Shown here piece after piece: positions 1 through 64,000 of a stretch of DNA of 64,000 nt. This stretch comes from Cordylochernes scorpioides. Taxonomy: Eukaryota; Arthropoda; Arachnida; Pseudoscorpiones; Chernetidae. The notes below the pieces were generated by a model. That model searched no databases. It had not been told where the DNA came from and worked only from the letters and a program-made list of their open reading frames with translations. Made by a program: the position numbers and the translations under genes. Numbering within the stretch: the stretch's first letter is position 1; each line of letters opens with the position of its first letter. The stretch covers positions 47,345,794-47,409,793 of the forward strand of contig CP092886.1 of the NCBI GenBank assembly GCA_030710605.1. The letters run 5' to 3'.

Positions 1-45
1 ATTTTTACTTAAACTTTTGTTATACTCGTTATCACTACCGTGACA
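1..45 (+). repeat. 5' LTR, last 45 bp
   Basis: Matches the final 45 bases of the 3' LTR (4982-5026). The sequence just after it (ACTGGTGGAGAAGCTGG) sits where the primer-binding site should be, but I could not match it confidently to a tRNA. Confidence 0.85.
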
Positions 46-136
46 ACTGGTGGAGAAGCTGGAATATTCCCTTGCCGCCCAAGCCGTTAGAAGAAGCCGA
101 AGACTACAAGGACTAGAACCTCAAGAAAACATCGCT

Positions 137-1200
137 ATGATCAAGCAAGAGACACAGAAAAAAATGGGTGAGTACCATTTTCAACCTTTTAGAAACCCTT
201 CTATTTTTACTGGAGAACGCAACCAGAATCCAGAAAAATGGCTGAAAGAATTCTATCGTGTCGCTCGCTACAACTGCTGGGATGATTCAATGTGCCTCGC
301 AAATGTTTATTTTTTCCTCCAAGGAACAGCGCACAGATGGTACGAAAATGTTGAAGAGAAAATTAATTCATGGGATATTTTTGTGAAAATGTTTTCTCAG
401 AATTTCGGACATCATGTCACCCAAAAAGATCAACTCGCAGAGAACCTCAAAACTCGAGCTCAGGGGAAGGAGGGAGACCAGTGATTCTTACATTCAAGAT
501 GTTCTCCATCTGTGCAGAGAAGTGAATCCGGCTATGATGGAAAATGAAATAGTTGCACACTTGACGAAAGGAATATCGGAGGAGATATATCAGTCAATCA
601 TCATTTTAGACATTGCAAGTATCGATGAGTTCATCAAATGGTGCCGAAAAATCGAGGCTTCAAATAAAAAACGTGTAAATAAACGTGTAGTATTCGACAG
701 ACTACCGAATGTTGCCGCCATCGATTCAGCAGACTCTGAATCAATGGAAGACTTAATCCGACGCATCGTGCGTGAAGAAGTTCATCGCGCACTAAATCCC
801 GAGTCAACTACCCCTGAACCATCTTCTCTGAAAGAAATTATCCGAGAAGAGATTGAAAAAAACGTAGCTTCAATTTCGAAGCCTATTCAAAGGCCTCCGC
901 CACGACAGTCGTACCCCAACCAAACACGTACATTCAGCCAGGTTCCACGACGTCAGTACCCTACCCAAACACCCATATATAACCAGACGCCACCCAACGA
1001 AGAACGGATGAATGGAGGACGCATGACAACATCCCAATATGTTTTAATTGCGGCCGCCCAGGCCATGTTAAGCGATATTGTAGAGAAAGACGACAATGGA
1101 TGCAGAGACCCGAAGGACACGCACCAAGCACCCAAGAACCTCAAATTGGTAACCACCAAGCCATAAGAAGCCAAATCTACCGCAGACAATCGCCGTATCC
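137..1200 (+). pseudogene. gag: Ty3/gypsy gag, frameshifted
   Basis: Encodes the nucleocapsid precursor. The capsid-like retrotransposon Gag domain is seen around 170-470 (motifs FTGERNQNPEKWLKEF and GTAHRWYENV). The frame changes near 450 and continues to about 1040. The nucleic-acid binding knuckle CX2CX4HX4C lies at 1040-1081 in yet another frame, that of the Arg/Pro/Ser-rich stretch to 1357. Thus at least two frameshifts separate capsid, linker and knuckle. Upstream of Met137 the frame is open back to base 50, so the true start is uncertain. Identification as gag is secure from motif order and position; expression is unlikely. Confidence 0.8.
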
Positions 1201-1329
1201 AAACAGAGGAAGATCCCCAAGACGCCAGTCCATTTCCCCAGGCCGCCATACAAGCCAATCCCCACGCCGCTACAATCTAAAAAAAACTAAGCGTCGCGTC
1301 TTCTTTCGAGGGGGAAGCCGCGGGTGTGA

Positions 1330-1690
1330 AAAACCCTCCATCGTTGACAGCTGCTAAATTACAACAAAATTATGTCGAAATCATCATTGAACATTGCATT
1401 TTCTGCTCTGGTCGATTCAGGTTCCTCTTTTCAGTTATCTCTGATGGATTAAGACGACAATTAAAAAAGACCATGTTCAAGGATAGCGGAATGACTCTGA
1501 AAGTTGCTGATGGCAAGAATGTTACATCGATCGGCCGATGCACAATCAGCTTGAGCATCAATGGATTGGAACAGCCGCTTGAGTTTTATCGTCCTCCCTA
1601 ATAGTAACCCAAGTATTATCCTCGGATGGGATTTCCTAGAGGCATCAAATGCCGTGATTGATTGTGGGACGCGCCGAAATCAGATTGGAA
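1330..1690 (+). pseudogene. pol: Ty3/gypsy aspartic protease, frameshifted
   Basis: Retropepsin that would cleave Gag-Pol. The active-site motif VDSGSS is encoded at 1411-1428. Immediately after it the frame shifts to one encoding FSVISDGLRRQL, and it shifts again near 1565 to reach the flap-distal motif [18 protein letters not shown] (about 1615-1670). The domain is complete in content but spread over three frames, which is decay rather than programmed frameshifting. It lies between the Gag knuckle and RT as expected for this family. Confidence 0.8.
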
Positions 1691-1749
1691 GAGGCCAAAG
1701 ATGTACTAAATTCACCTGCTTCCATGGGGAAGGTTGTGGCTAGCAGAAG

Positions 1750-3040
1750 CGTCGTAATCCCAGCCGAATCTACCAAACTAATAAATGTTATGAGCGAAGA
1801 GCTTAATGGGCAAAATCAGGTACTTTTTGAACCTTCGAAAAAGGTATTGATAGGAAAAGGGTTAACACTTCCCTGTGCATTATTCAGGCTTTCCCATAAT
1901 AAAGGAAAACTTTGGATCGTAAATTCTAGCACCACAGCTCAAATAGTCCCTAAGGGAATGTGCCTAGGAAAAATTCAAAGGGTTGAAGAAAATAACTTGA
2001 CGGCTATTTCAGAATGTTCTGAATTTAATAAGGAGGTGAAAAATGCGAATCATGCCAGTCATGCTGATAAGAGTGACTTTAAATTTTTACAAAATTTAAT
2101 TAGTGATGATTTATCAGAAGAGCAGCAGTCTCAAATCTTATCAATTTTAAAACGATATGAAAAAATATTTGATAAAAATAATGAACCTGTAAAGCAAACT
2201 ACAGTAACCAAACATAAAATTGAAACTGGAAACCATCAGCCTATTAAGCATAGACCATATCGAGTCTCCCCTACAGAACGCCAAGCAATCCAATCGGAAG
2301 TGGACAAAATGCTAGACGGGATTATACGTCACTCAGAAAGTCCATGGTCATCGCCGGTTATTTTAGTGAAGAAGAAGGATGGTAACTGGCGTTTCTGTGT
2401 GGATTACAGACGACTAAACAAAGTTACTAAAAAAGACGTTTACCCACTACCCCGAATCGATGATACACTTGACTCCCTGAAAGGAGCCAAATTTTATTCA
2501 TCAATGGACCTTCGTTCAGGATATTGGCAAATAGAAGTCGACGAAGCAGATAGAGAAAAAACTGCCTTTATTACCCCTGACGGACTCTACGAATTCCTAG
2601 TTATGCCCTTTGGCCTGTGCAATGCCCCTGCAACATTCGAGCGATGATGGACAAGATATTGAAAGGCCTGAAATGGACGATGGCCCTCTTATTTAGACGA
2701 CATCGTGGTGTATTCCAAATCGTTCAACGAACATTTACACCGGCTTGAAATCATACTACAATGTCTCGACAAAGCCGAGCTACGCCTCAACCCAAAAAAG
2801 TGCCTTTTCGGAACCAAAAGAATAAGAGTGTTTGGACACCTCGTCGATAGTAAAGGTATTTATCCCGATCCAGAAAAGATTGAAGCTATCGCCAAGTTTC
2901 CTACCCCAAAATCTATAACAGATGTGAGAAGCTTCATTGGCCTATGTTCCTATTATCGTAGATTTATCGAAAATTTGCTGAGAAAGCTGCTCCTTTACAC
3001 GAAGTCCTCAAAAAAGATAATAATTCACGTGGAACTATGA
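1750..3040 (+). pseudogene. pol: Ty3/gypsy reverse transcriptase, frameshifted
   Basis: RT copies element RNA into DNA. The longest open piece, 1658-2647, covers protease-RT linker and the fingers and palm: [34 protein letters not shown] (first catalytic Asp) and [13 protein letters not shown] one-base shift at about 2643 is followed by a second before the catalytic YLDD at 2690-2701. The thumb and connection (FGHLVDSKGI, SFIGLCSYYRRFI) continue to 3040. All RT motifs are recognisable, so loss of function comes from frameshifts rather than missing domains. Confidence 0.9.
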
Positions 3041-3645
3041 CCAACAGGATGCTTTTGATGCCTTGAAAAAAGCATTGATGTCTGAACCTGTTCTTGCCTA
3101 TTTCGAAGAACAACTGCCAACCAAGCTTCATACTGACGCCAGCGGTTATGGAATGGAGCTGTCCTCGTACAGATCAACGATGGGAAAGAGCGACCAGTTG
3201 GTTATGCTTCAAGAACTTTATCTAAGGCGGAGAAGAATTACTCAACAACGGAAAGAGAATGCTTGGCCGCAATATGGGCCATCAACAAATTTCGACCGTA
3301 CCTTTTGGTCGTGAGTTTGTCATCGTCACTGACCACCACGCTCTTTGCTGGTTATCTAACCTGAAGGACCCGACAGGAAGACTAGCAAGATGGGCTTTAA
3401 AACTCCAAGAATACAATGTAACAGTTGTTTATAAAAGTGGACGCAAACACCAAGATGCCGACTGTCTTTCTCGAAATCCTCTCCAACTTGAATCGGAAGA
3501 AGCATACAATGATGAGGATGATGATATACCCTCAATAACTGCTCTAACGTGCTTCGAAGCTGAACAAAGAAAAGACCCTAAAATTAATAAATTGATAGAT
3601 GAAACAGAATATTTGGTGCCGAATCAAAAGGATATGAAATGTTAA
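3020..3645 (+). pseudogene. pol: Ty3/gypsy RNase H, frameshifted
   Basis: Removes RNA from the RNA-DNA hybrid. The start of the domain ([10 protein letters not shown], catalytic Asp) lies at about 3122-3155. Frames change near 3160 and again near 3300, after which [15 protein letters not shown] and HQDADCLSRNPL are read in one open stretch from 3259 to 3645. The catalytic Asp in TDHHAL and the final Asp in DADCLSR remain. It follows directly on RT, as usual in this family. Confidence 0.85.
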
Positions 3646-4806
3646 AAGGAACCTTATACAAAAAGAATTTCGACCCCCTGGGAAACCAACACCTTTAGTT
3701 ATTCCCAAGCACTACGCTTAGAACTACTGAAAAGTTTACACGATGCTCCCACAGCAGGTCATCTTGGATTTTCGAAGACATATGAGAGAGTTAAAAACAA
3801 ATATTTCTGGCCAGGACTTCTCCGGGACATACGGAAGTATGTCGCTCATTGTAAGGAGTGCCAAAGAAAGAAACAATCAACTCAAAGCACCCGGACTACT
3901 TAAGGCCATACCTCCTGCATCCTCCCTTTTCAGAGAGTTGGAATGGACCTCCTTGGAAGATTCCCAAGTCTGATACTGGTAATAAATGGATCATAGTCTG
4001 TACCGACTATCTTACTCGATTTGCCGTTACTAAAAGCCTTACCCCACAGGGGAAGCAAAAGAAGCAGCCAAGTTCTTAATGGAAGATGTTGTTCTCAAGC
4101 ATGGAGCCCCCAGAGAAATCATCACGGACCGAGGACGAGTACTTCCATCCAAATTGATTGCGGACTCACCAATCAATGCTCGTCGATACATCGGTTCACT
4201 ACAGCGTATCATCCCCAGACGAATGGACTGACGGAGAGGTTAAACAAAACCTTAGCCAACATGATTGCTATGTATGTAAGTGTTGAACAGAAGGACTCGG
4301 GACGTAATCCTGCCCTACGTCCACGTTCGCCTACAACACGGCAAAACAAGATACAACAGGTTTTACCCCTTTTAAACTGATTCATGGACGCGAAGCCGAA
4401 ACAACTGTAGACACTCTTTTCCCAAATCCGCATGAAGATCTCCAAGAGGATTACAGTCAGAAGATTGCCTCGCGAGTCGAAGAGACTAGGCAGCTAGCAA
4501 GATTAGAAACCTTGAAAGCCCAAGAGAAGGACAAGGCCAGATATGACTCAAAGCACGAGGCAATGGATTACCAACGTTGGTGACCTGGTATGGATTTCAT
4601 CCCGATAAGAAAGGTGGGACTCTCAGAAAAACTGATGAAAAGGTACTTCGGGCCATACAGGGTTACTCGGAAACTCTCTGACGTGACCCTTCGAAGTTGA
4701 ACCTGTGGACCAACCAACCAGAAGACGCCAAACAAGAGACCTTGTCCATGTACTGAGAATGAAACCCTACCATGACCCTGAGGACCAAGCTGATCTGTTC
4801 AAGTGA
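3646..4806 (+). pseudogene. pol: Ty3/gypsy integrase, frameshifted
   Basis: Joins element DNA to the host genome. The HHCC zinc module lies at about 3736-3870 (GHLGFSKTYERV, then CKECQRKK). The catalytic core is spread over frames: a segment around the VCTDYLTRF motif at 3998-4030, the second Asp around 4125 (IITDRGR), and the Glu helix in AYHPQTNGLTERLNKTL at about 4205-4260. C-terminal sequence reading GDLVWISSR and RYFGPYRV continues to the stop at 4804-4806. I see no chromodomain. Several one-base frameshifts break it. Confidence 0.85.
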
Positions 4807-4833
4807 TAATTACAGCGGGACGCTGTTCATCTA

Positions 4834-4842
4834 GGAGGGGGG
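4834..4842 (+). other. Polypurine tract of first Ty3/gypsy element
   Basis: GGAGGGGGG immediately upstream of the 3' LTR, in the position where plus-strand DNA synthesis is primed in LTR elements. Confidence 0.6.
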
Positions 4843-5026
4843 CAATATCACTGAATAATTATTTTAAATATTCTGTGGTATATCATCATTAATATTTGCA
4901 AGGTCATCACCCCTTACCATTCTTGTATATTATTACTTGTAAATAAATTCTTAGCAATAGTTTGCATTTTATAAATAAATTATTTTTACTTAAACTTTTG
5001 TTATACTCGTTATCACTACCGTGACA
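4843..5026 (+). repeat. 3' LTR of first Ty3/gypsy element
   Basis: Begins right after the polypurine tract and ends in GTGACA at 5026, where duplicated segment A starts. The 5' boundary is approximate because the other LTR is cut off. It contains AATAAA-like signals near 4944-4975, suitable for polyadenylation. At about 184 bp it is short for an LTR. Confidence 0.7.
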
Positions 5027-5486
5027 ATATATTAACTGTATATTAAGAAAAATAATTATATACATGCATTATATTCTGATATATAATAATATATCGTTAA
5101 TTAATTGAAACATCAACTTTTCTTTCAGATATAAAAGCAGCTCACCAGAAAGTTTTCAATTTTTCTCTTCATTTTTCTAATGTATTCTTGTGATGCTTTT
5201 CTGAAACAAAAAATACCAGTTAATAAATAATGTGGAGATTGAGTAGTAAAATAGCATAGAGAGAAATAAGCAAAGTGGGCGGATATATGTTAGAAGTTTG
5301 AATGATGGATAAGGAATCAATATAATCTCATCTTCTCAATATGTGCATTGTAGACCAATTCTAAATATATATTTTCTATTATAACGATTTCACTAAAATA
5401 AAAAAGTAATTACTGATTTTCAGGAATCAATTCATGGTTAAACTATAGTAAGACGAGATATATACATGTGGTAGCAGTTCAGCCTA

Positions 5487-6700
5487 TCCGCGAAGTCAAT
5501 TGATTGTACTACCATAGCGCCATCTTGTCTCTCTCATCACACTGCATTCTATTGAATGTCTATATGTCTTGATGAATGAAATGTCTAAATGTCTTGAAAA
5601 TCTATATACTTATTGATAGTGTTACACAATTTTAAAACAATTTGAATATAGCTATATGTTTCAATGTTTTATGAAGAGTTTAATTTGTAAACAAAAAAAA
5701 GGTAATTGGTAAATAAAGATGGCGGAGGAGAATTAAAACGATACAGCTCCCATGATTAAAACATTACAATTTCCATGTCATATATTTTTAATGGAAAATG
5801 AATATGTTTTCTCAAGGAAGAAAATTGACTTATCAGAAATTCAGAGTTATTAATACATTTTTTTTATTTTTTCATTTCGAAATCAAACTATTATTTGGGT
5901 TATTTTTTTTTTATTAATAACATCATTAAGTAGTTGTTTATTAAAGAAAATAAATGAAAATTGAAGTGCGGAGAAGAGAGAATGCGAACACCCACCTATT
6001 GCAGCACTATTGATCCTTGCCGCTTCGCGGAGTTAATCGATTGCTTTAGAGTAGTTACCTTTAGCACCTCCTACCACCTGTCCGCAGTGAACTCAATCGC
6101 CATATATTTATATGAATCTATATTAAATAAATCACCCTTATTATTTTATCTTTGCTGTACTTTCCAGAGAAAACGAGAAAAATTAGTATAAAATGTAAAA
6201 TATATGGAAAAAATATAGAGAACTAGAAATGAAGATGTCGGGAGTTTGAGATGAATTGATACAGCATTCTTCATTCAAATATCTTCATCAGCGCAGTAAA
6301 TATAGGAGGATATATGACTGAATTCTCATTAAATGAGTTTTTTTTCAAATATTGGTTCTTTAGAGAATTAATTAGACTTTTATTTTAAACATTTGGCATC
6401 GGATCAAGCTTTAACAAACGAATTTTAACGAGAATATATTGAATGAAATTTATTATAGGTATATAGGCCTTTTAAATAAAGATCTAACTGTGGAATGTGC
6501 TCTTAATCTATATTTAAAAATAATATGTATATTGTCACAATTCCCTAACTCCATTATTGTTAGGCTTTTGAAGAAAAAATGTTCTAAAAGACAAATATTA
6601 TTATATATAGATATATTTATATATATATTACTAATGAAAAAGACTTACCTTGCGCCTTACAAGTATGGCTTCCAGCTGCTCCGCGGAGTCAATCGATAGC
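5487..6700 (-). other. Three GC-richer blocks sharing CTCCGCGGAGTCAATCGAT
   Basis: Blocks at 5487-5508, 6023-6044 and 6679-6700 share a core close to CTCCGCGGAGTCAATCGAT, about 520-660 bp apart. Each has a GCGCC/GGGCGC-like word 20-40 bp away. Read on the minus strand, two of them run into good splice-donor words (CAAG/GTAAGT at about 6654 and a GTGGGT at about 5994). I could not build a phase-consistent exon chain, so coding status is open. Copy B has four such blocks. Confidence 0.5.
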
Positions 6701-7097
6701 CCTAGCTCACCAGTCAAGCGCCCTCTAACCCAGTCATATATCATGCTGATATTAATTTATAAATTGGAAGTAAATAGACTTTTATTGTTGTGTATTAGAA
6801 TAGCAATAATTAATACAAGTTGATATTGTAAAAAAAACTAAGAGCTACTTAGATGTATTTTGAAGAAGATAAAGATGGCGGAGGTAGAGATGGATGATAA
6901 GCTCCATCACTCACACAACTGAACCTGTTTATTGGAATAAAAGTTTGAAGCTACCAACAATAATTCCCATAATTTTTTACAACATTCAAATGCCTATATT
7001 ACCCAACTCATTTTTTATTTTTTAAATATATGTTAAAAATAAGTAGGCAAATGAGTTACAATAATTTAAAAAAACATTTTATACAAATACAGTAATT

Positions 7098-7246
7098 CGA
7101 AAATTATTATAGATGCGTATGATTTAAATAAAAAAAATTAACACTGCCCTTACTACAATTGAAAATTTAATTATTCCATTTCAGTAAGGGCAGTAGAATT
7201 TTTTTATTTTTAAAAGAATCATACACGTCTATAATAGTTTCGAAAT
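7098..7246. repeat. Fold-back (inverted repeat) element, copy 1
   Basis: Inverted arms run from CGAAA at 7098 through CTATTATAGACGCGTATGATT-like sequence and an ACTGCCCTTACT word, then mirror back to TTTCG at 7246. The same palindrome occurs at 28790-28910 and 51576-51735, with a related one at 48467-48980. There is no coding capacity; it is a MITE or fold-back type repeat. Confidence 0.75.
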
Positions 7247-7437
7247 TTCATAACAGATGGCGCGTTAATGCATTAAATACAGAGATATTTTCACACAATA
7301 TATTTTTTAATATGAAATATTTTAATTAAATTTAAACTATTATTTTCCTAAATATATATATTGATGGTTATTGCAAATGTATATATTTTCAATTACCCTC
7401 TTTAAAAACATCAAATAAATTATGATATAATAATGGT

Positions 7438-7560
7438 AGATGTAAAATACTTACTTGAAGGATCAGGCTGTAGGCAGGTCTTCTCCAATGGCGTGGATCG
7501 TCTGGACTAGCATAGTATGGGCCGCAGTCTGTTCTCATCATCATCATCATGTTCAATGAA
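7438..7560 (-). other. Exon-like block with donor site, uncertain
   Basis: On the minus strand an open stretch encodes TDCGPYYASPDDPRHWRRP and ends at CTTCAAG/GTAAGT (about 7453). The same block with the same donor is at 51910-52020 in copy B. It is GC-richer than its surroundings. I recognise no family and no partner exon in a compatible phase, so this is only a candidate exon. Confidence 0.25.
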
Positions 7561-8967
7561 TTATCTTTTGATCGACATATTACATATAAGCATAAAATTC
7601 GATTTGCAATTTTGGAAATTTTTACTGAATTATATTGTCATAAAAAATAATATTAATACAAATATTTTAACATTAAAAAATTTTAAGTAGAAAATTACGA
7701 AAATATATTTTTTCATATTCTCACAGAATATTTTATTTTTAAAAAATAATTCTTTAAAACTACAAAGTTAACTTTTTTCCCATTAGAAAAACCAATTCGA
7801 CAGATTCTTTTTTAATATATAAATTATTTAAATAATAATAAACTTACCGTAGGTTTCTTATGTAATTTATTATAGCTATTTTTATTTTAATATCCTTGTC
7901 CTTTGAGGAAAGTTTTTTTGAACTGAAGAACAGAACAATTTTATTTTCGTGCCGCGCGCCGATATTGTAAGTCTTTTTTTTTTATTGCAATTATATATAT
8001 TTAATTTGTAGAATAATATTTATATACGATTTTTTAAACTCCAAAATGCTTAAATTGTTTCACTTATTCATTCTTAACTGTATAACAATAGAATATAAGC
8101 CACACTGTGTAACTATAAAATAAGTCGTAAACAATTCATTGATCTATGAAAGGGTTATTAAATAACCGTGTGTATCTATTTAACTCGATTCCTTCTCTGA
8201 ATTATTGTGTCAGAATTATAAAAAAAAAAACATATTTGCGCTCCCAATATTTAATCATATTTGACCAAACAAATTTTGTTTTGAACCCCGTTTGTAAACA
8301 CACGATTAGAGATGAGCTTTTGGTTACTTCTGTTCGCTTCGTAAAGCAGAGTGTTAGCCTAATAATTATCATTTTTTAAACGCATATTCCTTTTTTTGGT
8401 GTGTGTAATTAAATTTATTAATACATTTTTTAAATATCTTATAAATAGTTAATGTTTGGAATGTGAAATAAACATTTTAATTGATTTTTACCTCAAGCTA
8501 CAGGCGAAAAAAGAAATAATTGACAGTTTATGAAAAGGTAAGAAGTAATATGTTTCAGCCAAATTATACAATTTACCACAGACTATCAATCAAAAAATGT
8601 TGTGCCAAAAAACGATTTATTTAATTAAACAATTGATATGGCTGTATATAATGTATTTCAAAATTTACTTGTGCTATTGCTCCAATTTTATATAAAAAAA
8701 TATTATTTTAATTTAATAAAGCTATCGCCTTATAAAATATTGACATAGGTGGCCAGTAATTTAGAGAAAATTACCACATTAATTCCATTAAAGATGAAAA
8801 TTATAAACTTTGAAGCCAGTTCACAGGTTTGTTTGACACTTTCAGAGACCAATTTTTAAGAAGATTTGCAGTGATAAACATTTATAAATGACATCTGAGT
8901 ATGTAATGAGTGACAATGTATGGTGCAAAGAAAAATTAATAAGACATCTCATCAGAAGTCAGGTACA

Positions 8968-9583
8968 ACTTGACATCCATCAAAAGGTTTACAAAACCTT
9001 GAGTGAGATACTCATTTATGTGGATGACTGGTGTCAACATGCCGCCGAGTATATCAATACGTTATGTTAGGTTAAATTATGTTAGTTTAGTTTGGGTTTA
9101 GGTTAGGTTGTTTAAAGAATGGAATTTCTTTTGTTTACTGCGAGTGAGCCTAATGAGGAATAATACATTTGCCGACATATTTACACGGTCTGCAAATATA
9201 TGAATATCTAACAACAAACTTGACATCCATCAAAAGGTTTACAAAAACATTGAGTATCCTTTAAGAAAAATAAAATAAGGTGTTGAGATACTCATATCTG
9301 TGGATAACTGGTAGCAACATGCTGCTGAGCATATCAATATGCTAGGTTAGGTTAAATTAGGTTAGTTTGGCCTAGGATAGGTTGTTTGAACAAAGGAATT
9401 GCATTTGTTTACTGTGAGTGGGCCTAATGCGGAATAATACAATTTTAATATCCTGCAGATATGAGTATCTCACTAAAAACTTGACAGCCATCTAAAGGTT
9501 TACAAAAACATTAACTATCCTTTAAAAAAAGGAGGAGAGATACTCATTTATGTGGATGAATGGTGGCAACATGCTACTGAGTA
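8968..9583 (+). repeat. ~255-bp satellite, three units, with TTAGG-like words
   Basis: Units start near 8968, 9218 and 9478 with ACTTGACATCCATCAAAAGG and include GAGATACTCAT, a (T)TAGGTTAGGTTAAATTAGG-like stretch, and GAGTGAGCCTAATG. The third unit is interrupted by the mariner element. The TTAGGT words resemble the arthropod telomere repeat but are only a few repeats long. Confidence 0.8.
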
Positions 9584-9729
9584 CAAGGGTCACTCCATAA
9601 GTTTTTGCAGCCACTTACAATATAACCTCGTTAATTCGACACACGCAAATTCGACACTCTACCTTAATTCGACCATATTCTGATGTCCCAATCTCTGGCC
9701 TATCAAATAACAAACCGTTAATTCGACAG

Positions 9730-9915
9730 TGTTGTATAGTTATTATTTAATTTATTAATTAAAATATCACTCACCAGATGAAATTATTTTATTACAAATT
9801 GTTTATTACACTTTATATTCATATTTTTACATCAACACGTTGTTTACATTATAAATCGTATTATTATTGTTTATGATGATGATGATATTCTATATTTTAA
9901 ACACAGAATACTACA
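9730..9915 (-). repeat. 3' LTR (left) of minus-strand Ty3/gypsy element
   Basis: 186 bp. Nearly identical to the pieces of the right LTR on either side of the Helitron insertion. On the minus strand it starts TGTAGTATTC and ends ACAACA. Confidence 0.92.
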
Positions 9916-9937
9916 TTCCCTCCTTCCTTCAGATGAA

Positions 9938-11600
9938 AGGAATCATGTCTTTATATCTTGATGATGGCTTGACGGCTCTTCCACTCCTGATGATCACGGG
10001 TTCCTTGGTAGTCGGCAAGGGTGGGAGAAACCTCTGGTGGCAACTGGTGAAGAGCCTCGGCATCAGTCTATCTGAAACAACTGGGTTAAATGTAGACCCT
10101 GTTCTACTTGAACTTGGTCGGTTTAAAGAAAGTGTCCTTGTCTTGGTTTGAGGAATTATCATCTGGAATTTGTACATCAGAAGAGTTGAGGTGTTCAATT
10201 CTTGTTGAATCTGAACTAAGATTTTTCCTGGCTCTCTTCTGGAATCAAGTCAGAAATGCCTTGATGGTCTCTTGAGTAGGAACATGGTTTCAAATGTTAG
10301 CATTTCTATGAATTATTTTCCCATTTTTAGTGTTGACTAATTAAAAGAATTTTATTGAAGTGTTTTCAAGAATGACATGATGTTCTGATCAGAAATTTGA
10401 ATCAAGTTTTCCATTATTTGGATTTGCCACATAAACTAAATTTCCAATTTCAAAAATTATGAGGACTAGCTTCCGAATTATATCATTATATGTTTTCATT
10501 TTTTCTTTGTAGACCATATTGAATTCTTTGATGTTGGATTCACTCTTCTTCTGCATCATTAACAAGTGAACTTAATTTAGTTTTGATTTCTCTTGAAAAT
10601 AATAGGAATGCTGGAGTCTTTCCTGTAGATCTGTTTTGGAGTAGTTCGGTAAGACATTAAAATTCTGGATAAATCTTCTTTCCAATCTTTCCCTTCTTCA
10701 GAACTTGAATTAAATTGTTTCTTTAGAAATCTATGGAATCTTTCTATCTTCCCATTACCTTTTGGGGTAATAGGGTGAGGCTTTGATGTGCCTGATTCCA
10801 CATTCTTTTAAAAATCTTTCCATTGATGTACTTACAAACTGTAAGCCATTATCTGTTACAACTTCATGTGGATAACCCATGTCTTGCAAAAATCTCCATT
10901 AATTTTCAATAATTGTCTTGCTGGAAATGTATTCTATTATCATTGCTTCAGGATATGAAGAATAGTAGTCGATCACTGTTAAAACATAATGATGGCCAAT
11001 TGGACCAACTATGTCAATTCCAAGTTTCATCCTAGGTTTTGATGGTAACGGAACTATTTGCAATGGTTGATCATTTATCAATGGTTGATTCCTTACAACA
11101 AATTGGACAGTTTCTTATCAAATTTTCAATGTCAAAGTCCATTGTTTATCCAAAAATATTTTTCTCTTAACAGTTGTTTGGTTCTTGTCATTCCTTGATG
11201 TGTTTCATGTGCAATTCTCAAGACTCTCTTTATTATTTTGAAGGTAGCAAAATTCTACTTCCTTTTAAGATAAGATTATCAAAAATTGAGAGTTCATCTT
11301 TAAACTTATAAAAACATTTGAATTCTTCATTCAAAGGATATAGCCAAACTCCCTTTTGAACCATATCTTTCAGTTTTTGAAACAAAGGATCTTGCTCTGT
11401 ACAAACTTTTATCTCTTTCAAAGACAGTGCTTGAAGCTCTTCAGAAGTGATGGATAAGACTTTATGAACATAGTCCTCCAGCCATTTTTCATCACTTGTG
11501 TTTAGAAAGAGGTTGTCTTGAAAATATATCTGCAATATTTTGCTTTCCTTGAATGAATTCAATTTCAAAGTCATATGGTTGTAATCTCCAACTCAATCTT
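9938..11600 (-). pseudogene. pol: Ty3/gypsy integrase and C-terminal tail, frameshifted
   Basis: Minus-strand pieces encode a region before the zinc module (11233-11574), core sequence with the first catalytic Asp (KLGIDIVGPIG and TVIDYYSSYPEA within 10899-11081), and the Glu region HPITPKGNGKIERFHRFLKK at 10577-10801. A tail ending in IRSGRAVKPSSRYKD at 9929-10198 is the usual C-terminus of this element type. There are frame changes between all pieces. Confidence 0.85.
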
Positions 11601-11930
11601 TGAATTCTTGGAGGCAAAACAGCTCCCATTTTTAGGATTCAGCATATAGATTAGAGGTTTGTGATCTGTTTTTAACACAAATTTCCTTCCCCAAATATAG
11701 GTGTTAAATGTTCAATTGCCCATACACATCCAATGTCTCTTTTTCTATTTGTGAATATCTTTTTTCAGTATCAGTTAAGGATCTGCTGGCATATGCAATG
11801 GGTCTTTTAATGCCATTTCGTTGTGTTTGTATTAATACTGCTCCAAGACCAATAGGGCTTGCATCTGTGATTAATTCAGTTGGTGAGTTCAAGTTGTAAT
11901 ATGCCAAGCATGGCCTCTTTTGTTAGTGAC
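11600..11930 (-). pseudogene. pol: Ty3/gypsy RNase H
   Basis: Encodes ELITDASPIGLGAVLIQTQ (first catalytic Asp) and IAYASRSLTDTEKRYSQIEKE (catalytic Glu), followed after a frameshift by WAIEHLTPIFG-type sequence. It is incomplete as a reading frame and lies between RT and integrase as expected. Confidence 0.85.
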
Positions 11931-12030
11931 TCTTTAAGATCCTGAAAATGCTTTATTTGTTTTCAAATCCCAATCCCACCTAACATTTTTTTTAGTCAAA
12001 TTATTTAGAGGTTCTGCCAATTTAGAAAAA

Positions 12031-12884
12031 TTAGGTATGAATTTTCTTTAAAAACCCACAAGTTCCTAAGAATGACCTTAACATCTCAATATTTTTTGGT
12101 ATTGGAAAATTTAAGACTGCTTCTATTTTCCTATTATCAAGTTTAATACCTTCACTACTAACAATGTGACCTAAAATATCCAATTCTTCCATGGCAAATT
12201 TGCACTTATTCCTGTTGAGCCTAATGCCTACTTTATCAAATCTTTGTAAGACTTTTCTAAGCCTTTCTTCTAGTTCTTGTCTATCTTTGGCGTAAACTAC
12301 GACATCGTCCAAGTAACAAATTACACCTTTCAAATCAAGCAAAATTGAATCCATTCCTTTCTGATATGCCTCTGGAGCACTTGATAGACCAAAAGGAAAT
12401 TTACAAAATCTGTAACAACCACGGTGCGTGATGAAAGTTGTAAGGGGTCTTGATTGAGGGTCTAAGTCAACCTGCCCAAAACCCTTTTTTTTGCATCCAG
12501 CTTTGCGAATACTTTAGCACCTTTAAGGGCATGTAACATATTGTCAATTGTAGGAATTGGATGTCTTTCTCTCAATATTGCTTTATTCACTTCCCGAAGG
12601 TCTATGCACAGTCTAATTTCCTCACTATCCCTTTTTGGAACAACTATTATGTTAGAAACCCATTCAGAACCTTGATGCACTTCTTCAATGATTCCATTCT
12701 CTAGCATCTTATCAAGCTCTTGATTTACTGCTTCTACCATTGCATAAGGTATACGACGGCATCTCTGGGCAATGGGCCTATAGTTGTCTTTCAATGTCAC
12801 TTTATGACTATAGCCTTTTATAGTTCCAAGTCCATGGAAAAGATGTTCATGTTCTTGAACAAGAGTTTCTATATTAGTAGACAT
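12031..12884 (-). pseudogene. pol: Ty3/gypsy reverse transcriptase
   Basis: The first part (12462-12884) encodes GIIEEVHQGSEWVSNIIVV, IRLCIDLREVNKAILRERHP and AKVFAKLDAK (first Asp). The second part (12031-12354) begins near the catalytic VICYLDDVVVYAKD and includes LGHIVSSEGI. A frameshift at the AAAAAA run near 12485 and a further gap between the pieces break the palm domain. Confidence 0.9.
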
Positions 12885-12919
12885 TTATTCATTTACATGA
12901 TTTACCCTTTTAATTATAC

Positions 12920-13201
12920 CTAGTTCAAAACTAGCCTTGCCTCCCAACAAAGATTCAACTTTTTATCAATCACATAAATTTCTTCTGAAATTGAATTTTC
13001 TTTCCAAGAAATCACAGCATTGAAATAACCATAACATGGAAGACGTCTATCTTGACCATAGGCAAAAAAGGTTTGGGTGGTGTCATGTAATTTTGGCATA
13101 ATTTTATGGCCATATAATTCAAGCATCTTATTATAGCTTATGAAAGTTCTATCACTCCCTGTATCAATTATCATATTTATTTCACTACCATCTATTTGCA
13201 C
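12920..13201 (-). pseudogene. pol: Ty3/gypsy aspartic protease
   Basis: A 93-codon open piece with the active-site motif MIIDTGSDRTFIS. The C-terminal part that would read LGG-type flap sequence shifts frame near 12950. It lies just downstream of the Gag knuckles on the minus strand. Confidence 0.85.
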
Positions 13202-13265
13202 TTTTTCCTTATTTTCAGCACCTGTATAGTAGGTATATTCATCTGAACTTTCACCTACTTCAGTC

Positions 13266-14096
13266 TTATTTTTCTTCTAGTATGGTCTTAACTTTAGTTT
13301 GATTGAAACGTTTGTAGTTTCTATTATTATTTTGATTTGGGCGGTTACTGCAAGCTCTAAAAAGATGTCCTAATTTATTGCAATATGAACAAGTCATTTT
13401 TTTAGCACCACATTCTTGTGCTGAATGTGTATCTAATCCACAGCGATAACATTTAGGCTTTGAGGCTCCTGAAAATGATGGGGTACCTTGATTAGTGAAT
13501 CTACCTTTGTTGAAATTATTAGCATTATAGTGCTTTTTAGGTTTATTTTGAACTCTATTTAGTGTTTGATCATTTTGAGGTTCAAGAAGTCTAATTTCTT
13601 TTCTAGAAATTTCTAACATTCTAGCAATATCAATGGTTTTGACAGTGTCAAATTTTCTTGTTGCAACAGTTTTTTGTTGTTACATTTTTCAATTATTTGG
13701 TCTCTTATCATATCAGCTTCTAAATTCCCAAATTCACAAGATTTAGAAAGCTCTCTTAAAGAAATTAGGTAGTTGTCGATCGATTCATCATCTTTCTGGA
13801 CTCTTTGTCTAAATTTAAATCTCTCAGTGACCACATATTTATGAGGTGTGAAATATTTATCTAAAGCCATTTTAGTTTGTTCATAATTTTCCTTTTCATC
13901 TGGCAAGTTGAAAAATATACGTTGTACATTTGGCCCTAAACAATGCAATAGAGTTGCTCTCTTAATTTCATCGATTTTTTTGAAATTCCAGATGCTATTT
14001 CAAAAATGGCATAGGATTCCATCCATTGCTTATATTCCGCAAATAAATGCTAGCATTCATATTCATGGGTAAAGGTGGCGTCAGGTTGGCTGCCAT
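13266..14096 (-). pseudogene. gag: Ty3/gypsy gag with two zinc knuckles, frameshifted
   Basis: Starts at Met 14096 (MAANLTPPLPMNMN) shortly after the 5' LTR. The capsid-like part ([30 protein letters not shown]) is in 13613-13948. The nucleocapsid part holds two knuckles, CYRCGLDTHSAQEC and CSYCNKLGHLFRAC, at about 13345-13460. A frameshift near 13615 joins the two parts. Two knuckles fit Mag-like elements. Confidence 0.85.
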
Positions 14097-14466
14097 ACTT
14101 GTTTTTTAGGGCTACAGTTATATTTTCAAATTCTCGTCGCCAATTTATGTTGTATAGTTATTATTTAATTTATTAATTAAAATACTACTCACCAGATGAA
14201 ATTATTTTATTACAAATTGTTTATTACACTTTATATTAATATTTTTACATCAACACGTTGTTTACATTATACATCGTACTAGACGAATGGCCCGGGCAAA
14301 CGCCCGGGTTTTACCCGAGTGCGTATATATTTTTAAAATGTTTTAATTAAAATACTATTCGTTACAATTATAAATTGGCGCCGTGGATGTCTCTCTTGTG
14401 AAACGTCCCGCCCCAAACTGTGTGTGTCTTGAAAATATAAAAATAAAATGTGAACGGAAAAATATG

Positions 14467-14538
14467 TCCAGGGTAGCCTAGTGGTCATGGCATCTGCCCG
14501 GTAAGCGGAAGGTCGTGGGTTCGATTCCCATCCCTTGA
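14467..14538 (+). tRNA. tRNA-like unit (SINE head?), anticodon position GGT
   Basis: Folds as a cloverleaf: acceptor TCCAGGG with CCCTTGA (one mismatch), a 3-bp D stem, anticodon stem TCTGC/GCGGA with loop CCGGTAA, T stem GTGGG/CCCAT with loop TTCGATT. B-box GGTTCGATTCC is perfect. A T run at 14542-14547 could stop RNA polymerase III. Base 33 is C instead of U, and a GGT anticodon is not normally used for Thr in eukaryotes, so a tRNA-derived SINE head is more likely than a working tRNA gene. Confidence 0.55.
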
Positions 14539-14741
14539 CACTTTTTTATTTTATCCATTCTGACCAAAATCTATCCGTGAACTTCACACAGAGAGAATAA
14601 GGCAATTATATAAGTAGATAATCCAAATTGTGCCTTATCACACACTATTTTTTATTTGGCCTTATTACCTTGTGTTTATAATCTATGACGTAATGCCGGC
14701 GGCGCGCGCCCGTTGGCTGCCGGCGAGCACGTGACCTCCCT

Positions 14742-14942
14742 GTGCGCGCGCATCCGTGACAGAACCGGCCGGCCCATGACGGTCGTGACTATATATATAA
14801 TGGATGGATAATAATAATAATATAATAATAATTATTATTATTATTATTATTATTATCATTAGATAATGATAATGATCATAATGATGATGCGCGCGCATCC
14901 GTGACAGAACCGGCCGGCCCCATGACGGTCGTGACTATATAT
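14742..14942 (+). repeat. GC-rich direct repeat flanking a TAA/TTA microsatellite
   Basis: About 55 bp starting GCGCGCATCCGTGACAGAAC occur at about 14745-14799 and again at about 14888-14942. Between them is a (TAA)n/(TTA)n tract. The repeated segment is the 5' end region of the enclosing Helitron, so its 5' end has been duplicated. Confidence 0.8.
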
Positions 14943-15457
14943 GTTGATTATTATTGTTTATGATGATGATGATATTCTATATTTTAAACACAGAATACTA
15001 CAGACAGTATCGATAATACGACAGTTCCGATAGTTCGACCATTTTAAAATTCCAATTTCGACAGTTGAATGTTTTTTTACATACAACTTTACCGCTAAAA
15101 AGTAATTACGGCGGTGGCAAGCGGCGACGACGGCGGGCGCTGATAGGAATGCGCCTGCGCTCTTTTGGTTTCTGTTAGTTTAAGTGTCACTTTGCAGTGC
15201 ATTGCGCAATGTCGCGGATGTTATTGTTTTTTTTTACGCGGGAATTAGGAATCGCGTTCTAATTAATAATATTATTTTCTTTTTAAATTTCAGCATTGAA
15301 ATATTTAAGTTATTTTAAAATTTACAAATAATTTCCTTTCAAATAAATAAATCTTCATAAAAAGTAGCCACAATGATTATGATAACATTTTATTTCAATA
15401 TCCCATTTCCATATTATTAGAAAAGATTTAAACACAAAAATCAATAACCACCTGCAG

Positions 15458-15630
15458 CAGCAGTGGATGTCTTTAATACAATAAAACTTTGTCATTTAAA
15501 ACACATTCAGATTCCAGATGAAGAAAGACATGCATGTATTTTTAAAATAGACCATCTGGAATACATCATGAATAGGATTTCAGTGCAAAAACAGACATCT
15601 ATAAAGGAATTTTTAAGAAGATATTCATGA
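15458..15630 (+). pseudogene. Tigger/pogo transposase C-terminal remnant
   Basis: An open stretch after a possible acceptor (CTGCAG at 15452-15457) ends at TGA 15628-15630. It encodes residues such as VDVFNTIKLC, IPDEERHACIFKIDHLEYIM and QTSIKEFLRRYS, the pattern found at the very C-terminus of Tigger transposases (helical tail ending in a QTSI-type motif). The DDE catalytic domain is absent, so this is an internally deleted, non-autonomous copy. Confidence 0.6.
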
Positions 15631-15993
15631 TTATTTTCAAATAATATTTTAAAATTTTCTTTTTATTTTTCCATATTTTATTTCCTTTCAACTGCTATAT
15701 TCTTCAAATAGAATAAAATATTATTTGTAATTATTTATGTTTAAAAATATGTATTATTGCCATTTTGTCCCTGATATTAAAAGTTAATCATGAAAATAAA
15801 AAATAATACAAAAAAGTACACACACTATCGTTTCAATTAATATAATAAATTTATATTACAAAGCAATTTTAAAAAATATTATTTCAAAGTGTTAAATGAT
15901 TAGCTAATCATATCTAACCTTAATTCAACACTTCCTTTAATTCAACCGAAAGCTCTGATCCTTGGGGTGTTGAATTAAAGAGGTTCGACTGTA

Positions 15994-17100
15994 TTTTTAT
16001 TAAGCTGCAGCTTCCAAATTTTCAGAGTTTCTAAAAGTATTCACCCATAGCATCTATGCAAGATTTCATCCATGGAGACCAATTATTGAAGCACTTTCAC
16101 CAGTCATCTTCGGGGATGGAATTTACAGCATTGATAAAGGCTTGCAATGCTTCATCATCAGTATCAAATTATATCCCTTTCAACAATAACTTAACTTTTA
16201 GAAATAAAAAAAGTCACAAGGTGCTAGGTCTGGTGAATATGGTGGATGAGTGACTAATTGGACACCCGAGTTGGCTAAAAAGTCTAATGTTTGGGCTGAG
16301 GTGTGCGGTCTTGCATTGTCATGTTGAAGAAGGACTCCTCAAAGTTGAGCTCTTGGTCTGCTTTGCTTGATTTTTTCAAATACTACTGGAAGGCATTTTT
16401 TTGTATACCAGTAACTATTAACTGTCTTTCAATCTTCTAACTTCACAATATCAATGAAACCACTTTTTTCTAAAAAAGCAAGCGACCATTTTTTTTTCCA
16501 ACACTTCGAGCTCTACGAACTTTCTTAGGAGGAGGTGATTTTGAAGAGCACCAAAGAGTAGATTGCTGTTTTGTTTCTGGATTAAAATTGTAAATCCAAG
16601 TTTCGTCACACACATCTGTAATAATATTTAAAACAACCTTTGATTTACCTTCATCAAATATTTTCAACATGAAACTACACCATTTAATGTCACTAAGCTT
16701 TTGGTCTTCATTCAAGCTGTGAGGTACCCATTTACTAACAAGTTTTCTCTATTTCAAATGATCATTAATGATGGTGTTGATTGCTGCCGATCCAATGGCC
16801 ACACTTTTCTCTAGCTGCTGATATGTAATTCTTTGATCGTCTCTAAGTATAAATCTTGCCAGCTCAATTTTTTCTTGGGTCACTGATGTTGGTGGTTGAC
16901 CTGAACGAGGTTAAATCTTCAAGGTTGGTTTACCAAATTTAAATTCATTAAATAAATTAAAAACTGTTCTTATAGAAATAGCTTTACCTCCTAAAGCTTT
17001 CATCAATCTTTCATGAGATTCTTTAGAAGTTAAATTACTTTTATAATCATAAAAGATCATGGGCGCGTAAACTTTCTCTAGTCAATTCCATTGTGTATGC
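15994..17100 (-). pseudogene. mariner transposase, decayed
   Basis: Cut-and-paste transposase of the D,D34D class, read on the minus strand. The motif DETWIYNFNPETKQQS, with the second catalytic Asp region, lies within 16470-16715. The third catalytic region HPPYSPDLAPCDFF lies at about 16215-16260, with the last Asp in DLAPCDF. An N-terminal part continues rightward to about 17100 in other frames (helix-turn-helix part with weak matches). Frame changes occur between the blocks. The order and spacing fit mariner; the gene is not expressible as a whole. Confidence 0.8.
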
Positions 17101-17324
17101 TACAATGTTTAGAAATTACCTCTGCCACTGTAAACAAAGTTGTGCCCTCTATGAATCATTGGGGTGAGTTCGCAACATTTGACCCAATCTGAAACTAAGC
17201 CTCTCATTGGTCGTGACATCACGGTGGCACTGCAATGTAAACAAAGGCTATGATTGGTTCATTTTTTTTTAAAACAAGATTTGATTATGATGAACAAACC
17301 CGTTTTTAATAATGTCTTGTGCAG

Positions 17325-17883
17325 GATTCTCTGGCCGCCAAGCATCTTCGACTACCTGATGGATACCAAGAAGTGATAGTAGAAATAAGCACCACCTTTT
17401 CGTGCAGAAGGCGACCAAATGGCACGTATGCGGATGTGAATAATGAATGTAAAAATTTATCACGTGTGCGAGCCATTTACAACTCCGGGGGGACGTGGCG
17501 TATACCCAGCGCCGCAGCTACTACTGCCCAGTCGGCACCATCTACGATCAAATATTGGAAGCCTGCGCCAATGCCAATATTTCGCTTGCTTGCCACCTTG
17601 CTCCATATCATTATCCCAAATCCAACGAATCCGAGGAAAGCTTAAATACATCTTCTCAAAGGGTTTATTGCAAAAAGGCGCCATTATCAAAAATTAGCTC
17701 ATCCAGTACATTCAAAGAGAGTCATCAAACATCAACAGCATCAACCAAAGAAATAACATCTACACCTTCTCTATCAACCTTGGAATCAATCAATAAGCCA
17801 ACTACACTTCCGTCTAGTGAAGAAAATATTGAACTCATCTTGTCTACAACAGAAAGTTCGATAGATAAGGCAAGTACTGCTAT
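17325..17883 (+). pseudogene. CPAP1-like chitin-binding protein, exon upstream part, frameshifted
   Basis: The exon opens after an acceptor (CTTGTGCAG, ending 17324). It encodes a short lead and one CBM14 (peritrophin-A) chitin-binding domain: FSCRRRPNGTYADVNNEC, then KIYHVCEPF, then YYCPVGTIYDQILEAC. Six cysteines are present in the usual order, but the domain is read over three frames. One shift lies at the AAAAA at about 17451-17455 and another around the GGGGGG at about 17489. A Ser/Thr-rich stretch follows to the Bel/Pao insertion at 17883. Secreted single-domain proteins of this type sit in the arthropod cuticle. Upstream exons were not found. It is either a pseudogene or suffers sequence errors at homopolymers. 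Confidence 0.75.
17879..17883 (+). other. Target-site duplication GCTAT, left
   Basis: Identical to 23689-23693 on the other side of the Bel/Pao element. Five bases is the usual length for this superfamily. Confidence 0.95.
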
Positions 17884-18170
17884 TGTTAGTTTTTTTTAAT
17901 TATCATTATTATAGTAATCTATATGTTAGGTTTTATTTTTATTATTATTATTGTATTTTATTAATTAATTATAATTCATATTCATAGAATTTTATTGTTA
18001 CTTATCATCATTTTTTTTTCCTTCTTTTTCTGTTTTCTTTTGTGTTAAAATACAACTAAATCGCATTAAATCGTAGTGTAATTATTTTTGTTGTGTGAAA
18101 TAAATCGAATTGAATCGAATTGAGTCAGCTCGTTCTTTCTAGAAGAAACATCAAAGAAAACGTGCTAACA
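17884..18170 (+). repeat. Bel/Pao 5' LTR
   Basis: 287 bp, TGTTAG to CTAACA. Contains AATAAA (GTGTGAAATAAATCG, about 18098). A splice-donor-like GAAAGGTAAGG lies downstream at about 18238-18248, before the Gag start. Confidence 0.95.
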
Positions 18171-18272
18171 TTTTTTGGTGACGAAACCCGGGAAAGAAGT
18201 AGAAGAAATAGAAAGTTTTTAGAAGCCATAGAAATAAAGAAAGGTAAGGTTTTGAATACTAATCTTTAAAAT

Positions 18273-19450
18273 ATGGAAACAGAAATCTTAATTTTTGAAT
18301 CTCTGATTAAAAGTTTAGAATTGATAAAAGCAGATGTAGAATATAATTTAGAAGGCAATGATAAATACGCACTTATGCAAAATAAAGAAGACTTGTTAAA
18401 TTTAAAGCTAGCTTTGATAATCAATATGTAAAATTAGTAAAATATAAAGGCATTAATGCTGAAGAAAAATTTAAGGTATCCTTTGAGGCAAAGTCTAAAA
18501 TCAATTCTTTTTTTGATAAAAATAAATAGATCGCTGGGAAATTTAAATAAAAATACATTTTCTGGTGAAACCAATTTAGAACTTCCTAAATTTCAATTGC
18601 CCACCTTTAGTGGTGATATTTCAGATTGACTGAGTTTTAAGGAAATTTTTATTAGATCTATTGATCAAAATCCAACACTGGGAAATTTTCAAAAACTTCA
18701 ATATTTAAATTCTGCACTAAAAGGAAATGCCGCTAGACTTATTAGGGCGTTCAATATTTCTGATGAAAATTATCCTATTGCCTGGCAAACCTTGGTCAAT
18801 AGATTCGACAAAAAAGTGAATTGGCTTTTAAACAATTCAAAATTCGTATGATCTAAAAAATGTAAAACAAGAATCGACTAAAGATGTACTTGATCTCCTG
18901 GACACTTGTAACGAAAGCATTCAGAATCTCTCTATCCTCGAATTGGAACGTAATAATTTATCAGATATGATTTTAATTCATATAATTCAATCAAATCTTG
19001 ATCGTTCAATAAGAAAGGAATGGGAGATGAGTTTGCATGAGAAAGAATATCCATCGTATGAAAAGATGATTTCTTTCCTGGAAAGAGATGCTGGAAGTAT
19101 CGGGAGTTTTCAGAATAAAGAAAATTCAAAACAATTCTACAAAATGAATAAATCCACTCATTCTCATTCAGCAACATTTGCCTCTGGCTCTAGTATAGAT
19201 AGCAGAGTCAAGTCATGCGTCTTATGTAAAGGTGAACATTTTTTGTTAAAATGTCCTAAGTTTAATGGTATGATGTTACCTGAAAGATGGACATTTGTAA
19301 AAGATAATCGTCTATGTTACAACTGTCTAAGATCTAACCATAGAGTTTCGTCATGCGTCTTCACGCAAAATTGCAAATCATGTAATAAGAGACATCATAC
19401 TCTTTTGCATCAGTTCAAACCGGAAATGTTAAGTCCTGTTGCGGACATAT
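18273..19450 (+). pseudogene. gag: Bel/Pao gag with zinc knuckles, broken
   Basis: Met 18273 starts a short piece that stops at about 18431. Later stops include TAG at about 18528 and a TGA at about 18628 where the intact relative at 60635 has Trp (NWLSF). An open piece from 18943 encodes the end of the DUF1759-like capsid region (LERNNLSDMILIHIIQ, KEYPSYEKMISFLERD). Cys/His motifs follow: CVLCKGEHFLLKC, CYNCLRSNHRVSSC and CKSCNKRHHTLLH. The protein would package element RNA. Confidence 0.88.
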
Positions 19451-20110
19451 CTCCATTGACCCATGCCAGTGTCTCATGTTTTGCAGACAACAAAAGTCAT
19501 GATCGAATATTACTCTCTACGGCTTTAATAAAGGTCAAATCGGAAAATGGAGTTCTACAAACATGTAGAGCCCTCATAGATACAGGCTCTCAAAGGTGTC
19601 TTATAACAAATAGTTGTCGAAAGAAATTAAATCTTCCTCTTGCTGAATGTAAAACTACAGTTTTTGGTTTGGGAAACAAACTTGTAGAACATCAATAGGT
19701 GAGGTCTCTCTCCAATTTAGCCCACATTTCTCAAACCTAATATTCAACGCCAATCCTATAGTCATTGATAAGATCACATCAGAATTGCCCAATTTCTTTA
19801 TAGAAAAGGATAATTGGCCTTATTTGAAAAATCTTCTGTTGGCTGACCCCAATTTTGACAAATCTAGCCAGATTGATTTAGTGATAGGAGCAGAGCTTGC
19901 TCCATGCTTATTTAACGGGAAGGTTAGATTCCAAAATTTATCTGGACCCACTGCGTGCGGATCCAAATTGGGATGGTTACTTACAGGTAAAATATTACTG
20001 TCAGGTGAAAATTCCAATCAAGATATAACTATGTTCGCGTCGGAGGAACAAGATGATTTTCTCAAAAAATTCTGGGAGCTGAAGTCAGTACCCTCTGCCA
20101 AATCTTTAAC
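19451..20110 (+). pseudogene. pol: Bel/Pao DUF1758 aspartic protease
   Basis: Active site CRALIDTGSQRCLI at about 19565-19606 with an intact DTG. A frameshift near 19695 moves to the frame of 19785-20237, which carries DLVIGAELAP and GPTACGSKLGWLLTGKI, the conserved end of the domain, and then KKFWELKSVP leading to RT. The intact relative at the right end of the window aligns throughout but has DNG at the active site. Confidence 0.88.
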
Positions 20111-21200
20111 CAGAGAAGAAATTTGTGTGAAGAAATATATATTAATAACCCCAAAATTCTGGAAGATGGAAGATACTCTGTTGGGCTGCCATTTAGAACA
20201 TTGCCAACTCTTGGCGAATCTAGGATCAATGCTCTGAAACGATTTCTATCACTTGAAAGAAAATTACAAAAATCTCCAAGTATCCTAAATCAATATTGTG
20301 ATTTCATGGACGAATATCTTTTAATCAATCATATGGAGCTTATTCTCAGTGATGAGCTGGATACACCTTCAGGACAATGTTATTATATACCTCATCATTG
20401 TGTTTTTAAGGAGCAAAGCACTACCACTAAATTGAGAGTTGTTTTTGATGCATCTTGCAAAACTAGCAATGGCAAATCTCTAAATGACTTTCTTCATGTA
20501 GGACCAAAACTACAACAGGATATCTTCAACATTCTGATAAGAATTCGAACACGCCCAATAGCTTTTTCAGGAGATATAGAGAAAATGTATCGCCAAGTAA
20601 GAATCGATTCTAGGGATTGTGATTTCCAGAGAATTTTATGGAGAAAAAAACCCATCAGAACCTTTATTGGATTATAGACTACTGACTGTGACATATAGAT
20701 TGTCTTGTGCGCCATATCTCGCCATGCGTACCCTACATCAACTTGCAAGGGACAAGGTGTCAACTTTCCCAGTGGCCTCAAAAATAGTACAAACCGATTT
20801 TTATGTTGATGACTTGCTTTCTGGTGCAGACACAATTGAAGAAGCTACATGTCATATTCGTGAAGTCAATAATCTTCTTTCTTCAGCCGGATTTTCTCTT
20901 AGGAAATGGAGATCAAACGTCCCAGAGGTCCTTTCTGGATTATCAGAACAGGTTGAAGATAGGCATAATCTTTGGGATTTTGAGAGTGATTCATGTATCA
21001 AAATACTTGGTATTTGTTGGAATCCTTCCTTGGACATTTTTCAGATTCTTGTTAATGACATTCCAGAACAAACAAATTCTAAAAGACATTTGTTGTCCCA
21101 CATCTCCAGAATCTTTGATCCTATAGGCTGGCTGTCACCAGTTATTATTCGTCTTAAAATTTTGCTTCAATCACTTTGGAAACAGAAGTTGAATTGGGAT
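20111..21200 (+). pseudogene. pol: Bel/Pao reverse transcriptase, frameshifted
   Basis: The first part (20123-20677) includes YYIPHHCVFKEQSTTTKLRV, VVFDASCKTSNGKSLND and FSGDIEKMYRQVRI (first catalytic Asp). A frameshift near 20655 moves to the long frame 20619-22142, with LSCAPYLAMRTLHQL and the catalytic YVDD at 20802-20813, then FSLRKWRSN and SRIFDPIGWLSPV. This is the ~374-codon region that is missing from the related protein at 60635-64000. Confidence 0.9.
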
Positions 21201-22142
21201 GATCCCTTGCCTGATACTTTGTGCTCTCAATGGAAGAAATTCGAAAAGGAATTATCCGTATTAAATAAAATTCAAATTCCTAGATACTTCTCGTGCAGGG
21301 GAGCTTTACTTTCTGTTGAACTTCATGGTTTTAGTGACTCTTCAGAAGTTGCATATGCGGCAGTATTTTATATAAGATCTCATTTCAAATCGGGCCAAGT
21401 GAAAGTTTCTCTGAAATATTCCAAGACGAGGGTAGCTCCTCTGAAAATGATTTCCATACCACGGCTGGAGCTGTGCGCTGCTCTTCTTCTAGCAACTTTA
21501 TATGATACTATTCGCAATTCTTTATGCTTACAAATTGATAGAGTATTTTTATGGACTGATTCCAAAATTGTTCTCAGCTGGATTAAATCTGAATCTAGAC
21601 ATTGGAAACCATTTGTCGGAAATAGGATTGCTGGAATTCAAAGATTGACTTTACATTCTTCCTGGCATTATGTCATTTCGAAAAATAATCCTGCAGACTG
21701 CGCTTCCAGAGGTATAACTCCTTCAGAGCTGGTGGATCACTCTCTTTGGTGGCGAGGACCAACTTGGCTCTCGGATGTGAACTTTGAAGATCCAATTCAA
21801 ACTCAATATGATTTTCCGAAAGAAATTTCAGGTGAAAGACGAAAAACATTCTCTGTTTTTCATTCCACTAATCTTCTTTTCCCAGACTTCATTTTCAAAT
21901 ACTCAAATATCAACGAACTTGTTAGAATTACAGCATGGATTTATAGATTTGTATTCAATGTCCAATGTTCTTACAATGAAAGAAAGAAAGGACATCTATC
22001 TTCAAGCGAATTAACAAGTTCAATTCACAATATCATTCGTTTCATCCAAAGTTCTGAATTTCAATCAGAAATTACCTGTTGCAAACAAAAGAAATCTTTA
22101 CCAACTAACTCAAGGCTTTTTATCTTTGAATCCTTTCATTGA
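21200..22142 (+). pseudogene. pol: Bel/Pao RNase H region
   Basis: Same open frame as the RT C-terminus. RNase H acidic residues lie in ELHGFSDSSEVAYAAVFY, PRLELCAALLLA, FLWTDSKIVLSWIKS and NPADCASRG. The frame ends at TGA 22140-22142, where the integrase frame takes over after a short overlap. This half of pol is one of the least damaged parts of the element. Confidence 0.88.
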
Positions 22143-23367
22143 TGAATCTGGACTATTACGGGTTGGAGGAAGATTACGTCATTCAAATCTGCTATTTGAT
22201 GAAAAGCATCCAATAATATTACCAAGAGATCATTTTATCACGGAATTAATAGTGCGACAGTGTCATCTGGATAATTTACATTCTGGTCTTCAACTGACCA
22301 TGTCAGCACTACGATTACGATATTGGATTCCTTCAGGCAGAAGTTTGGTCAAGAAACTAATCCACCAATGCATGGTGTGTTTCAGGGCTAAACGTCAAGT
22401 TACCAAGCAAATCCCGGGAGATCTGCCCATGCACCGAATTGTGAAATCAAATCCGTTCACTAAAACTGGAATCGACTTTGCAGGACCGTTTTTGATGAAA
22501 CCAAACATCAAAAGATCCAAAGTAAAATTAAATCATATGTTGCTTTATTTGTATGTTTCTGCACAAAAGCAATTCATATAGAAATTGTATCAGACCTATC
22601 TTCAGCGGCTTTCCTCGCAGCTCTCAAGCGGTTTATTTCTCGTCGAGGAAAACCTTCTGATATATTTAGTGATAACGGGACCAACTTTAGGGGAGCTAAC
22701 AACATTCTCCGAGAGCAGTTTGATATATTGAAAGCTTCAACAATTCAAAAATTCATATCTAATGAACGAATCAACTGGCATTTTATACCTCCTTCCGCCC
22801 CAAATTTCGGAGGTATCTGGGAGGCTGGAATAAAATCCTTCAAATTTCATCTTCTCAGATGCTTAAAGTCTCAGATACTCACATTTGAAGAGCTGAGTAC
22901 TCTGACAACTCAAATAGAAGCTTGTTTAATTCACGACCTATTTGTCCTCTAAGTTCAGATTCAGACGATTTTAATCCTCTTACACCAGGACACTTCTTAA
23001 TTGGGAGACCCTTAACTGCCCTTCCAGAATCTTATGATGATTATGTTCCGATAAACTACCTCGACCGCTGGAGCCTAAATAAAAAATTAAAGATGTATTT
23101 TGGAAACGTTGGAATCGAGAATACCTCAACAATTTGCAACAACGCCTAAAATGGCAAAAATCCTCACCCAACATTAAGGAAGGTGACCTCAGCTTGCTAA
23201 AGGATACCATATCACCACCAGCAATGTATTGGAGCCTTGGTCGCATCACCAAAGTCTTTCCGGGAGCAGACGGAAAAGTTCGAGTCGTCGAGGTGAAGAC
23301 CAAGCACCAAGAACACCTTACTAGAACTGTCTCTAAAATAGTACCATTACCTTTTGCTGAGGACTAA
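22126..23367 (+). pseudogene. pol: Bel/Pao integrase with DUF5641-like end, frameshifted
   Basis: The zinc-binding module is at 22245-22390 (CHLDNLHSG, HQCMVCFRAKR) and the first Asp in KTGIDFAGPF at about 22462. After a frameshift near 22560, SDIFSDNGTNFRGANN holds the second Asp (about 22660-22700). The Glu is in NFGGIWEAGIKSFK (about 22803-22845). Further shifts near 22935 and 23140 precede an open C-terminal piece (KEGDLSLLKD, YWSLGRITKVFPG) that ends at 23365-23367, 22 bases before the 3' LTR. Confidence 0.88.
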
Positions 23368-23389
23368 GTTAGTCCACCGGGGTGGAATA

Positions 23390-23688
23390 TGTTAGGTTTT
23401 TTTTATTATCATTATTTTAGTAATCTATATGTTAGGTTTTATTTTTTATTATTATTATTGTATTTTATTAATTAATTATAATTCATATTCATATAATTTT
23501 ATTGTTACTTATCATCATTTTTTTTTGTTTTTTTTTTCTTCTTCTTCTGTTTTCTTTTGTGTTAAAATAAAACTAAATCGCATTAAATCGTAGTGTAATT
23601 CTTTTTTGTTGTGTGAAATAAATCGAATTGAATCGAATTGAGTCAGCTCGTTCTTTCTAGAAGAAACATCAAAGAAAACGTGCTAACA
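23390..23688 (+). repeat. Bel/Pao 3' LTR
   Basis: 299 bp. Differs from the 5' LTR mainly by a longer T/C-rich tract near 23520-23550 and a few substitutions. Purine-rich CACCGGGGTGGAATA precedes it. Confidence 0.95.
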
Positions 23689-23693
23689 GCTAT
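23689..23693 (+). other. Target-site duplication GCTAT, right
   Basis: Pairs with 17879-17883. The bases that follow (TATAGAACAAAATG) continue the interrupted codon series. Confidence 0.95.
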
Positions 23694-26600
23694 TATAGAA
23701 CAAAATGAAAATAGTGATTCGAATAAAAATATGCTAAATTCTACTAAGGAAGAAGAAAAAATAATTCCAAATAAAGAATTGAATAACGAAACCCTTTCGC
23801 TCAATAAAGAACTTATTACAACGACTGAGGCGCTAGGGATGTCATCCTTGCCAAATGAAGAAGCGAATACCCAACTACCTTCAAATGGAATTGCCAAAAA
23901 TGCAGTGCAAAATGATATTACTTCTACTCTACCCGGAAACAGCAATATGATAGAAACCACGTCTAGTGTTCCTCCTTTTACAGAAATAGCAGGAGTGGAA
24001 AAGTCCAAGGAAGCTTCAACTATTGCTACGGACATTGAGAAATCACCTACAGAACGTCTAAATAATATAAATCAAGCAACATCTACACAAAGTATAGAAG
24101 TCGAAACAACGACAATTATCGAAAAAGAAGATGAGAATAGAGAAACAACTCCATTAGAAAGTAATGCAACTCCTCCAACTCACAATTCGAGCGAATTAGT
24201 TTCTGTGGAAATTACGAGCACAGAATCTTTAGAGGAAAAAATCGAAACAAATTCTCCAACAAATGCTGGAATCAGCGAATCGACAACCGCAAGTATAGAA
24301 ACTTCAAAAGATATGGAAACAACAATTTCTGATTGGGATAATACAAAGCATCCCATTCAATCAAACAAGAAAGTTAATATTATCTCTATAAAGTCTACAA
24401 CCACAGAAGCATTTGAAATTGAGAATGAACCCTCTGAAAAAAACAGTGAAAAGAAAGAAGAATCAACAATGGCAAATTATAATGAGGGAGATAGTGAATT
24501 GCTGAGCTCCACTGTCGCACCACAAAATGAAATGGATAATGATTCTTCAAGCGATTCGACTATTGAGCGCTCAGAGAAAGATGCTGCATCTATTGCCGGA
24601 ATGGAAGAATCTACTACGGTAATGATTGAAAATTCAGACGTCAATGAAAGAACTATTTCAGAATTAGAGAGAGATAACGAAAAGCTCATTAATTCCCAGA
24701 AGAAAAAAAAATGTTAACAATAATTCTGAAATGCCTTCAACAACGGAAGATATTTTAATAAAAGAGAACGCCTCTACTATGCCAATAGCCGAAAAAGAAG
24801 AATCAACAACGCCAAAGGTTGACGAATCAAAAATGGTCAAAAACTCCACTTTGCAGTTGATTTCTAAATCTACTGCTGTGCCTCAGAATAAACCTGAACA
24901 GAGAATTAATTCTAACACACCTTATTTATCTTTAGCCACAGAAAGTTTAGAGGGAATAAGTGAAGCATCTTCCACCGAAATGCAGAAATCGAAGAAACAA
25001 CTGCCAGTATTGGAAACCTAGACGCCATAAAAGCAATTATTTTGCAATCAGTCAACATATCACAAAATCCACCACCAAATAAAGTGGAAAATAATGAAGA
25101 AGCTTCAACAACACAGAGTTTAAATGGACAAATGGAAATAACTACTCAATCGAACATGATGGCCCAAAAAAAAGAATCAGTAACAATTATTGTTGAAATC
25201 CCAGATAATGCTAAATCCTTGATAAACGAGTCATCAGTAATAGAAGACTCAAAGAACGAAAGTGATAAAATCGCTAAATCAATTGTGGAAAATAAGGAAT
25301 CAACAACAGAAATGATAGAAAATGATCATATTCTGAAAGTTGACTTAAAAATAAATTCTACGAATACTCTTGTTTCACCGAATTCAAATAATGAGAATTC
25401 TAGTAAATAGAATCTTCAACCTCCAAAGATTTAAAAAATGAAAATGAAATGCAGACACCAACAACGGAGGCATATGAAGAATCAACATCGAACAGTGTTG
25501 ATGAATTAAACGAAATTCAAACTACTATTATAGATTTAGAAACAACAACGACTGAAGGTTCTAACCCGCAAAAAGGAGCATCAAATATATTGAAAGAAGA
25601 AAATGAACAAACAACAACTGAGGAATCAAAAATTCTAGAAACTACTCAAGGGCTAATGTTAGAATCAAATCCGAATATTGAAGAAAGCAAAGATTTCAGT
25701 AAAAACTTGATTACAGATCATAGCCTTGGTTTAATAGAGAAAACAACTGATTCACTAATAAACTTGAGTGAAGAAAGCACAAAATCTATTATAGAGCGGT
25801 CGGAAATTGTCAAAGTAGGTAGCCTAGAGTCAGTAAAAGAATCGAATATTAAAAATAAAGAAAAAGATGAGAACCAAGATATATCTAAGCTATCATCAAA
25901 AAATAGAACAAATTTATCACTAATAGCAAAAGAAACAAGTACCTCGATTCCGATTGAAGAAACATCAACTAACTCTCCTGTAGCTACCTCGCCCTATACA
26001 ATGGGAGTAGATGTCAGCATGTCTACTACACAAAGTCAAAAACCTGATATGGACCCATCTGAAAAATACCCATCTACTGAAAGCCTTGATGCAAAAAAGT
26101 CCAGCAGCATGAAACCCATTGAAGAAAGGCAGCCCACGAGAGTAAAAAATAATGAAAACGTAAATAGACCTTTACTTAATCTTTTTTCTAAAGTTGGAGG
26201 AAGTCGCTACAAACCTAGAGAAAAAATCTCCTCTCAAAAAATACTTATGACTACCTCAAAACTGCCACTTGTAGAACAAACAACAAAAGTGACTGAAATG
26301 ATGTCATCAACAGAGGGTCTAAGTGGAGTTTCTGCCGAAGACAGCCAGGCAAAGCTGTCTCAAGTGAGATCAACTAAGGCGCCTTCCACTAAATCACCCC
26401 CAAGAACTACAACCGAGAGTCATAAGGAAGACGATGATGTTGAAAATGATAAATAAAAAGAAACAAGAAAGAAAAATAATTCAAAAAAATCGAAAAACTT
26501 CTCTTAATCCAAATAAATCAATAGAAGAAATTGGTAAAGAAATAAACAGATTACAGGAAATGATCCGTAATATTAATCCAAACAAAATGCCGCCTCCAAG

Positions 26601-26844
26601 ATGGAATCATAAGCTGGAATCTTTGAAGCCCAAAATTAGAAGGGTTCCATATACTGAGTCCTACGAAGATAGAGGAAGGGCACTGCATGAGTATCATGCA
26701 ATGATGCCTTATTTAGTCCCAATGTATCCTCACAGTGCACTTCTTCACCCTGCCTACTATATCCCTGGTCTTCACCCTCAATACCTCCCTCCCTATATGC
26801 GGCATTATGGAGCAGATAAACATCAAGAGAGGATTTTGAATTGA
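23689..26844 (+). pseudogene. CPAP1-like protein, Ser/Thr/Glu-rich tail after the insertion, frameshifted
   Basis: Continues the host frame of 17325-17883 exactly: ..AST-A before the element becomes AIIEQNENSDSN after it. The tail is mucin-like, dominated by Ser, Thr, Glu, Asn and Lys with recurrent EESTT/ESTT words. Frame changes occur at the A run near 24705 and near 25021, 25411 and 26435. The last part (26434-26844) is different in style: basic, then Tyr/Pro/His-rich (AMMPYLVPMYPHSALLHP, LPPYMRHYG), and ends at TGA 26842-26844. AATAAA occurs near 26985. The function is inferred only from the chitin-binding domain upstream. The reading frame is not intact as given. Confidence 0.7.
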
Positions 26845-28789
26845 TCGAATGCGTGTATAGAGATAATCAATGGTTGTATTTTTTTGGGATATATATATTT
26901 ATATTTAAATTACACAAAAGGTTTGTAATTTAAGAACTCTAAATGTCCAAACACAAGGCGTTATGGGAAATTATATTTTTGTAAAATAAAATGTGAAAAT
27001 ATGTATTGTTTAGATTATTATTTAATAAAAACACACAATCGACACCATCATTCACATAATGTATTCTTGGAACCTAAACAAATATCTCTCCTTGCTATCT
27101 AATATTGATTAAAAGATTTTATTTAACCCTTGCTTCAATGTCTGTCTGCCTAAAAAAATCTTGGAATCAATTTTCAATATACTTACCTAGCACCTATATA
27201 TATATAAACTTGAAATTTGGTACACCTGTTCAAACATTATGTCCATGCAAGCTGACAAAATATTTGTGATCAATTATAGTATATGCTTACATTGCACCTA
27301 AAATTCATAAATTTGGTACACTTGTTCAAACATTATGTCCATGCAAGTTGACAAAATTTCAGAGATCTTGGTGGTCAGGAATAGATTAATTTTTATATTT
27401 ACTTTGAAATTTTGTGATCAATTATAATATGCTTAAATTGCGTCTAAAAGTCAGAAATTTGGTACACTTGTTTAAACGTGATGACATTATAAGTTAAAAA
27501 ATCTTAGGCTACACGGTATTCGGGGTGGTCTGCAATGGAATATTATTTAATATTTCGAATCAAATTTTGTGATCAATTTTTAATATACTTCCTGACCACG
27601 TAGAAGTCTGATATTCTATAGCCTAGTTTAATTTTGATAACATTGCAAGTGTAAACAAAATTTCATGAATTCTAGGTGGCTGTGGTGGTTGGAAAAATAC
27701 TAAAGACGCGAATTTGTATTTTCCCTTTCAAACGAAGGAAAAATAGGTGCAGCCGTTTCGCTGGCGGAATGAGCGGCTGGAGTTCCATTAAAAAGGGTCG
27801 GGTGGTTAGGACTTGACTAATTTCTTCCTTTCAATTTTAGTGACAAATTTTCAATGCACTTTCAGACTCCATAAAAGTCTGAAATTTTGTCCACTCGCTC
27901 AATCCAACTAACGATGCAAGTGTACAAAATATCAGACTTCTATATAGCTGTGATATATATGCTGGGGAATAGACTATAAATATATATAATATTTACATAC
28001 AAGTACATATCTCATAATTAAAAATAGGCACAACAGTTTGTAGCGTGATGAGCGGCTGGCATTCCATTAAAATAAATTGGTAGTATAAACGAGAGCTATA
28101 AATAATTGTGAGAATACGAGTATATATTGTGCCACAAATATATAAACATTTAAATAATTAGAATAAAAAATGTTTATATATACCTTCTCCCCATTTATAA
28201 ATATATAAAATATAATATTATATTTACGTACACAGGATAAACACACACGATTATTTCTGGAGAGCTGGGCATCTACAGATGATAAAAATAGCATCAATAG
28301 GAAAATAGAAATACCACAATCATACCTACAGTTAAAACAAAAATAGTCAAATATTTATTTAGCATTTTATTTATGAAGATACAATAATTCAAATTGAATG
28401 GTTTGGTCACACCAACATATGTTATATAAAACAGCACTTCTCGTGCGCGCATCACGTGGATAATAAGCTTACAAGGAGTTTGCATTTTTTCTAGAAGAAG
28501 ATAGGCGAACAGCCTCGTCGAAATATTGAATTTTAATAAATATATTGATTCAAAATATTCCCTTATTTTAACTTAATATATATATTGAAAATAGAGCGCA
28601 ATTCGTAAATAGATCTTTCATCAAAAAGGAATATATATATAGATTCAATATATGCCTTTTTAATTAAATAACTATTTATGGATTTCTCTATTTTCAAAGC
28701 GATATCAACCAGTTTTGGTTATGGTCGCCTAGCAAGAACAACTGAAAGAGATCCAATAAATGCCTTTTTAATTAAATATAATATAAAAA
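26845..28789. repeat. 3' flank and degenerate tandem repeats
   Basis: After polyadenylation-like signals (26985, 27026), 27180-27960 holds degenerate repeats built on TTTGGTACACTTGTTCAAAC, CATTATGTCCATGCAAG and TTTGTGATCAATT. GAGCGGCTGG..TTCCATTAAAA occurs at about 27768 and 28051. No gene is seen in the rest. Confidence 0.6.
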
Positions 28790-28910
28790 TTCAAAACTAT
28801 TATAGACGCGTATGATTCTTTTACAAATTAAACAATTACTGCAATGGTAAGGGCAGTAGGAATTGTTTAATATGTAAAAGAATCATACGCTATAAAAGTT
28901 TCGAATTTTC
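28790..28910. repeat. Fold-back element, copy 2
   Basis: Palindrome of the same family as 7098-7246: AACTATTATAGACGCGTATG on the left mirrors CATACGCTATAAAAGTTT on the right, with GGTAAGGGCAGTA in the middle. It is followed by the same ATGGCGCG word that follows the other copies. Confidence 0.75.
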
Positions 28911-28995
28911 ATAACAAATGGCGCGCTAATGCATCAATATATAATATAAGTAAATATAAGTTTTGTAAATAGATATTTTTAATTTTTATAATTAA

Positions 28996-31900
28996 GTAGA
29001 CGAATGACCCGGCTTCGCCCGGGAATTCCCCCGAGTGCAATTTCCTTCATACTGAAAGAACATTACTAATAAATAGTATTAGAGCCATAGAATAGCAACA
29101 CCGAAGTAATACATAGTTCAAATAGTTGGCAGATTTTCCACCCAACCTCCGAGGTACCCGCCCCAGCGTGTTAACTCTTATATATAGTGGTGCATCCTCT
29201 GTAGGTCTATTACACTCTTTGGGTAAAAAGGGATAGGGATTGAAATTGCTTGAGAAGAGTGACCGTGATTGACCAAGCCTAGCCAGCAGCCTGTAATCTA
29301 ATGTTTTCAGACCCCAGTCAAACATTCGTAGATGTTTTTCTGAAAAATAATAAAAAAAAAAACTAATATTAATATAAATCATAATAATCTGCAACTGTCC
29401 TTGAATATTCTAATTCTAGAGATTTTACCTTTCAAATATATACAAATATATACGTATATAGAAAGAATTATGAAAATAATATACCACTCAAACAACAACA
29501 ACAAAAAAGACTAAAATAGCATTAAAAAATTATTCATGACAACACAGAAGTATACACAAAATTTGAAGTCTTATTTTCTGGAGCCAAAACATAAAGATTT
29601 CTTCCTGAGCCAACTCTAGAGCAGGCAACATACAATTGCCCATGCGAGAAACAGGGTTGCTCCAAGTCAATGCCAGCAATTTTGAGGGACTGACCTTGAG
29701 CCTTGTTAATCGACATGGCAAAAGAAACCCGAATGGAGAAATGCAATCTTTTAAAATGCAAAGGAGAATGTTTATCATCATGAATCAGAGGAATCCGGGG
29801 AATAAAAACCTCTTCATTTTGAAAACAACCAGTCAAAATGGTTGCCTCTACCACATGAGGCCACAATCTTTTAACACAGAGACGGGTACCATTGCAAAGG
29901 CGGGGTGCATCAATATTTCTCAATAAAATAATGGGAACACCAACTCTAAGTTCTAAGTGATGTGGTGGTATCCCAGAAGGTTCTAAAGAATTTAAAAACA
30001 CTGTAGTCTATTCCACGCAATCCTCAGCATCAATGGTGGAATCCACAGAAGTATATAAAATGCTTTGCCCTGGTATTTCTTTCAAAAGCTGAGCATTTAT
30101 GGCATCAACTACACAATTCCTTGGAGCCAAAATTGCCCGCTCACAAAGCCAAGGATAGTAATTCGCCCTTCCCCGGTTAAACATCTCCCCAATGTTAGGA
30201 AAAACACTATTCTTTATGCCAGAGAGGGAGTCACACACACACACACAACAGTGTTAACCAATTCATTTGAAAAATTAACATTACCATCCGTGTCATTAAG
30301 TTGGCCACTTCCAAGTTGAAGCAAAAATTGTGAAAATAACAGCGAGTTAGGATCTCCTGAATTGACAGCCCGCATATTTGTTGAAAGAGTAAGTCTTTCA
30401 ACAAATGACCAAAGTGGGGATGCCTTTAAGCAAGCATGCAACTCATCTGCTATTGTACCTCTAGGGATAATGGGCAATATCTGCCTGAAGTCACCGGCCA
30501 ACAACAACACTACACCTCCCATTGGTCTCTGATCCTGCCTACAATCTTTAAGTGTTATATCAACTGCCTCTAAAGCATGCCTGTGTGCCATAGTACATTC
30601 ATCCAGACAATAAATTTGCATTGTCTAAGAACTTTGCCCATTGCTGAATCAGCATTCAAATTACAAACTGGTACCTCATCCCTGGTCAAATCTAAGGGTA
30701 ATTTGAAAGTCGAATGAGCAGTTCTGCCACCATGCAACAGAGTGACCGCAATACCAGAAGAAGCTGTAGAAAGAGCAATGTCCCCAGTACTTCGTACCTT
30801 TGTAAGAAGAAGATTGATCAGAAAAGTTTTTCCTGTGCCCCCCGGAGTATCAAGAAAGTACAATCCGCCAGCATTGTTATAGTGACGGACACGTTGCATG
30901 AACTCAGCCGAGTGAGGAGAAGACCCATCGAGCAGAGTTCTGAGAGCTTCTGGGGGTTCAGGTAAATCAGGAATTCTGACCTTCCCTGCAGAACAGCACA
31001 TTCCAGGCCGCTCACCATTGTACTTAAAGGCAGTACAATGTAGACATTGTTTATCCATATGGCCAATCTGAAGAAAAGTAAATTGTTCATAATTCAGGGC
31101 CGGATTGTAATGGAAAGCAGCATTGAGCATATCAGCCCAAGTGCTAGCTCGTTGCCTGAAGTGCCGCAACCGGTCAGCCTCCTGTCGTGTTTGGGACTGC
31201 TGGGGAGTCTCTGATGCGTGTTGAACTCTGTGGCGCAGCCGGTCACTTTGGAGGCGGGCTTGAGACTGTTGGGGATTCTCCAATATGCGGCTACTTTGGC
31301 CTCTAGCAGCTCGGGCAGCCATGCGTCGAGCTGCAGGAGTTCTTACTCCAATTGCAGATCTTTTGCGAGGCATATCAAATGGGATGATTAAATTTTAAAA
31401 TGTCCTTAAAAAAAAATAGAAATAGCACATTCAGTACCAAAAATAATTTTGTATATATATAAAAAAAAGCTTTTAAGGAAAACAGTGCAGACCCAAAACA
31501 AATCCAAAGTATCAGAATAAGTTACAGAACAAAACTGATTATCTAGTAGAAAAGGCAGAAGTATGTTGGAAAAATATATAGATAGGGAGATGGGGCGCAC
31601 TCAACTATAGGGAAAAAAAGCATACTACCCATCTTATCAATAAGGTCTGCCTTTTTAATAAAAGTATTATCTCATATTCAAAGAAAAGTAACAAAACAAA
31701 GGCCATCACAACAATAACTAAACATAAGAACCCATTGTCCACACATAGGATCAGTAAGTTTGTAAATATCAAAACTACATTGTTCACTAACCATAACTTG
31801 GGAACTAAAACAAATTTCTCTCTCAACATTTCAGCAGAAAAAAAAGGCTAAAAAACCTAATGGCAAAACATGTCAAACAGGTCAATCTTTAGAATGCTCA

Positions 31901-33181
31901 ACTATTTTTTTTCCCTAGCCTAATATCTGCGTAGACAAAAAGAAAGCAGCATAATAGAACTACCACAAACAAAATATACAGAAATGGCAAGCGAATAAAA
32001 CAGTAAAATAATTGGAAGGGTGAGGAGACAGGCTCTCTAATATAATTCCCCATCTCTCTCAGCAAGAAAAAAAAGGCTTATAAAAATGCAAGCCAAAATA
32101 CAGTCATGTTAATAAATGTCAATAAATGTTCAGTAAAAAAAAAAAGGCACATGGAACTTAGGCAAATATATGACAACAACAGACTAAATTTTAAACTATC
32201 AATGAAATATATGATTTTTTTAAAAGAATAACAAAACAAAGGCCATTACAACAATGACAAAACATAAGCCCATTGTTTATATACAGTAATAAAAGTTTGT
32301 AAATATTGTCAATCTGCATTGTTTACTAACCGTAACTTTGTAAAATGTAGTGCCCTATCAACATGTCAGAAAAAAATAATAATACTAAAAAAAAAAAACT
32401 AATACCAAAATAGCCATGTTAATATTTTAGGCTGATAAAAACCAAAGGGTATATGGATTATAGACAAACACATGTTTTGGCTGTTAAATGAGACAGTAAT
32501 TCATATTAAATTTTCACTACTGTATATTTTTGCATATTGACTATTGTTTTTTAATTTTAAGAATTATCATATTAACTGTATTAAAATAAAAATATTTTTA
32601 AAAGAATCTTTTTTTTTTCCTGGAGGATTTATGATTTTATTTTAATATTGATTCAAGGGATTATATTTATCGAATCATATTGACTGTAAAAAAAAAAAAA
32701 GAAACAAAGGCCAGAACAAAAATTAATAAAAATAAGAAAGCCATTGTTTACATACAGTTACGCTAATTTTGAAAAGTTTTTTTAAAAAATTGCATTGTGT
32801 GCATTTACCGTAACTTAGTAATATAAATTTCTCTCTCAATACTTTTGTAAAAAAAAGTGACACTCGTATAAAAAGATATTTAAAAAAAAGTACGCAAGCA
32901 ACTTGAAAAGAAATGCAGAACGCTCATTGGTCGCTTAATTGGTCTCGTGTTGTTACTTTGCCTCGTATTTACTCCGCGTAAGCCTCGTATTTACTCCGCG
33001 TAAAAAAAAAAGTTCTTCAAATGAAAAATAGAAATAGCCAATAATACTAAGCAAAATGTAGCCGAAAATTTTCCTCAGGTTTATAAAAAGCGACATGCAA
33101 AATTTGGTACCAATTGGTTCAGTAGTTTTTGAATTTATCGCGAAACAGACAGACAGACATTGACTTTTATATATTTAGAGA
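28996..33181 (-). mobile_element. Helitron with helicase gene, Rep domain missing
   Basis: On the minus strand it starts TCTCTAAATATATAAAAG after an A (33182) and ends CATTCGTCTAC before a T (28995). The 3' hairpin CCCGGGCGAAGCCGGG lies just inside. Most copies here end CTAG, so this end has one changed base. The start is the usual type, with ATATAAAAGTCAATGTCTGTCTGTC. The 4.2 kb interior encodes a Pif1-type helicase. The 5' third (31600-33180) contains three diverged copies of a ~500-bp unit marked by ACAAAACAAAGGCCAT at about 31692, 32231 and 32702 (the last degenerate). Confidence 0.85.
29534..31373 (-). pseudogene. Helitron Pif1-like helicase protein, Rep-deleted, frameshifted
   Basis: The start Met at 31373 opens the Arg-rich lead (MPRKRSAIGVRTPAARRMAA) and the CX2C..GMCCSAGKV zinc-like region found at the N-terminus of Helitron proteins. 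After residue ~168 (FMQRVRHYN) the sequence jumps in frame to NAGGLYFLDTPGGTGKTFLI, the Walker A start of the helicase. The HUH Rep nuclease and the central domain, several hundred residues, are gone. Helicase motifs continue: DECTMAHRHALEAVD (Walker B) after a frameshift near 30620, LLLAGDFRQILPIIPRGT, and SINKAQGQSLKIAGIDLEQ with LYVACSRVGSG near the end at 29560-29680. Two frameshifts (about 30620 and 30220, the latter at a CA microsatellite) break the helicase. Confidence 0.85.
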
Positions 33182-33285
33182 TAAGTGACACTTGAATTTA
33201 AATAAATAATTAATTACTGAAATAGTTTTGTATAAAAAGGATCTTTTTAAAATGTGCAATAAAAAGGAGATTTCAGCCTCCGTCA

Positions 33286-33995
33286 TCTATATTAATAAAA
33301 TGAAAATTTCATAAGTGGACATCACTAAAAACTTTCGTTACAATGCATCAATTTCAACCAGATTTTCAACATTTATGTAAAACGAGATGGAGCAGGTTTT
33401 GCTTAACATCAAAATATATTTCCTAACATTAACATGCGTAACTTCGCTGTTATCGATTAAATACAAAAAAAATCAACAGAGTTAATTTTATTTATATATA
33501 AATACAGAATTAAATTTCAACAGAGTTAATTTTTTTACATACTAGCTAATAATCTCAATCTAAAAAATATTCAAAACAAGCAATTTTAAGATAACACCAT
33601 ATGTAAAACAGTCGGCCAAGAAAACAACAACGATATTACATCTTTCTCACATATTCACACACAATCTTGATTAATAATTAAAACTAATCTTTAACATTGT
33701 TTATTATACTTCAACTTTTATTTCTACATTTGTTTTTATATACCCAATTGTTTTATCATGTTTCTAATATCGCCTAACAAATATACAAATTTATAGTGAC
33801 CAACATATGCAAATTTTATCTTTGTTTTTATTTAACTTGATATCGTAAACATAACATCCATTGTAAGCATTTTTCTGTTCACCTTCCGTGGTTTCTCTTT
33901 TCTTTGATAGTTTTTAGGTGTAGTATATTTTCTTATTACTAGACTACAAACATTCCCTCGAGAAAAACCTGGGCGAAGCTGGGTACATCCGCTAG
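33286..33995 (+). mobile_element. Non-autonomous Helitron, 710 bp
   Basis: Starts TCTATATTAATAAAATG after an A at 33285 and ends in hairpin CTGGGCGAAGCTGGG, then TACATCCGCTAG before a T. There is no coding. Its 3' end is the TACATCCGCTAG type, unlike the TCATTCGTCTAG type of the neighbour on the left. Confidence 0.8.
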
Positions 33996-35541
33996 TTAAA
34001 CAATAAGATTTATGAGAGTCAAAATAAAAGCGGTGGGGGACGGTAATGGTATATTGAGTGAACATTTTTATTCAAACATAAAATGTACTACTCAATTGTT
34101 TTATTAAATCGCAATAAGTTCTAAATTATTTATTATCGTTCTCTTCTGCCTTTATTTTGATTCGTATAATTGTCCAATAGCGAAGAGAGAAGCTGAAATA
34201 ATTAGTTTATATTTTCAAATGCATTTTTGAATAAAAACTTTTTGAAACTCATTTTTAGTGATTCATTATTTTATAGTGGTATTCAATTTATATATAATAC
34301 TAGCCGAATGACCCGGGCAACGCCCGGGTTTTACCCGATTAAATGCTTTTATTCTCAAATACTATTAGTTACAATTATAAATTGGCGCCGTGGATGTTAT
34401 TCTTGTGAAACGTCCCGCTCCAAACTTTGTGTCTGAGAAGCGATATTTTTATAAAGAGATTATAAATTGGCGCCGTGGATGTCATTCTTGTGAAACGTCC
34501 CGCTTCAAACTTTGTGTCTGAGAAGCGATATTTTTATAAAGAGATGATCTGAAGCCCTGGAGGTTGTAGCTCTGTCGCGCAAACCACTCAACCGGGAAGG
34601 TTTTTGAAAAATAATTTCTTGAATATCCTTAGAGTTATTTGCAGATTTGTAGATTTAACTAAATGATGATTATTATTTATTAAAAGTAAGATTGATAAAA
34701 TGATGATTTTGTAATGTAGAAAATTAGGAAAGACAAAATTCAGGATGACACGGCAATTTATTTGAGACAAGAATAATGATACAATTCCAAGGTAAGATAC
34801 TATTCCTTTAACTTCCAATTACCGAGGGAACCAATTAATATTGATTTTATTCAACTTATCGAGTATTTTTCAAGGGACCGGGAAAAGTGTTCACTAGATA
34901 AAATGATGATTTTGTAATGTAGAAAATTGGGAAAGACAAAATTCAGGATGACACGGCAATTTATTTGAGACAAAAATAATGATACAATTCCAAGGCAAGA
35001 TACTATTCCTTTAACTTCCAATCACCGAGGGAACCAATTAATATTGATTTTATTCAACTTATCGAGTATTTTTCAAGGGACCGGGGAAAAAATTTTCACT
35101 AGATAAAATGATGATTTTGTAATGTAGAAAATTAGGAAAGACAAAATTCAGGATGACACGGCAATTTATTTGAGACAAGAATAATGATACAATTCCAAGG
35201 CAAGATAATATTCCTTTAACTTCCCATTACCGAGGGAACCAATTAATATTGATTTTAAACGAAAAAACATGGTGAAGGGAAGACGAGTTTCTTTTATTGA
35301 TGCATAGGTGCAAGCTTTCGGGTAAAAACCCTTCAACAGGCGAGAAATAAAGCGCGACTTATAATAAATATGATACAAATGGTAGGAAGGAATATATATA
35401 CAAAAAAGGAAAGTTTTTAAACTATTTATATATGTTAATATTAACAGAAGACCGATTTTGAGAAAAGTAAATATTAAATCTGCAGTCTGAAACCACGAGA
35501 CGGCGCATGATTAGGGCTATTGAAATAAACATGTGGGAGGT

Positions 35542-36255
35542 TTAAATAAAGGACAGGAGAGTATGATAAGCTTCTGGAAGATCTATTTTTCTGTTGATGC
35601 TGTTCAGTTTGTGGGATACTATGGATTCTAGGATAAGTCTTTGGTGTAAGATGTGTATGTGCCTGTAATGTATGGTGGGGTTTTTGATGTTGAAAGTGTG
35701 GCCTGTGCTCTGCATATGTTGATAAATGAGGGATTTGGTATCTTGTCTGGAAATATTACGGGAATGTTCAGTCATCCTGATGGCCACAGATCTACCTGTC
35801 TCACCAACGTAAGTGGCAGGACACTGTTCACATGAGACGGAGTAGACTGCGCACATAGAACGAAGAGGGTCAGGGGGAGCTGAGGATTTAGTATGAGGAT
35901 GACGAAGGGATGAAAGAAGATTCGGGGAGTTTTTATATATGGTACGGATGCCATAAGATTTAAGTTTTCTGGCTATATCTACTGAAGAGGGGGAGTAAGG
36001 AAGAAAGCACAATGATCTGTAAGTGATGGAAGGATTGGAAGTTGTAGGTGTATAAGTATATTTATTAATGAACGAGAGCGGAAAAGAAGCTGCGGAGAGC
36101 TGGGTTATGATACGATTTCTTTCTATTATTTTAAAGATGTCTATGGAACAATGGGTGTATATTCTTTTTGTAAGGGTTCTGACAATTTTGATTTTATGGG
36201 AGGTAGGACAGTGAGAATTGTAGTGAGTGTAACAGGGGGGGCATTGTTTTTTCAT
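35542..36255 (-). pseudogene. Penelope-like GIY-YIG endonuclease, 237 codons
   Basis: An open frame to its stop with the Penelope pattern. VYSVSCEQCPATYVGETGRS holds the GIY-like VYS, the CX2C insert typical of this family and the YVG (YIG) motif. It is followed by IRMTEHSRNISRQD and TGHTFNIKNPTI. Upstream residues (IERNRIITQLSAASFP) belong to the linker to RT. As no RT precedes it, this is a 5'-truncated element, though this endonuclease part has no stop. It would nick target DNA for insertion. Confidence 0.8.
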
Positions 36256-36713
36256 TGTGCTTTCTTCCTTACTCCCAGCTTACTCCCCCTCTTAAATCTT
36301 ATGGCATCCGTACCATATATAAAAACTCCCCGAATCTTCTTTCATCCCTCCGTCATCCTCATACTAAGTCCTCAGCGTCTCCTGACCCTCTTCGTTCTAT
36401 GGGCGCAGTCTACTCCGTCTCATGTGAACAGTGTCCTGCCACTTACGTTGGTGAGACAGGTAGGTCTGTGGCCATCAGGATGACTGAACATTCCCGTAAT
36501 ATTTCCAGACAAGATACCAAATCCCTCATTTATCAACATATGCAGAGCACAGGCCACACTTTCAACATCAAAAACCCCACCATACATTACAGGCACATAC
36601 ACATCTTACACCAAAGACTTATCCTAGAATCCATAGTATCCCACAAACTGAACAGCATCAACAGAAAAATAGATCTTCCAGAAGCTTATCATCCTCTCCT
36701 GTCCTTTATTTAA
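36255..36713 (+). pseudogene. Penelope-like GIY-YIG endonuclease, second arm, 152 codons
   Basis: Mirror copy of the preceding frame, nearly identical from the SYGIRTIYKNSPNLLSSLRH region to the end (LPEAYHPLLSFI). It starts later, lacking the N-terminal ~85 residues encoded by the unique spacer. It carries the same VYSVSCEQC and YVGETGRS motifs. Confidence 0.8.
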
Positions 36714-37624
36714 ACCTCGCACATGTTTATTTCAATAGCCCTAATCATGCGCCGTCTCGTAGTTTCAGACTGCAGATTTAATATTTACTTTTATCAAAAA
36801 TCGGTCTTCTGTTAATATTAACATATATAAATAGTTTAAAAACTTTCCTTTCTGTATATTTATTCCTTCCTACCATTTGTACCATATTTCTTATTAGTCG
36901 CGTTTTATTTCTCGCCTGTTGAAGGGTTTTTACCCGAAAGCTTGCACCTATGCATCAATAAAAGAAACTCGTCTTCCTTCACCATGTTTTTTCGTTTAAT
37001 TTCAAATCAGGAAGAATTCTTTATCTATATTGATTTTATTCAACTTATCGAGTATTTTTCAAGGAACCGGGAAAAAATGTTCACTAGATAAAATGATGAT
37101 TTTGTAATGTAGAAAATTAGGAAAGACAAAATTCAGGATGACACGGCAATTTATTTGAGACAAGAATAATGATACAATTCCAAGGCAAGATACTATTCCT
37201 TTAACTTCCCATTACCGAAGGAACCAATTAATATTGATTTTATTCAACTTATCGAGTATTTTTCAAGGGACCGGGAAAAAATGTTCACTTTATCGAGAGA
37301 TTCAAATTTACGAGTTTCAAATTATATCAAAATATATCTATTATTTTTTACATATGTTATATTCAAATGACATTTATGTAGGGATAATTTTATTGTTAAA
37401 TTTCATTTTGATGTATTGTATACATTTGATCATTAATATATTATTATTTAGGTATTAAAACTGCCTTTTTGTTCAAAGACAGCAACGTTTGAACGGGTAC
37501 AGCTAAGTGGAGCAGATAATCAAACATAAAGTTATCTTGTCAAGTATAGATTCATTAGGGATTGGATGTTTTCTAGAATTGTTTTAACAAATGTTCGTTA
37601 GACAAACCTTTACTTGGGTAAAAT

Positions 37625-37775
37625 CCGGAATATTATTATCATTAATATCATAATATTATGTGTGTTCCGGAATATTATTATCATTAATATCATAATATTA
37701 TGTGTGTTCCGGAATATTATTATCATTAATATCATAATATTATGTGTGTTCCGGAATATTATTATCAATAATATT
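37625..37775 (+). repeat. 42-bp minisatellite, about 3.6 units
   Basis: CCGGAATATTATTATCATTA units start at 37625, 37667, 37709 and 37751, nearly identical, just inside the right Helitron 3' end. Confidence 0.92.
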
Positions 37776-37830
37776 CGTTAGGCAAACTTTCCCTCGGATA
37801 AAACCGGGCGAAGCCGGGTACATCCGCTAG

Positions 37831-38999
37831 TATTATATATTTATATATATCATCCAATAAAACTTCTGGCTTAGATCATTCATTCTTTTCCTGGGTTTAT
37901 ATTGAAAAAGTCTGTTAAAGAATGCCCAAAGTGGGTAGAATAGCGTGCGTTACCTGAGGCGAGGCCAATAGGCTTCCATTAAATGTAGAAGCAGTATTAG
38001 CATCGAGCAAACATACTTTCTCACAATTCTTAGACAATTTTCTGAATAATGATCTCCTTGGGTAAATAGAAAAAAGTTCAAGAAAAGAGAGAAAAGTATA
38101 TTTTATATGTTTAGACACGTCGCATTAGATATTGATAATAAATATAACGCCCCAAACAATTTATTAATTTTTTTCTCTGTACAAGTCAAAATTCTCTAAT
38201 TTAATTCATTCCACATTTTACCTAATGCTATTTGTCCAATAAATTTAACTTCGATAAAATTTCACTTTCATTATGAATGTTTCCTGATGAATAGCAATGT
38301 ATATTTTATGCAATATATATGTGAAATACACATGAATGTGTGAAAAATAATAATAAATAGAAAAATGAAAAAGGATCTTTTTTTTTGTTCATTCCGTGCT
38401 ATTCACTGACTAGACTGGCGTTTGGTTTCGGGGTCGTACCGATAGACCCATAAAAGAAAGAATCAATTAGCAAAAATCTGGATTAAATCCCAATAGCCCA
38501 TCACTCCTTATAGACCATGTCTTAAAACTAGCTACACTTCAAATTTCGATTAAGCAACCATTTTATGAAAAAAAAAATTTTAAGCTTTCGATTGCTCTAG
38601 AGGAAACTAAATTTCAGCAAGATATAAGATCTTTCTGCCAAAGGTGAGTCACAATCTCTAAATAATTTCGATTTTATTTCAATGATATCAATGATAATAG
38701 TATATATTACAAAGGCAACAAATGCACATTTTATTTTAAGTTTTTTTTATTTGACATATCAGACGCGATATCCCAGCTAGGGATACTTGCGCCTAAATAC
38801 ATTTTAGCAACCTATATACAATTCAATAACCGGACTAAAAACAAAATTAAAACTGAAACGATGGTTTTCTCAAACAGAAGAGAAAATCTAAAATGAATTT
38901 ACAAAAACTATTGAATTTTACATATGTGACTTTGTTATATACAAATTCGAAAATTTATTCGATGGGATAAAAATGATTACTTCTGTAGCTGTGAATGAT
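37831..38999. other. No gene seen
   Basis: AT-rich sequence without convincing reading frames or repeat-element ends. Confidence 0.5.
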
Positions 39000-39530
39000 C
39001 GGACATTTTATTAATAAATGTATTGAGTTTTGGTTTCCTTTTCCACAGAAGCAGCTAGGATCATCCGTCGCCCCGATTTTCGACAGAAATTCTCCAAAAT
39101 TACCATGATTTGTGATGAACTGTGAGTTAGTATATAAAATTTTGAACGAAAATAAAAAGGAATTCCAAATGGGAAAAATTTTCGGAATGTTTCAATAGTG
39201 TTCGCTATAGTTTCAGTCATTCTTGACTCTATAAAGTTTTGAATTATAGTGTGTGTGTGTGTGTGTTGGGGCATATGCGGTCTAAATAAATTAATTTCTT
39301 CTTTTGATAAATTGGTCAATTCGTATTTTATTATCAACGATTCTATGTGATCCGTGAGAATAGGTATTTTTTGCCAAACTATGTATGCAACTTGACGAGG
39401 GCGTTTTATAAGCACTCACTACCCAAAGAAGAATCTGATATTGCTGAGAGTTTAATATTTGCTTGCTTCTTTTATTAATAAATGTATGCCATATTTCAGA
39501 TCCGTAGGTTAGTATTGGCCTGAAAAGAGT
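39000..39530 (-). pseudogene. LINE ORF2 C-terminal remnant
   Basis: Minus-strand sequence encodes RPILTYGSEIWHTFINKRS (about 39460-39517) and an NSQQYQILLWVVSAYKT stretch. After a frameshift comes RQVAYIVWQKIPILTDHIES, then in another frame FITNHGNFGEFLSKIGATDD with a following PSCFCG (about 39060-39115). This is the post-RT part of a jockey/R1-like LINE protein, ending in its Cys-rich tail. RT itself is absent, so the copy is 5'-truncated and frameshifted. Confidence 0.8.
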
Positions 39531-40141
39531 AGTTCATATGAAAATGAAACCATTTAAATTTTTAAATAGTGAAACAACTTGAAAATTTTTGTATAAACAA
39601 TGAAAAGTTAATATAAGTGTGTGTTCTATTGTATAAGTGCGTTTGTGTGTAAAAAATATTCAAAATATTATTATTAATTTTATTTTATTAAGCTATATAT
39701 TCGATTACACTAATTGTATATATCATATATATTTACAAAAACAAAATAAATATTATAATCATAATACATATTTATAATTATTGATAGTTACAAGCTAATA
39801 AAGGAAATTAGAATGTTTTGGCGCTATAATTTATGGATAAAATATCTATTTATTTTACTCTAATGACAAACCAAAGATTAGGAAGAGCTGTCTCAGAAGT
39901 GAGGAACCCTCCAAACAGCTCATCTCTACCCTCGTTAAGACAGAATAGCTTTAAAATATAATGAAATAGCGCTAAACCATTTGATTGGATGATTCACTAA
40001 TGATATAAAACATTTATGGATCAAGAGATATATCGATGGAAGCATTCTTCAAAATACAGTGGAGACAATTACAAATTTCTATCAACATAAAAAAGTCATA
40101 TATACAAAATAATATATATTTATTAAATTATATAATATATT
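39531..40141. other. No gene seen
   Basis: AT-rich, no supported feature. Confidence 0.5.
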
Positions 40142-40302
40142 CAGTTAAACTTGTCTATGGCGCCCCCTCTTGGGACTCACCAAAATAAGGTGCTATAGAG
40201 AGGGGGTGCTATAGACAGGTCACTTTTAATGTAAATCACATCGTACTATGTATTTAAAATCGGGCGTTATAGAGAGGATGGCGCTATAGACAGGTTTAAC
40301 TG
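40142..40302. mobile_element. MITE with 24-bp inverted ends
   Basis: CAGTTAAACTTGTCTATGGC at the left mirrors GCGCTATAGACAGGTTTAAC-TG at the right. The sequence TGCTATAGAGAG is repeated inside. The ends resemble pogo/Tigger-type MITEs, with TA directly right of the element. Confidence 0.8.
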
Positions 40303-40509
40303 TATATAATTTTTTTCAAAGTAATTTGTAGAAAATGCTAATGTGGGGGTTTGATTGGATCACACACACAAACAAAATAAATATATGCTATGCCTGAGTA
40401 TATGAACACATATAACTTGTTATATCTATTGAATATATGAAGGTAACAGAACTAGGCCGTAATAAAGAGCTTCAGTTGTCATTTGGTACGGGACTGTGTA
40501 TTCACCAAG

Positions 40510-40650
40510 TAGTTGGTTTATTTCACAGCTAACCATCGCTCGGACGGCCGTTCCCCTATCACCAGCTGGGGACCCGTCCGGCAGCAGTGACCCCTGCCCC
40601 TGGGACACAGCCCAGTACCGGATGGTGATTAATGATTTTTTTTTTTTTTA
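40510..40650. other. GC-rich island ending in a T run
   Basis: A GC-rich stretch (CGGACGGCCGTTCCCC, GGGGACCCGTCCGG) unlike the surrounding AT-rich DNA, followed by T12 at about 40638-40649. On the minus strand it would start with a poly(A). It may be a retroposed fragment; no family recognised. Confidence 0.4.
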
Positions 40651-41139
40651 GCTCTCATGATCGTTTGGCCTTAGTTTTTATATTTATGATGATTTTATAT
40701 TTTAAAAAAATGTCTCATTATTTGTTTTATATTTTAGTAAAATAACTGATTACTTAGGCATGTATTCCTTATTCATTTTTTCCTAACAGATATTCAAGAG
40801 AAATAAAATAAGGAAGTATATGGCATAGAGGAAGAATGTTTTCATATAACTAAGTCAACATATAATATATATATTTATAAGTAAAACATATATATGGAAA
40901 TTAGAATAACATTGTTCACATTTAAAACCTATTAATATTAATTACTTGTTATATCGATATATTTTTTAAATATTAATTTATTAGCATGAGAAATCTTCTT
41001 CATTCAATTTCAAATATATAATAAAAATTATTGCGAATAAATGTTAAAATTTATCTTTAAATATATATATATCAAAATAAGAGAGAAATAATTAAATTAT
41101 ATATATATATATAATAATAATAGCAGAAAATGATAAAAC
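40651..41139. other. No gene seen
   Basis: AT-rich sequence with short TA runs only. Confidence 0.5.
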
Positions 41140-42860
41140 AATAAATATTTTACTTCATTACAATAACCCAAACAGAAACTATTCCTTATTATCCTGAAAA
41201 AATACGAAACAAGAATTATGAATTTGGAAGGATAAATTTCACCTTTCACTTTGATTTTAAACTTTAAATCTTATTTCAAATGAAAAAAAAACCAACTCAG
41301 ATATTGTTATTTAAAATAAAAATCATTGAAAAAATATATTTAGCGCATACTGTGAAAATGTCCCAGCCTAAAGGTAATATTTTAACCTATTTTAATTATA
41401 AAAAATGATTTTCTGAACAATAGATATATTACACTATTTCCTAATATTAATAGTTTACAAATTATTAATAAACGATATCGAATATTTTTAACACAATGTT
41501 TCATAACAAAAGTAATGAAACGATATATTTCATTCAATTACAATAACCCAAACAGAAACTATTCCTTATTACCCTGAAAAAAATACGAAACAAGAATTAT
41601 GAATTTGGAAGGAAGAATTTTACCTTTCACTTTGATTTTAAACTTTAAATCTTATTTCAAATGAAAAAAAAAAAAAACTCAGATATTGTTATTTAAAATA
41701 AAAAAAATCATTGAATAATATACATTTGGCACATACTGTGAAAATGTCCCAGCGTTAAGGTAATATTTTGACCTATTTTAATTATAAAAATATTATATCT
41801 GGAACAATAAATAAATTACACACACACAATTTCCTAATATTAATAGTTTACAAATTTAGGTTTAGTTTACATAAAATATTCCTTACTGCCATATAGTGAA
41901 AGGTGAAACAAAAATTAGAAATTATGAAGTAAAAGAGAAGGATTTTGCCTTTACTTTAATTTTAAACTTCAAATCCTATATTTCAAATAAAAAAAAAAAC
42001 AACAACTAAGATATTGTTATTCAAAATAAAAATCATTGAAATATATATATTTAGCACATACTGTGAAAATGTCCCAGCCTAAAGGTAATATTTTAACCTA
42101 TTTTAATTTTAAAAAAATATTTTCTTAACAATAGATATATTACACACTATTTCCTAATATTAATAGTTTACAAATTGTTAATAAACGATATCGAATATTT
42201 TTCAACACAACTTTTCATAACAAAAGTGATACGACTATATATTTCATTCCATTACAATAACCCAAACAGAAACTATTCCTTAGTGCCCTGAAAAAATACG
42301 AAACAAAAATTATGAAGAAGAAGGGAAGGATTTCGACCTTCACTTTGATTTTAAACTTCAAATTCAATATTTCAAATGGAAAAAAACCAACTCAGATATT
42401 GATCGATTAATAGACCTTCAACATGCTTTGGGACCAACTCAGATATTGTTATTTAAAATAAAAATCATTGAAATATATATAATTAGCACATACTGTAAAT
42501 TTGTCCCAGCCTAAAGGTAATATTTACACCTATTTTAATTATAAAAAATTATTTGCTGAACAAAAGATATATTACACTATTTCCTAATAGTGAGTGTTCA
42601 CAAATTGTTAATAAACGATATCGAAATTTTTTCAAAAAAACTTTTCATAACAAAAGTGATACGACTATGTATTTCATTCCATTACAATAACCCAAACAGA
42701 AACTATTCCTTAGTGCCCTGAAAAAATACGAAACAAAAATTATGAAAAAGAAGGGAAGGATTTCGACATTCACTTTGATTTTAAACTTTAAATTCTATAT
42801 TTCAAATGGGAAAAAAACCAACTCAGACATTATTATTTAAAATAAAAAAGGAATATACAT
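41140..42860 (+). repeat. ~380-bp satellite array, about 4.5 units
   Basis: Units share CAATAACCCAAACAGAAACT (41161, 41541, 42255, 42685), AACTCAGATATTGTTATTTA and CATACTGTGAAAATGTCCCA. The third unit has lost its start, and the fourth has an insertion of about 50 bp around 42405-42435. No coding. Confidence 0.9.
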
Positions 42861-43766
42861 ATAAATATATATTTAAACTTTGAAAACTAATATATTTCCT
42901 GAGATTATTTTCTATCATTATATATATATATATATATATATAAGGTTTTAAAAAAACATTTTAAAATAATTGAAATTGGCTTATATTTGTATATTTTAAA
43001 AAGATTGGAATTTTAAAATAAATATTATCTCTCTATTTTGTAAATTTTTTAATTAATTTTTGAATTTAACAAATAATTTTTAAAAAGCATATATACAGTA
43101 TCTTATAATAATACTTGAATAAATTAACAATATTTAAAAAAAAACATGTTATTTAAGAGAATCGGAACATTTGAATTTAGATTTCTAAAATATCTGTCTA
43201 TATTTCTCAATTTGACATTTTAAAATTATTCATAAATTTCTTGCTTAGGTTTTAACAATTTTTCAGAGTATTTTATTATAATTAGAAGTAAAATGATATT
43301 GTCTTAATTACTCTTGTGTGAAAATATTTATTAGAAGCTATTCAAATTTGAATAAATCATATATTTTGGTTTAATAACAGTAGAAATGTTATAAAAATAG
43401 AAAAAGTAAAGCAAGAATCCTGTAAAAAAACTTCCTATATAAATATTAATTAAGAAATAAAAATTTATACTAATTTATGTTGATATTTTTTTAATTATTT
43501 AGGTATATTTTTACTATTACAAAACGAATTATTTCAACAAAAGTATTAAACAATATATAAAAGTATATAAAAAATAAAAAGGGGAAATCAATATATGGGA
43601 TTGATAATAGATTTCAAAGGGCATTTAAAAATTAAAAAAAAAGAAGTGATAAAATATATAATTGCAAATATTTAACTCATATTTTAAAAAATATTAATAA
43701 TTTTTATCAATAAAAAAAGTACGATGGAAATCAAAGTAACGCATTGAATATGAAATTAACAATTTG
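42861..43766. other. No gene seen; (TA)n at about 42917-42943
   Basis: Very AT-rich with a dinucleotide run; no supported gene or element. Confidence 0.5.
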
Positions 43767-44085
43767 AAAAAGTAAAAATAAAAATCAGGTAAAAAGTTTA
43801 TTTTGATTTAGCATTTGCAAGCTTTCGAGCAAATATACTGCTCTTTAACGGGCTAATACTTTATGTTCAATCTCTAAATAATCTTCATACTAAATAATTG
43901 TGAAAAACCTTTGTCATTGGCATGTGCTTTAACATGCAATAACAAAAGTTTTACAATTATTTTGTATAAATATTATTAGGGTTGTACATAGAGTATTAGC
44001 CCGTTAAAGAGCAGTATATTTGCTCGAAAGATTGCAAATTTAAAATCAAACGAAACTTTTTACCTGATTTTTATTTTTACTTTTC
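43767..44085. repeat. Palindromic element with Penelope-type ends
   Basis: Inverted arms (about 43767-43860 and 43995-44085) carry AGTAAAAATAAAAATCAGGT and its mirror, plus a hairpin next to GAAAG: GAGCAGTATATTTGCTCGAAAG on one arm. The layout, hairpin then CGAAAGCTTGCA-like sequence, matches the ends of the Penelope-like element at 35257-36997. No coding. Confidence 0.6.
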
Positions 44086-44130
44086 AATTAATTTCTGTGA
44101 AACTATTGCTCACATAAATTAACAATTGAA

Positions 44131-44591
44131 GGTAATAAGAACAAATCCAAATAAATAAATAGTGTGACGTTTCGGTAACAGCGTTGTTACCATCTTCAGA
44201 CAAAAGTACTGAATGGAAGTAAAGGAGAGATTCAGATCCTGAACTCTTTAAAATAGAATCTTCAAGTGATGGCTTAGCATCAACATTGATATTCACTTTA
44301 GAATTCATTTTCTTCAGCTCATAGGAAGAATAACTTCTTAGGTCCATTGAAGTCAATATAATTGATAAGACACAATTTGGATTATAGATTATAAACACAA
44401 GGTAATAAGACCAAATCCAAATAAATAAATAGTGTGTGACGTTTCGGTAACAGTGTTGTTACCATCTTCAGTACTTTTGTCTGAAGATGGTAACAACACT
44501 GTTACCGAAACGTCACACACTATTTATTTATTTGGATTTGGTCTTATTACCTTGTGTTTATAATCTATAATCCAAATTGTGCCTTATCAAT
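44131..44591. repeat. Palindromic repeat family with CTGAAGA-hairpin-GAAAC motif
   Basis: 44361-44473 and 44481-44591 are near-perfect inverted arms around a 7-9 base centre. A further copy of one arm is at 44131-44205. Each arm carries CTGAAGATGG, a stem TGGTAACA/TGTTACC and GAAACGTCAC, then TTATTTGGATTTGGTCTTA and ATTGTGCCTTATCA at the outer end. Related copies are at 57051-57612, and a fragment lies inside the Helitron at 14279-14947. Confidence 0.85.
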
Positions 44592-44926
44592 AAATTAACA
44601 ATTGTTATTGAAAATGATCTATTAATTTATATCGATATCATATTTTCAAAAATATATTTATTGATATATTATTTAAATTTATATATATTTTTGACAGAGA
44701 AAAATTATATTTTAGATTGAATCATATTATTCATATGAAGGTTATATATATAATTCTTTGCAGGACTTGAAGATAAACCTGAAACATACAAAGCATTTTA
44801 ATAATACATCAAATTCAGAATATATTAATATAAATATTTTTTAAATACCGAAAATACATTTTAAAAATAGAGGCTTTAGTGAATACAATATATATAAAAA
44901 TGCCTTTAATTAAAAAGGCATATATT

Positions 44927-45245
44927 GGTTCAAAATATAATTTATTTTACTAATATTCTAGTTGGCTGAAGGCCAACCCTTTTCAAGGTATTATAATATA
45001 TTAATGTGTAAAAAAATTTAGATTGCGCTCTGCAATCTAAAAAGCACATGTGCTCCTGGTGAGGATATGATTTCATTATACACCTGACCGTTTTATTTTA
45101 TATTTTTTCTATTATTTTTTCATATTAATGTTTGTTACCCTACATTAATTGACACACATTAATATGTTATAATACTTTGAAAAAGGTTGGCGTTCAGCCA
45201 ACTGAAATATTAGTAAAATAAATTATATTGTGTTCCAATATATGC
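44927..45245. repeat. Fold-back MITE, 0.3 kb
   Basis: TTGGTTCAAAATATAATTTA, ACTAATATTCTAGTTGGCTG and TATTATAATATATTAATGTG on the left mirror the right arm (ACACATTAATATGTTATAAT, CAGCCAACTGAAATATTAGT). The unique centre is about 130 bp. No coding. Confidence 0.8.
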
Positions 45246-45439
45246 CATTTTAATTAAAGATCTACTTATGGATTGTTCTATTAAAAAAACTTAATAAACT
45301 AAAACAGTTTTAAAGAAAATATTTATGTTCTTCAAATGGATTTCTATCTTCAGACTTTATGGCATACACAGTGATAGAAAGTAATATCTCTTCAAACACA
45401 AATCAAGTGGTGAATAGGTCAGATTTATATCACAATTAT

Positions 45440-45770
45440 AATAGAGGATTAACTTCTTTCTTATCTCAATTTAATCATATTAAGGTATCAAGTTTTGATG
45501 GCGTCTGCTGAGTATGAGTAGAGCTCATCAATGGATGAGCCAATACAGGCAATAATGTGGTTTGAGTTTGTGGAAGGATGGTTTAAACCGTTGGTTTTGG
45601 ACCACTCCGACCCAGTTTCAATTCCCGCATTGGGCACTTTTTCTGATAAAAAAATGCTTCAATGGCCCCCGATTCTTGCAAAAGTCCAACCCCACCAGCG
45701 AGTGCAATTAACTAAACGGGGTTCTGGCATATTTGTAAGTGCAAAGTCGAACTGCTTCTCACATGTGTAG
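45440..45770 (+). repeat. Truncated copy of a 0.3-kb repeat family, tRNA-like tail uncertain
   Basis: CTTCTTTCTTATCTCAATTT through TGATGGCGTCTGCTGAGTAT matches the start of the copy at 56318. The following stretch has a B-box-like AGTTTCAATTCCC (about 45617) and T5, so a SINE is possible but weak. Confidence 0.5.
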
Positions 45771-46244
45771 ACATGTAATGCACTTACAATAAAATCAGTC
45801 GCCTTCTTCTACCCACCATGATTATCATGGCCTGTACTACGTGTACTAGGGATAAGCAAATAAAAATGTGGTTTATGGTTTAGGGTTGAGAATTGCACTT
45901 AGTTCATAGCGGAAAAACCTTGCAACCATTCTGGAAGATCATTGTCCGTAGATTTCCATACTTAAGTCTGGAAATCAAAGACGATGAAAGAGAATTATAA
46001 CATATACTATCCATCAAAATATACCTACCTTATTTTAAATATAAATTGCTTAATTCTTTATTATTCATTGAGGCCGAAGTCACAGGAGAGCTGTCTGCAA
46101 CATAAAGGTTTATTCGGCTGATTGATTAGAATACAGAATCCTTACCTCATTTATAAAAAGAAAAAGTTAAACAAACCAAATATTTTATATCTGCATCTAT
46201 TGTTTCAAAATTAATGACAAGATATTCTCTTTGATTTCAATTAC

Positions 46245-47100
46245 TCCCTATATATATAAAAGTCAGTGTATGTATGTATGTGTGTTTCTATGTCGGCTAT
46301 ACACGTCCACAATACGTAACTAATCTGACTGAAATTTTAACAGTATATATATTAGAATCTGGAAAAACTTATAGTGAAAAATTCAGGTCTCTATTCCGAA
46401 TATTCTTTGAGTTATTTGCAAATTGCTTTACAAATTTGCCCTTTCGCTCGCAAGCAGCGCCTCTAGCGGTGAAGATGGGAAGTAATATCAGCTGACCTAA
46501 TGTACATGTAAAACGTGTTTTAACAGGCCATAGAGAAAAATCTGGAAGAGATATTTTTCGCATTTTTAGGCAAGAAAAATTGAAATTGACAGGTTCTGGG
46601 CATTAAAAAGTTGTGTTTAGTCAGGAAATGATGATGACAATAATGCTGTATTATGTTTGATTATCAGATACAAAATTATATCGGGAAAAATTCCAAAAAG
46701 CAGAGACCACGGGTGAAACCAGTTAATTTTTTTGTACGCCGGAACAAAATTCTAACAGGAAAACATTCATTCGAGCAGAAAACAAAAGCCAGATCATCTT
46801 TCTATAAAAATATAGCTTTCAGACACAAAGTTTGGAGCGGGACGTTTCACAAGAGTGACATACACGGCGCCAATTTATAATTGTAACGAATAGTATTTGA
46901 AAATCAAAATAATATAATTTTCAAATATCGTTTTGAAAATTTACATTTTTATTTTTATATTTTAAAAACAAACAAAGTTTGGAGCGGGACGTTTCACAAA
47001 AGTGACATCCACGGTGCCAATTTATAATTGTAACGAATAGTATTTGAATAAAAACATTTAATCGGGTAAAACCCTGGCGTTGCCCGGGTCATTCGTCTAG
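46245..47100 (+). mobile_element. Non-autonomous Helitron, 856 bp
   Basis: Begins TCCCTATATATATAAAAG and ends GTTGCCCGGGTCATTCGTCTAG before T. Two partial copies of a segment with GTTTGGAGCGGGACGTTTCA and CGGCGCCAATTTATAATTG lie at about 46829 and 46975. The same segment, reversed, is duplicated at 34376-34545. The base before the 5' end is C rather than A, so that border is slightly uncertain. Confidence 0.75.
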
Positions 47101-47394
47101 TAAAAATATATTAGGATAATAATAATTATTTTTTAAATAGTCAATATAATGTATGAAATATAAATGCATATTTGTTTGAAAGATTCTGGTTTCAAAACTT
47201 ATTACTTCTGATTTGCAGGGGAAATAACATTCACACATAGCACCATCTCATATATATATGTGAAAATATGAATTTATGAATTTATTTAAGCTAATTATTT
47301 TACTCTAATTTTGAAAGATATATTTTATAACCACCAAACGTAATGAGGAGAATATTATTTTGGTTTGTTGGGTGTAATTTTGTCATTTAAATAT

Positions 47395-47725
47395 AGTTGT
47401 GACCCTTGATGGTGTCTGTTTGACAACTATCTTAATTGGGTGAAGTAGAATACGTCAGCCTTTGTCATTAAGACTTGGGAGCACTACTCAGTGGCAGGCC
47501 GACTTAGCTCCAAAAGAAATAGCCGCCTCTGACACGAGGAACAGACGCCATGGGGAGCTAACAAGGAGTATAAATGCTGCTCATCCTGTATCCCTGGATT
47601 ATGAGCCCTTACAGGGTACTATCAGCCTGACCAGCTGAGCCCAGGTTTTTTACCGAACTTGTTACCGCTCCCTCTCCTCCTTTTTCATCCGGGTTTGGGA
47701 CTGGCAAAGGCGGAGTTGGCAGAGG
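47395..47725 (+). repeat. 0.3-kb interspersed repeat, copy 2
   Basis: TGATGGTGTCTG, GCCTTTGTCATTAAGACT, GGAGCACTACTCAGT, CAGGCCGACTTAGCTCC and GCTGCTCATCCTGTATCCCT are shared, in order, with 56375-56690. It is GC-richer than its surroundings and shows no conserved frame. Could be a SINE or LINE 3' end. Confidence 0.75.
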
Positions 47726-48466
47726 TTAAGTACAAGTTAAACCATACAACCACCCAATTTTCCCAAGACTACCATGAACAATCTGTCTTAAATAATATAT
47801 ATTCTATGATAGGTAAAACTCATTTCACCTGAGACTATGCTGGACTGGGCAAGAATACCGTCACATTACCACCCACAATCCACATAGAATCTGTTTCAAA
47901 TAAAATTATCATTTTTTTCAACATTATCTCCCTCTTTCCTCCACAGATTACGCATGCGCAATTTGTTATAAATAAGAAAGTCTTTGCTGGTAATACAACA
48001 TCCCATTTTATATTCATCTTATGTACTATTGAATATAAGAAAATCTTACATAGATTTTATAGAAAATTGGGGGTTTGAAAATAAAAATATTTCAAATAAA
48101 TATCTAACAAAAACTTCAGAAAGGAATGTAAGCAAACGTTCCAATTCAGGCATATATATATATTATATCTAAAGATAATTTACCAGAAAATATTTCTTCC
48201 TCACCTTATGATGGATGATACATAAATGATGAAGAATTTGGAAGGAAAAATTTCGATCTTGTTAGATCTGAAACACCATTGACCATTTATTATACATCAT
48301 TATTGTATTTTGAGGTGAAGCAAAAAAAAGTCAGATTATTACAAGTTAGATATCTTTTAAAAACATATTGGTATTTATCATTGAAACTATTAATGACGAA
48401 AACATTATATAAATATCATAATACTACAGTATATTAACACAAAGCAATAACGCGCCATCTATACAT

Positions 48467-48980
48467 ATAAAATAAAAGGATTTAAAAGCACGAATGTTTC
48501 TTTTATACATAAAACGAACTTCTACTGTCCTTACTGCGATGAAAAAATATATTGGGAGGGCTTGGCTCATCAGTGGTGAACCCTCCCAGCGGTTTCGCCA
48601 ATATAATCCACCAGACCGCTTCTCAGAGCTCTAATATTGTATTGGACCTAATGACCTTGTCTTTATAGTTTGCTGAAGAGCATTGCTCGAAGCAAATATT
48701 TGAATATAATTCTACTGTCCTATAAGGTTATGTCCATAGTTTACTTGAAAACCATTTCTAAGATTCCATCCTTCAGTGTAGCATATAAAAGCAGAATGAT
48801 CCAATACAATATTAGAGCTCTGAGAAGCGGTCTGGTGGATTAAATTGGCGAAACCGCTGGGAGGGTTCACCACTGATGAGCCAAGCCCTCCCAATATATT
48901 TTTTCATCGCAGTAAGGACAGTAGAAGTTCGTTTTATGTATAAAAGAAACATTCGTGCTTTTAAATCCTTTTATTTTATA
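48467..48980. repeat. Large palindrome, 180-bp arms
   Basis: The left arm 48467-48646 and right arm 48800-48980 are almost identical inverted copies, including GGGAGGGCTTGGCTCATCAG and GCGGTTTCGCC. A 150-bp centre holds CTGAAGAGCATTGCTCGAAG, another CTGAAG-hairpin-CGAA motif. The outer part of the arms (CTACTGTCCTTACTGCGATG) relates it to the fold-back family at 7098. No coding. Confidence 0.88.
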
Positions 48981-49245
48981 ACTACAGTATATGCAAAATA
49001 CTACACATTCTTAATTTAAAAAAGGATCTCTTTTTCCTATTATTGAATCAGTGCTAGGTTTACAAATATCTATATATATATTTTTTTTTTCAAAATCATT
49101 TATTGCTCTTCGTGGTTAAACTATTTCTCTTTAATAAACAAATAAAAATAATTGTTTATATATTGTTTTATATGACTTAGGTAAGGCCATTATTTTTAAA
49201 AATGTATATGGGCATATTTTCCAAAGGATCCTTTTTCAATTTTAT
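48981..49245. other. No gene seen
   Basis: AT-rich link between the palindrome and duplicated segment B. Confidence 0.5.
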
Positions 49246-49707
49246 ATAATAAAATAACTGTATATTGAGAAAAATAATTATATACATGCATTATATTTTG
49301 ATATATAATACTATATCGGTAATTAATTGAAAAATCAACTTTTCTTTCACAGACATAAAAGCCAGCTCACCAGAAAGGTTTATTTTTTCTCTCATTTTTC
49401 TAATGTACTTGTGTGATGCTTTTCTGAAACAAAAAATACCAGTTAATAAATAATGTGGGGATTAAGAAGCAAAATATCATAGAGAGAAAAACGCAAAGTG
49501 GGTGGATATATGTTAAAAGTTTGAATGATGTATAAGGAATCAATATGTTATCATTTTCTCAATAAGTGCATTGTAAACAATTCTAAATATATATTTTCTA
49601 TTATAACGATTTCACTAAAATAAAAAAGTAATTACTGATTTTCAGAAATCAATTCATGGTTAAACTACAGTAAGAAGAGTTATATACATGTGGTAGCAGT
49701 CCAGCCT

Positions 49708-51166
49708 ATCCATGAAGTCAATTGATTGTACTACCATAGCGCCATCTTGTCTCTCTCATCACATTGCATTCTATTGAATGTATATATGTCTTGATGAATA
49801 AAATGTCAGAATGTCTTGAAAATCTATATACTTATTGATAGTGTTACACAATTTTAAAACAATTTGAATATAGCTATATGTTTCAATGTTTTATGAAGAG
49901 TTTAATTTGTAAACAAAAAAAAAAGGTAATTGGTAAATAAAGATGGCGGTGAATTAAAACGATACAGTTCCCATAATTAAAACCATACACATTTCTCATG
50001 CAATATATTTTAATTGAAGTAATTTAATCTCAAGAAAGAAAATTGACTTATCAGAAATTCAGAGTTATTAGTACATTTTTTCTATTTTCAATTTGAAATC
50101 AAACTATTATTTGGGTTATTTTTTATTAATAACATCATTAAGAAGTTGTTTATGAAAGAAAATAAATGAAAATTGAAGTTCAGAGTGGAGAGAATGAGCA
50201 TACCCACCTGTTGCAGCACTATTGATCCTTGCTGCTCCGCGGAGTCAATCGATTGCTTTAGCGTAGTTACCTGTGGCGCCCCCTACGACTTGTCCGCTGT
50301 GTACTCAATGTATGAATAATACCTTTGTACTCAATGTATGAATAATACCATTGTACTCAATGTATGAATAATACCATTGTACTCAATTGTATGTATAATA
50401 CCATTAAATAGTTGTTTATGAAAGAAAATAAATGAAAATTGAAGTGCGGAGTAGAGAGAATGCGAACACCCACCTGTTGCAGCACTATTGATCCTTGCTC
50501 CGCGGAGTCAATCGATTGCTTTAGCGTAGTTACCTGTGGCACCTCCTACCACCTGTCCGCAGTGAACTCAAAAATCGCCATATATTTATATGAATCTATA
50601 TTAAATAAATCACCTTATTATTTTATCTATGCTGTACTTTCCAGAGAAAACGAGAAAAATCAGTATAAATTGTAAAATATATGGAAAAAATATAGAGAAC
50701 TAGAAATGAAGATGTCGGGAGTTTGAGATGGATTGATACAGCTTTCTTCATTCAAATATCTTCATCAGTTAATATAGGAGGATATGTGACTGAATTCTCA
50801 TTAAATGAGTTTTTTTTTTTCAAATATTGGTTCTTTTAGAGAATTATATATACTTTTATTATAAACATTTGGCATCGGATCACGCTTTAACAAACCAATT
50901 TTAACGAGAATATATTGAATGAAATTTATTATAGGTATATAGGCCTTTTAAATAAAGATTTAAATGTGGAATGTGCTCTTAATCTATATTTAAAAAACAA
51001 AATGTATATTTGTCAAATTCCCTAACTCCATTATTGCTAGGCTTTGGAGAAAAATGTTCTAAAACACAAATATTATTATATATACATATATATATTACTA
51101 ATGAAAAGACTTACCTTGCGCCTTACAAGTATGGCTTCGAGTTACTCCGCGGAGTCAATCGATAGC
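49708..51166 (-). other. Four GC-richer blocks sharing CTCCGCGGAGTCAATCGAT
   Basis: Blocks at 49708-49728 (degenerate), 50234-50256, 50498-50520 and 51144-51166. The second and third arise from a local duplication of ~260 bp. The second has GTGGCGCCCCCTACGAC beside it, and its complement has the AGGGGGCGCC core typical of CTCF sites. On the minus strand, 50357-50542 is open with a QSIDSAEQGSIVLQQ stretch ending at a possible donor GTGGGT; the 51144 block has a stop in that reading. Confidence 0.5.
50301..50405 (+). repeat. 26-bp minisatellite, about 4 units
   Basis: GTACTCAATGTATGAATAAT followed by ACC(A/T)TT repeats at 50301, 50327, 50353 and 50379. Absent from copy A. Confidence 0.92.
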
Positions 51167-51575
51167 CCTAGCCTCACCTCTCAAGCGCCCTCTACCCCAG
51201 CCATATGTCATGCTTGATATTAAATTATAAATCTTATTTATTTATAAATTGGACGTAGAATAGCTTTTTATTGTTCTATATTAGAAGATCAAGAATTTAA
51301 TATAAGTTTATATTATAAACTAGAGCTACTTAGATGTATTTATGAAGAAGATAAAGATGGCGGAGGTAGAGATGGATGATAAGCTCCATCACTCATAGCT
51401 GAACGTGTTTATTGGAATAAAATATTGAAGTTCCCAACAATGATTCAATATTTTTCACAACGTTCATATGCCTATATTACCCAAATCATTTTTTATTTTT
51501 AAAATATAAGTATAAAATTGAGCAGGCAAATGATATACAATAGTTTAAATTACCATTTCATACAAATAGAGAGAT

Positions 51576-51735
51576 TCCAGCTATTATAGACGCGAATGAT
51601 TCTTTTAAAAATTAAACAATTTTTACTGCCCTTACTGCAATGTAAAATTTATTTTTTCCATTGCAGTAAGGGCAGTACAAATTGTTAATTTTTAAAAGAA
51701 TCATACGCGCCTATAATAGTTTCGAATTTTCATAA
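51576..51735. repeat. Fold-back element, copy 3 (in duplication B)
   Basis: GCTATTATAGACGCGAATGA with ACTGCCCTTACTGCAATG mirrors CATTGCAGTAAGGGCAGTA and CGCGCCTATAATAGTTTCG. It is the counterpart of 7098-7246. Confidence 0.8.
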
Positions 51736-53423
51736 CAGATGACATCAAAATACAGAGATATTTTCATAAAATATATTCTTTAATATGAAATATTTTAATT
51801 AAATTTAAACTATTATTTTTCCTAAATATGCATATTGATGGTTATTGTGAATGTAGATATTTTCGATTACACTCTTTAAAAACAGAAATAAATTATGATA
51901 TAATAATGGTAGATGTGTAAAATACTTACTTGAAGGATCAGGCTGTAGGCAGGTCTTCTCCAATGGCGTGGATCGTCTGGACTAGCGTAGTGTGGGCCGC
52001 AGTCTGTGCTCATCATCATCATGTTCAATGAATTATCGTTTGATCGACATATTACATATAAGCATAAAATACAATTTGTAATTTTGGAAAATTTTACAGA
52101 ATATTTTGTCATAAATATTAATACAAATATTTTAACATTAAAAAATTTTAAGTAGAAAAATTACGAAAATATATTTTTTCATATTCTCACAAAATATTTT
52201 ATTGCTAAAAATAATTCTTTAAAACTATAAAGTTAACTTTTTTCAATTAGAAAAACCCAAATCGACAGATTGTTTTTTTATATATGTATAAATTATTTAA
52301 ATAATAATAAACTTACCGTAGGTTTTTTAAAAATAATTTATTATAGATATTTTTATTTTGATATCCTTGTCCTTTGTGGAAAGTTTTTTTGAACTGAAGA
52401 ACAGAACAATATTATTTTCGCGTTGCGCGCCGATATTGTAAGTCTTTATTGCAATTATATATATTTAATTTGTAGGATAACATTTATATAAGATTTTTTA
52501 AACTCCAAAATGATTAAATTGTTTCACCTTATTCATTCTTAACTGTATTACAATAGAATATAAGCCACACTGTGTAACTATAAAATAAGTCGTAAACAAT
52601 TCATTGATCTATGAAAGGGTTATTAAATAACCGTGTGTATCTATTTAACTCAATTCCTTCTCTGAATTATTGTGTGAGAATTGAAAAAAAAAACATATTT
52701 GCGCTCCCAATATTTAATCATATTTGACCAAACAAATTTTGTTTTGATCCCCGTTTGTAAACACACGTTTAGAGATAGGCTTTTGGTTACTTCTGTTCGC
52801 TTCGTAAAGCAGAGTGTTAGCCTAATAATTAACATTTTTTTAAACGCATCTTCTTTTTTTGGTGTGTGTAATTAAAAATATATATTAATACATTTTTTTA
52901 TATATCTTAAAATAAATAATGTTTGGAATGTGAAATAAACATTTTAAATGATTTTTACCTCAAGTTACAGGCGTAGAAAGAAATAATTGACAGTTTATGA
53001 AAAGGTAAGAAGTAATATGTTTCAGCCAAATTATACAATTTACCACAGATTACCAATCAAAAAAAGTTGTGCCAAAAAATATTTATTTAATTAAACAATT
53101 GATATGGCTGTATATAATGTGTCAAAATTTACTTGCTCCAATTTTGCAGAAAAAAATATTATTTAATTTAATAAAGCTATCGCCTTATATATATTGACAT
53201 AAGTGGCCAGTAATTTAGAGAAAATTACCACATTAATTCCATTAAAGATGAAAATTATAAACTTTGAAGCCAGTTCACAGGTTTGTTTGACACTTTCAGA
53301 GACCAATTTTTTAAAAGATTTGCAGTGATAAACATATATAAATGACATCTGAGTATGTAATGAGTGACAATATATGGTGCAAAGAAAAATTAATGAGACA
53401 TCTCATCAGAAGTCGGGTACAAC

Positions 53424-54062
53424 TTGACATCCATCAAAATGTTTACAAAACCATTGAGTGAGATACTCATTTATGTGGATGACTGGTGTCAACATGCCGC
53501 CGAGTATATCAATACGTTAAGTTAGGTTAAATTATGTTAGTTTAGTTTGGGTTAGGTCAGGTTAGGTTGTTTAAAGAATGGAATTTCTTTTGTTTACTGC
53601 GAGTGAGCCTAATGAGGAATAATACATTTGCCGACATATTTACACGGTCTGCAGATATATGAATATCTAACCAACAAACTTGACATCTATCAAAAGGTTT
53701 ACAAAAACATTAAGTATCCCTCTAAAAAAAAATAAAATAAGGTGGTGAGATACTCATATATGTGGATAACTGGTAGCAACATGCTGCTGAGCATATCAAT
53801 ATGCTAGGTTAGGTTAAATTAGGTTAGTTTGGCTTAGGTTAGGTTAGGTTGTTTAAAAAAAGGAATTGCATTTGTTTACTGTGAGTGAGCCTAATGCAGA
53901 ATAATACAATTTTAATATCCTGCAGATATGAGTATCTCACCAACAAACTTGACAGCCATCTAAAGGTTTACAAAAACATTAAGTATCCTTTAAAAAAAAA
54001 AAGAAAAAAGGAGGAGAGATACTCATTTCTGTGGATGACTGGTGGCAACATGCTACTTAGTA
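53424..54062 (+). repeat. ~255-bp satellite, three units (copy B)
   Basis: Units near 53424, 53680 and 53946, counterparts of 8968-9583, with TTAGGTTAGGTT-like words. A fourth unit lies at about 54640-54970 beyond the mariner remnant, showing that the mariner entered a longer satellite array. Confidence 0.82.
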
Positions 54063-54570
54063 CAAGGGTCACTCCATAAGTTTTTGCAGCCATTTACTTT
54101 TATTAAAGCTGCAGCTTCCAAATTATCAGTTTCTCAAAGTATTCACCCTTAGCACCTATGCAAGATTTCATCCATGAAAACCAATTATTGAAGCACTTAC
54201 ACCAGTCATCTTCGGGGATGGAATTTACGACATTGATCAAGGCTTGCAGTGCTTCATCATCAGTGTCAAATTATATTCCTTTCAACAATAACACAACTTT
54301 TGGAAATAAAAAAAGTCTCAAGGTGCTAGGTCTGATGAATATGGTGGATGAGTGACTAATTGGACTCCAGATTTGGCTAAAAAGTCTAATGTTTGGGCGG
54401 AGGTGTGCGGTCTTGCATTTTCATGTTGAAGAAGGACTCCTCTAAGTTGAGCTCTTGGTCTGCTTTGCTTGATTTTTTTCAAATACTACTGGAAGGGATT
54501 TTATTATATATCAGTCACTAATAACTGTCTTTCGATCTTCTAATCTTCTAAACAAGCGACCATTTTGTTT
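54063..54570 (-). mobile_element. mariner remnant (copy B)
   Basis: CAAGGGTCACTCCATAAG after TA at 54061-54062, then transposase C-terminal sequence (HPPYSPDLAPC-like region degenerate at about 54320-54360). It lacks the central part present in copy A. It shows the empty target (single TA near 54098) for the Tigger-like insertion. Confidence 0.75.
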
Positions 54571-55023
54571 ACATCGCGTGTAACCATTACGTCACAACCA
54601 ATGAGAGGCTTAATTTCAGATTTGGCCAAATGTCAAGGAATCTCCCGAGTGAGCCTATGAGGAATAAATTAATTTTAATTGTCAGCAGATATGAGTATCT
54701 CTCCAAAACTTGACATCCATCAAAAGGTTTACAAAGACATTAAGTATCCTTTAAAAAAATGAAACAAGGTGGAGAGATACTCATTTCTGTGGATGACTGG
54801 GGGCAACATGCCGCTGAGTATATCAATATGCTAGGTTAGATTAGTTTAATTTGGGTTAGGTCAGTTAGGTCGTTTAAAAAAGGAATTACTTTTTTTACAG
54901 CGAGTGGGCCTAACGTTGAATGTACGCTGAATATTTTCACTGTCCACAGAAATGAGTATCTCACCAATGAAGTTTCAGATTCCTATATTTTTGGGGGAAA
55001 AAAAAAGCCTGAAAAATATAAAT

Positions 55024-55232
55024 TTATGGACAAAACTTAAGGAAGTGGAAAATATTTTATGTCACCGGTCATCTTTTTTTTTTTTAAGATGACAGAGGCA
55101 ATTTTGTTTACATTTGATTATTCCATGTCTTCAATTAAGGCCACTGTGTGTATATCAAAATCTTTAAGGGTTATTATATGAATCCTAATTACAAGCTAAA
55201 GTACAACTTCCTTAAGTTTTGTCCATGAGTGT
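55024..55232. mobile_element. MITE with Tc1/mariner-like inverted ends
   Basis: TATGGACAAAACTTAAGGAA on the left mirrors TTCCTTAAGTTTTGTCCATG on the right, with about 165 bp between. No coding. Confidence 0.75.
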
Positions 55233-55589
55233 ACTCAAGCCAATTTTTTTTTATTTAATTGATTTTATATTCAATATATACATAAAATATATAAATTAAA
55301 GGGAAAAAAACTACTCGAGAAGAGATTAGGAATTAAAAATGAATGAAAAGACATGCCATGAACAACTTGAATGAGCTTTTTAGATGGGAAAGTGCCATCT
55401 TTTGGAATAAATATAAGCGCAATATTGATCAATCCATTTGATCAATCAAGAAAAGCCAACCATGTACACATTGAGTTGTTGGCCCTTGTCAGCATGGTGC
55501 TAGCTGTACCTCCTTGACCCATCTAGGTGATCAATGAGGCTACATGGAAAATCAAAAATGGAATATTAAAACATATAATTTATGATTTA

Positions 55590-56251
55590 CTAGCGGATGT
55601 ACCCGGCTTCGCCCGGGGTTTTACCCGAGTAAAGGTTTGTCCAACGAACATTTGTTAAAACAATTCTCTATAGACTTATTAAAAAAATAATAGATATATT
55701 TTGATAATTTGAAACTCGTAAATTTGAATTTCTCGATAAAGTGAACATTTTTTCCCGGTCCCTGTGTGCCGTGTCATCCTGAATTTTGTCTTTCCTAATT
55801 TTCTACGTCACAAAATCATCGTTTTATATAGTGAACATTTTTTCCCGGTCCCTTGAAAAATACTCGATAAGTTGAATAAAATCAATATTAATTGGTTCCC
55901 TCGGTGATTGGAAGTTAAAGGAATAGTATTTTCGCCTAGGAATTGTATCATTATTCTTGTCTCAAATAAATTGCTGTGTCATCCTGAGATAATCTTACTT
56001 TTGATAAATAATATTTAAGATAATAAAACTTATAGATAAAAAAACTTGTTAACATCGTCGCAATGGTGGCGCTGCTTGCGAGTTAAATCTGCAAATAACT
56101 CTAAGGATATTCAAGATATTCAGGAATTTATTTTTCAAAAACCTTCCCGGGGATATACCTAATAATATCCCAAAATTTCATGGCGATTGGATGTATGGTT
56201 TTTGAATCTATAGAGTACAGACAGACATTCAATTATATATATATATATAGA
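55590..56251 (-). mobile_element. Non-autonomous Helitron, 662 bp
   Basis: On the minus strand it starts TCTATATATATATATA after A (56252) and ends in hairpin CCCGGGCGAAGCCGGG, TACATCCGCTAG before T (55589). The interior carries sequence from the ~203-bp tandem family. All border rules of Helitrons are met. Confidence 0.88.
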
Positions 56252-56317
56252 TTATTCACAATATAATATACAATAAACAACAATATATGTAACTCAAATA
56301 TATATGCTATACACTTC

Positions 56318-56695
56318 CTCTTCTTTCTTATCTCCACTCTATCATATTAGGGTATCAAGCTTGTAAAGCTTGAGACCTTTGATGGTGTCTGCCGGGGAAG
56401 AGTAGAGCTTGACAACCATCATGACTGGGTCAAGTAGAATGCATCTGCCTTTGTCATTAAGACTAGGAGCACTACTCAGTTGCAGGCCGACTTAGCTCCG
56501 AAAGAAATGCCCGCCTCTGACATGAGGAACAGACGCCATGTGCAGCCGCTCCTAACATGGAGTACAAACGCTGCTCATCCTGTATCCCTAGATTAGGAGC
56601 CCTTACCTGAGCGCAGGTTTTTAGTGAGCTTGTTACTGCTCCTCTCCTACTTTTCATCTGGGCTTGGGACCAGCAAAGGCAGAGTTACATATATA
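56318..56695 (+). repeat. 0.3-kb interspersed repeat, copy 3 (longest)
   Basis: Starts CTTCTTTCTTATCTCCACTC and runs to GGGACCAGCAAAGGCAGAGT. Shares long words with 47395-47725 and its first ~100 bp with 45440. Confidence 0.78.
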
Positions 56696-57050
56696 TAATA
56701 CACCTCCTGAAAATCTTCACTGGCTTGAACACCTTTTTGGAAGATTTGAGCACTGCCATAACTCTTCATGTAGGATACTATGAAATTGAAGATGCCATTA
56801 TACTGATAAAGCCATAGCCCCAAAACAGAGTGGCATACAAGTTGAATTAAAAAGAAAAAAAAAGAGGGTTTTTCACTTCTAATTCTAAGCACAATATTTT
56901 AGGTTTTCTTATCTGCTATCTTATTTACCCATTTGATATCAGTACTTTTTAAATGATAAAACACAATTTTGATTATAGAATTATATACATATAGAATTAA
57001 ATACAAGAATATAAGGAATACAAAGACAAATAAGACAAATACAAGAAAAT

Positions 57051-57612
57051 AAGACCTAATCCAAATAAATTAATAGTGTGTGACGTTTTGGTAACAATGC
57101 TGTTACCGAAACGTCATACACTATTAATTAATTTGATTAGGTCTTATTTTCTTAGTTATATTTAAGAATATGCTGTGATATTTTTTCTCATTTTTTTTTC
57201 TGATGATGGTAACAACGCTGTTACTGAAATGTCCCACACTATCAATTTATTTGGATTTGGTCTTAGTTTCTTTTAATTGAAATGTGCTACAATCAACAGA
57301 ATGGAAGAAAGAAGAAATATCAATGATTTTTACAGATATGCCTTCAGTTATATAAAATATTATTTTAAAAAAAAGAGGTATTTTCCACTACTATTTCTAA
57401 GAATAATATTTTAGGTAGTCTTAGAACTTTTTTTTTCTTATATGCTATCATGTTTACACACTTGATAACAGTACTATTTAAGAACATGCTGTGATATTTT
57501 TCTCATAGTATAGATGGTAAAAATGCTGTTACCGAAACGTCACACACTATTTATTTGGATTTTGTCCTATTACCTTGTAGTTCTAATCTATAATCCAAAT
57601 TGTACCTTATCA
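57051..57612. repeat. Palindromic repeat family with CTGANGA-hairpin-GAAAC motif, second cluster
   Basis: 57051-57146 is a direct palindrome with a 4-base centre, built from the GTAACA..TGTTACCGAAACGTCA arm. 57200-57270 has CTGATGATGGTAACAACGCT, then GTTACTGAAAT. 57512-57612 has another arm ending ATTGTACCTTATCA. All relate to 44131-44591. Confidence 0.8.
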
Positions 57613-57847
57613 AGTTTATAAATAATTTATAACTGCACTCTTTGCTAATGATGGACAAAACTATGAAAACAATATTTATTGGTAAATATTGATGAGACTG
57701 AGATGGGGATGTAATACTCAGTTTATTCAAAGACTGTAGTGCATTGTCCTGGTGGGCTATGGTCAAATACACTTTATACCCATCATCTGTGCTGTTTCTC
57801 TGATATTAAATAATTAATTAAAAATAAACAAAAATATTAACTATGGC

Positions 57848-58297
57848 GGAAAGAAACAGCTTTCACTGTTGTGCTGGAATATTAACGGTTTAGTCAGGAT
57901 TTCATTCACTTTCCCTTTAGTTGATTACCTGAAAAAAATTAACATATTCACTCTAACTGAAACATGGACTGATCATTACTTAGGATACAAACTGAACGGA
58001 TTTCAATTGATAGAATCTAAGGCCTCCAGAAATCACAAGCTGGGTGGATCTTCGGGCGGTATTATCGTCGGAATTGGAAATACTATTAAAGATTTATTAG
58101 TAAATTATGAAATAGAAAAACACTGGATAATTATTACTATAAAATTGAACAGAATATTAACATGTATTTTATTTGTTTACCTACCACCTAATGAAAATTA
58201 TATGACTAACAGAAATATTTTAAAGGAATGTTTAGAAGTTAAAATTTCAGAGGGATACGAAGTTGTACTAGCTGGTGATTTGCTGGTATGCAAATAG
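57848..58297 (+). pseudogene. LINE endonuclease, truncated
   Basis: Encodes KKQLSLLCWNINGL, FTLTETWTDHY (catalytic Glu), SSGGIIVGIGN and VVLAGDLL. The last is where a GDFN-type catalytic motif should continue, but the frame runs into a stop after 'VCK'. The remaining endonuclease residues, including the SDH motif, are absent. So the nicking function is lost. Confidence 0.82.
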
Positions 58298-60237
58298 TAA
58301 TAACACCCGATGGTCCTAAACCCAAACCTTGGTTCGACCGTAAGTGCTACTTAACAAAAAAATCTCTAAAATCTCAGCTTAAAATCTACATAAGATCAAA
58401 CAGTGAAGGTGACTGCAAGGCATACGCTTTATTAAAAAAGAAATACTCATCACTTCTGACCGGCAAAAAGAAAACCTACTATACTAAAATACAAGAGAGG
58501 TTGAAGGAGGTGAGGGACTCTGCGGGTTTTTGGAAAACAATATCACTGTTTAAAAATAGAAGAACAAAACTCTCAGAAACATTTCTATTCAAAAATGGCA
58601 ACAGTTTTATACCGAACTTGGCCCATAAGAGTTATACTGATGCCAGACGACGAGTTAATGGCCGAAATATCCTTGTCGGAGATAACTGGAGAAATCGCTC
58701 ACTTGAAGCGCAATAAGGCTTGTGTACTTGATAATAGTCTTAATGAAGCTATAAAAGCCATGCCCCCAGCTTATTTGACTGCCTTAAAAGATATTTACAA
58801 TAGAGTTCTAAAAACTGGTCAATTCCCAACAACTTGGTGCAAAACAATTATACATCCCATCTTTAAAAATGGTGATGCCGACAATCCTCACAATTATCAG
58901 GGAATAGCACTTCTAAGCAACCTCGCTAAGCTTTTCTCATCAATACTGAAAATACGGCTAAGCAACTGGACCGAAAATAGAGCAATTATACCGGAAAATC
59001 AAGCGGGTTTCAGAAAAGAACATTCATGCCAGGATCATATTTTTACTTTAGTCTCACTAATCCAAATAACACTTAGACGTAAAAGACGAAAGTTCTACGC
59101 TTTCTTTATCGATCTTAAAAAGGCTTTTGATACGGTGCCCCAAGCCCTCCTATGGAAAAAACTGTTAGACATTAGATTGAATTTCCGATTTATAAATCTA
59201 ATTAAGAATTACTACGAAAACATGACAGCTGCGGTGAGATGGAACAATTCATTCACTGAATTTATCAGAATAAAATCCGGAGTGTTACAGGGTGAGCCAC
59301 TATCTCCTTACTTATTCATACTTTTTATTAACGACCTGATTAGTACTTTTGACTGCTCTGATATACCTGGTATTTATCTGCCAAAGCATGGAAATATCCA
59401 TTTGTTACTATATGCAGATGATATTGTACTGATAGGCGAATCTAAGAACAATTTGCAGTTAAAAATTAATATGATACAAAATTATTTTGAGGAAAATATG
59501 CTAACGCTGAACGAAAACAAATCAAAAATAATGGTATTTCGCAATGGTGGGAAGCGGTCAAAATCCGATAATTGGTATTGGGGACAACAAACACTGAATG
59601 TCATGGAAAGATACATGTATCTAGGATATCCACTCACCTCATCAAACTCTTTTAAGCAAGCCGCATTATACTATAAGGGTAAAGCTCTCGCTGCCAGTGG
59701 TGCGGTATGGCCTATTCTGACCAGGTCGAAGATGAACTCTTTTAAATCCTCTATGAAACTTCTTGATGCGATGGTTCTATCAACCCTGCTATATGCGGCA
59801 CCTGTTTGGGCAAATGAGCATGCATTAATTGTTGATCAAATTCAGGACTCATTTATGCGAAGATATCTAAATTTACCAAGATACACCCCCGGATACATGC
59901 TCAGGATAGAATTAGGAAGAGTATCACTCAGCGTTACAGTCTTGAAACTTACCTTAAAGTTCTGGTTGAGAATGCTGGGAATGGGTGAAACTAGATTGCC
60001 GCTGCTCTGCTTGTCCCAGCTGTGGGAAACGAAACGAAAAAATATATAGGTTTCACAGGAAGTATAGTTAATATTTTAAACACCACCAGATTTCAATGGT
60101 TGAATTTCTGCACAGACTATAGAACATTACAAAGAGAAATTCCCCACATAATCAGGACTGGAATAGATCAATCTCTGCAAAAGGATCACACAAGAATAAC
60201 AAATTCAAGACTATATCCCCACTGTTGGATCCTATAG
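58288..60237 (+). pseudogene. LINE reverse transcriptase ORF, largely open
   Basis: 58288-58716 encodes the basic linker (PKPWFDRKC, KKKYSSLLTGKK). After one frameshift near 58640 a 484-codon open stretch (58595-60049) covers all RT motifs: HLKRNKACVLDNSLNEA, NQAGFRKEHSCQDHI, FYAFFIDLKKAFDTV (first Asp), GVLQGEPLSPYLFILFINDL and YADDIVLIG with the catalytic YADD at 59411-59422. The thumb and C-terminal region continue (YMYLGYPLTSS, LLYAAPVWANEHA). A second frameshift near 60030 moves to the frame ending at 60237. The RT core itself has no stop, notable beside the broken endonuclease. Confidence 0.85.
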
Positions 60238-60555
60238 TTAATAATTTCCTTAAATTCAATTTTATATATGAAAATTAAGCCAAAATATTCTAAATTCAAT
60301 TGTACAATATAAATCTTTAATATGTAAATTTTAAAGCAATCAACATGTATGTAAATTTCCAGTTTGGTTAATTAATAGTTTTTTTTTGTTTTCTCTCTCT
60401 CTCTACCACTAGTATCATAATCTAAGTCAAATTCATGTATTCTAAAATCATGTGGTAGCTACTCCTAACTCTAAAACCAAAAGACAATAAAATAATTCAA
60501 GACAAGTGGCAAAGTGCTTCTTAGTATCATTTACTGAACATTCAAGCCACGAACA
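60223..60555 (+). repeat. Probable 5' LTR of Bel/Pao-derived element
   Basis: From TGTTGGATCC to CGAACA, i.e. TGTT..AACA ends, as in the Bel/Pao element at 17884. It contains a TATA-like TTTTATATATGAAAA (about 60260) and AATAAA (about 60487). The right LTR is outside the window, so both borders are inferred. Confidence 0.4.
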
Positions 60556-60556
60556 A

Positions 60557-60580
60557 TATGGTCCCTCATCGAGCCGGATA
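60557..60580 (+). other. Primer-binding-site-like leader
   Basis: TATGGTCCCTCATCGAGCCG directly follows the inferred LTR end. A TGGTCC..TCGAGCCGG leader is common after Bel/Pao LTRs. A splice-donor-like AAGGTAAGC follows at about 60593, as in the other Bel/Pao element. Confidence 0.45.
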
Positions 60581-60634
60581 CTTTAAAAAATTAAGGTAAG
60601 CCATTTGAAAACTTAAAATTCTTAAAATAAAGTC

Positions 60635-63600
60635 ATGCCCAAATCAGAAGTTAAAATTCGGCACAAATTCAACTTTATTATTCAGGAAATAAAGGATCTG
60701 GAATCAGAGAATAAAGCTATTGTAGAATCCAAAAACATACATGGATTAAAGCTATTCCAACAAGAAGTTAATGAAAGGAAAATTAGCCTAAATCAAGTTA
60801 TCAACACATTATTAGAATCAGAGTTAGATGATACACAATATGACGATTATTCAAAGGCCAAGAAGGATATTTTTAATATGTTGGTGTCTATTGAAGAGGC
60901 TTTATCTTTGATTGAAACCAAAGAAAATACTCATAGTGATAAACAACTGCCCGAATCCAATGTTAATTTACCTAAGATAAATTTACCCATTTTCAATGGT
61001 GATTCAGCCAATTGGCTTAGTTTTAGAGAAATATTTAACTCCACCATTAATTCAAATCAAACACTAACTGAAATACAAAAATTTCAATATCTAAATGCAT
61101 CTGTTAAGGGTCCTGCGGAAAAGTTGATTCGGGGTTTTCCCATTTCTGACAAAAACTACCAGCAAGCATGGGATACCTTATGCAATAGATTTAATAACAG
61201 AAGAGAATTGGCTTTTTCACAAATCAACAAAATATTCTCCATAAGGCCATTAAAATCTATTTCGGCTGGTTCTCTCTATGAAATCCTTGATGTTTGCAAT
61301 GAAGGCATTAGAAATATCTCAGTGCTAGGACTTGAGAAAAACACATTAACAGATCTAATCCTGATCAATTTTTTTGAAAAAAGAATTGGTGAAGCCCTCA
61401 GGAAAGAATGGGAATTAACCCTTCAAAATGAAGAATATCCAACATTTGAAAACTTTGTGAATTTTTTAGAAAAACATGCTAGAAGCCTGCAAGGTATGAG
61501 AATTCCTTTGTTCCAGGAACAAAAAACCTCTAGCAAAAATATGATGGCTCATGGCCTTTATGTCAACAAAGGTCAAAATTGTATTTTATGTCATCAAATT
61601 CATAAACTAAATGACTGCCAGAGATTCATAAATCTTCCCTTGCCTAAAAAATGGGAATTAGTTAAAAAACATAAACTTTGTCAAAATTGCCTTAGAGCAA
61701 ATCATGAGATATCCAAATGTCTCATCACATCAAGATGTAAAAACTGCAAGCAGAACCATCATACTCTTCTGCATGAATACAACTCTGAACCATCCATTCT
61801 ACAACCAACAACCTCTCAAGAGATGTTGATTTCAACAAATACCATCTGTAATGCGAGGCCTTTGGAAACGGAAACAAATATTCTACTGTCAACAGCCCTT
61901 ATTAAAGTCAAGGCGAAGGATGGCTCATTTGTGCTATGTAGAGCATTAGTGGACAATGGGTCCCAAATAAGCCTAATTTCAGAACAATGTTGCCACAAGT
62001 TGGGACTTGAAAAAAGGAAAAATTCTTATACACTAAAAGGTGTAGGTGACATTGTTGTCAACAGGACAACATCGCAGGTTGAAATAGAGTTCACCCCACA
62101 TCATAATGATCAATTATTTTCTGCCAGAGCATTTGTGGTTGGGAGGGTAACTGCAGACCTTCCAAACTTCCAAATTCAGTCAGCAGACTTTCCTCATTTA
62201 GAAAATTTGCTCTTGGCAGACCCAGAATTCTATGTCACCAAGCCCATAGACCTAATTTTGGGTGCAGATACCTTTGTAGAAATAATTCTAGGTCATAAAA
62301 CAGATTTAAAGCACCATCCTATAGCACTTAATACCAAGTTAGGTTGGCTTGTTTCTGGGAGAATCCATTCAACTATTAAGTCGAATACTTCGGTAATCAA
62401 TCACTGTACCACTGAACTTGATTCCAGCATAAGAAAATTCTGGGAACTTGAAGATGTCCCAATTTCTAAGGCCCAGTTGGGTATAAAGAATGCCCCATCT
62501 CCAAGTCTACAAGAGTCCATTCAGAACTCTCCAAGTCTAAAGGAGTTCACTCAGAACTCTCCAAGTCTACAAGAGTCCATTCAGAACTCTCCAAGTCTAA
62601 AGGAGTTCACTCAGAACTTTCCAAGTCTGCCGGGGTCCATTCAGACCTCTCCAAGTCTACCAGACTCTGTTCAAGGGTCACCGTCTCTAACTTTGAGCCT
62701 ACAGAGCTCCAAACACAACTCTCCAACCCCCTTACAAGTATCAGTTCACAGCCTGAAAGAGGCCATGTCCCCTTTGGTCGAAATGCCATCAAGCCCTGGG
62801 TGCTCCAAGCAGATTCCAATTCCTATAGAAGAAGACTCTATAGAGAGCCAGAACCGAGTTGATAATCTGCCATCCTACCCGATGAGCCCAGAGCAGAGTT
62901 ACACTCTCTCATCGGCTTCTGTTGAAGATTTCAAGGCCCAAAGTGGGCCCAAGTCCCCTACATCTCCCACCAGAGGTTCAGAGAGTTGCCGATGTTCTGG
63001 GGATTATACAGAGCCACAGATGTCTCAGAACTCCAATTTTTCATGCTCCTCTATAGAAGAATCTGAAGATAATTCAAGTAAATCTGAAGAAAATCTAAGT
63101 AGATCCGAAGATAATTCAAGTAAATCTGAAGAAATTCCAAGTAAATCTAAAAAGTCACGTATCTCTAAGTTAACTCCACAAATTACTTCTAAACAAAACC
63201 AATTACTTCCTTCTGAATCAAGTCAACCATCCACTCCAGAACAACCTCTCGCTTCTCAGTCAAGTGAACCACTCTCATCTAAGAAAGAAACTTCGATTAT
63301 TCCTAAGATAAAGCCACCACCCTATTATAGGCGAAAACGTCAACTTCCTGCTGAGAAAACTTCATGGGATGAACCAATTGAATCAGATATAAAGTCAAAT
63401 TGGAATAAATTCCAAACTCAACTATCATGCCTAAAGGAAATCAAAATACCAAGATACCTGAACAATTCATCTTCTGAAATAGAAGAATTACAACTACATG
63501 GATTTTGTGATGCATCCCTTAATGCTTATTCAGCAGTTTTTTACTTGAAAACTAGATTCAAAAATCAAAAGATCAAAATCAATCTGATAACCTCAAAAAC

Positions 63601-64000
63601 TAAGGTTGCACCATTAAAGACCATTACAATTCCAAGACTTGAACTAAGTGCAGCATTGCTTTTGGCTCAACTGAATCAAGTCATTCTTGAATCATTTCCT
63701 TTTCAACCTGACAAAACCTTTTTGTGGACTGATTCACAAATCTGCATAGATTGGATAAGATCAGATGCCAGCAGATGGAAGGCCTTTGTTTCGAACAGAG
63801 TGTCGTCAATTCAAAATTTGACTCAAGTCACTGATTGGTTCCATGTATCCAGTCAAGATAATCCAGCTGATTGCGCATCAAGAGGAATCATGCCTCAAGA
63901 CTTGGTCAATCATAGAATTTGGTGGCGGGGTCCTATTTGGCTTCAAGAAAATAATGTTCGATATATTCCTTCTTCACCAACCCAAGTAAATCTCAATATC
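60635..64000 (+). CDS. RT-less Bel/Pao Gag-Protease-RNase H protein, intact, runs off window
   Basis: ATG at 60635 is the first Met after an in-frame TAA at 60623. All 1,122 codons to base 64000 are open. Domains: coiled N-terminus (1-100); DUF1759-like capsid region (about 110-300, NLPKINLPIFNGDSANWLSF); knuckles C316-C328, C349-C362 and CX2C/H at 368-380; DUF1758 protease-like (about 425-590) with D440 in ALVDNGSQ and ending KLGWLVSG; KFWEL at 601-605. Then, in place of RT, about 300 Ser/Pro-rich residues. RNase H-like domain from about 911 with D959, E1003, D1033 and D1079, then the WWRGPIWL motif. In the related element at 17884 about 374 codons of RT fill the same interval. Integrase, if present, lies beyond the window. 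It may be an RT-less non-autonomous element or a co-opted gene. Confidence 0.9.
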   Translation, partial: MPKSEVKIRHKFNFIIQEIKDLESENKAIVESKNIHGLKLFQQEVNERKISLNQVINTLLESELDDTQYDDYSKAKKDIFNMLVSIEEALSLIETKENTHSDKQLPESNVNLPKINLPIFNGDSANWLSFREIFNSTINSNQTLTEIQKFQYLNASVKGPAEKLIRGFPISDKNYQQAWDTLCNRFNNRRELAFSQINKIFSIRPLKSISAGSLYEILDVCNEGIRNISVLGLEKNTLTDLILINFFEKRIGEALRKEWELTLQNEEYPTFENFVNFLEKHARSLQGMRIPLFQEQKTSSKNMMAHGLYVNKGQNCILCHQIHKLNDCQRFINLPLPKKWELVKKHKLCQNCLRANHEISKCLITSRCKNCKQNHHTLLHEYNSEPSILQPTTSQEMLISTNTICNARPLETETNILLSTALIKVKAKDGSFVLCRALVDNGSQISLISEQCCHKLGLEKRKNSYTLKGVGDIVVNRTTSQVEIEFTPHHNDQLFSARAFVVGRVTADLPNFQIQSADFPHLENLLLADPEFYVTKPIDLILGADTFVEIILGHKTDLKHHPIALNTKLGWLVSGRIHSTIKSNTSVINHCTTELDSSIRKFWELEDVPISKAQLGIKNAPSPSLQESIQNSPSLKEFTQNSPSLQESIQNSPSLKEFTQNFPSLPGSIQTSPSLPDSVQGSPSLTLSLQSSKHNSPTPLQVSVHSLKEAMSPLVEMPSSPGCSKQIPIPIEEDSIESQNRVDNLPSYPMSPEQSYTLSSASVEDFKAQSGPKSPTSPTRGSESCRCSGDYTEPQMSQNSNFSCSSIEESEDNSSKSEENLSRSEDNSSKSEEIPSKSKKSRISKLTPQITSKQNQLLPSESSQPSTPEQPLASQSSEPLSSKKETSIIPKIKPPPYYRRKRQLPAEKTSWDEPIESDIKSNWNKFQTQLSCLKEIKIPRYLNNSSSEIEELQLHGFCDASLNAYSAVFYLKTRFKNQKIKINLITSKTKVAPLKTITIPRLELSAALLLAQLNQVILESFPFQPDKTFLWTDSQICIDWIRSDASRWKAFVSNRVSSIQNLTQVTDWFHVSSQDNPADCASRGIMPQDLVNHRIWWRGPIWLQENNVRYIPSSPTQVNLNI
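62498..62707 (+). repeat. Seven 30-bp coding repeats (SPSLxxxxQx)
   Basis: Units start every 30 bases from 62498 and encode 10-residue repeats: SPSLQESIQN, SPSLKEFTQN, the same pair again, then FPSLPGSIQT, SPSLPDSVQG and SPSLTLSLQS (residues 622-691). Units 1-2 and 3-4 are the same 60-bp sequence, so part of the array is recent. They lie at the N-terminal side of the sequence replacing RT. Confidence 0.95.
63062..63145 (+). repeat. Two 42-bp coding repeats (SEDNSSKSEE)
   Basis: 63062-63103 and 63104-63145 encode SEDNSSKSEENLSR and SEDNSSKSEEIPSK. A second independent tandem expansion inside the RT-replacing linker. Confidence 0.9.

What the first reader, a model, noticed from the sequence alone, without database searches (positions are those of the whole stretch)
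60635..64000. Intact 1,122+ codon Bel/Pao-type ORF with the reverse transcriptase missing and replaced by a Ser/Pro-rich linker
Seen: one frame is open from 60635 to the window end (read codon by codon), while every other retroelement coding region here is frameshifted. Gag, knuckles, protease-like fold and RNase H with all four acidic residues align with the element at 17884-23688. Between W603 (KFWEL) and W911 (SWDEP), however, where the relative has ~374 codons of RT including YVDD, there are ~308 codons of Ser/Pro/Gln/Glu-rich sequence with no RT motif. Known: Bel/Pao needs RT between protease and RNase H. Inference: this is either an RT-less family that borrows RT from a full relative, or a Gag-Pol-derived host gene. 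The clean boundaries and intact frame argue against random decay.
Basis: partly seen in the sequence, partly recalled or inferred. Interest (0 to 1): 0.88.

Follow-up and report, generated by a model that had tools for sequence, protein, structure and literature searches.

The report
Retrotransposon family with enzymes swapped out
In a pseudoscorpion genome, hundreds of copies of a jumping element have had the genes for their two key enzymes exchanged in frame for unrelated protein stretches, yet they have jumped recently, most likely by borrowing the enzymes of the few complete relatives with which they still recombine.

Summary
The open frame at 60635 keeps Gag, protease and RNase H, with a 304-residue Ser/Pro/Glu-rich linker where reverse transcriptase (RT) belongs. 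It is not a host gene, unique copy or assembly error. The window lies in a 2.62-Gb Cordylochernes scorpioides assembly. The focal copy has LTRs, a 5-bp target duplication and a 1,545-aa frame ending past the window; its integrase (IN) core is also replaced, by an acidic module.

Genome-wide junction counts: RT 118, short linker 317, long linker 218; IN 150, acidic module 541. Of 29 fetched copies, 28 have target duplications; 7 of 21 RT-less copies have identical LTRs, one on a partial match. RT and IN are co-inherited, with 4 recombinants among 78 copies typed on two contigs. Recombination reaches into gag. The acidic module matches a second, distant Bel/Pao family from a shared 7-base motif onward. 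Gag of RT-less copies looks as constrained as that of RT-bearing ones; the linker shows no constraint.

Best reading: a non-autonomous, possibly semi-autonomous, Bel/Pao subfamily mobilised in trans, working like IAP 1-delta-1, bovine ERVK D-type and wheat Quinta/Sabrina elements. Linker origin and cassette function remain open.

The parts
60218..60222 (+). 5' copy of the 5-bp target-site duplication (CCCAC); the 3' copy lies past the window end
   Evidence: Flanks of both LTRs compared
60223..60555 (+). 5' LTR, 333 bp, TG...CA ends; the 3' LTR lies outside the window at the equivalent of 65393-65721, 96.1% identical
   Evidence: Self-comparison of L009, where window position = L009 position + 59207
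60559..60580 (+). Putative tRNA primer-binding site, 3 bases after the LTR
   Evidence: Sequence directly; nearly the same stretch follows the LTR in the nine copies L009-L017; no tRNA was matched to it
60635..64000 (+). Gag-PR-linker-RNase H open frame (1,122 codons in the window; 1,545 aa in all, stop at the equivalent of 65272)
60635..61804 (+). Gag, with DUF1759 (60992-61420) and Cys/His knuckles (about 61580-61774, by eye)
   Evidence: Pfam DUF1759 E 1.8e-29; pN/pS 0.36 in 29 copies
61805..62434 (+). Aspartyl protease region (D-N-G motif by eye)
   Evidence: Asp_protease_2 E 0.0003, below Pfam cut-off
62447..63358 (+). Ser/Pro/Gln/Glu-rich linker replacing RT (304 aa): N-part 62447-63079, in the long form only among the fetched copies; C-part 63080-63358, shared with the short form
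   Evidence: No Pfam; domain map of 29 copies; 218 long and 317 short junctions genome-wide; composition
62498..62664 (+). 30/60-bp tandem array in the linker; differences in it appear to account for much of the length difference between long-linker copies
   Evidence: TRF; site-1 lengths 792-924 nt in the 7 long-linker copies, all multiples of 3
63359..64000 (+). RNase H region (start of the retained C-terminal part)
   Evidence: Peptidase_A17 E 7.8e-38; 51.5% identity to the relative at 21186-21782

Best explanation
The frame belongs to an established non-autonomous subfamily of a young Bel/Pao LTR retrotransposon in Cordylochernes scorpioides. Shown: RT (site 1) is replaced in frame by a Ser/Pro-rich linker. 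In most such copies the integrase zinc finger and core (site 2) are also replaced, by an acidic 272-aa module; in 16 of the 18 fetched module-bearing copies the C-terminal DUF5641 domain is deleted as well. Shown: these copies keep the LTRs, putative primer site and purine tract, Gag and RNase H of the full-length members, carry target duplications and have nearly identical LTRs. Inferred: their RNA is packaged with RNA of RT/IN-bearing members, copied by their RT and inserted by their integrase. Shown: all four site-1/site-2 combinations exist, and linkage between site type and gag variants decays within about 1 kb; I read this as template switching in shared particles. Shown at sequence level: the acidic module matches a second, distant Bel/Pao family from a shared 7-base motif onward. 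Inferred and weaker: RT-less copies still supply working Gag, protease and perhaps RNase H (semi-autonomous), while the linker is mainly a frame-keeping spacer.
For: Copy counts, control 0 each: RT 118, short linker 317, long linker 218, IN 150, acidic module 541. LTRs 96-100% identical, target duplications in 28 of 29 copies, shared putative primer site and purine tract in L009-L017. Full-length forms with one 1,706-codon frame and the same kind of LTRs: L010, L014, L021. All four combinations of site types among 29 copies. Four-gamete failures 830 of 1,540 (gag-PR) and 68 of 136 (RNase H side); LD decays with distance, 0 of 2,000 and 33 of 2,000 site-order permutations as extreme. Gag pN/pS 0.36 in 21 RT-less copies against 0.29 in 8 RT-bearing ones, shifted forward frames 0.87-2.19. 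Shared 7-base motif at the module's edge in family 1, the module and family 2.
Against: No transcript, particle or protein data: supply in trans is inferred. Gag constraint in RT-less copies could be inherited through recombination with full-length copies. Linker pN/pS gives no sign of constraint (N-part 4.2, CI 0.86-6.2, 7 copies; C-part 0.74, CI 0.25-3.2, 21 copies). Of 15 RT-less copies among the 20 taken by list order, 5 have an unbroken frame (1 of 5 for RT-bearing); some broken ones have identical LTRs. The breaks may be replication errors, decay or assembly errors. Recombination could in part be gene conversion between genomic copies. The 29 copies come from the best RNase H matches, and 9 of them are the focal copy plus 8 picked by frame length, so they over-represent recombinants; in the census of C1-C2 only 4 of 78 typed copies are recombinant.
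Confidence: 0.86

Rival explanations
1. Pure parasite: RT-less copies contribute nothing. Only LTRs, primer site, packaging signal and purine tract matter, and their frames are open simply because they are young and keep recombining with full-length copies.
For: Linker shows no constraint, and the family-2 cassette's pN/pS (0.56) is not distinct from its other frames (0.54-0.87). Fresh copies with broken frames exist, e.g. L024 and L027 with identical LTRs. Bovine ERVK D-type elements lack functional genes and dominate new insertions (passages of PMC10924933).
Against: Gag constraint in RT-less copies is close to that in RT-bearing ones; the acidic module has pN/pS 0.44 (CI 0.24-0.89) against 0.87 and 1.24 in its other two forward frames, though the intervals overlap; site-1 lengths of all 21 RT-less fetched copies are multiples of three.
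Confidence: 0.35
2. Regulatory copy: the RT-less polyprotein acts in cis on its own RNA, or interferes with full-length elements, as a defective particle protein would.
For: [quoted passage not shown] here RT-less junctions outnumber RT junctions 535 to 118.
Against: Nothing here tests protein function; numerical excess alone also fits shorter or better packaged RNA.
Confidence: 0.12
3. Gag-Pol-derived host gene (domesticated).
For: Long intact frame; predicted gene models fuse element parts to host domains.
Against: Hundreds of dispersed copies, LTRs and target duplications in the fetched ones; every named match is in one species.
Confidence: 0.02
4. Random decay or misassembly of one full-length copy at 62450-63400.
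For: The linker has tandem arrays, a usual place for assembly trouble.
Against: The same junction at 218 places, the same module junction at 541, independent target duplications.
Confidence: 0.01

Closest known systems
IAP 1-delta-1 (mouse intracisternal A particles); passages of PMC6466679 seen
   Same: In-frame loss of part of gag-pol giving one fusion frame, mobilised by other IAPs, the great majority of new insertion mutations of that group
   Different: A deletion, not a replacement by foreign coding sequence; part of gag is lost; another kind of element
Bovine ERVK[2-1-LTR] D-type elements; passages of PMC10924933 seen
   Same: Defective class outnumbers the competent class, recombines with it (four-gamete test), dominates new insertions
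   Different: D-type lacks functional genes; here Gag, PR and RNase H remain in one open frame, and two sites vary
Wheat RLG_Quinta, RLG_Sabrina and RLG_WHAM; passages of PMC11302176 and PMC9744471 seen
   Same: Gag or Gag-protease kept, RT and integrase absent, domain of unknown function (Quinta), 'semi-autonomous', cassette-like variants (Sabrina)
   Different: Plant Gypsy elements; RNase H not mentioned as kept, and no interchangeable RT and IN sites with the full form described, in the passages seen
Maize Bs1; passages of PMC13317346 seen
   Same: LTR element carrying captured foreign coding segments
   Different: Bs1 segments come from host genes; no host donor found here, and the acidic module matches another retrotransposon family
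Mouse ETn/MusD pair; passages of PMC6466679 seen
   Same: Non-autonomous partner mobilised by a coding relative and more numerous than it (about 240 to 100 in one analysis)
   Different: ETn has no coding capacity

Membership tests
Bel/Pao LTR retrotransposon (clade) | Bel/Pao Gag domain (DUF1759) and Pao RNase H region (Peptidase_A17) | tested here: met
   (that these two domains mark the clade is recalled)
Bel/Pao LTR retrotransposon (clade) | LTRs with TG...CA ends and 4-6-bp target duplication | tested here: met
   28 of 29 copies; focal copy CCCAC
Bel/Pao LTR retrotransposon (clade) | RT between protease and RNase H | tested here: not met
   linker instead. Descent rests on the shared Gag/RNase H/LTR and the 95-97% identical RT-bearing parent, so it is filed as a defective descendant, not a typical member
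Bel/Pao LTR retrotransposon (clade) | Integrase (H2C2, core, DUF5641) | tested here: not met
   Focal copy L009 has the acidic module and no IN core or DUF5641; present in L010, L014, L021
Non-autonomous partner of an autonomous element | Same primer site and LTR ends as a coding-complete member in the same genome | tested here: met
   for L009-L017, of which L010 and L014 have a single frame with RT and IN; that they are functional is not shown
Non-autonomous partner of an autonomous element | Active at the same time | tested here: met
   Mean LTR identity 99.70 (RT, n=7), 99.53 (short, n=14, L033 and L037 on partial or confounded LTR matches), 98.93 (long, n=7); the focal copy itself is older (96.1%)
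Non-autonomous partner of an autonomous element | Co-expression and transfer in trans | not testable with these tools
   No RNA or particle data; recombination is indirect evidence
Semi-autonomous element | Retained proteins under selection and used | tested here: inconclusive
   Gag pN/pS 0.36 in RT-less copies, but recombination with full-length copies can produce this
Host-gene transduction (Bs1-like) | Cassette derived from a host gene | tested here: inconclusive
   In three protein searches every named match was a C. scorpioides protein, within the length windows searched; the acidic module traces to retrotransposon family 2; linker donor not found
Domesticated gag-pol gene | Single- or low-copy locus without LTRs | tested here: not met

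The most novel reading that the evidence does not exclude
A retrotransposon population with two polymorphic cassette sites: catalytic alleles (RT, IN) kept by a minority of copies, and disordered or acidic protein alleles, selected and passed by template switching between distant Bel/Pao families, carried by the majority. This would be a division of labour in which the cassettes give the non-catalytic copies an advantage, for instance in packaging, nuclear entry or evasion of silencing. Family 2, which lost RT, RNase H and most of IN yet keeps stop-free frames of 1,555-1,581 codons in nine listed copies 90-93% identical to the query, would be a longer-lived lineage of the same kind.
Probability: 0.2. 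Interest if true: 0.85.

Novelty: new variant of a known kind. Interest (0 to 1): 0.62.

Why it matters
Defective LTR elements that live off intact ones are known in mammals and wheat. Here, in an animal Bel/Pao family, the loss is an in-frame exchange of RT and integrase for other protein sequence, at two separable sites, with intermediate and recombinant forms still present as near-identical copies. That makes the steps by which a retrotransposon becomes a satellite, and the passage of cassettes between distant families, directly readable. It also warns that some gene models in this genome (for example those named TRAF4 or SYT12) contain pieces of these elements.

Tried and rejected
Host gene and misassembly: rejected on copy number, LTRs and target duplications. 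The window's own relative as the parent: rejected; it is 47-60% identical to P0034 in the RT-RNase H part, whereas P0034 is 95-97% identical to the focal frame in Gag-PR and RNase H. 'Freely shuffled' cassette sites, my reading after the 29 copies: corrected by the census of contigs C1-C2, where RT goes with IN (14 of 16 typed) and linker with the acidic module (60 of 62 typed), Fisher p 1.3e-11. Purifying selection on the family-2 cassette (0.59): withdrawn after the frame control. RNase H pN/pS (0.06) is not used: copies were ranked by RNase H match. Viral contigs: 14 stretches matched a pattern, none encodes a relative. Solved structures: no match to the RNase H part at E 0.1. Linker donor: not found; a search with the ~103-aa extra segment of P0009/P0011 did not complete. 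Structure prediction not used: the linker looks disordered by composition. Papers: three searches plus two broader ones listed no title or abstract start about RT-less Bel/Pao elements with replacement cassettes; one search listed no title about transposons of this genome. Only an open-licence library was searched; I saw listings, abstract starts and, for PMC3286476, PMC13317346, PMC11302176, PMC9744471, PMC3442997, PMC10924933 and PMC6466679, passages. The passages of PMC3286476 (Culex, non-coding elements with tandem repeats) and PMC3442997 (Anopheles) describe nothing like this. The definition of Bel/Pao, the motif readings (D-N-G, knuckles, primer site, purine tract) and the domain order are recalled or by eye.
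Full report
What is there. The frame from 60635 to the window end is open for 1,122 codons. Pfam finds Gag (DUF1759, residues 120-262), weak aspartyl-protease matches and Peptidase_A17, the Pao RNase H region (residues 903-1034), with no RT and nothing in the linker. The window's other Bel/Pao element aligns up to residue 613 and again from RNase H, with about 1,080 nt of RT between.

Whose genome. The linker with its edges (residues 590-935) found 38 proteins with E up to 1; the 19 that carry a name are all from Cordylochernes scorpioides. The window lies in a 2.62-Gb, 24-contig genome at C24:47345794-47409793. C24 has the length of the contig bearing an LAZ67_X gene name, so the focal copy is probably on the X chromosome.

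The element. Read past the window (L009), the frame ends after 1,545 aa at the equivalent of 65272. The LTRs are 333 and 329 bp, 96.1% identical, with the target duplication CCCAC. After RNase H the focal copy has no integrase zinc finger or core. A 272-aa acidic module (net charge -14.7 per 100 residues) stands where the full form has 277 aa of integrase, and DUF5641 is gone. That loss fits a deletion between two copies of a 10-base repeat: 10 of 11 IN-bearing copies have the exact repeat at both edges of DUF5641 (one has it altered at one edge), and each of the 16 fetched copies without DUF5641 has it once at the joint.

Forms. 29 copies were fetched: the focal copy, 8 picked to cover frame lengths (L010-L017), and 20 plus-strand rows taken in list order from the 150 scored of 10,278 first-look RNase H candidates. 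By domains: RT+IN 7, RT+module 1, short linker+IN 2, short linker+module without DUF5641 10, short linker+module with DUF5641 2, long linker+IN 2, long linker+module 5. The short form keeps about 60 codons of RT, then joins the linker at a shared 9-base stretch. Target duplications were found in 28 of 29 copies; in one of these, L037, the match uses an LTR start further upstream and is doubtful. LTR identity averages 99.70% (RT, 7 of 8 copies measured), 99.53% (short, 14; L033 and L037 on partial or confounded matches) and 98.93% (long, 7). LTRs are identical in 3, 5 and 2 of these; one of the five is the partial L037.

Numbers. Junction patterns of 25 bases, up to one mismatch, control 0 each: RT 118, short linker 317, long linker 218 (535 of 653 RT-less); IN 150, acidic module 541. 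On C1-C17, 63 of 83 RT places have an IN place downstream: 28 at the full spacing of 1,999-2,010 bp, 34 shorter, one longer. So RT 118 overstates the number of complete copies, which are a small minority. On C1-C5, IN follows RT in 35 of 43 places, the short linker in 3 of 98 and the long linker in 1 of 73. On C1-C2: RT 14 IN, 2 module, 2 neither; short 2, 34, 5; long 0, 26, 7; Fisher p 1.3e-11. The two replacements are therefore strongly co-inherited, with 4 recombinants among 78 copies typed at both sites.

Recombination. In gag-PR, 830 of 1,540 pairs of informative sites (56 sites) fail the four-gamete test; in the RNase H side, 68 of 136 (17 sites). r2 falls with distance (gag-PR, 48 sites without gaps, 0 of 2,000 site-order permutations as extreme; RNase H side 33 of 2,000). 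Linkage between cassette type and gag-PR variants is at most 0.55 within about 850 bp of site 1. In the first 1,150 aligned columns r2 with RT is at most 0.10, and with the other types at most 0.26. So RT-less and RT-bearing genomes share gag haplotypes. Template switching in a shared particle is the simplest cause; gene conversion is not excluded. Copies were ranked by RNase H match and 8 were picked by frame length, which over-represents recombinants.

Where the acidic module came from. A search with it found 38 proteins, all named ones C. scorpioides. At least nine are a second Bel/Pao family: Gag 23-26% identical to family 1 where it is long enough to compare, protease, then a cassette in place of RT, RNase H and the first part of IN, then the rest of IN and DUF5641. 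One of the nine, P0066, has a stretch of about 124 aa that matches RT (29%) before the cassette, perhaps a remnant; the other eight match neither RT nor RNase H. The module's first 195 aa match this family at up to 82%. At DNA level the full form, the module-bearing form and family 2 share a 7-base motif at the edge, after which the module-bearing form follows family 2. I infer a template switch from family 1 to family 2. A 499-aa piece of the family-2 cassette has 100 matches in the own genome (86 of 961 candidates scored); nine have stop-free frames of 1,555-1,581 codons. The long-linker sequence matched nothing in the nine family-2 proteins, and its donor is unknown.

Selection. Pairwise pN/pS: Gag 0.36 (CI 0.22-0.64), RT 0.27, IN core 0.54 (0.27-1.07), acidic module 0.44 (0.24-0.97), linker C-part 0.74 (0.25-3.2), linker N-part 4.2 (0.86-6.2), PR 1.07. 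Frame controls: Gag, RT and the part after RNase H are lower in the coding frame than in the other forward frames; the acidic module shows the same trend with overlapping intervals (0.44 against 0.87 and 1.24); the linker and the family-2 cassette (0.56 against 0.54-0.87) do not. The one reverse frame that shares third codon positions is also low for Gag (0.29) and RT (0.34), as expected. Gag is about equally constrained in RT-less (0.36, 21 copies) and RT-bearing (0.29, 8 copies) elements, but recombination can share the signal. Of the 20 copies taken in list order, the frame is unbroken in 5 of 15 RT-less and 1 of 5 RT-bearing.

How it most likely works. RT-less RNA is packaged with full-length RNA, copied by the full-length member's RT and inserted by its integrase. 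Retained cis sequences and recent insertion are shown; supply in trans is inferred. Whether RT-less copies give Gag back to the pool is open.

What it resembles. IAP 1-delta-1 and ETn/MusD (passages), bovine ERVK D-type (passages), wheat Quinta, Sabrina and WHAM (passages), and Bs1 for captured segments (passages). It fails as a typical Bel/Pao member for want of RT and IN, and stands as a non-autonomous descendant of one.

Noticed in passing
window 17884-23688: Distant Bel/Pao relative with RT, broken into several frames; 47-60% identical to the full-length family-1 protein in its RT-RNase H part.
   Followed up: partly
window 58595-60049: 484-aa RT frame (RVT_1, E 7.7e-34), probably a non-LTR element; the focal element lies about 170 bp past its stop codon.
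   Followed up: partly
proteins P0056, P0057, P0059-P0063, P0065-P0072: Second Bel/Pao family with Gag, protease, integrase C-part and DUF5641, a cassette in place of RT and RNase H; compared with P0062 copies are about 68-92% identical in Gag and 72-92% in the cassette. P0066 has an RT-like stretch; an RT-bearing parent was not sought further.
   Followed up: partly
own genome, C1-C17: 34 of 63 paired RT-IN copies have a spacing shorter than the full form, in recurring size classes about 650, 750 and 830 bp short: further internal deletion forms, not fetched.
   Followed up: no
proteins P0009 and P0011: Long linkers with an extra segment of about 103 aa in place of 17-19 aa of the focal linker; origin search did not complete.
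   Followed up: partly
proteins P0015 (TRAF4), P0045 (SYT12), P0023 (ARPC3 domain), P0007 (GPCR domain): Predicted proteins of C. scorpioides fuse pieces of this element to host domains or bear host gene names; the public annotation seems contaminated by it.
   Followed up: partly
L019, L020, L024, L027: Copies with identical LTRs but broken frames: replication errors at the last insertion, or indel errors of the assembly.
   Followed up: no
window 34374-35257, 37624-37774 and 42003-42831: Tandem arrays of 85/203, 42 and 430 bp; parts of the 203-bp array recur near 55767-55987.
   Followed up: no
window 30573-31373 (-) and 35545-36255 (-): PIF1-like helicase fragment (E 4.9e-24) and a weak GIY-YIG match below cut-off, perhaps Helitron and Penelope-like remnants (recalled).
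   Followed up: no
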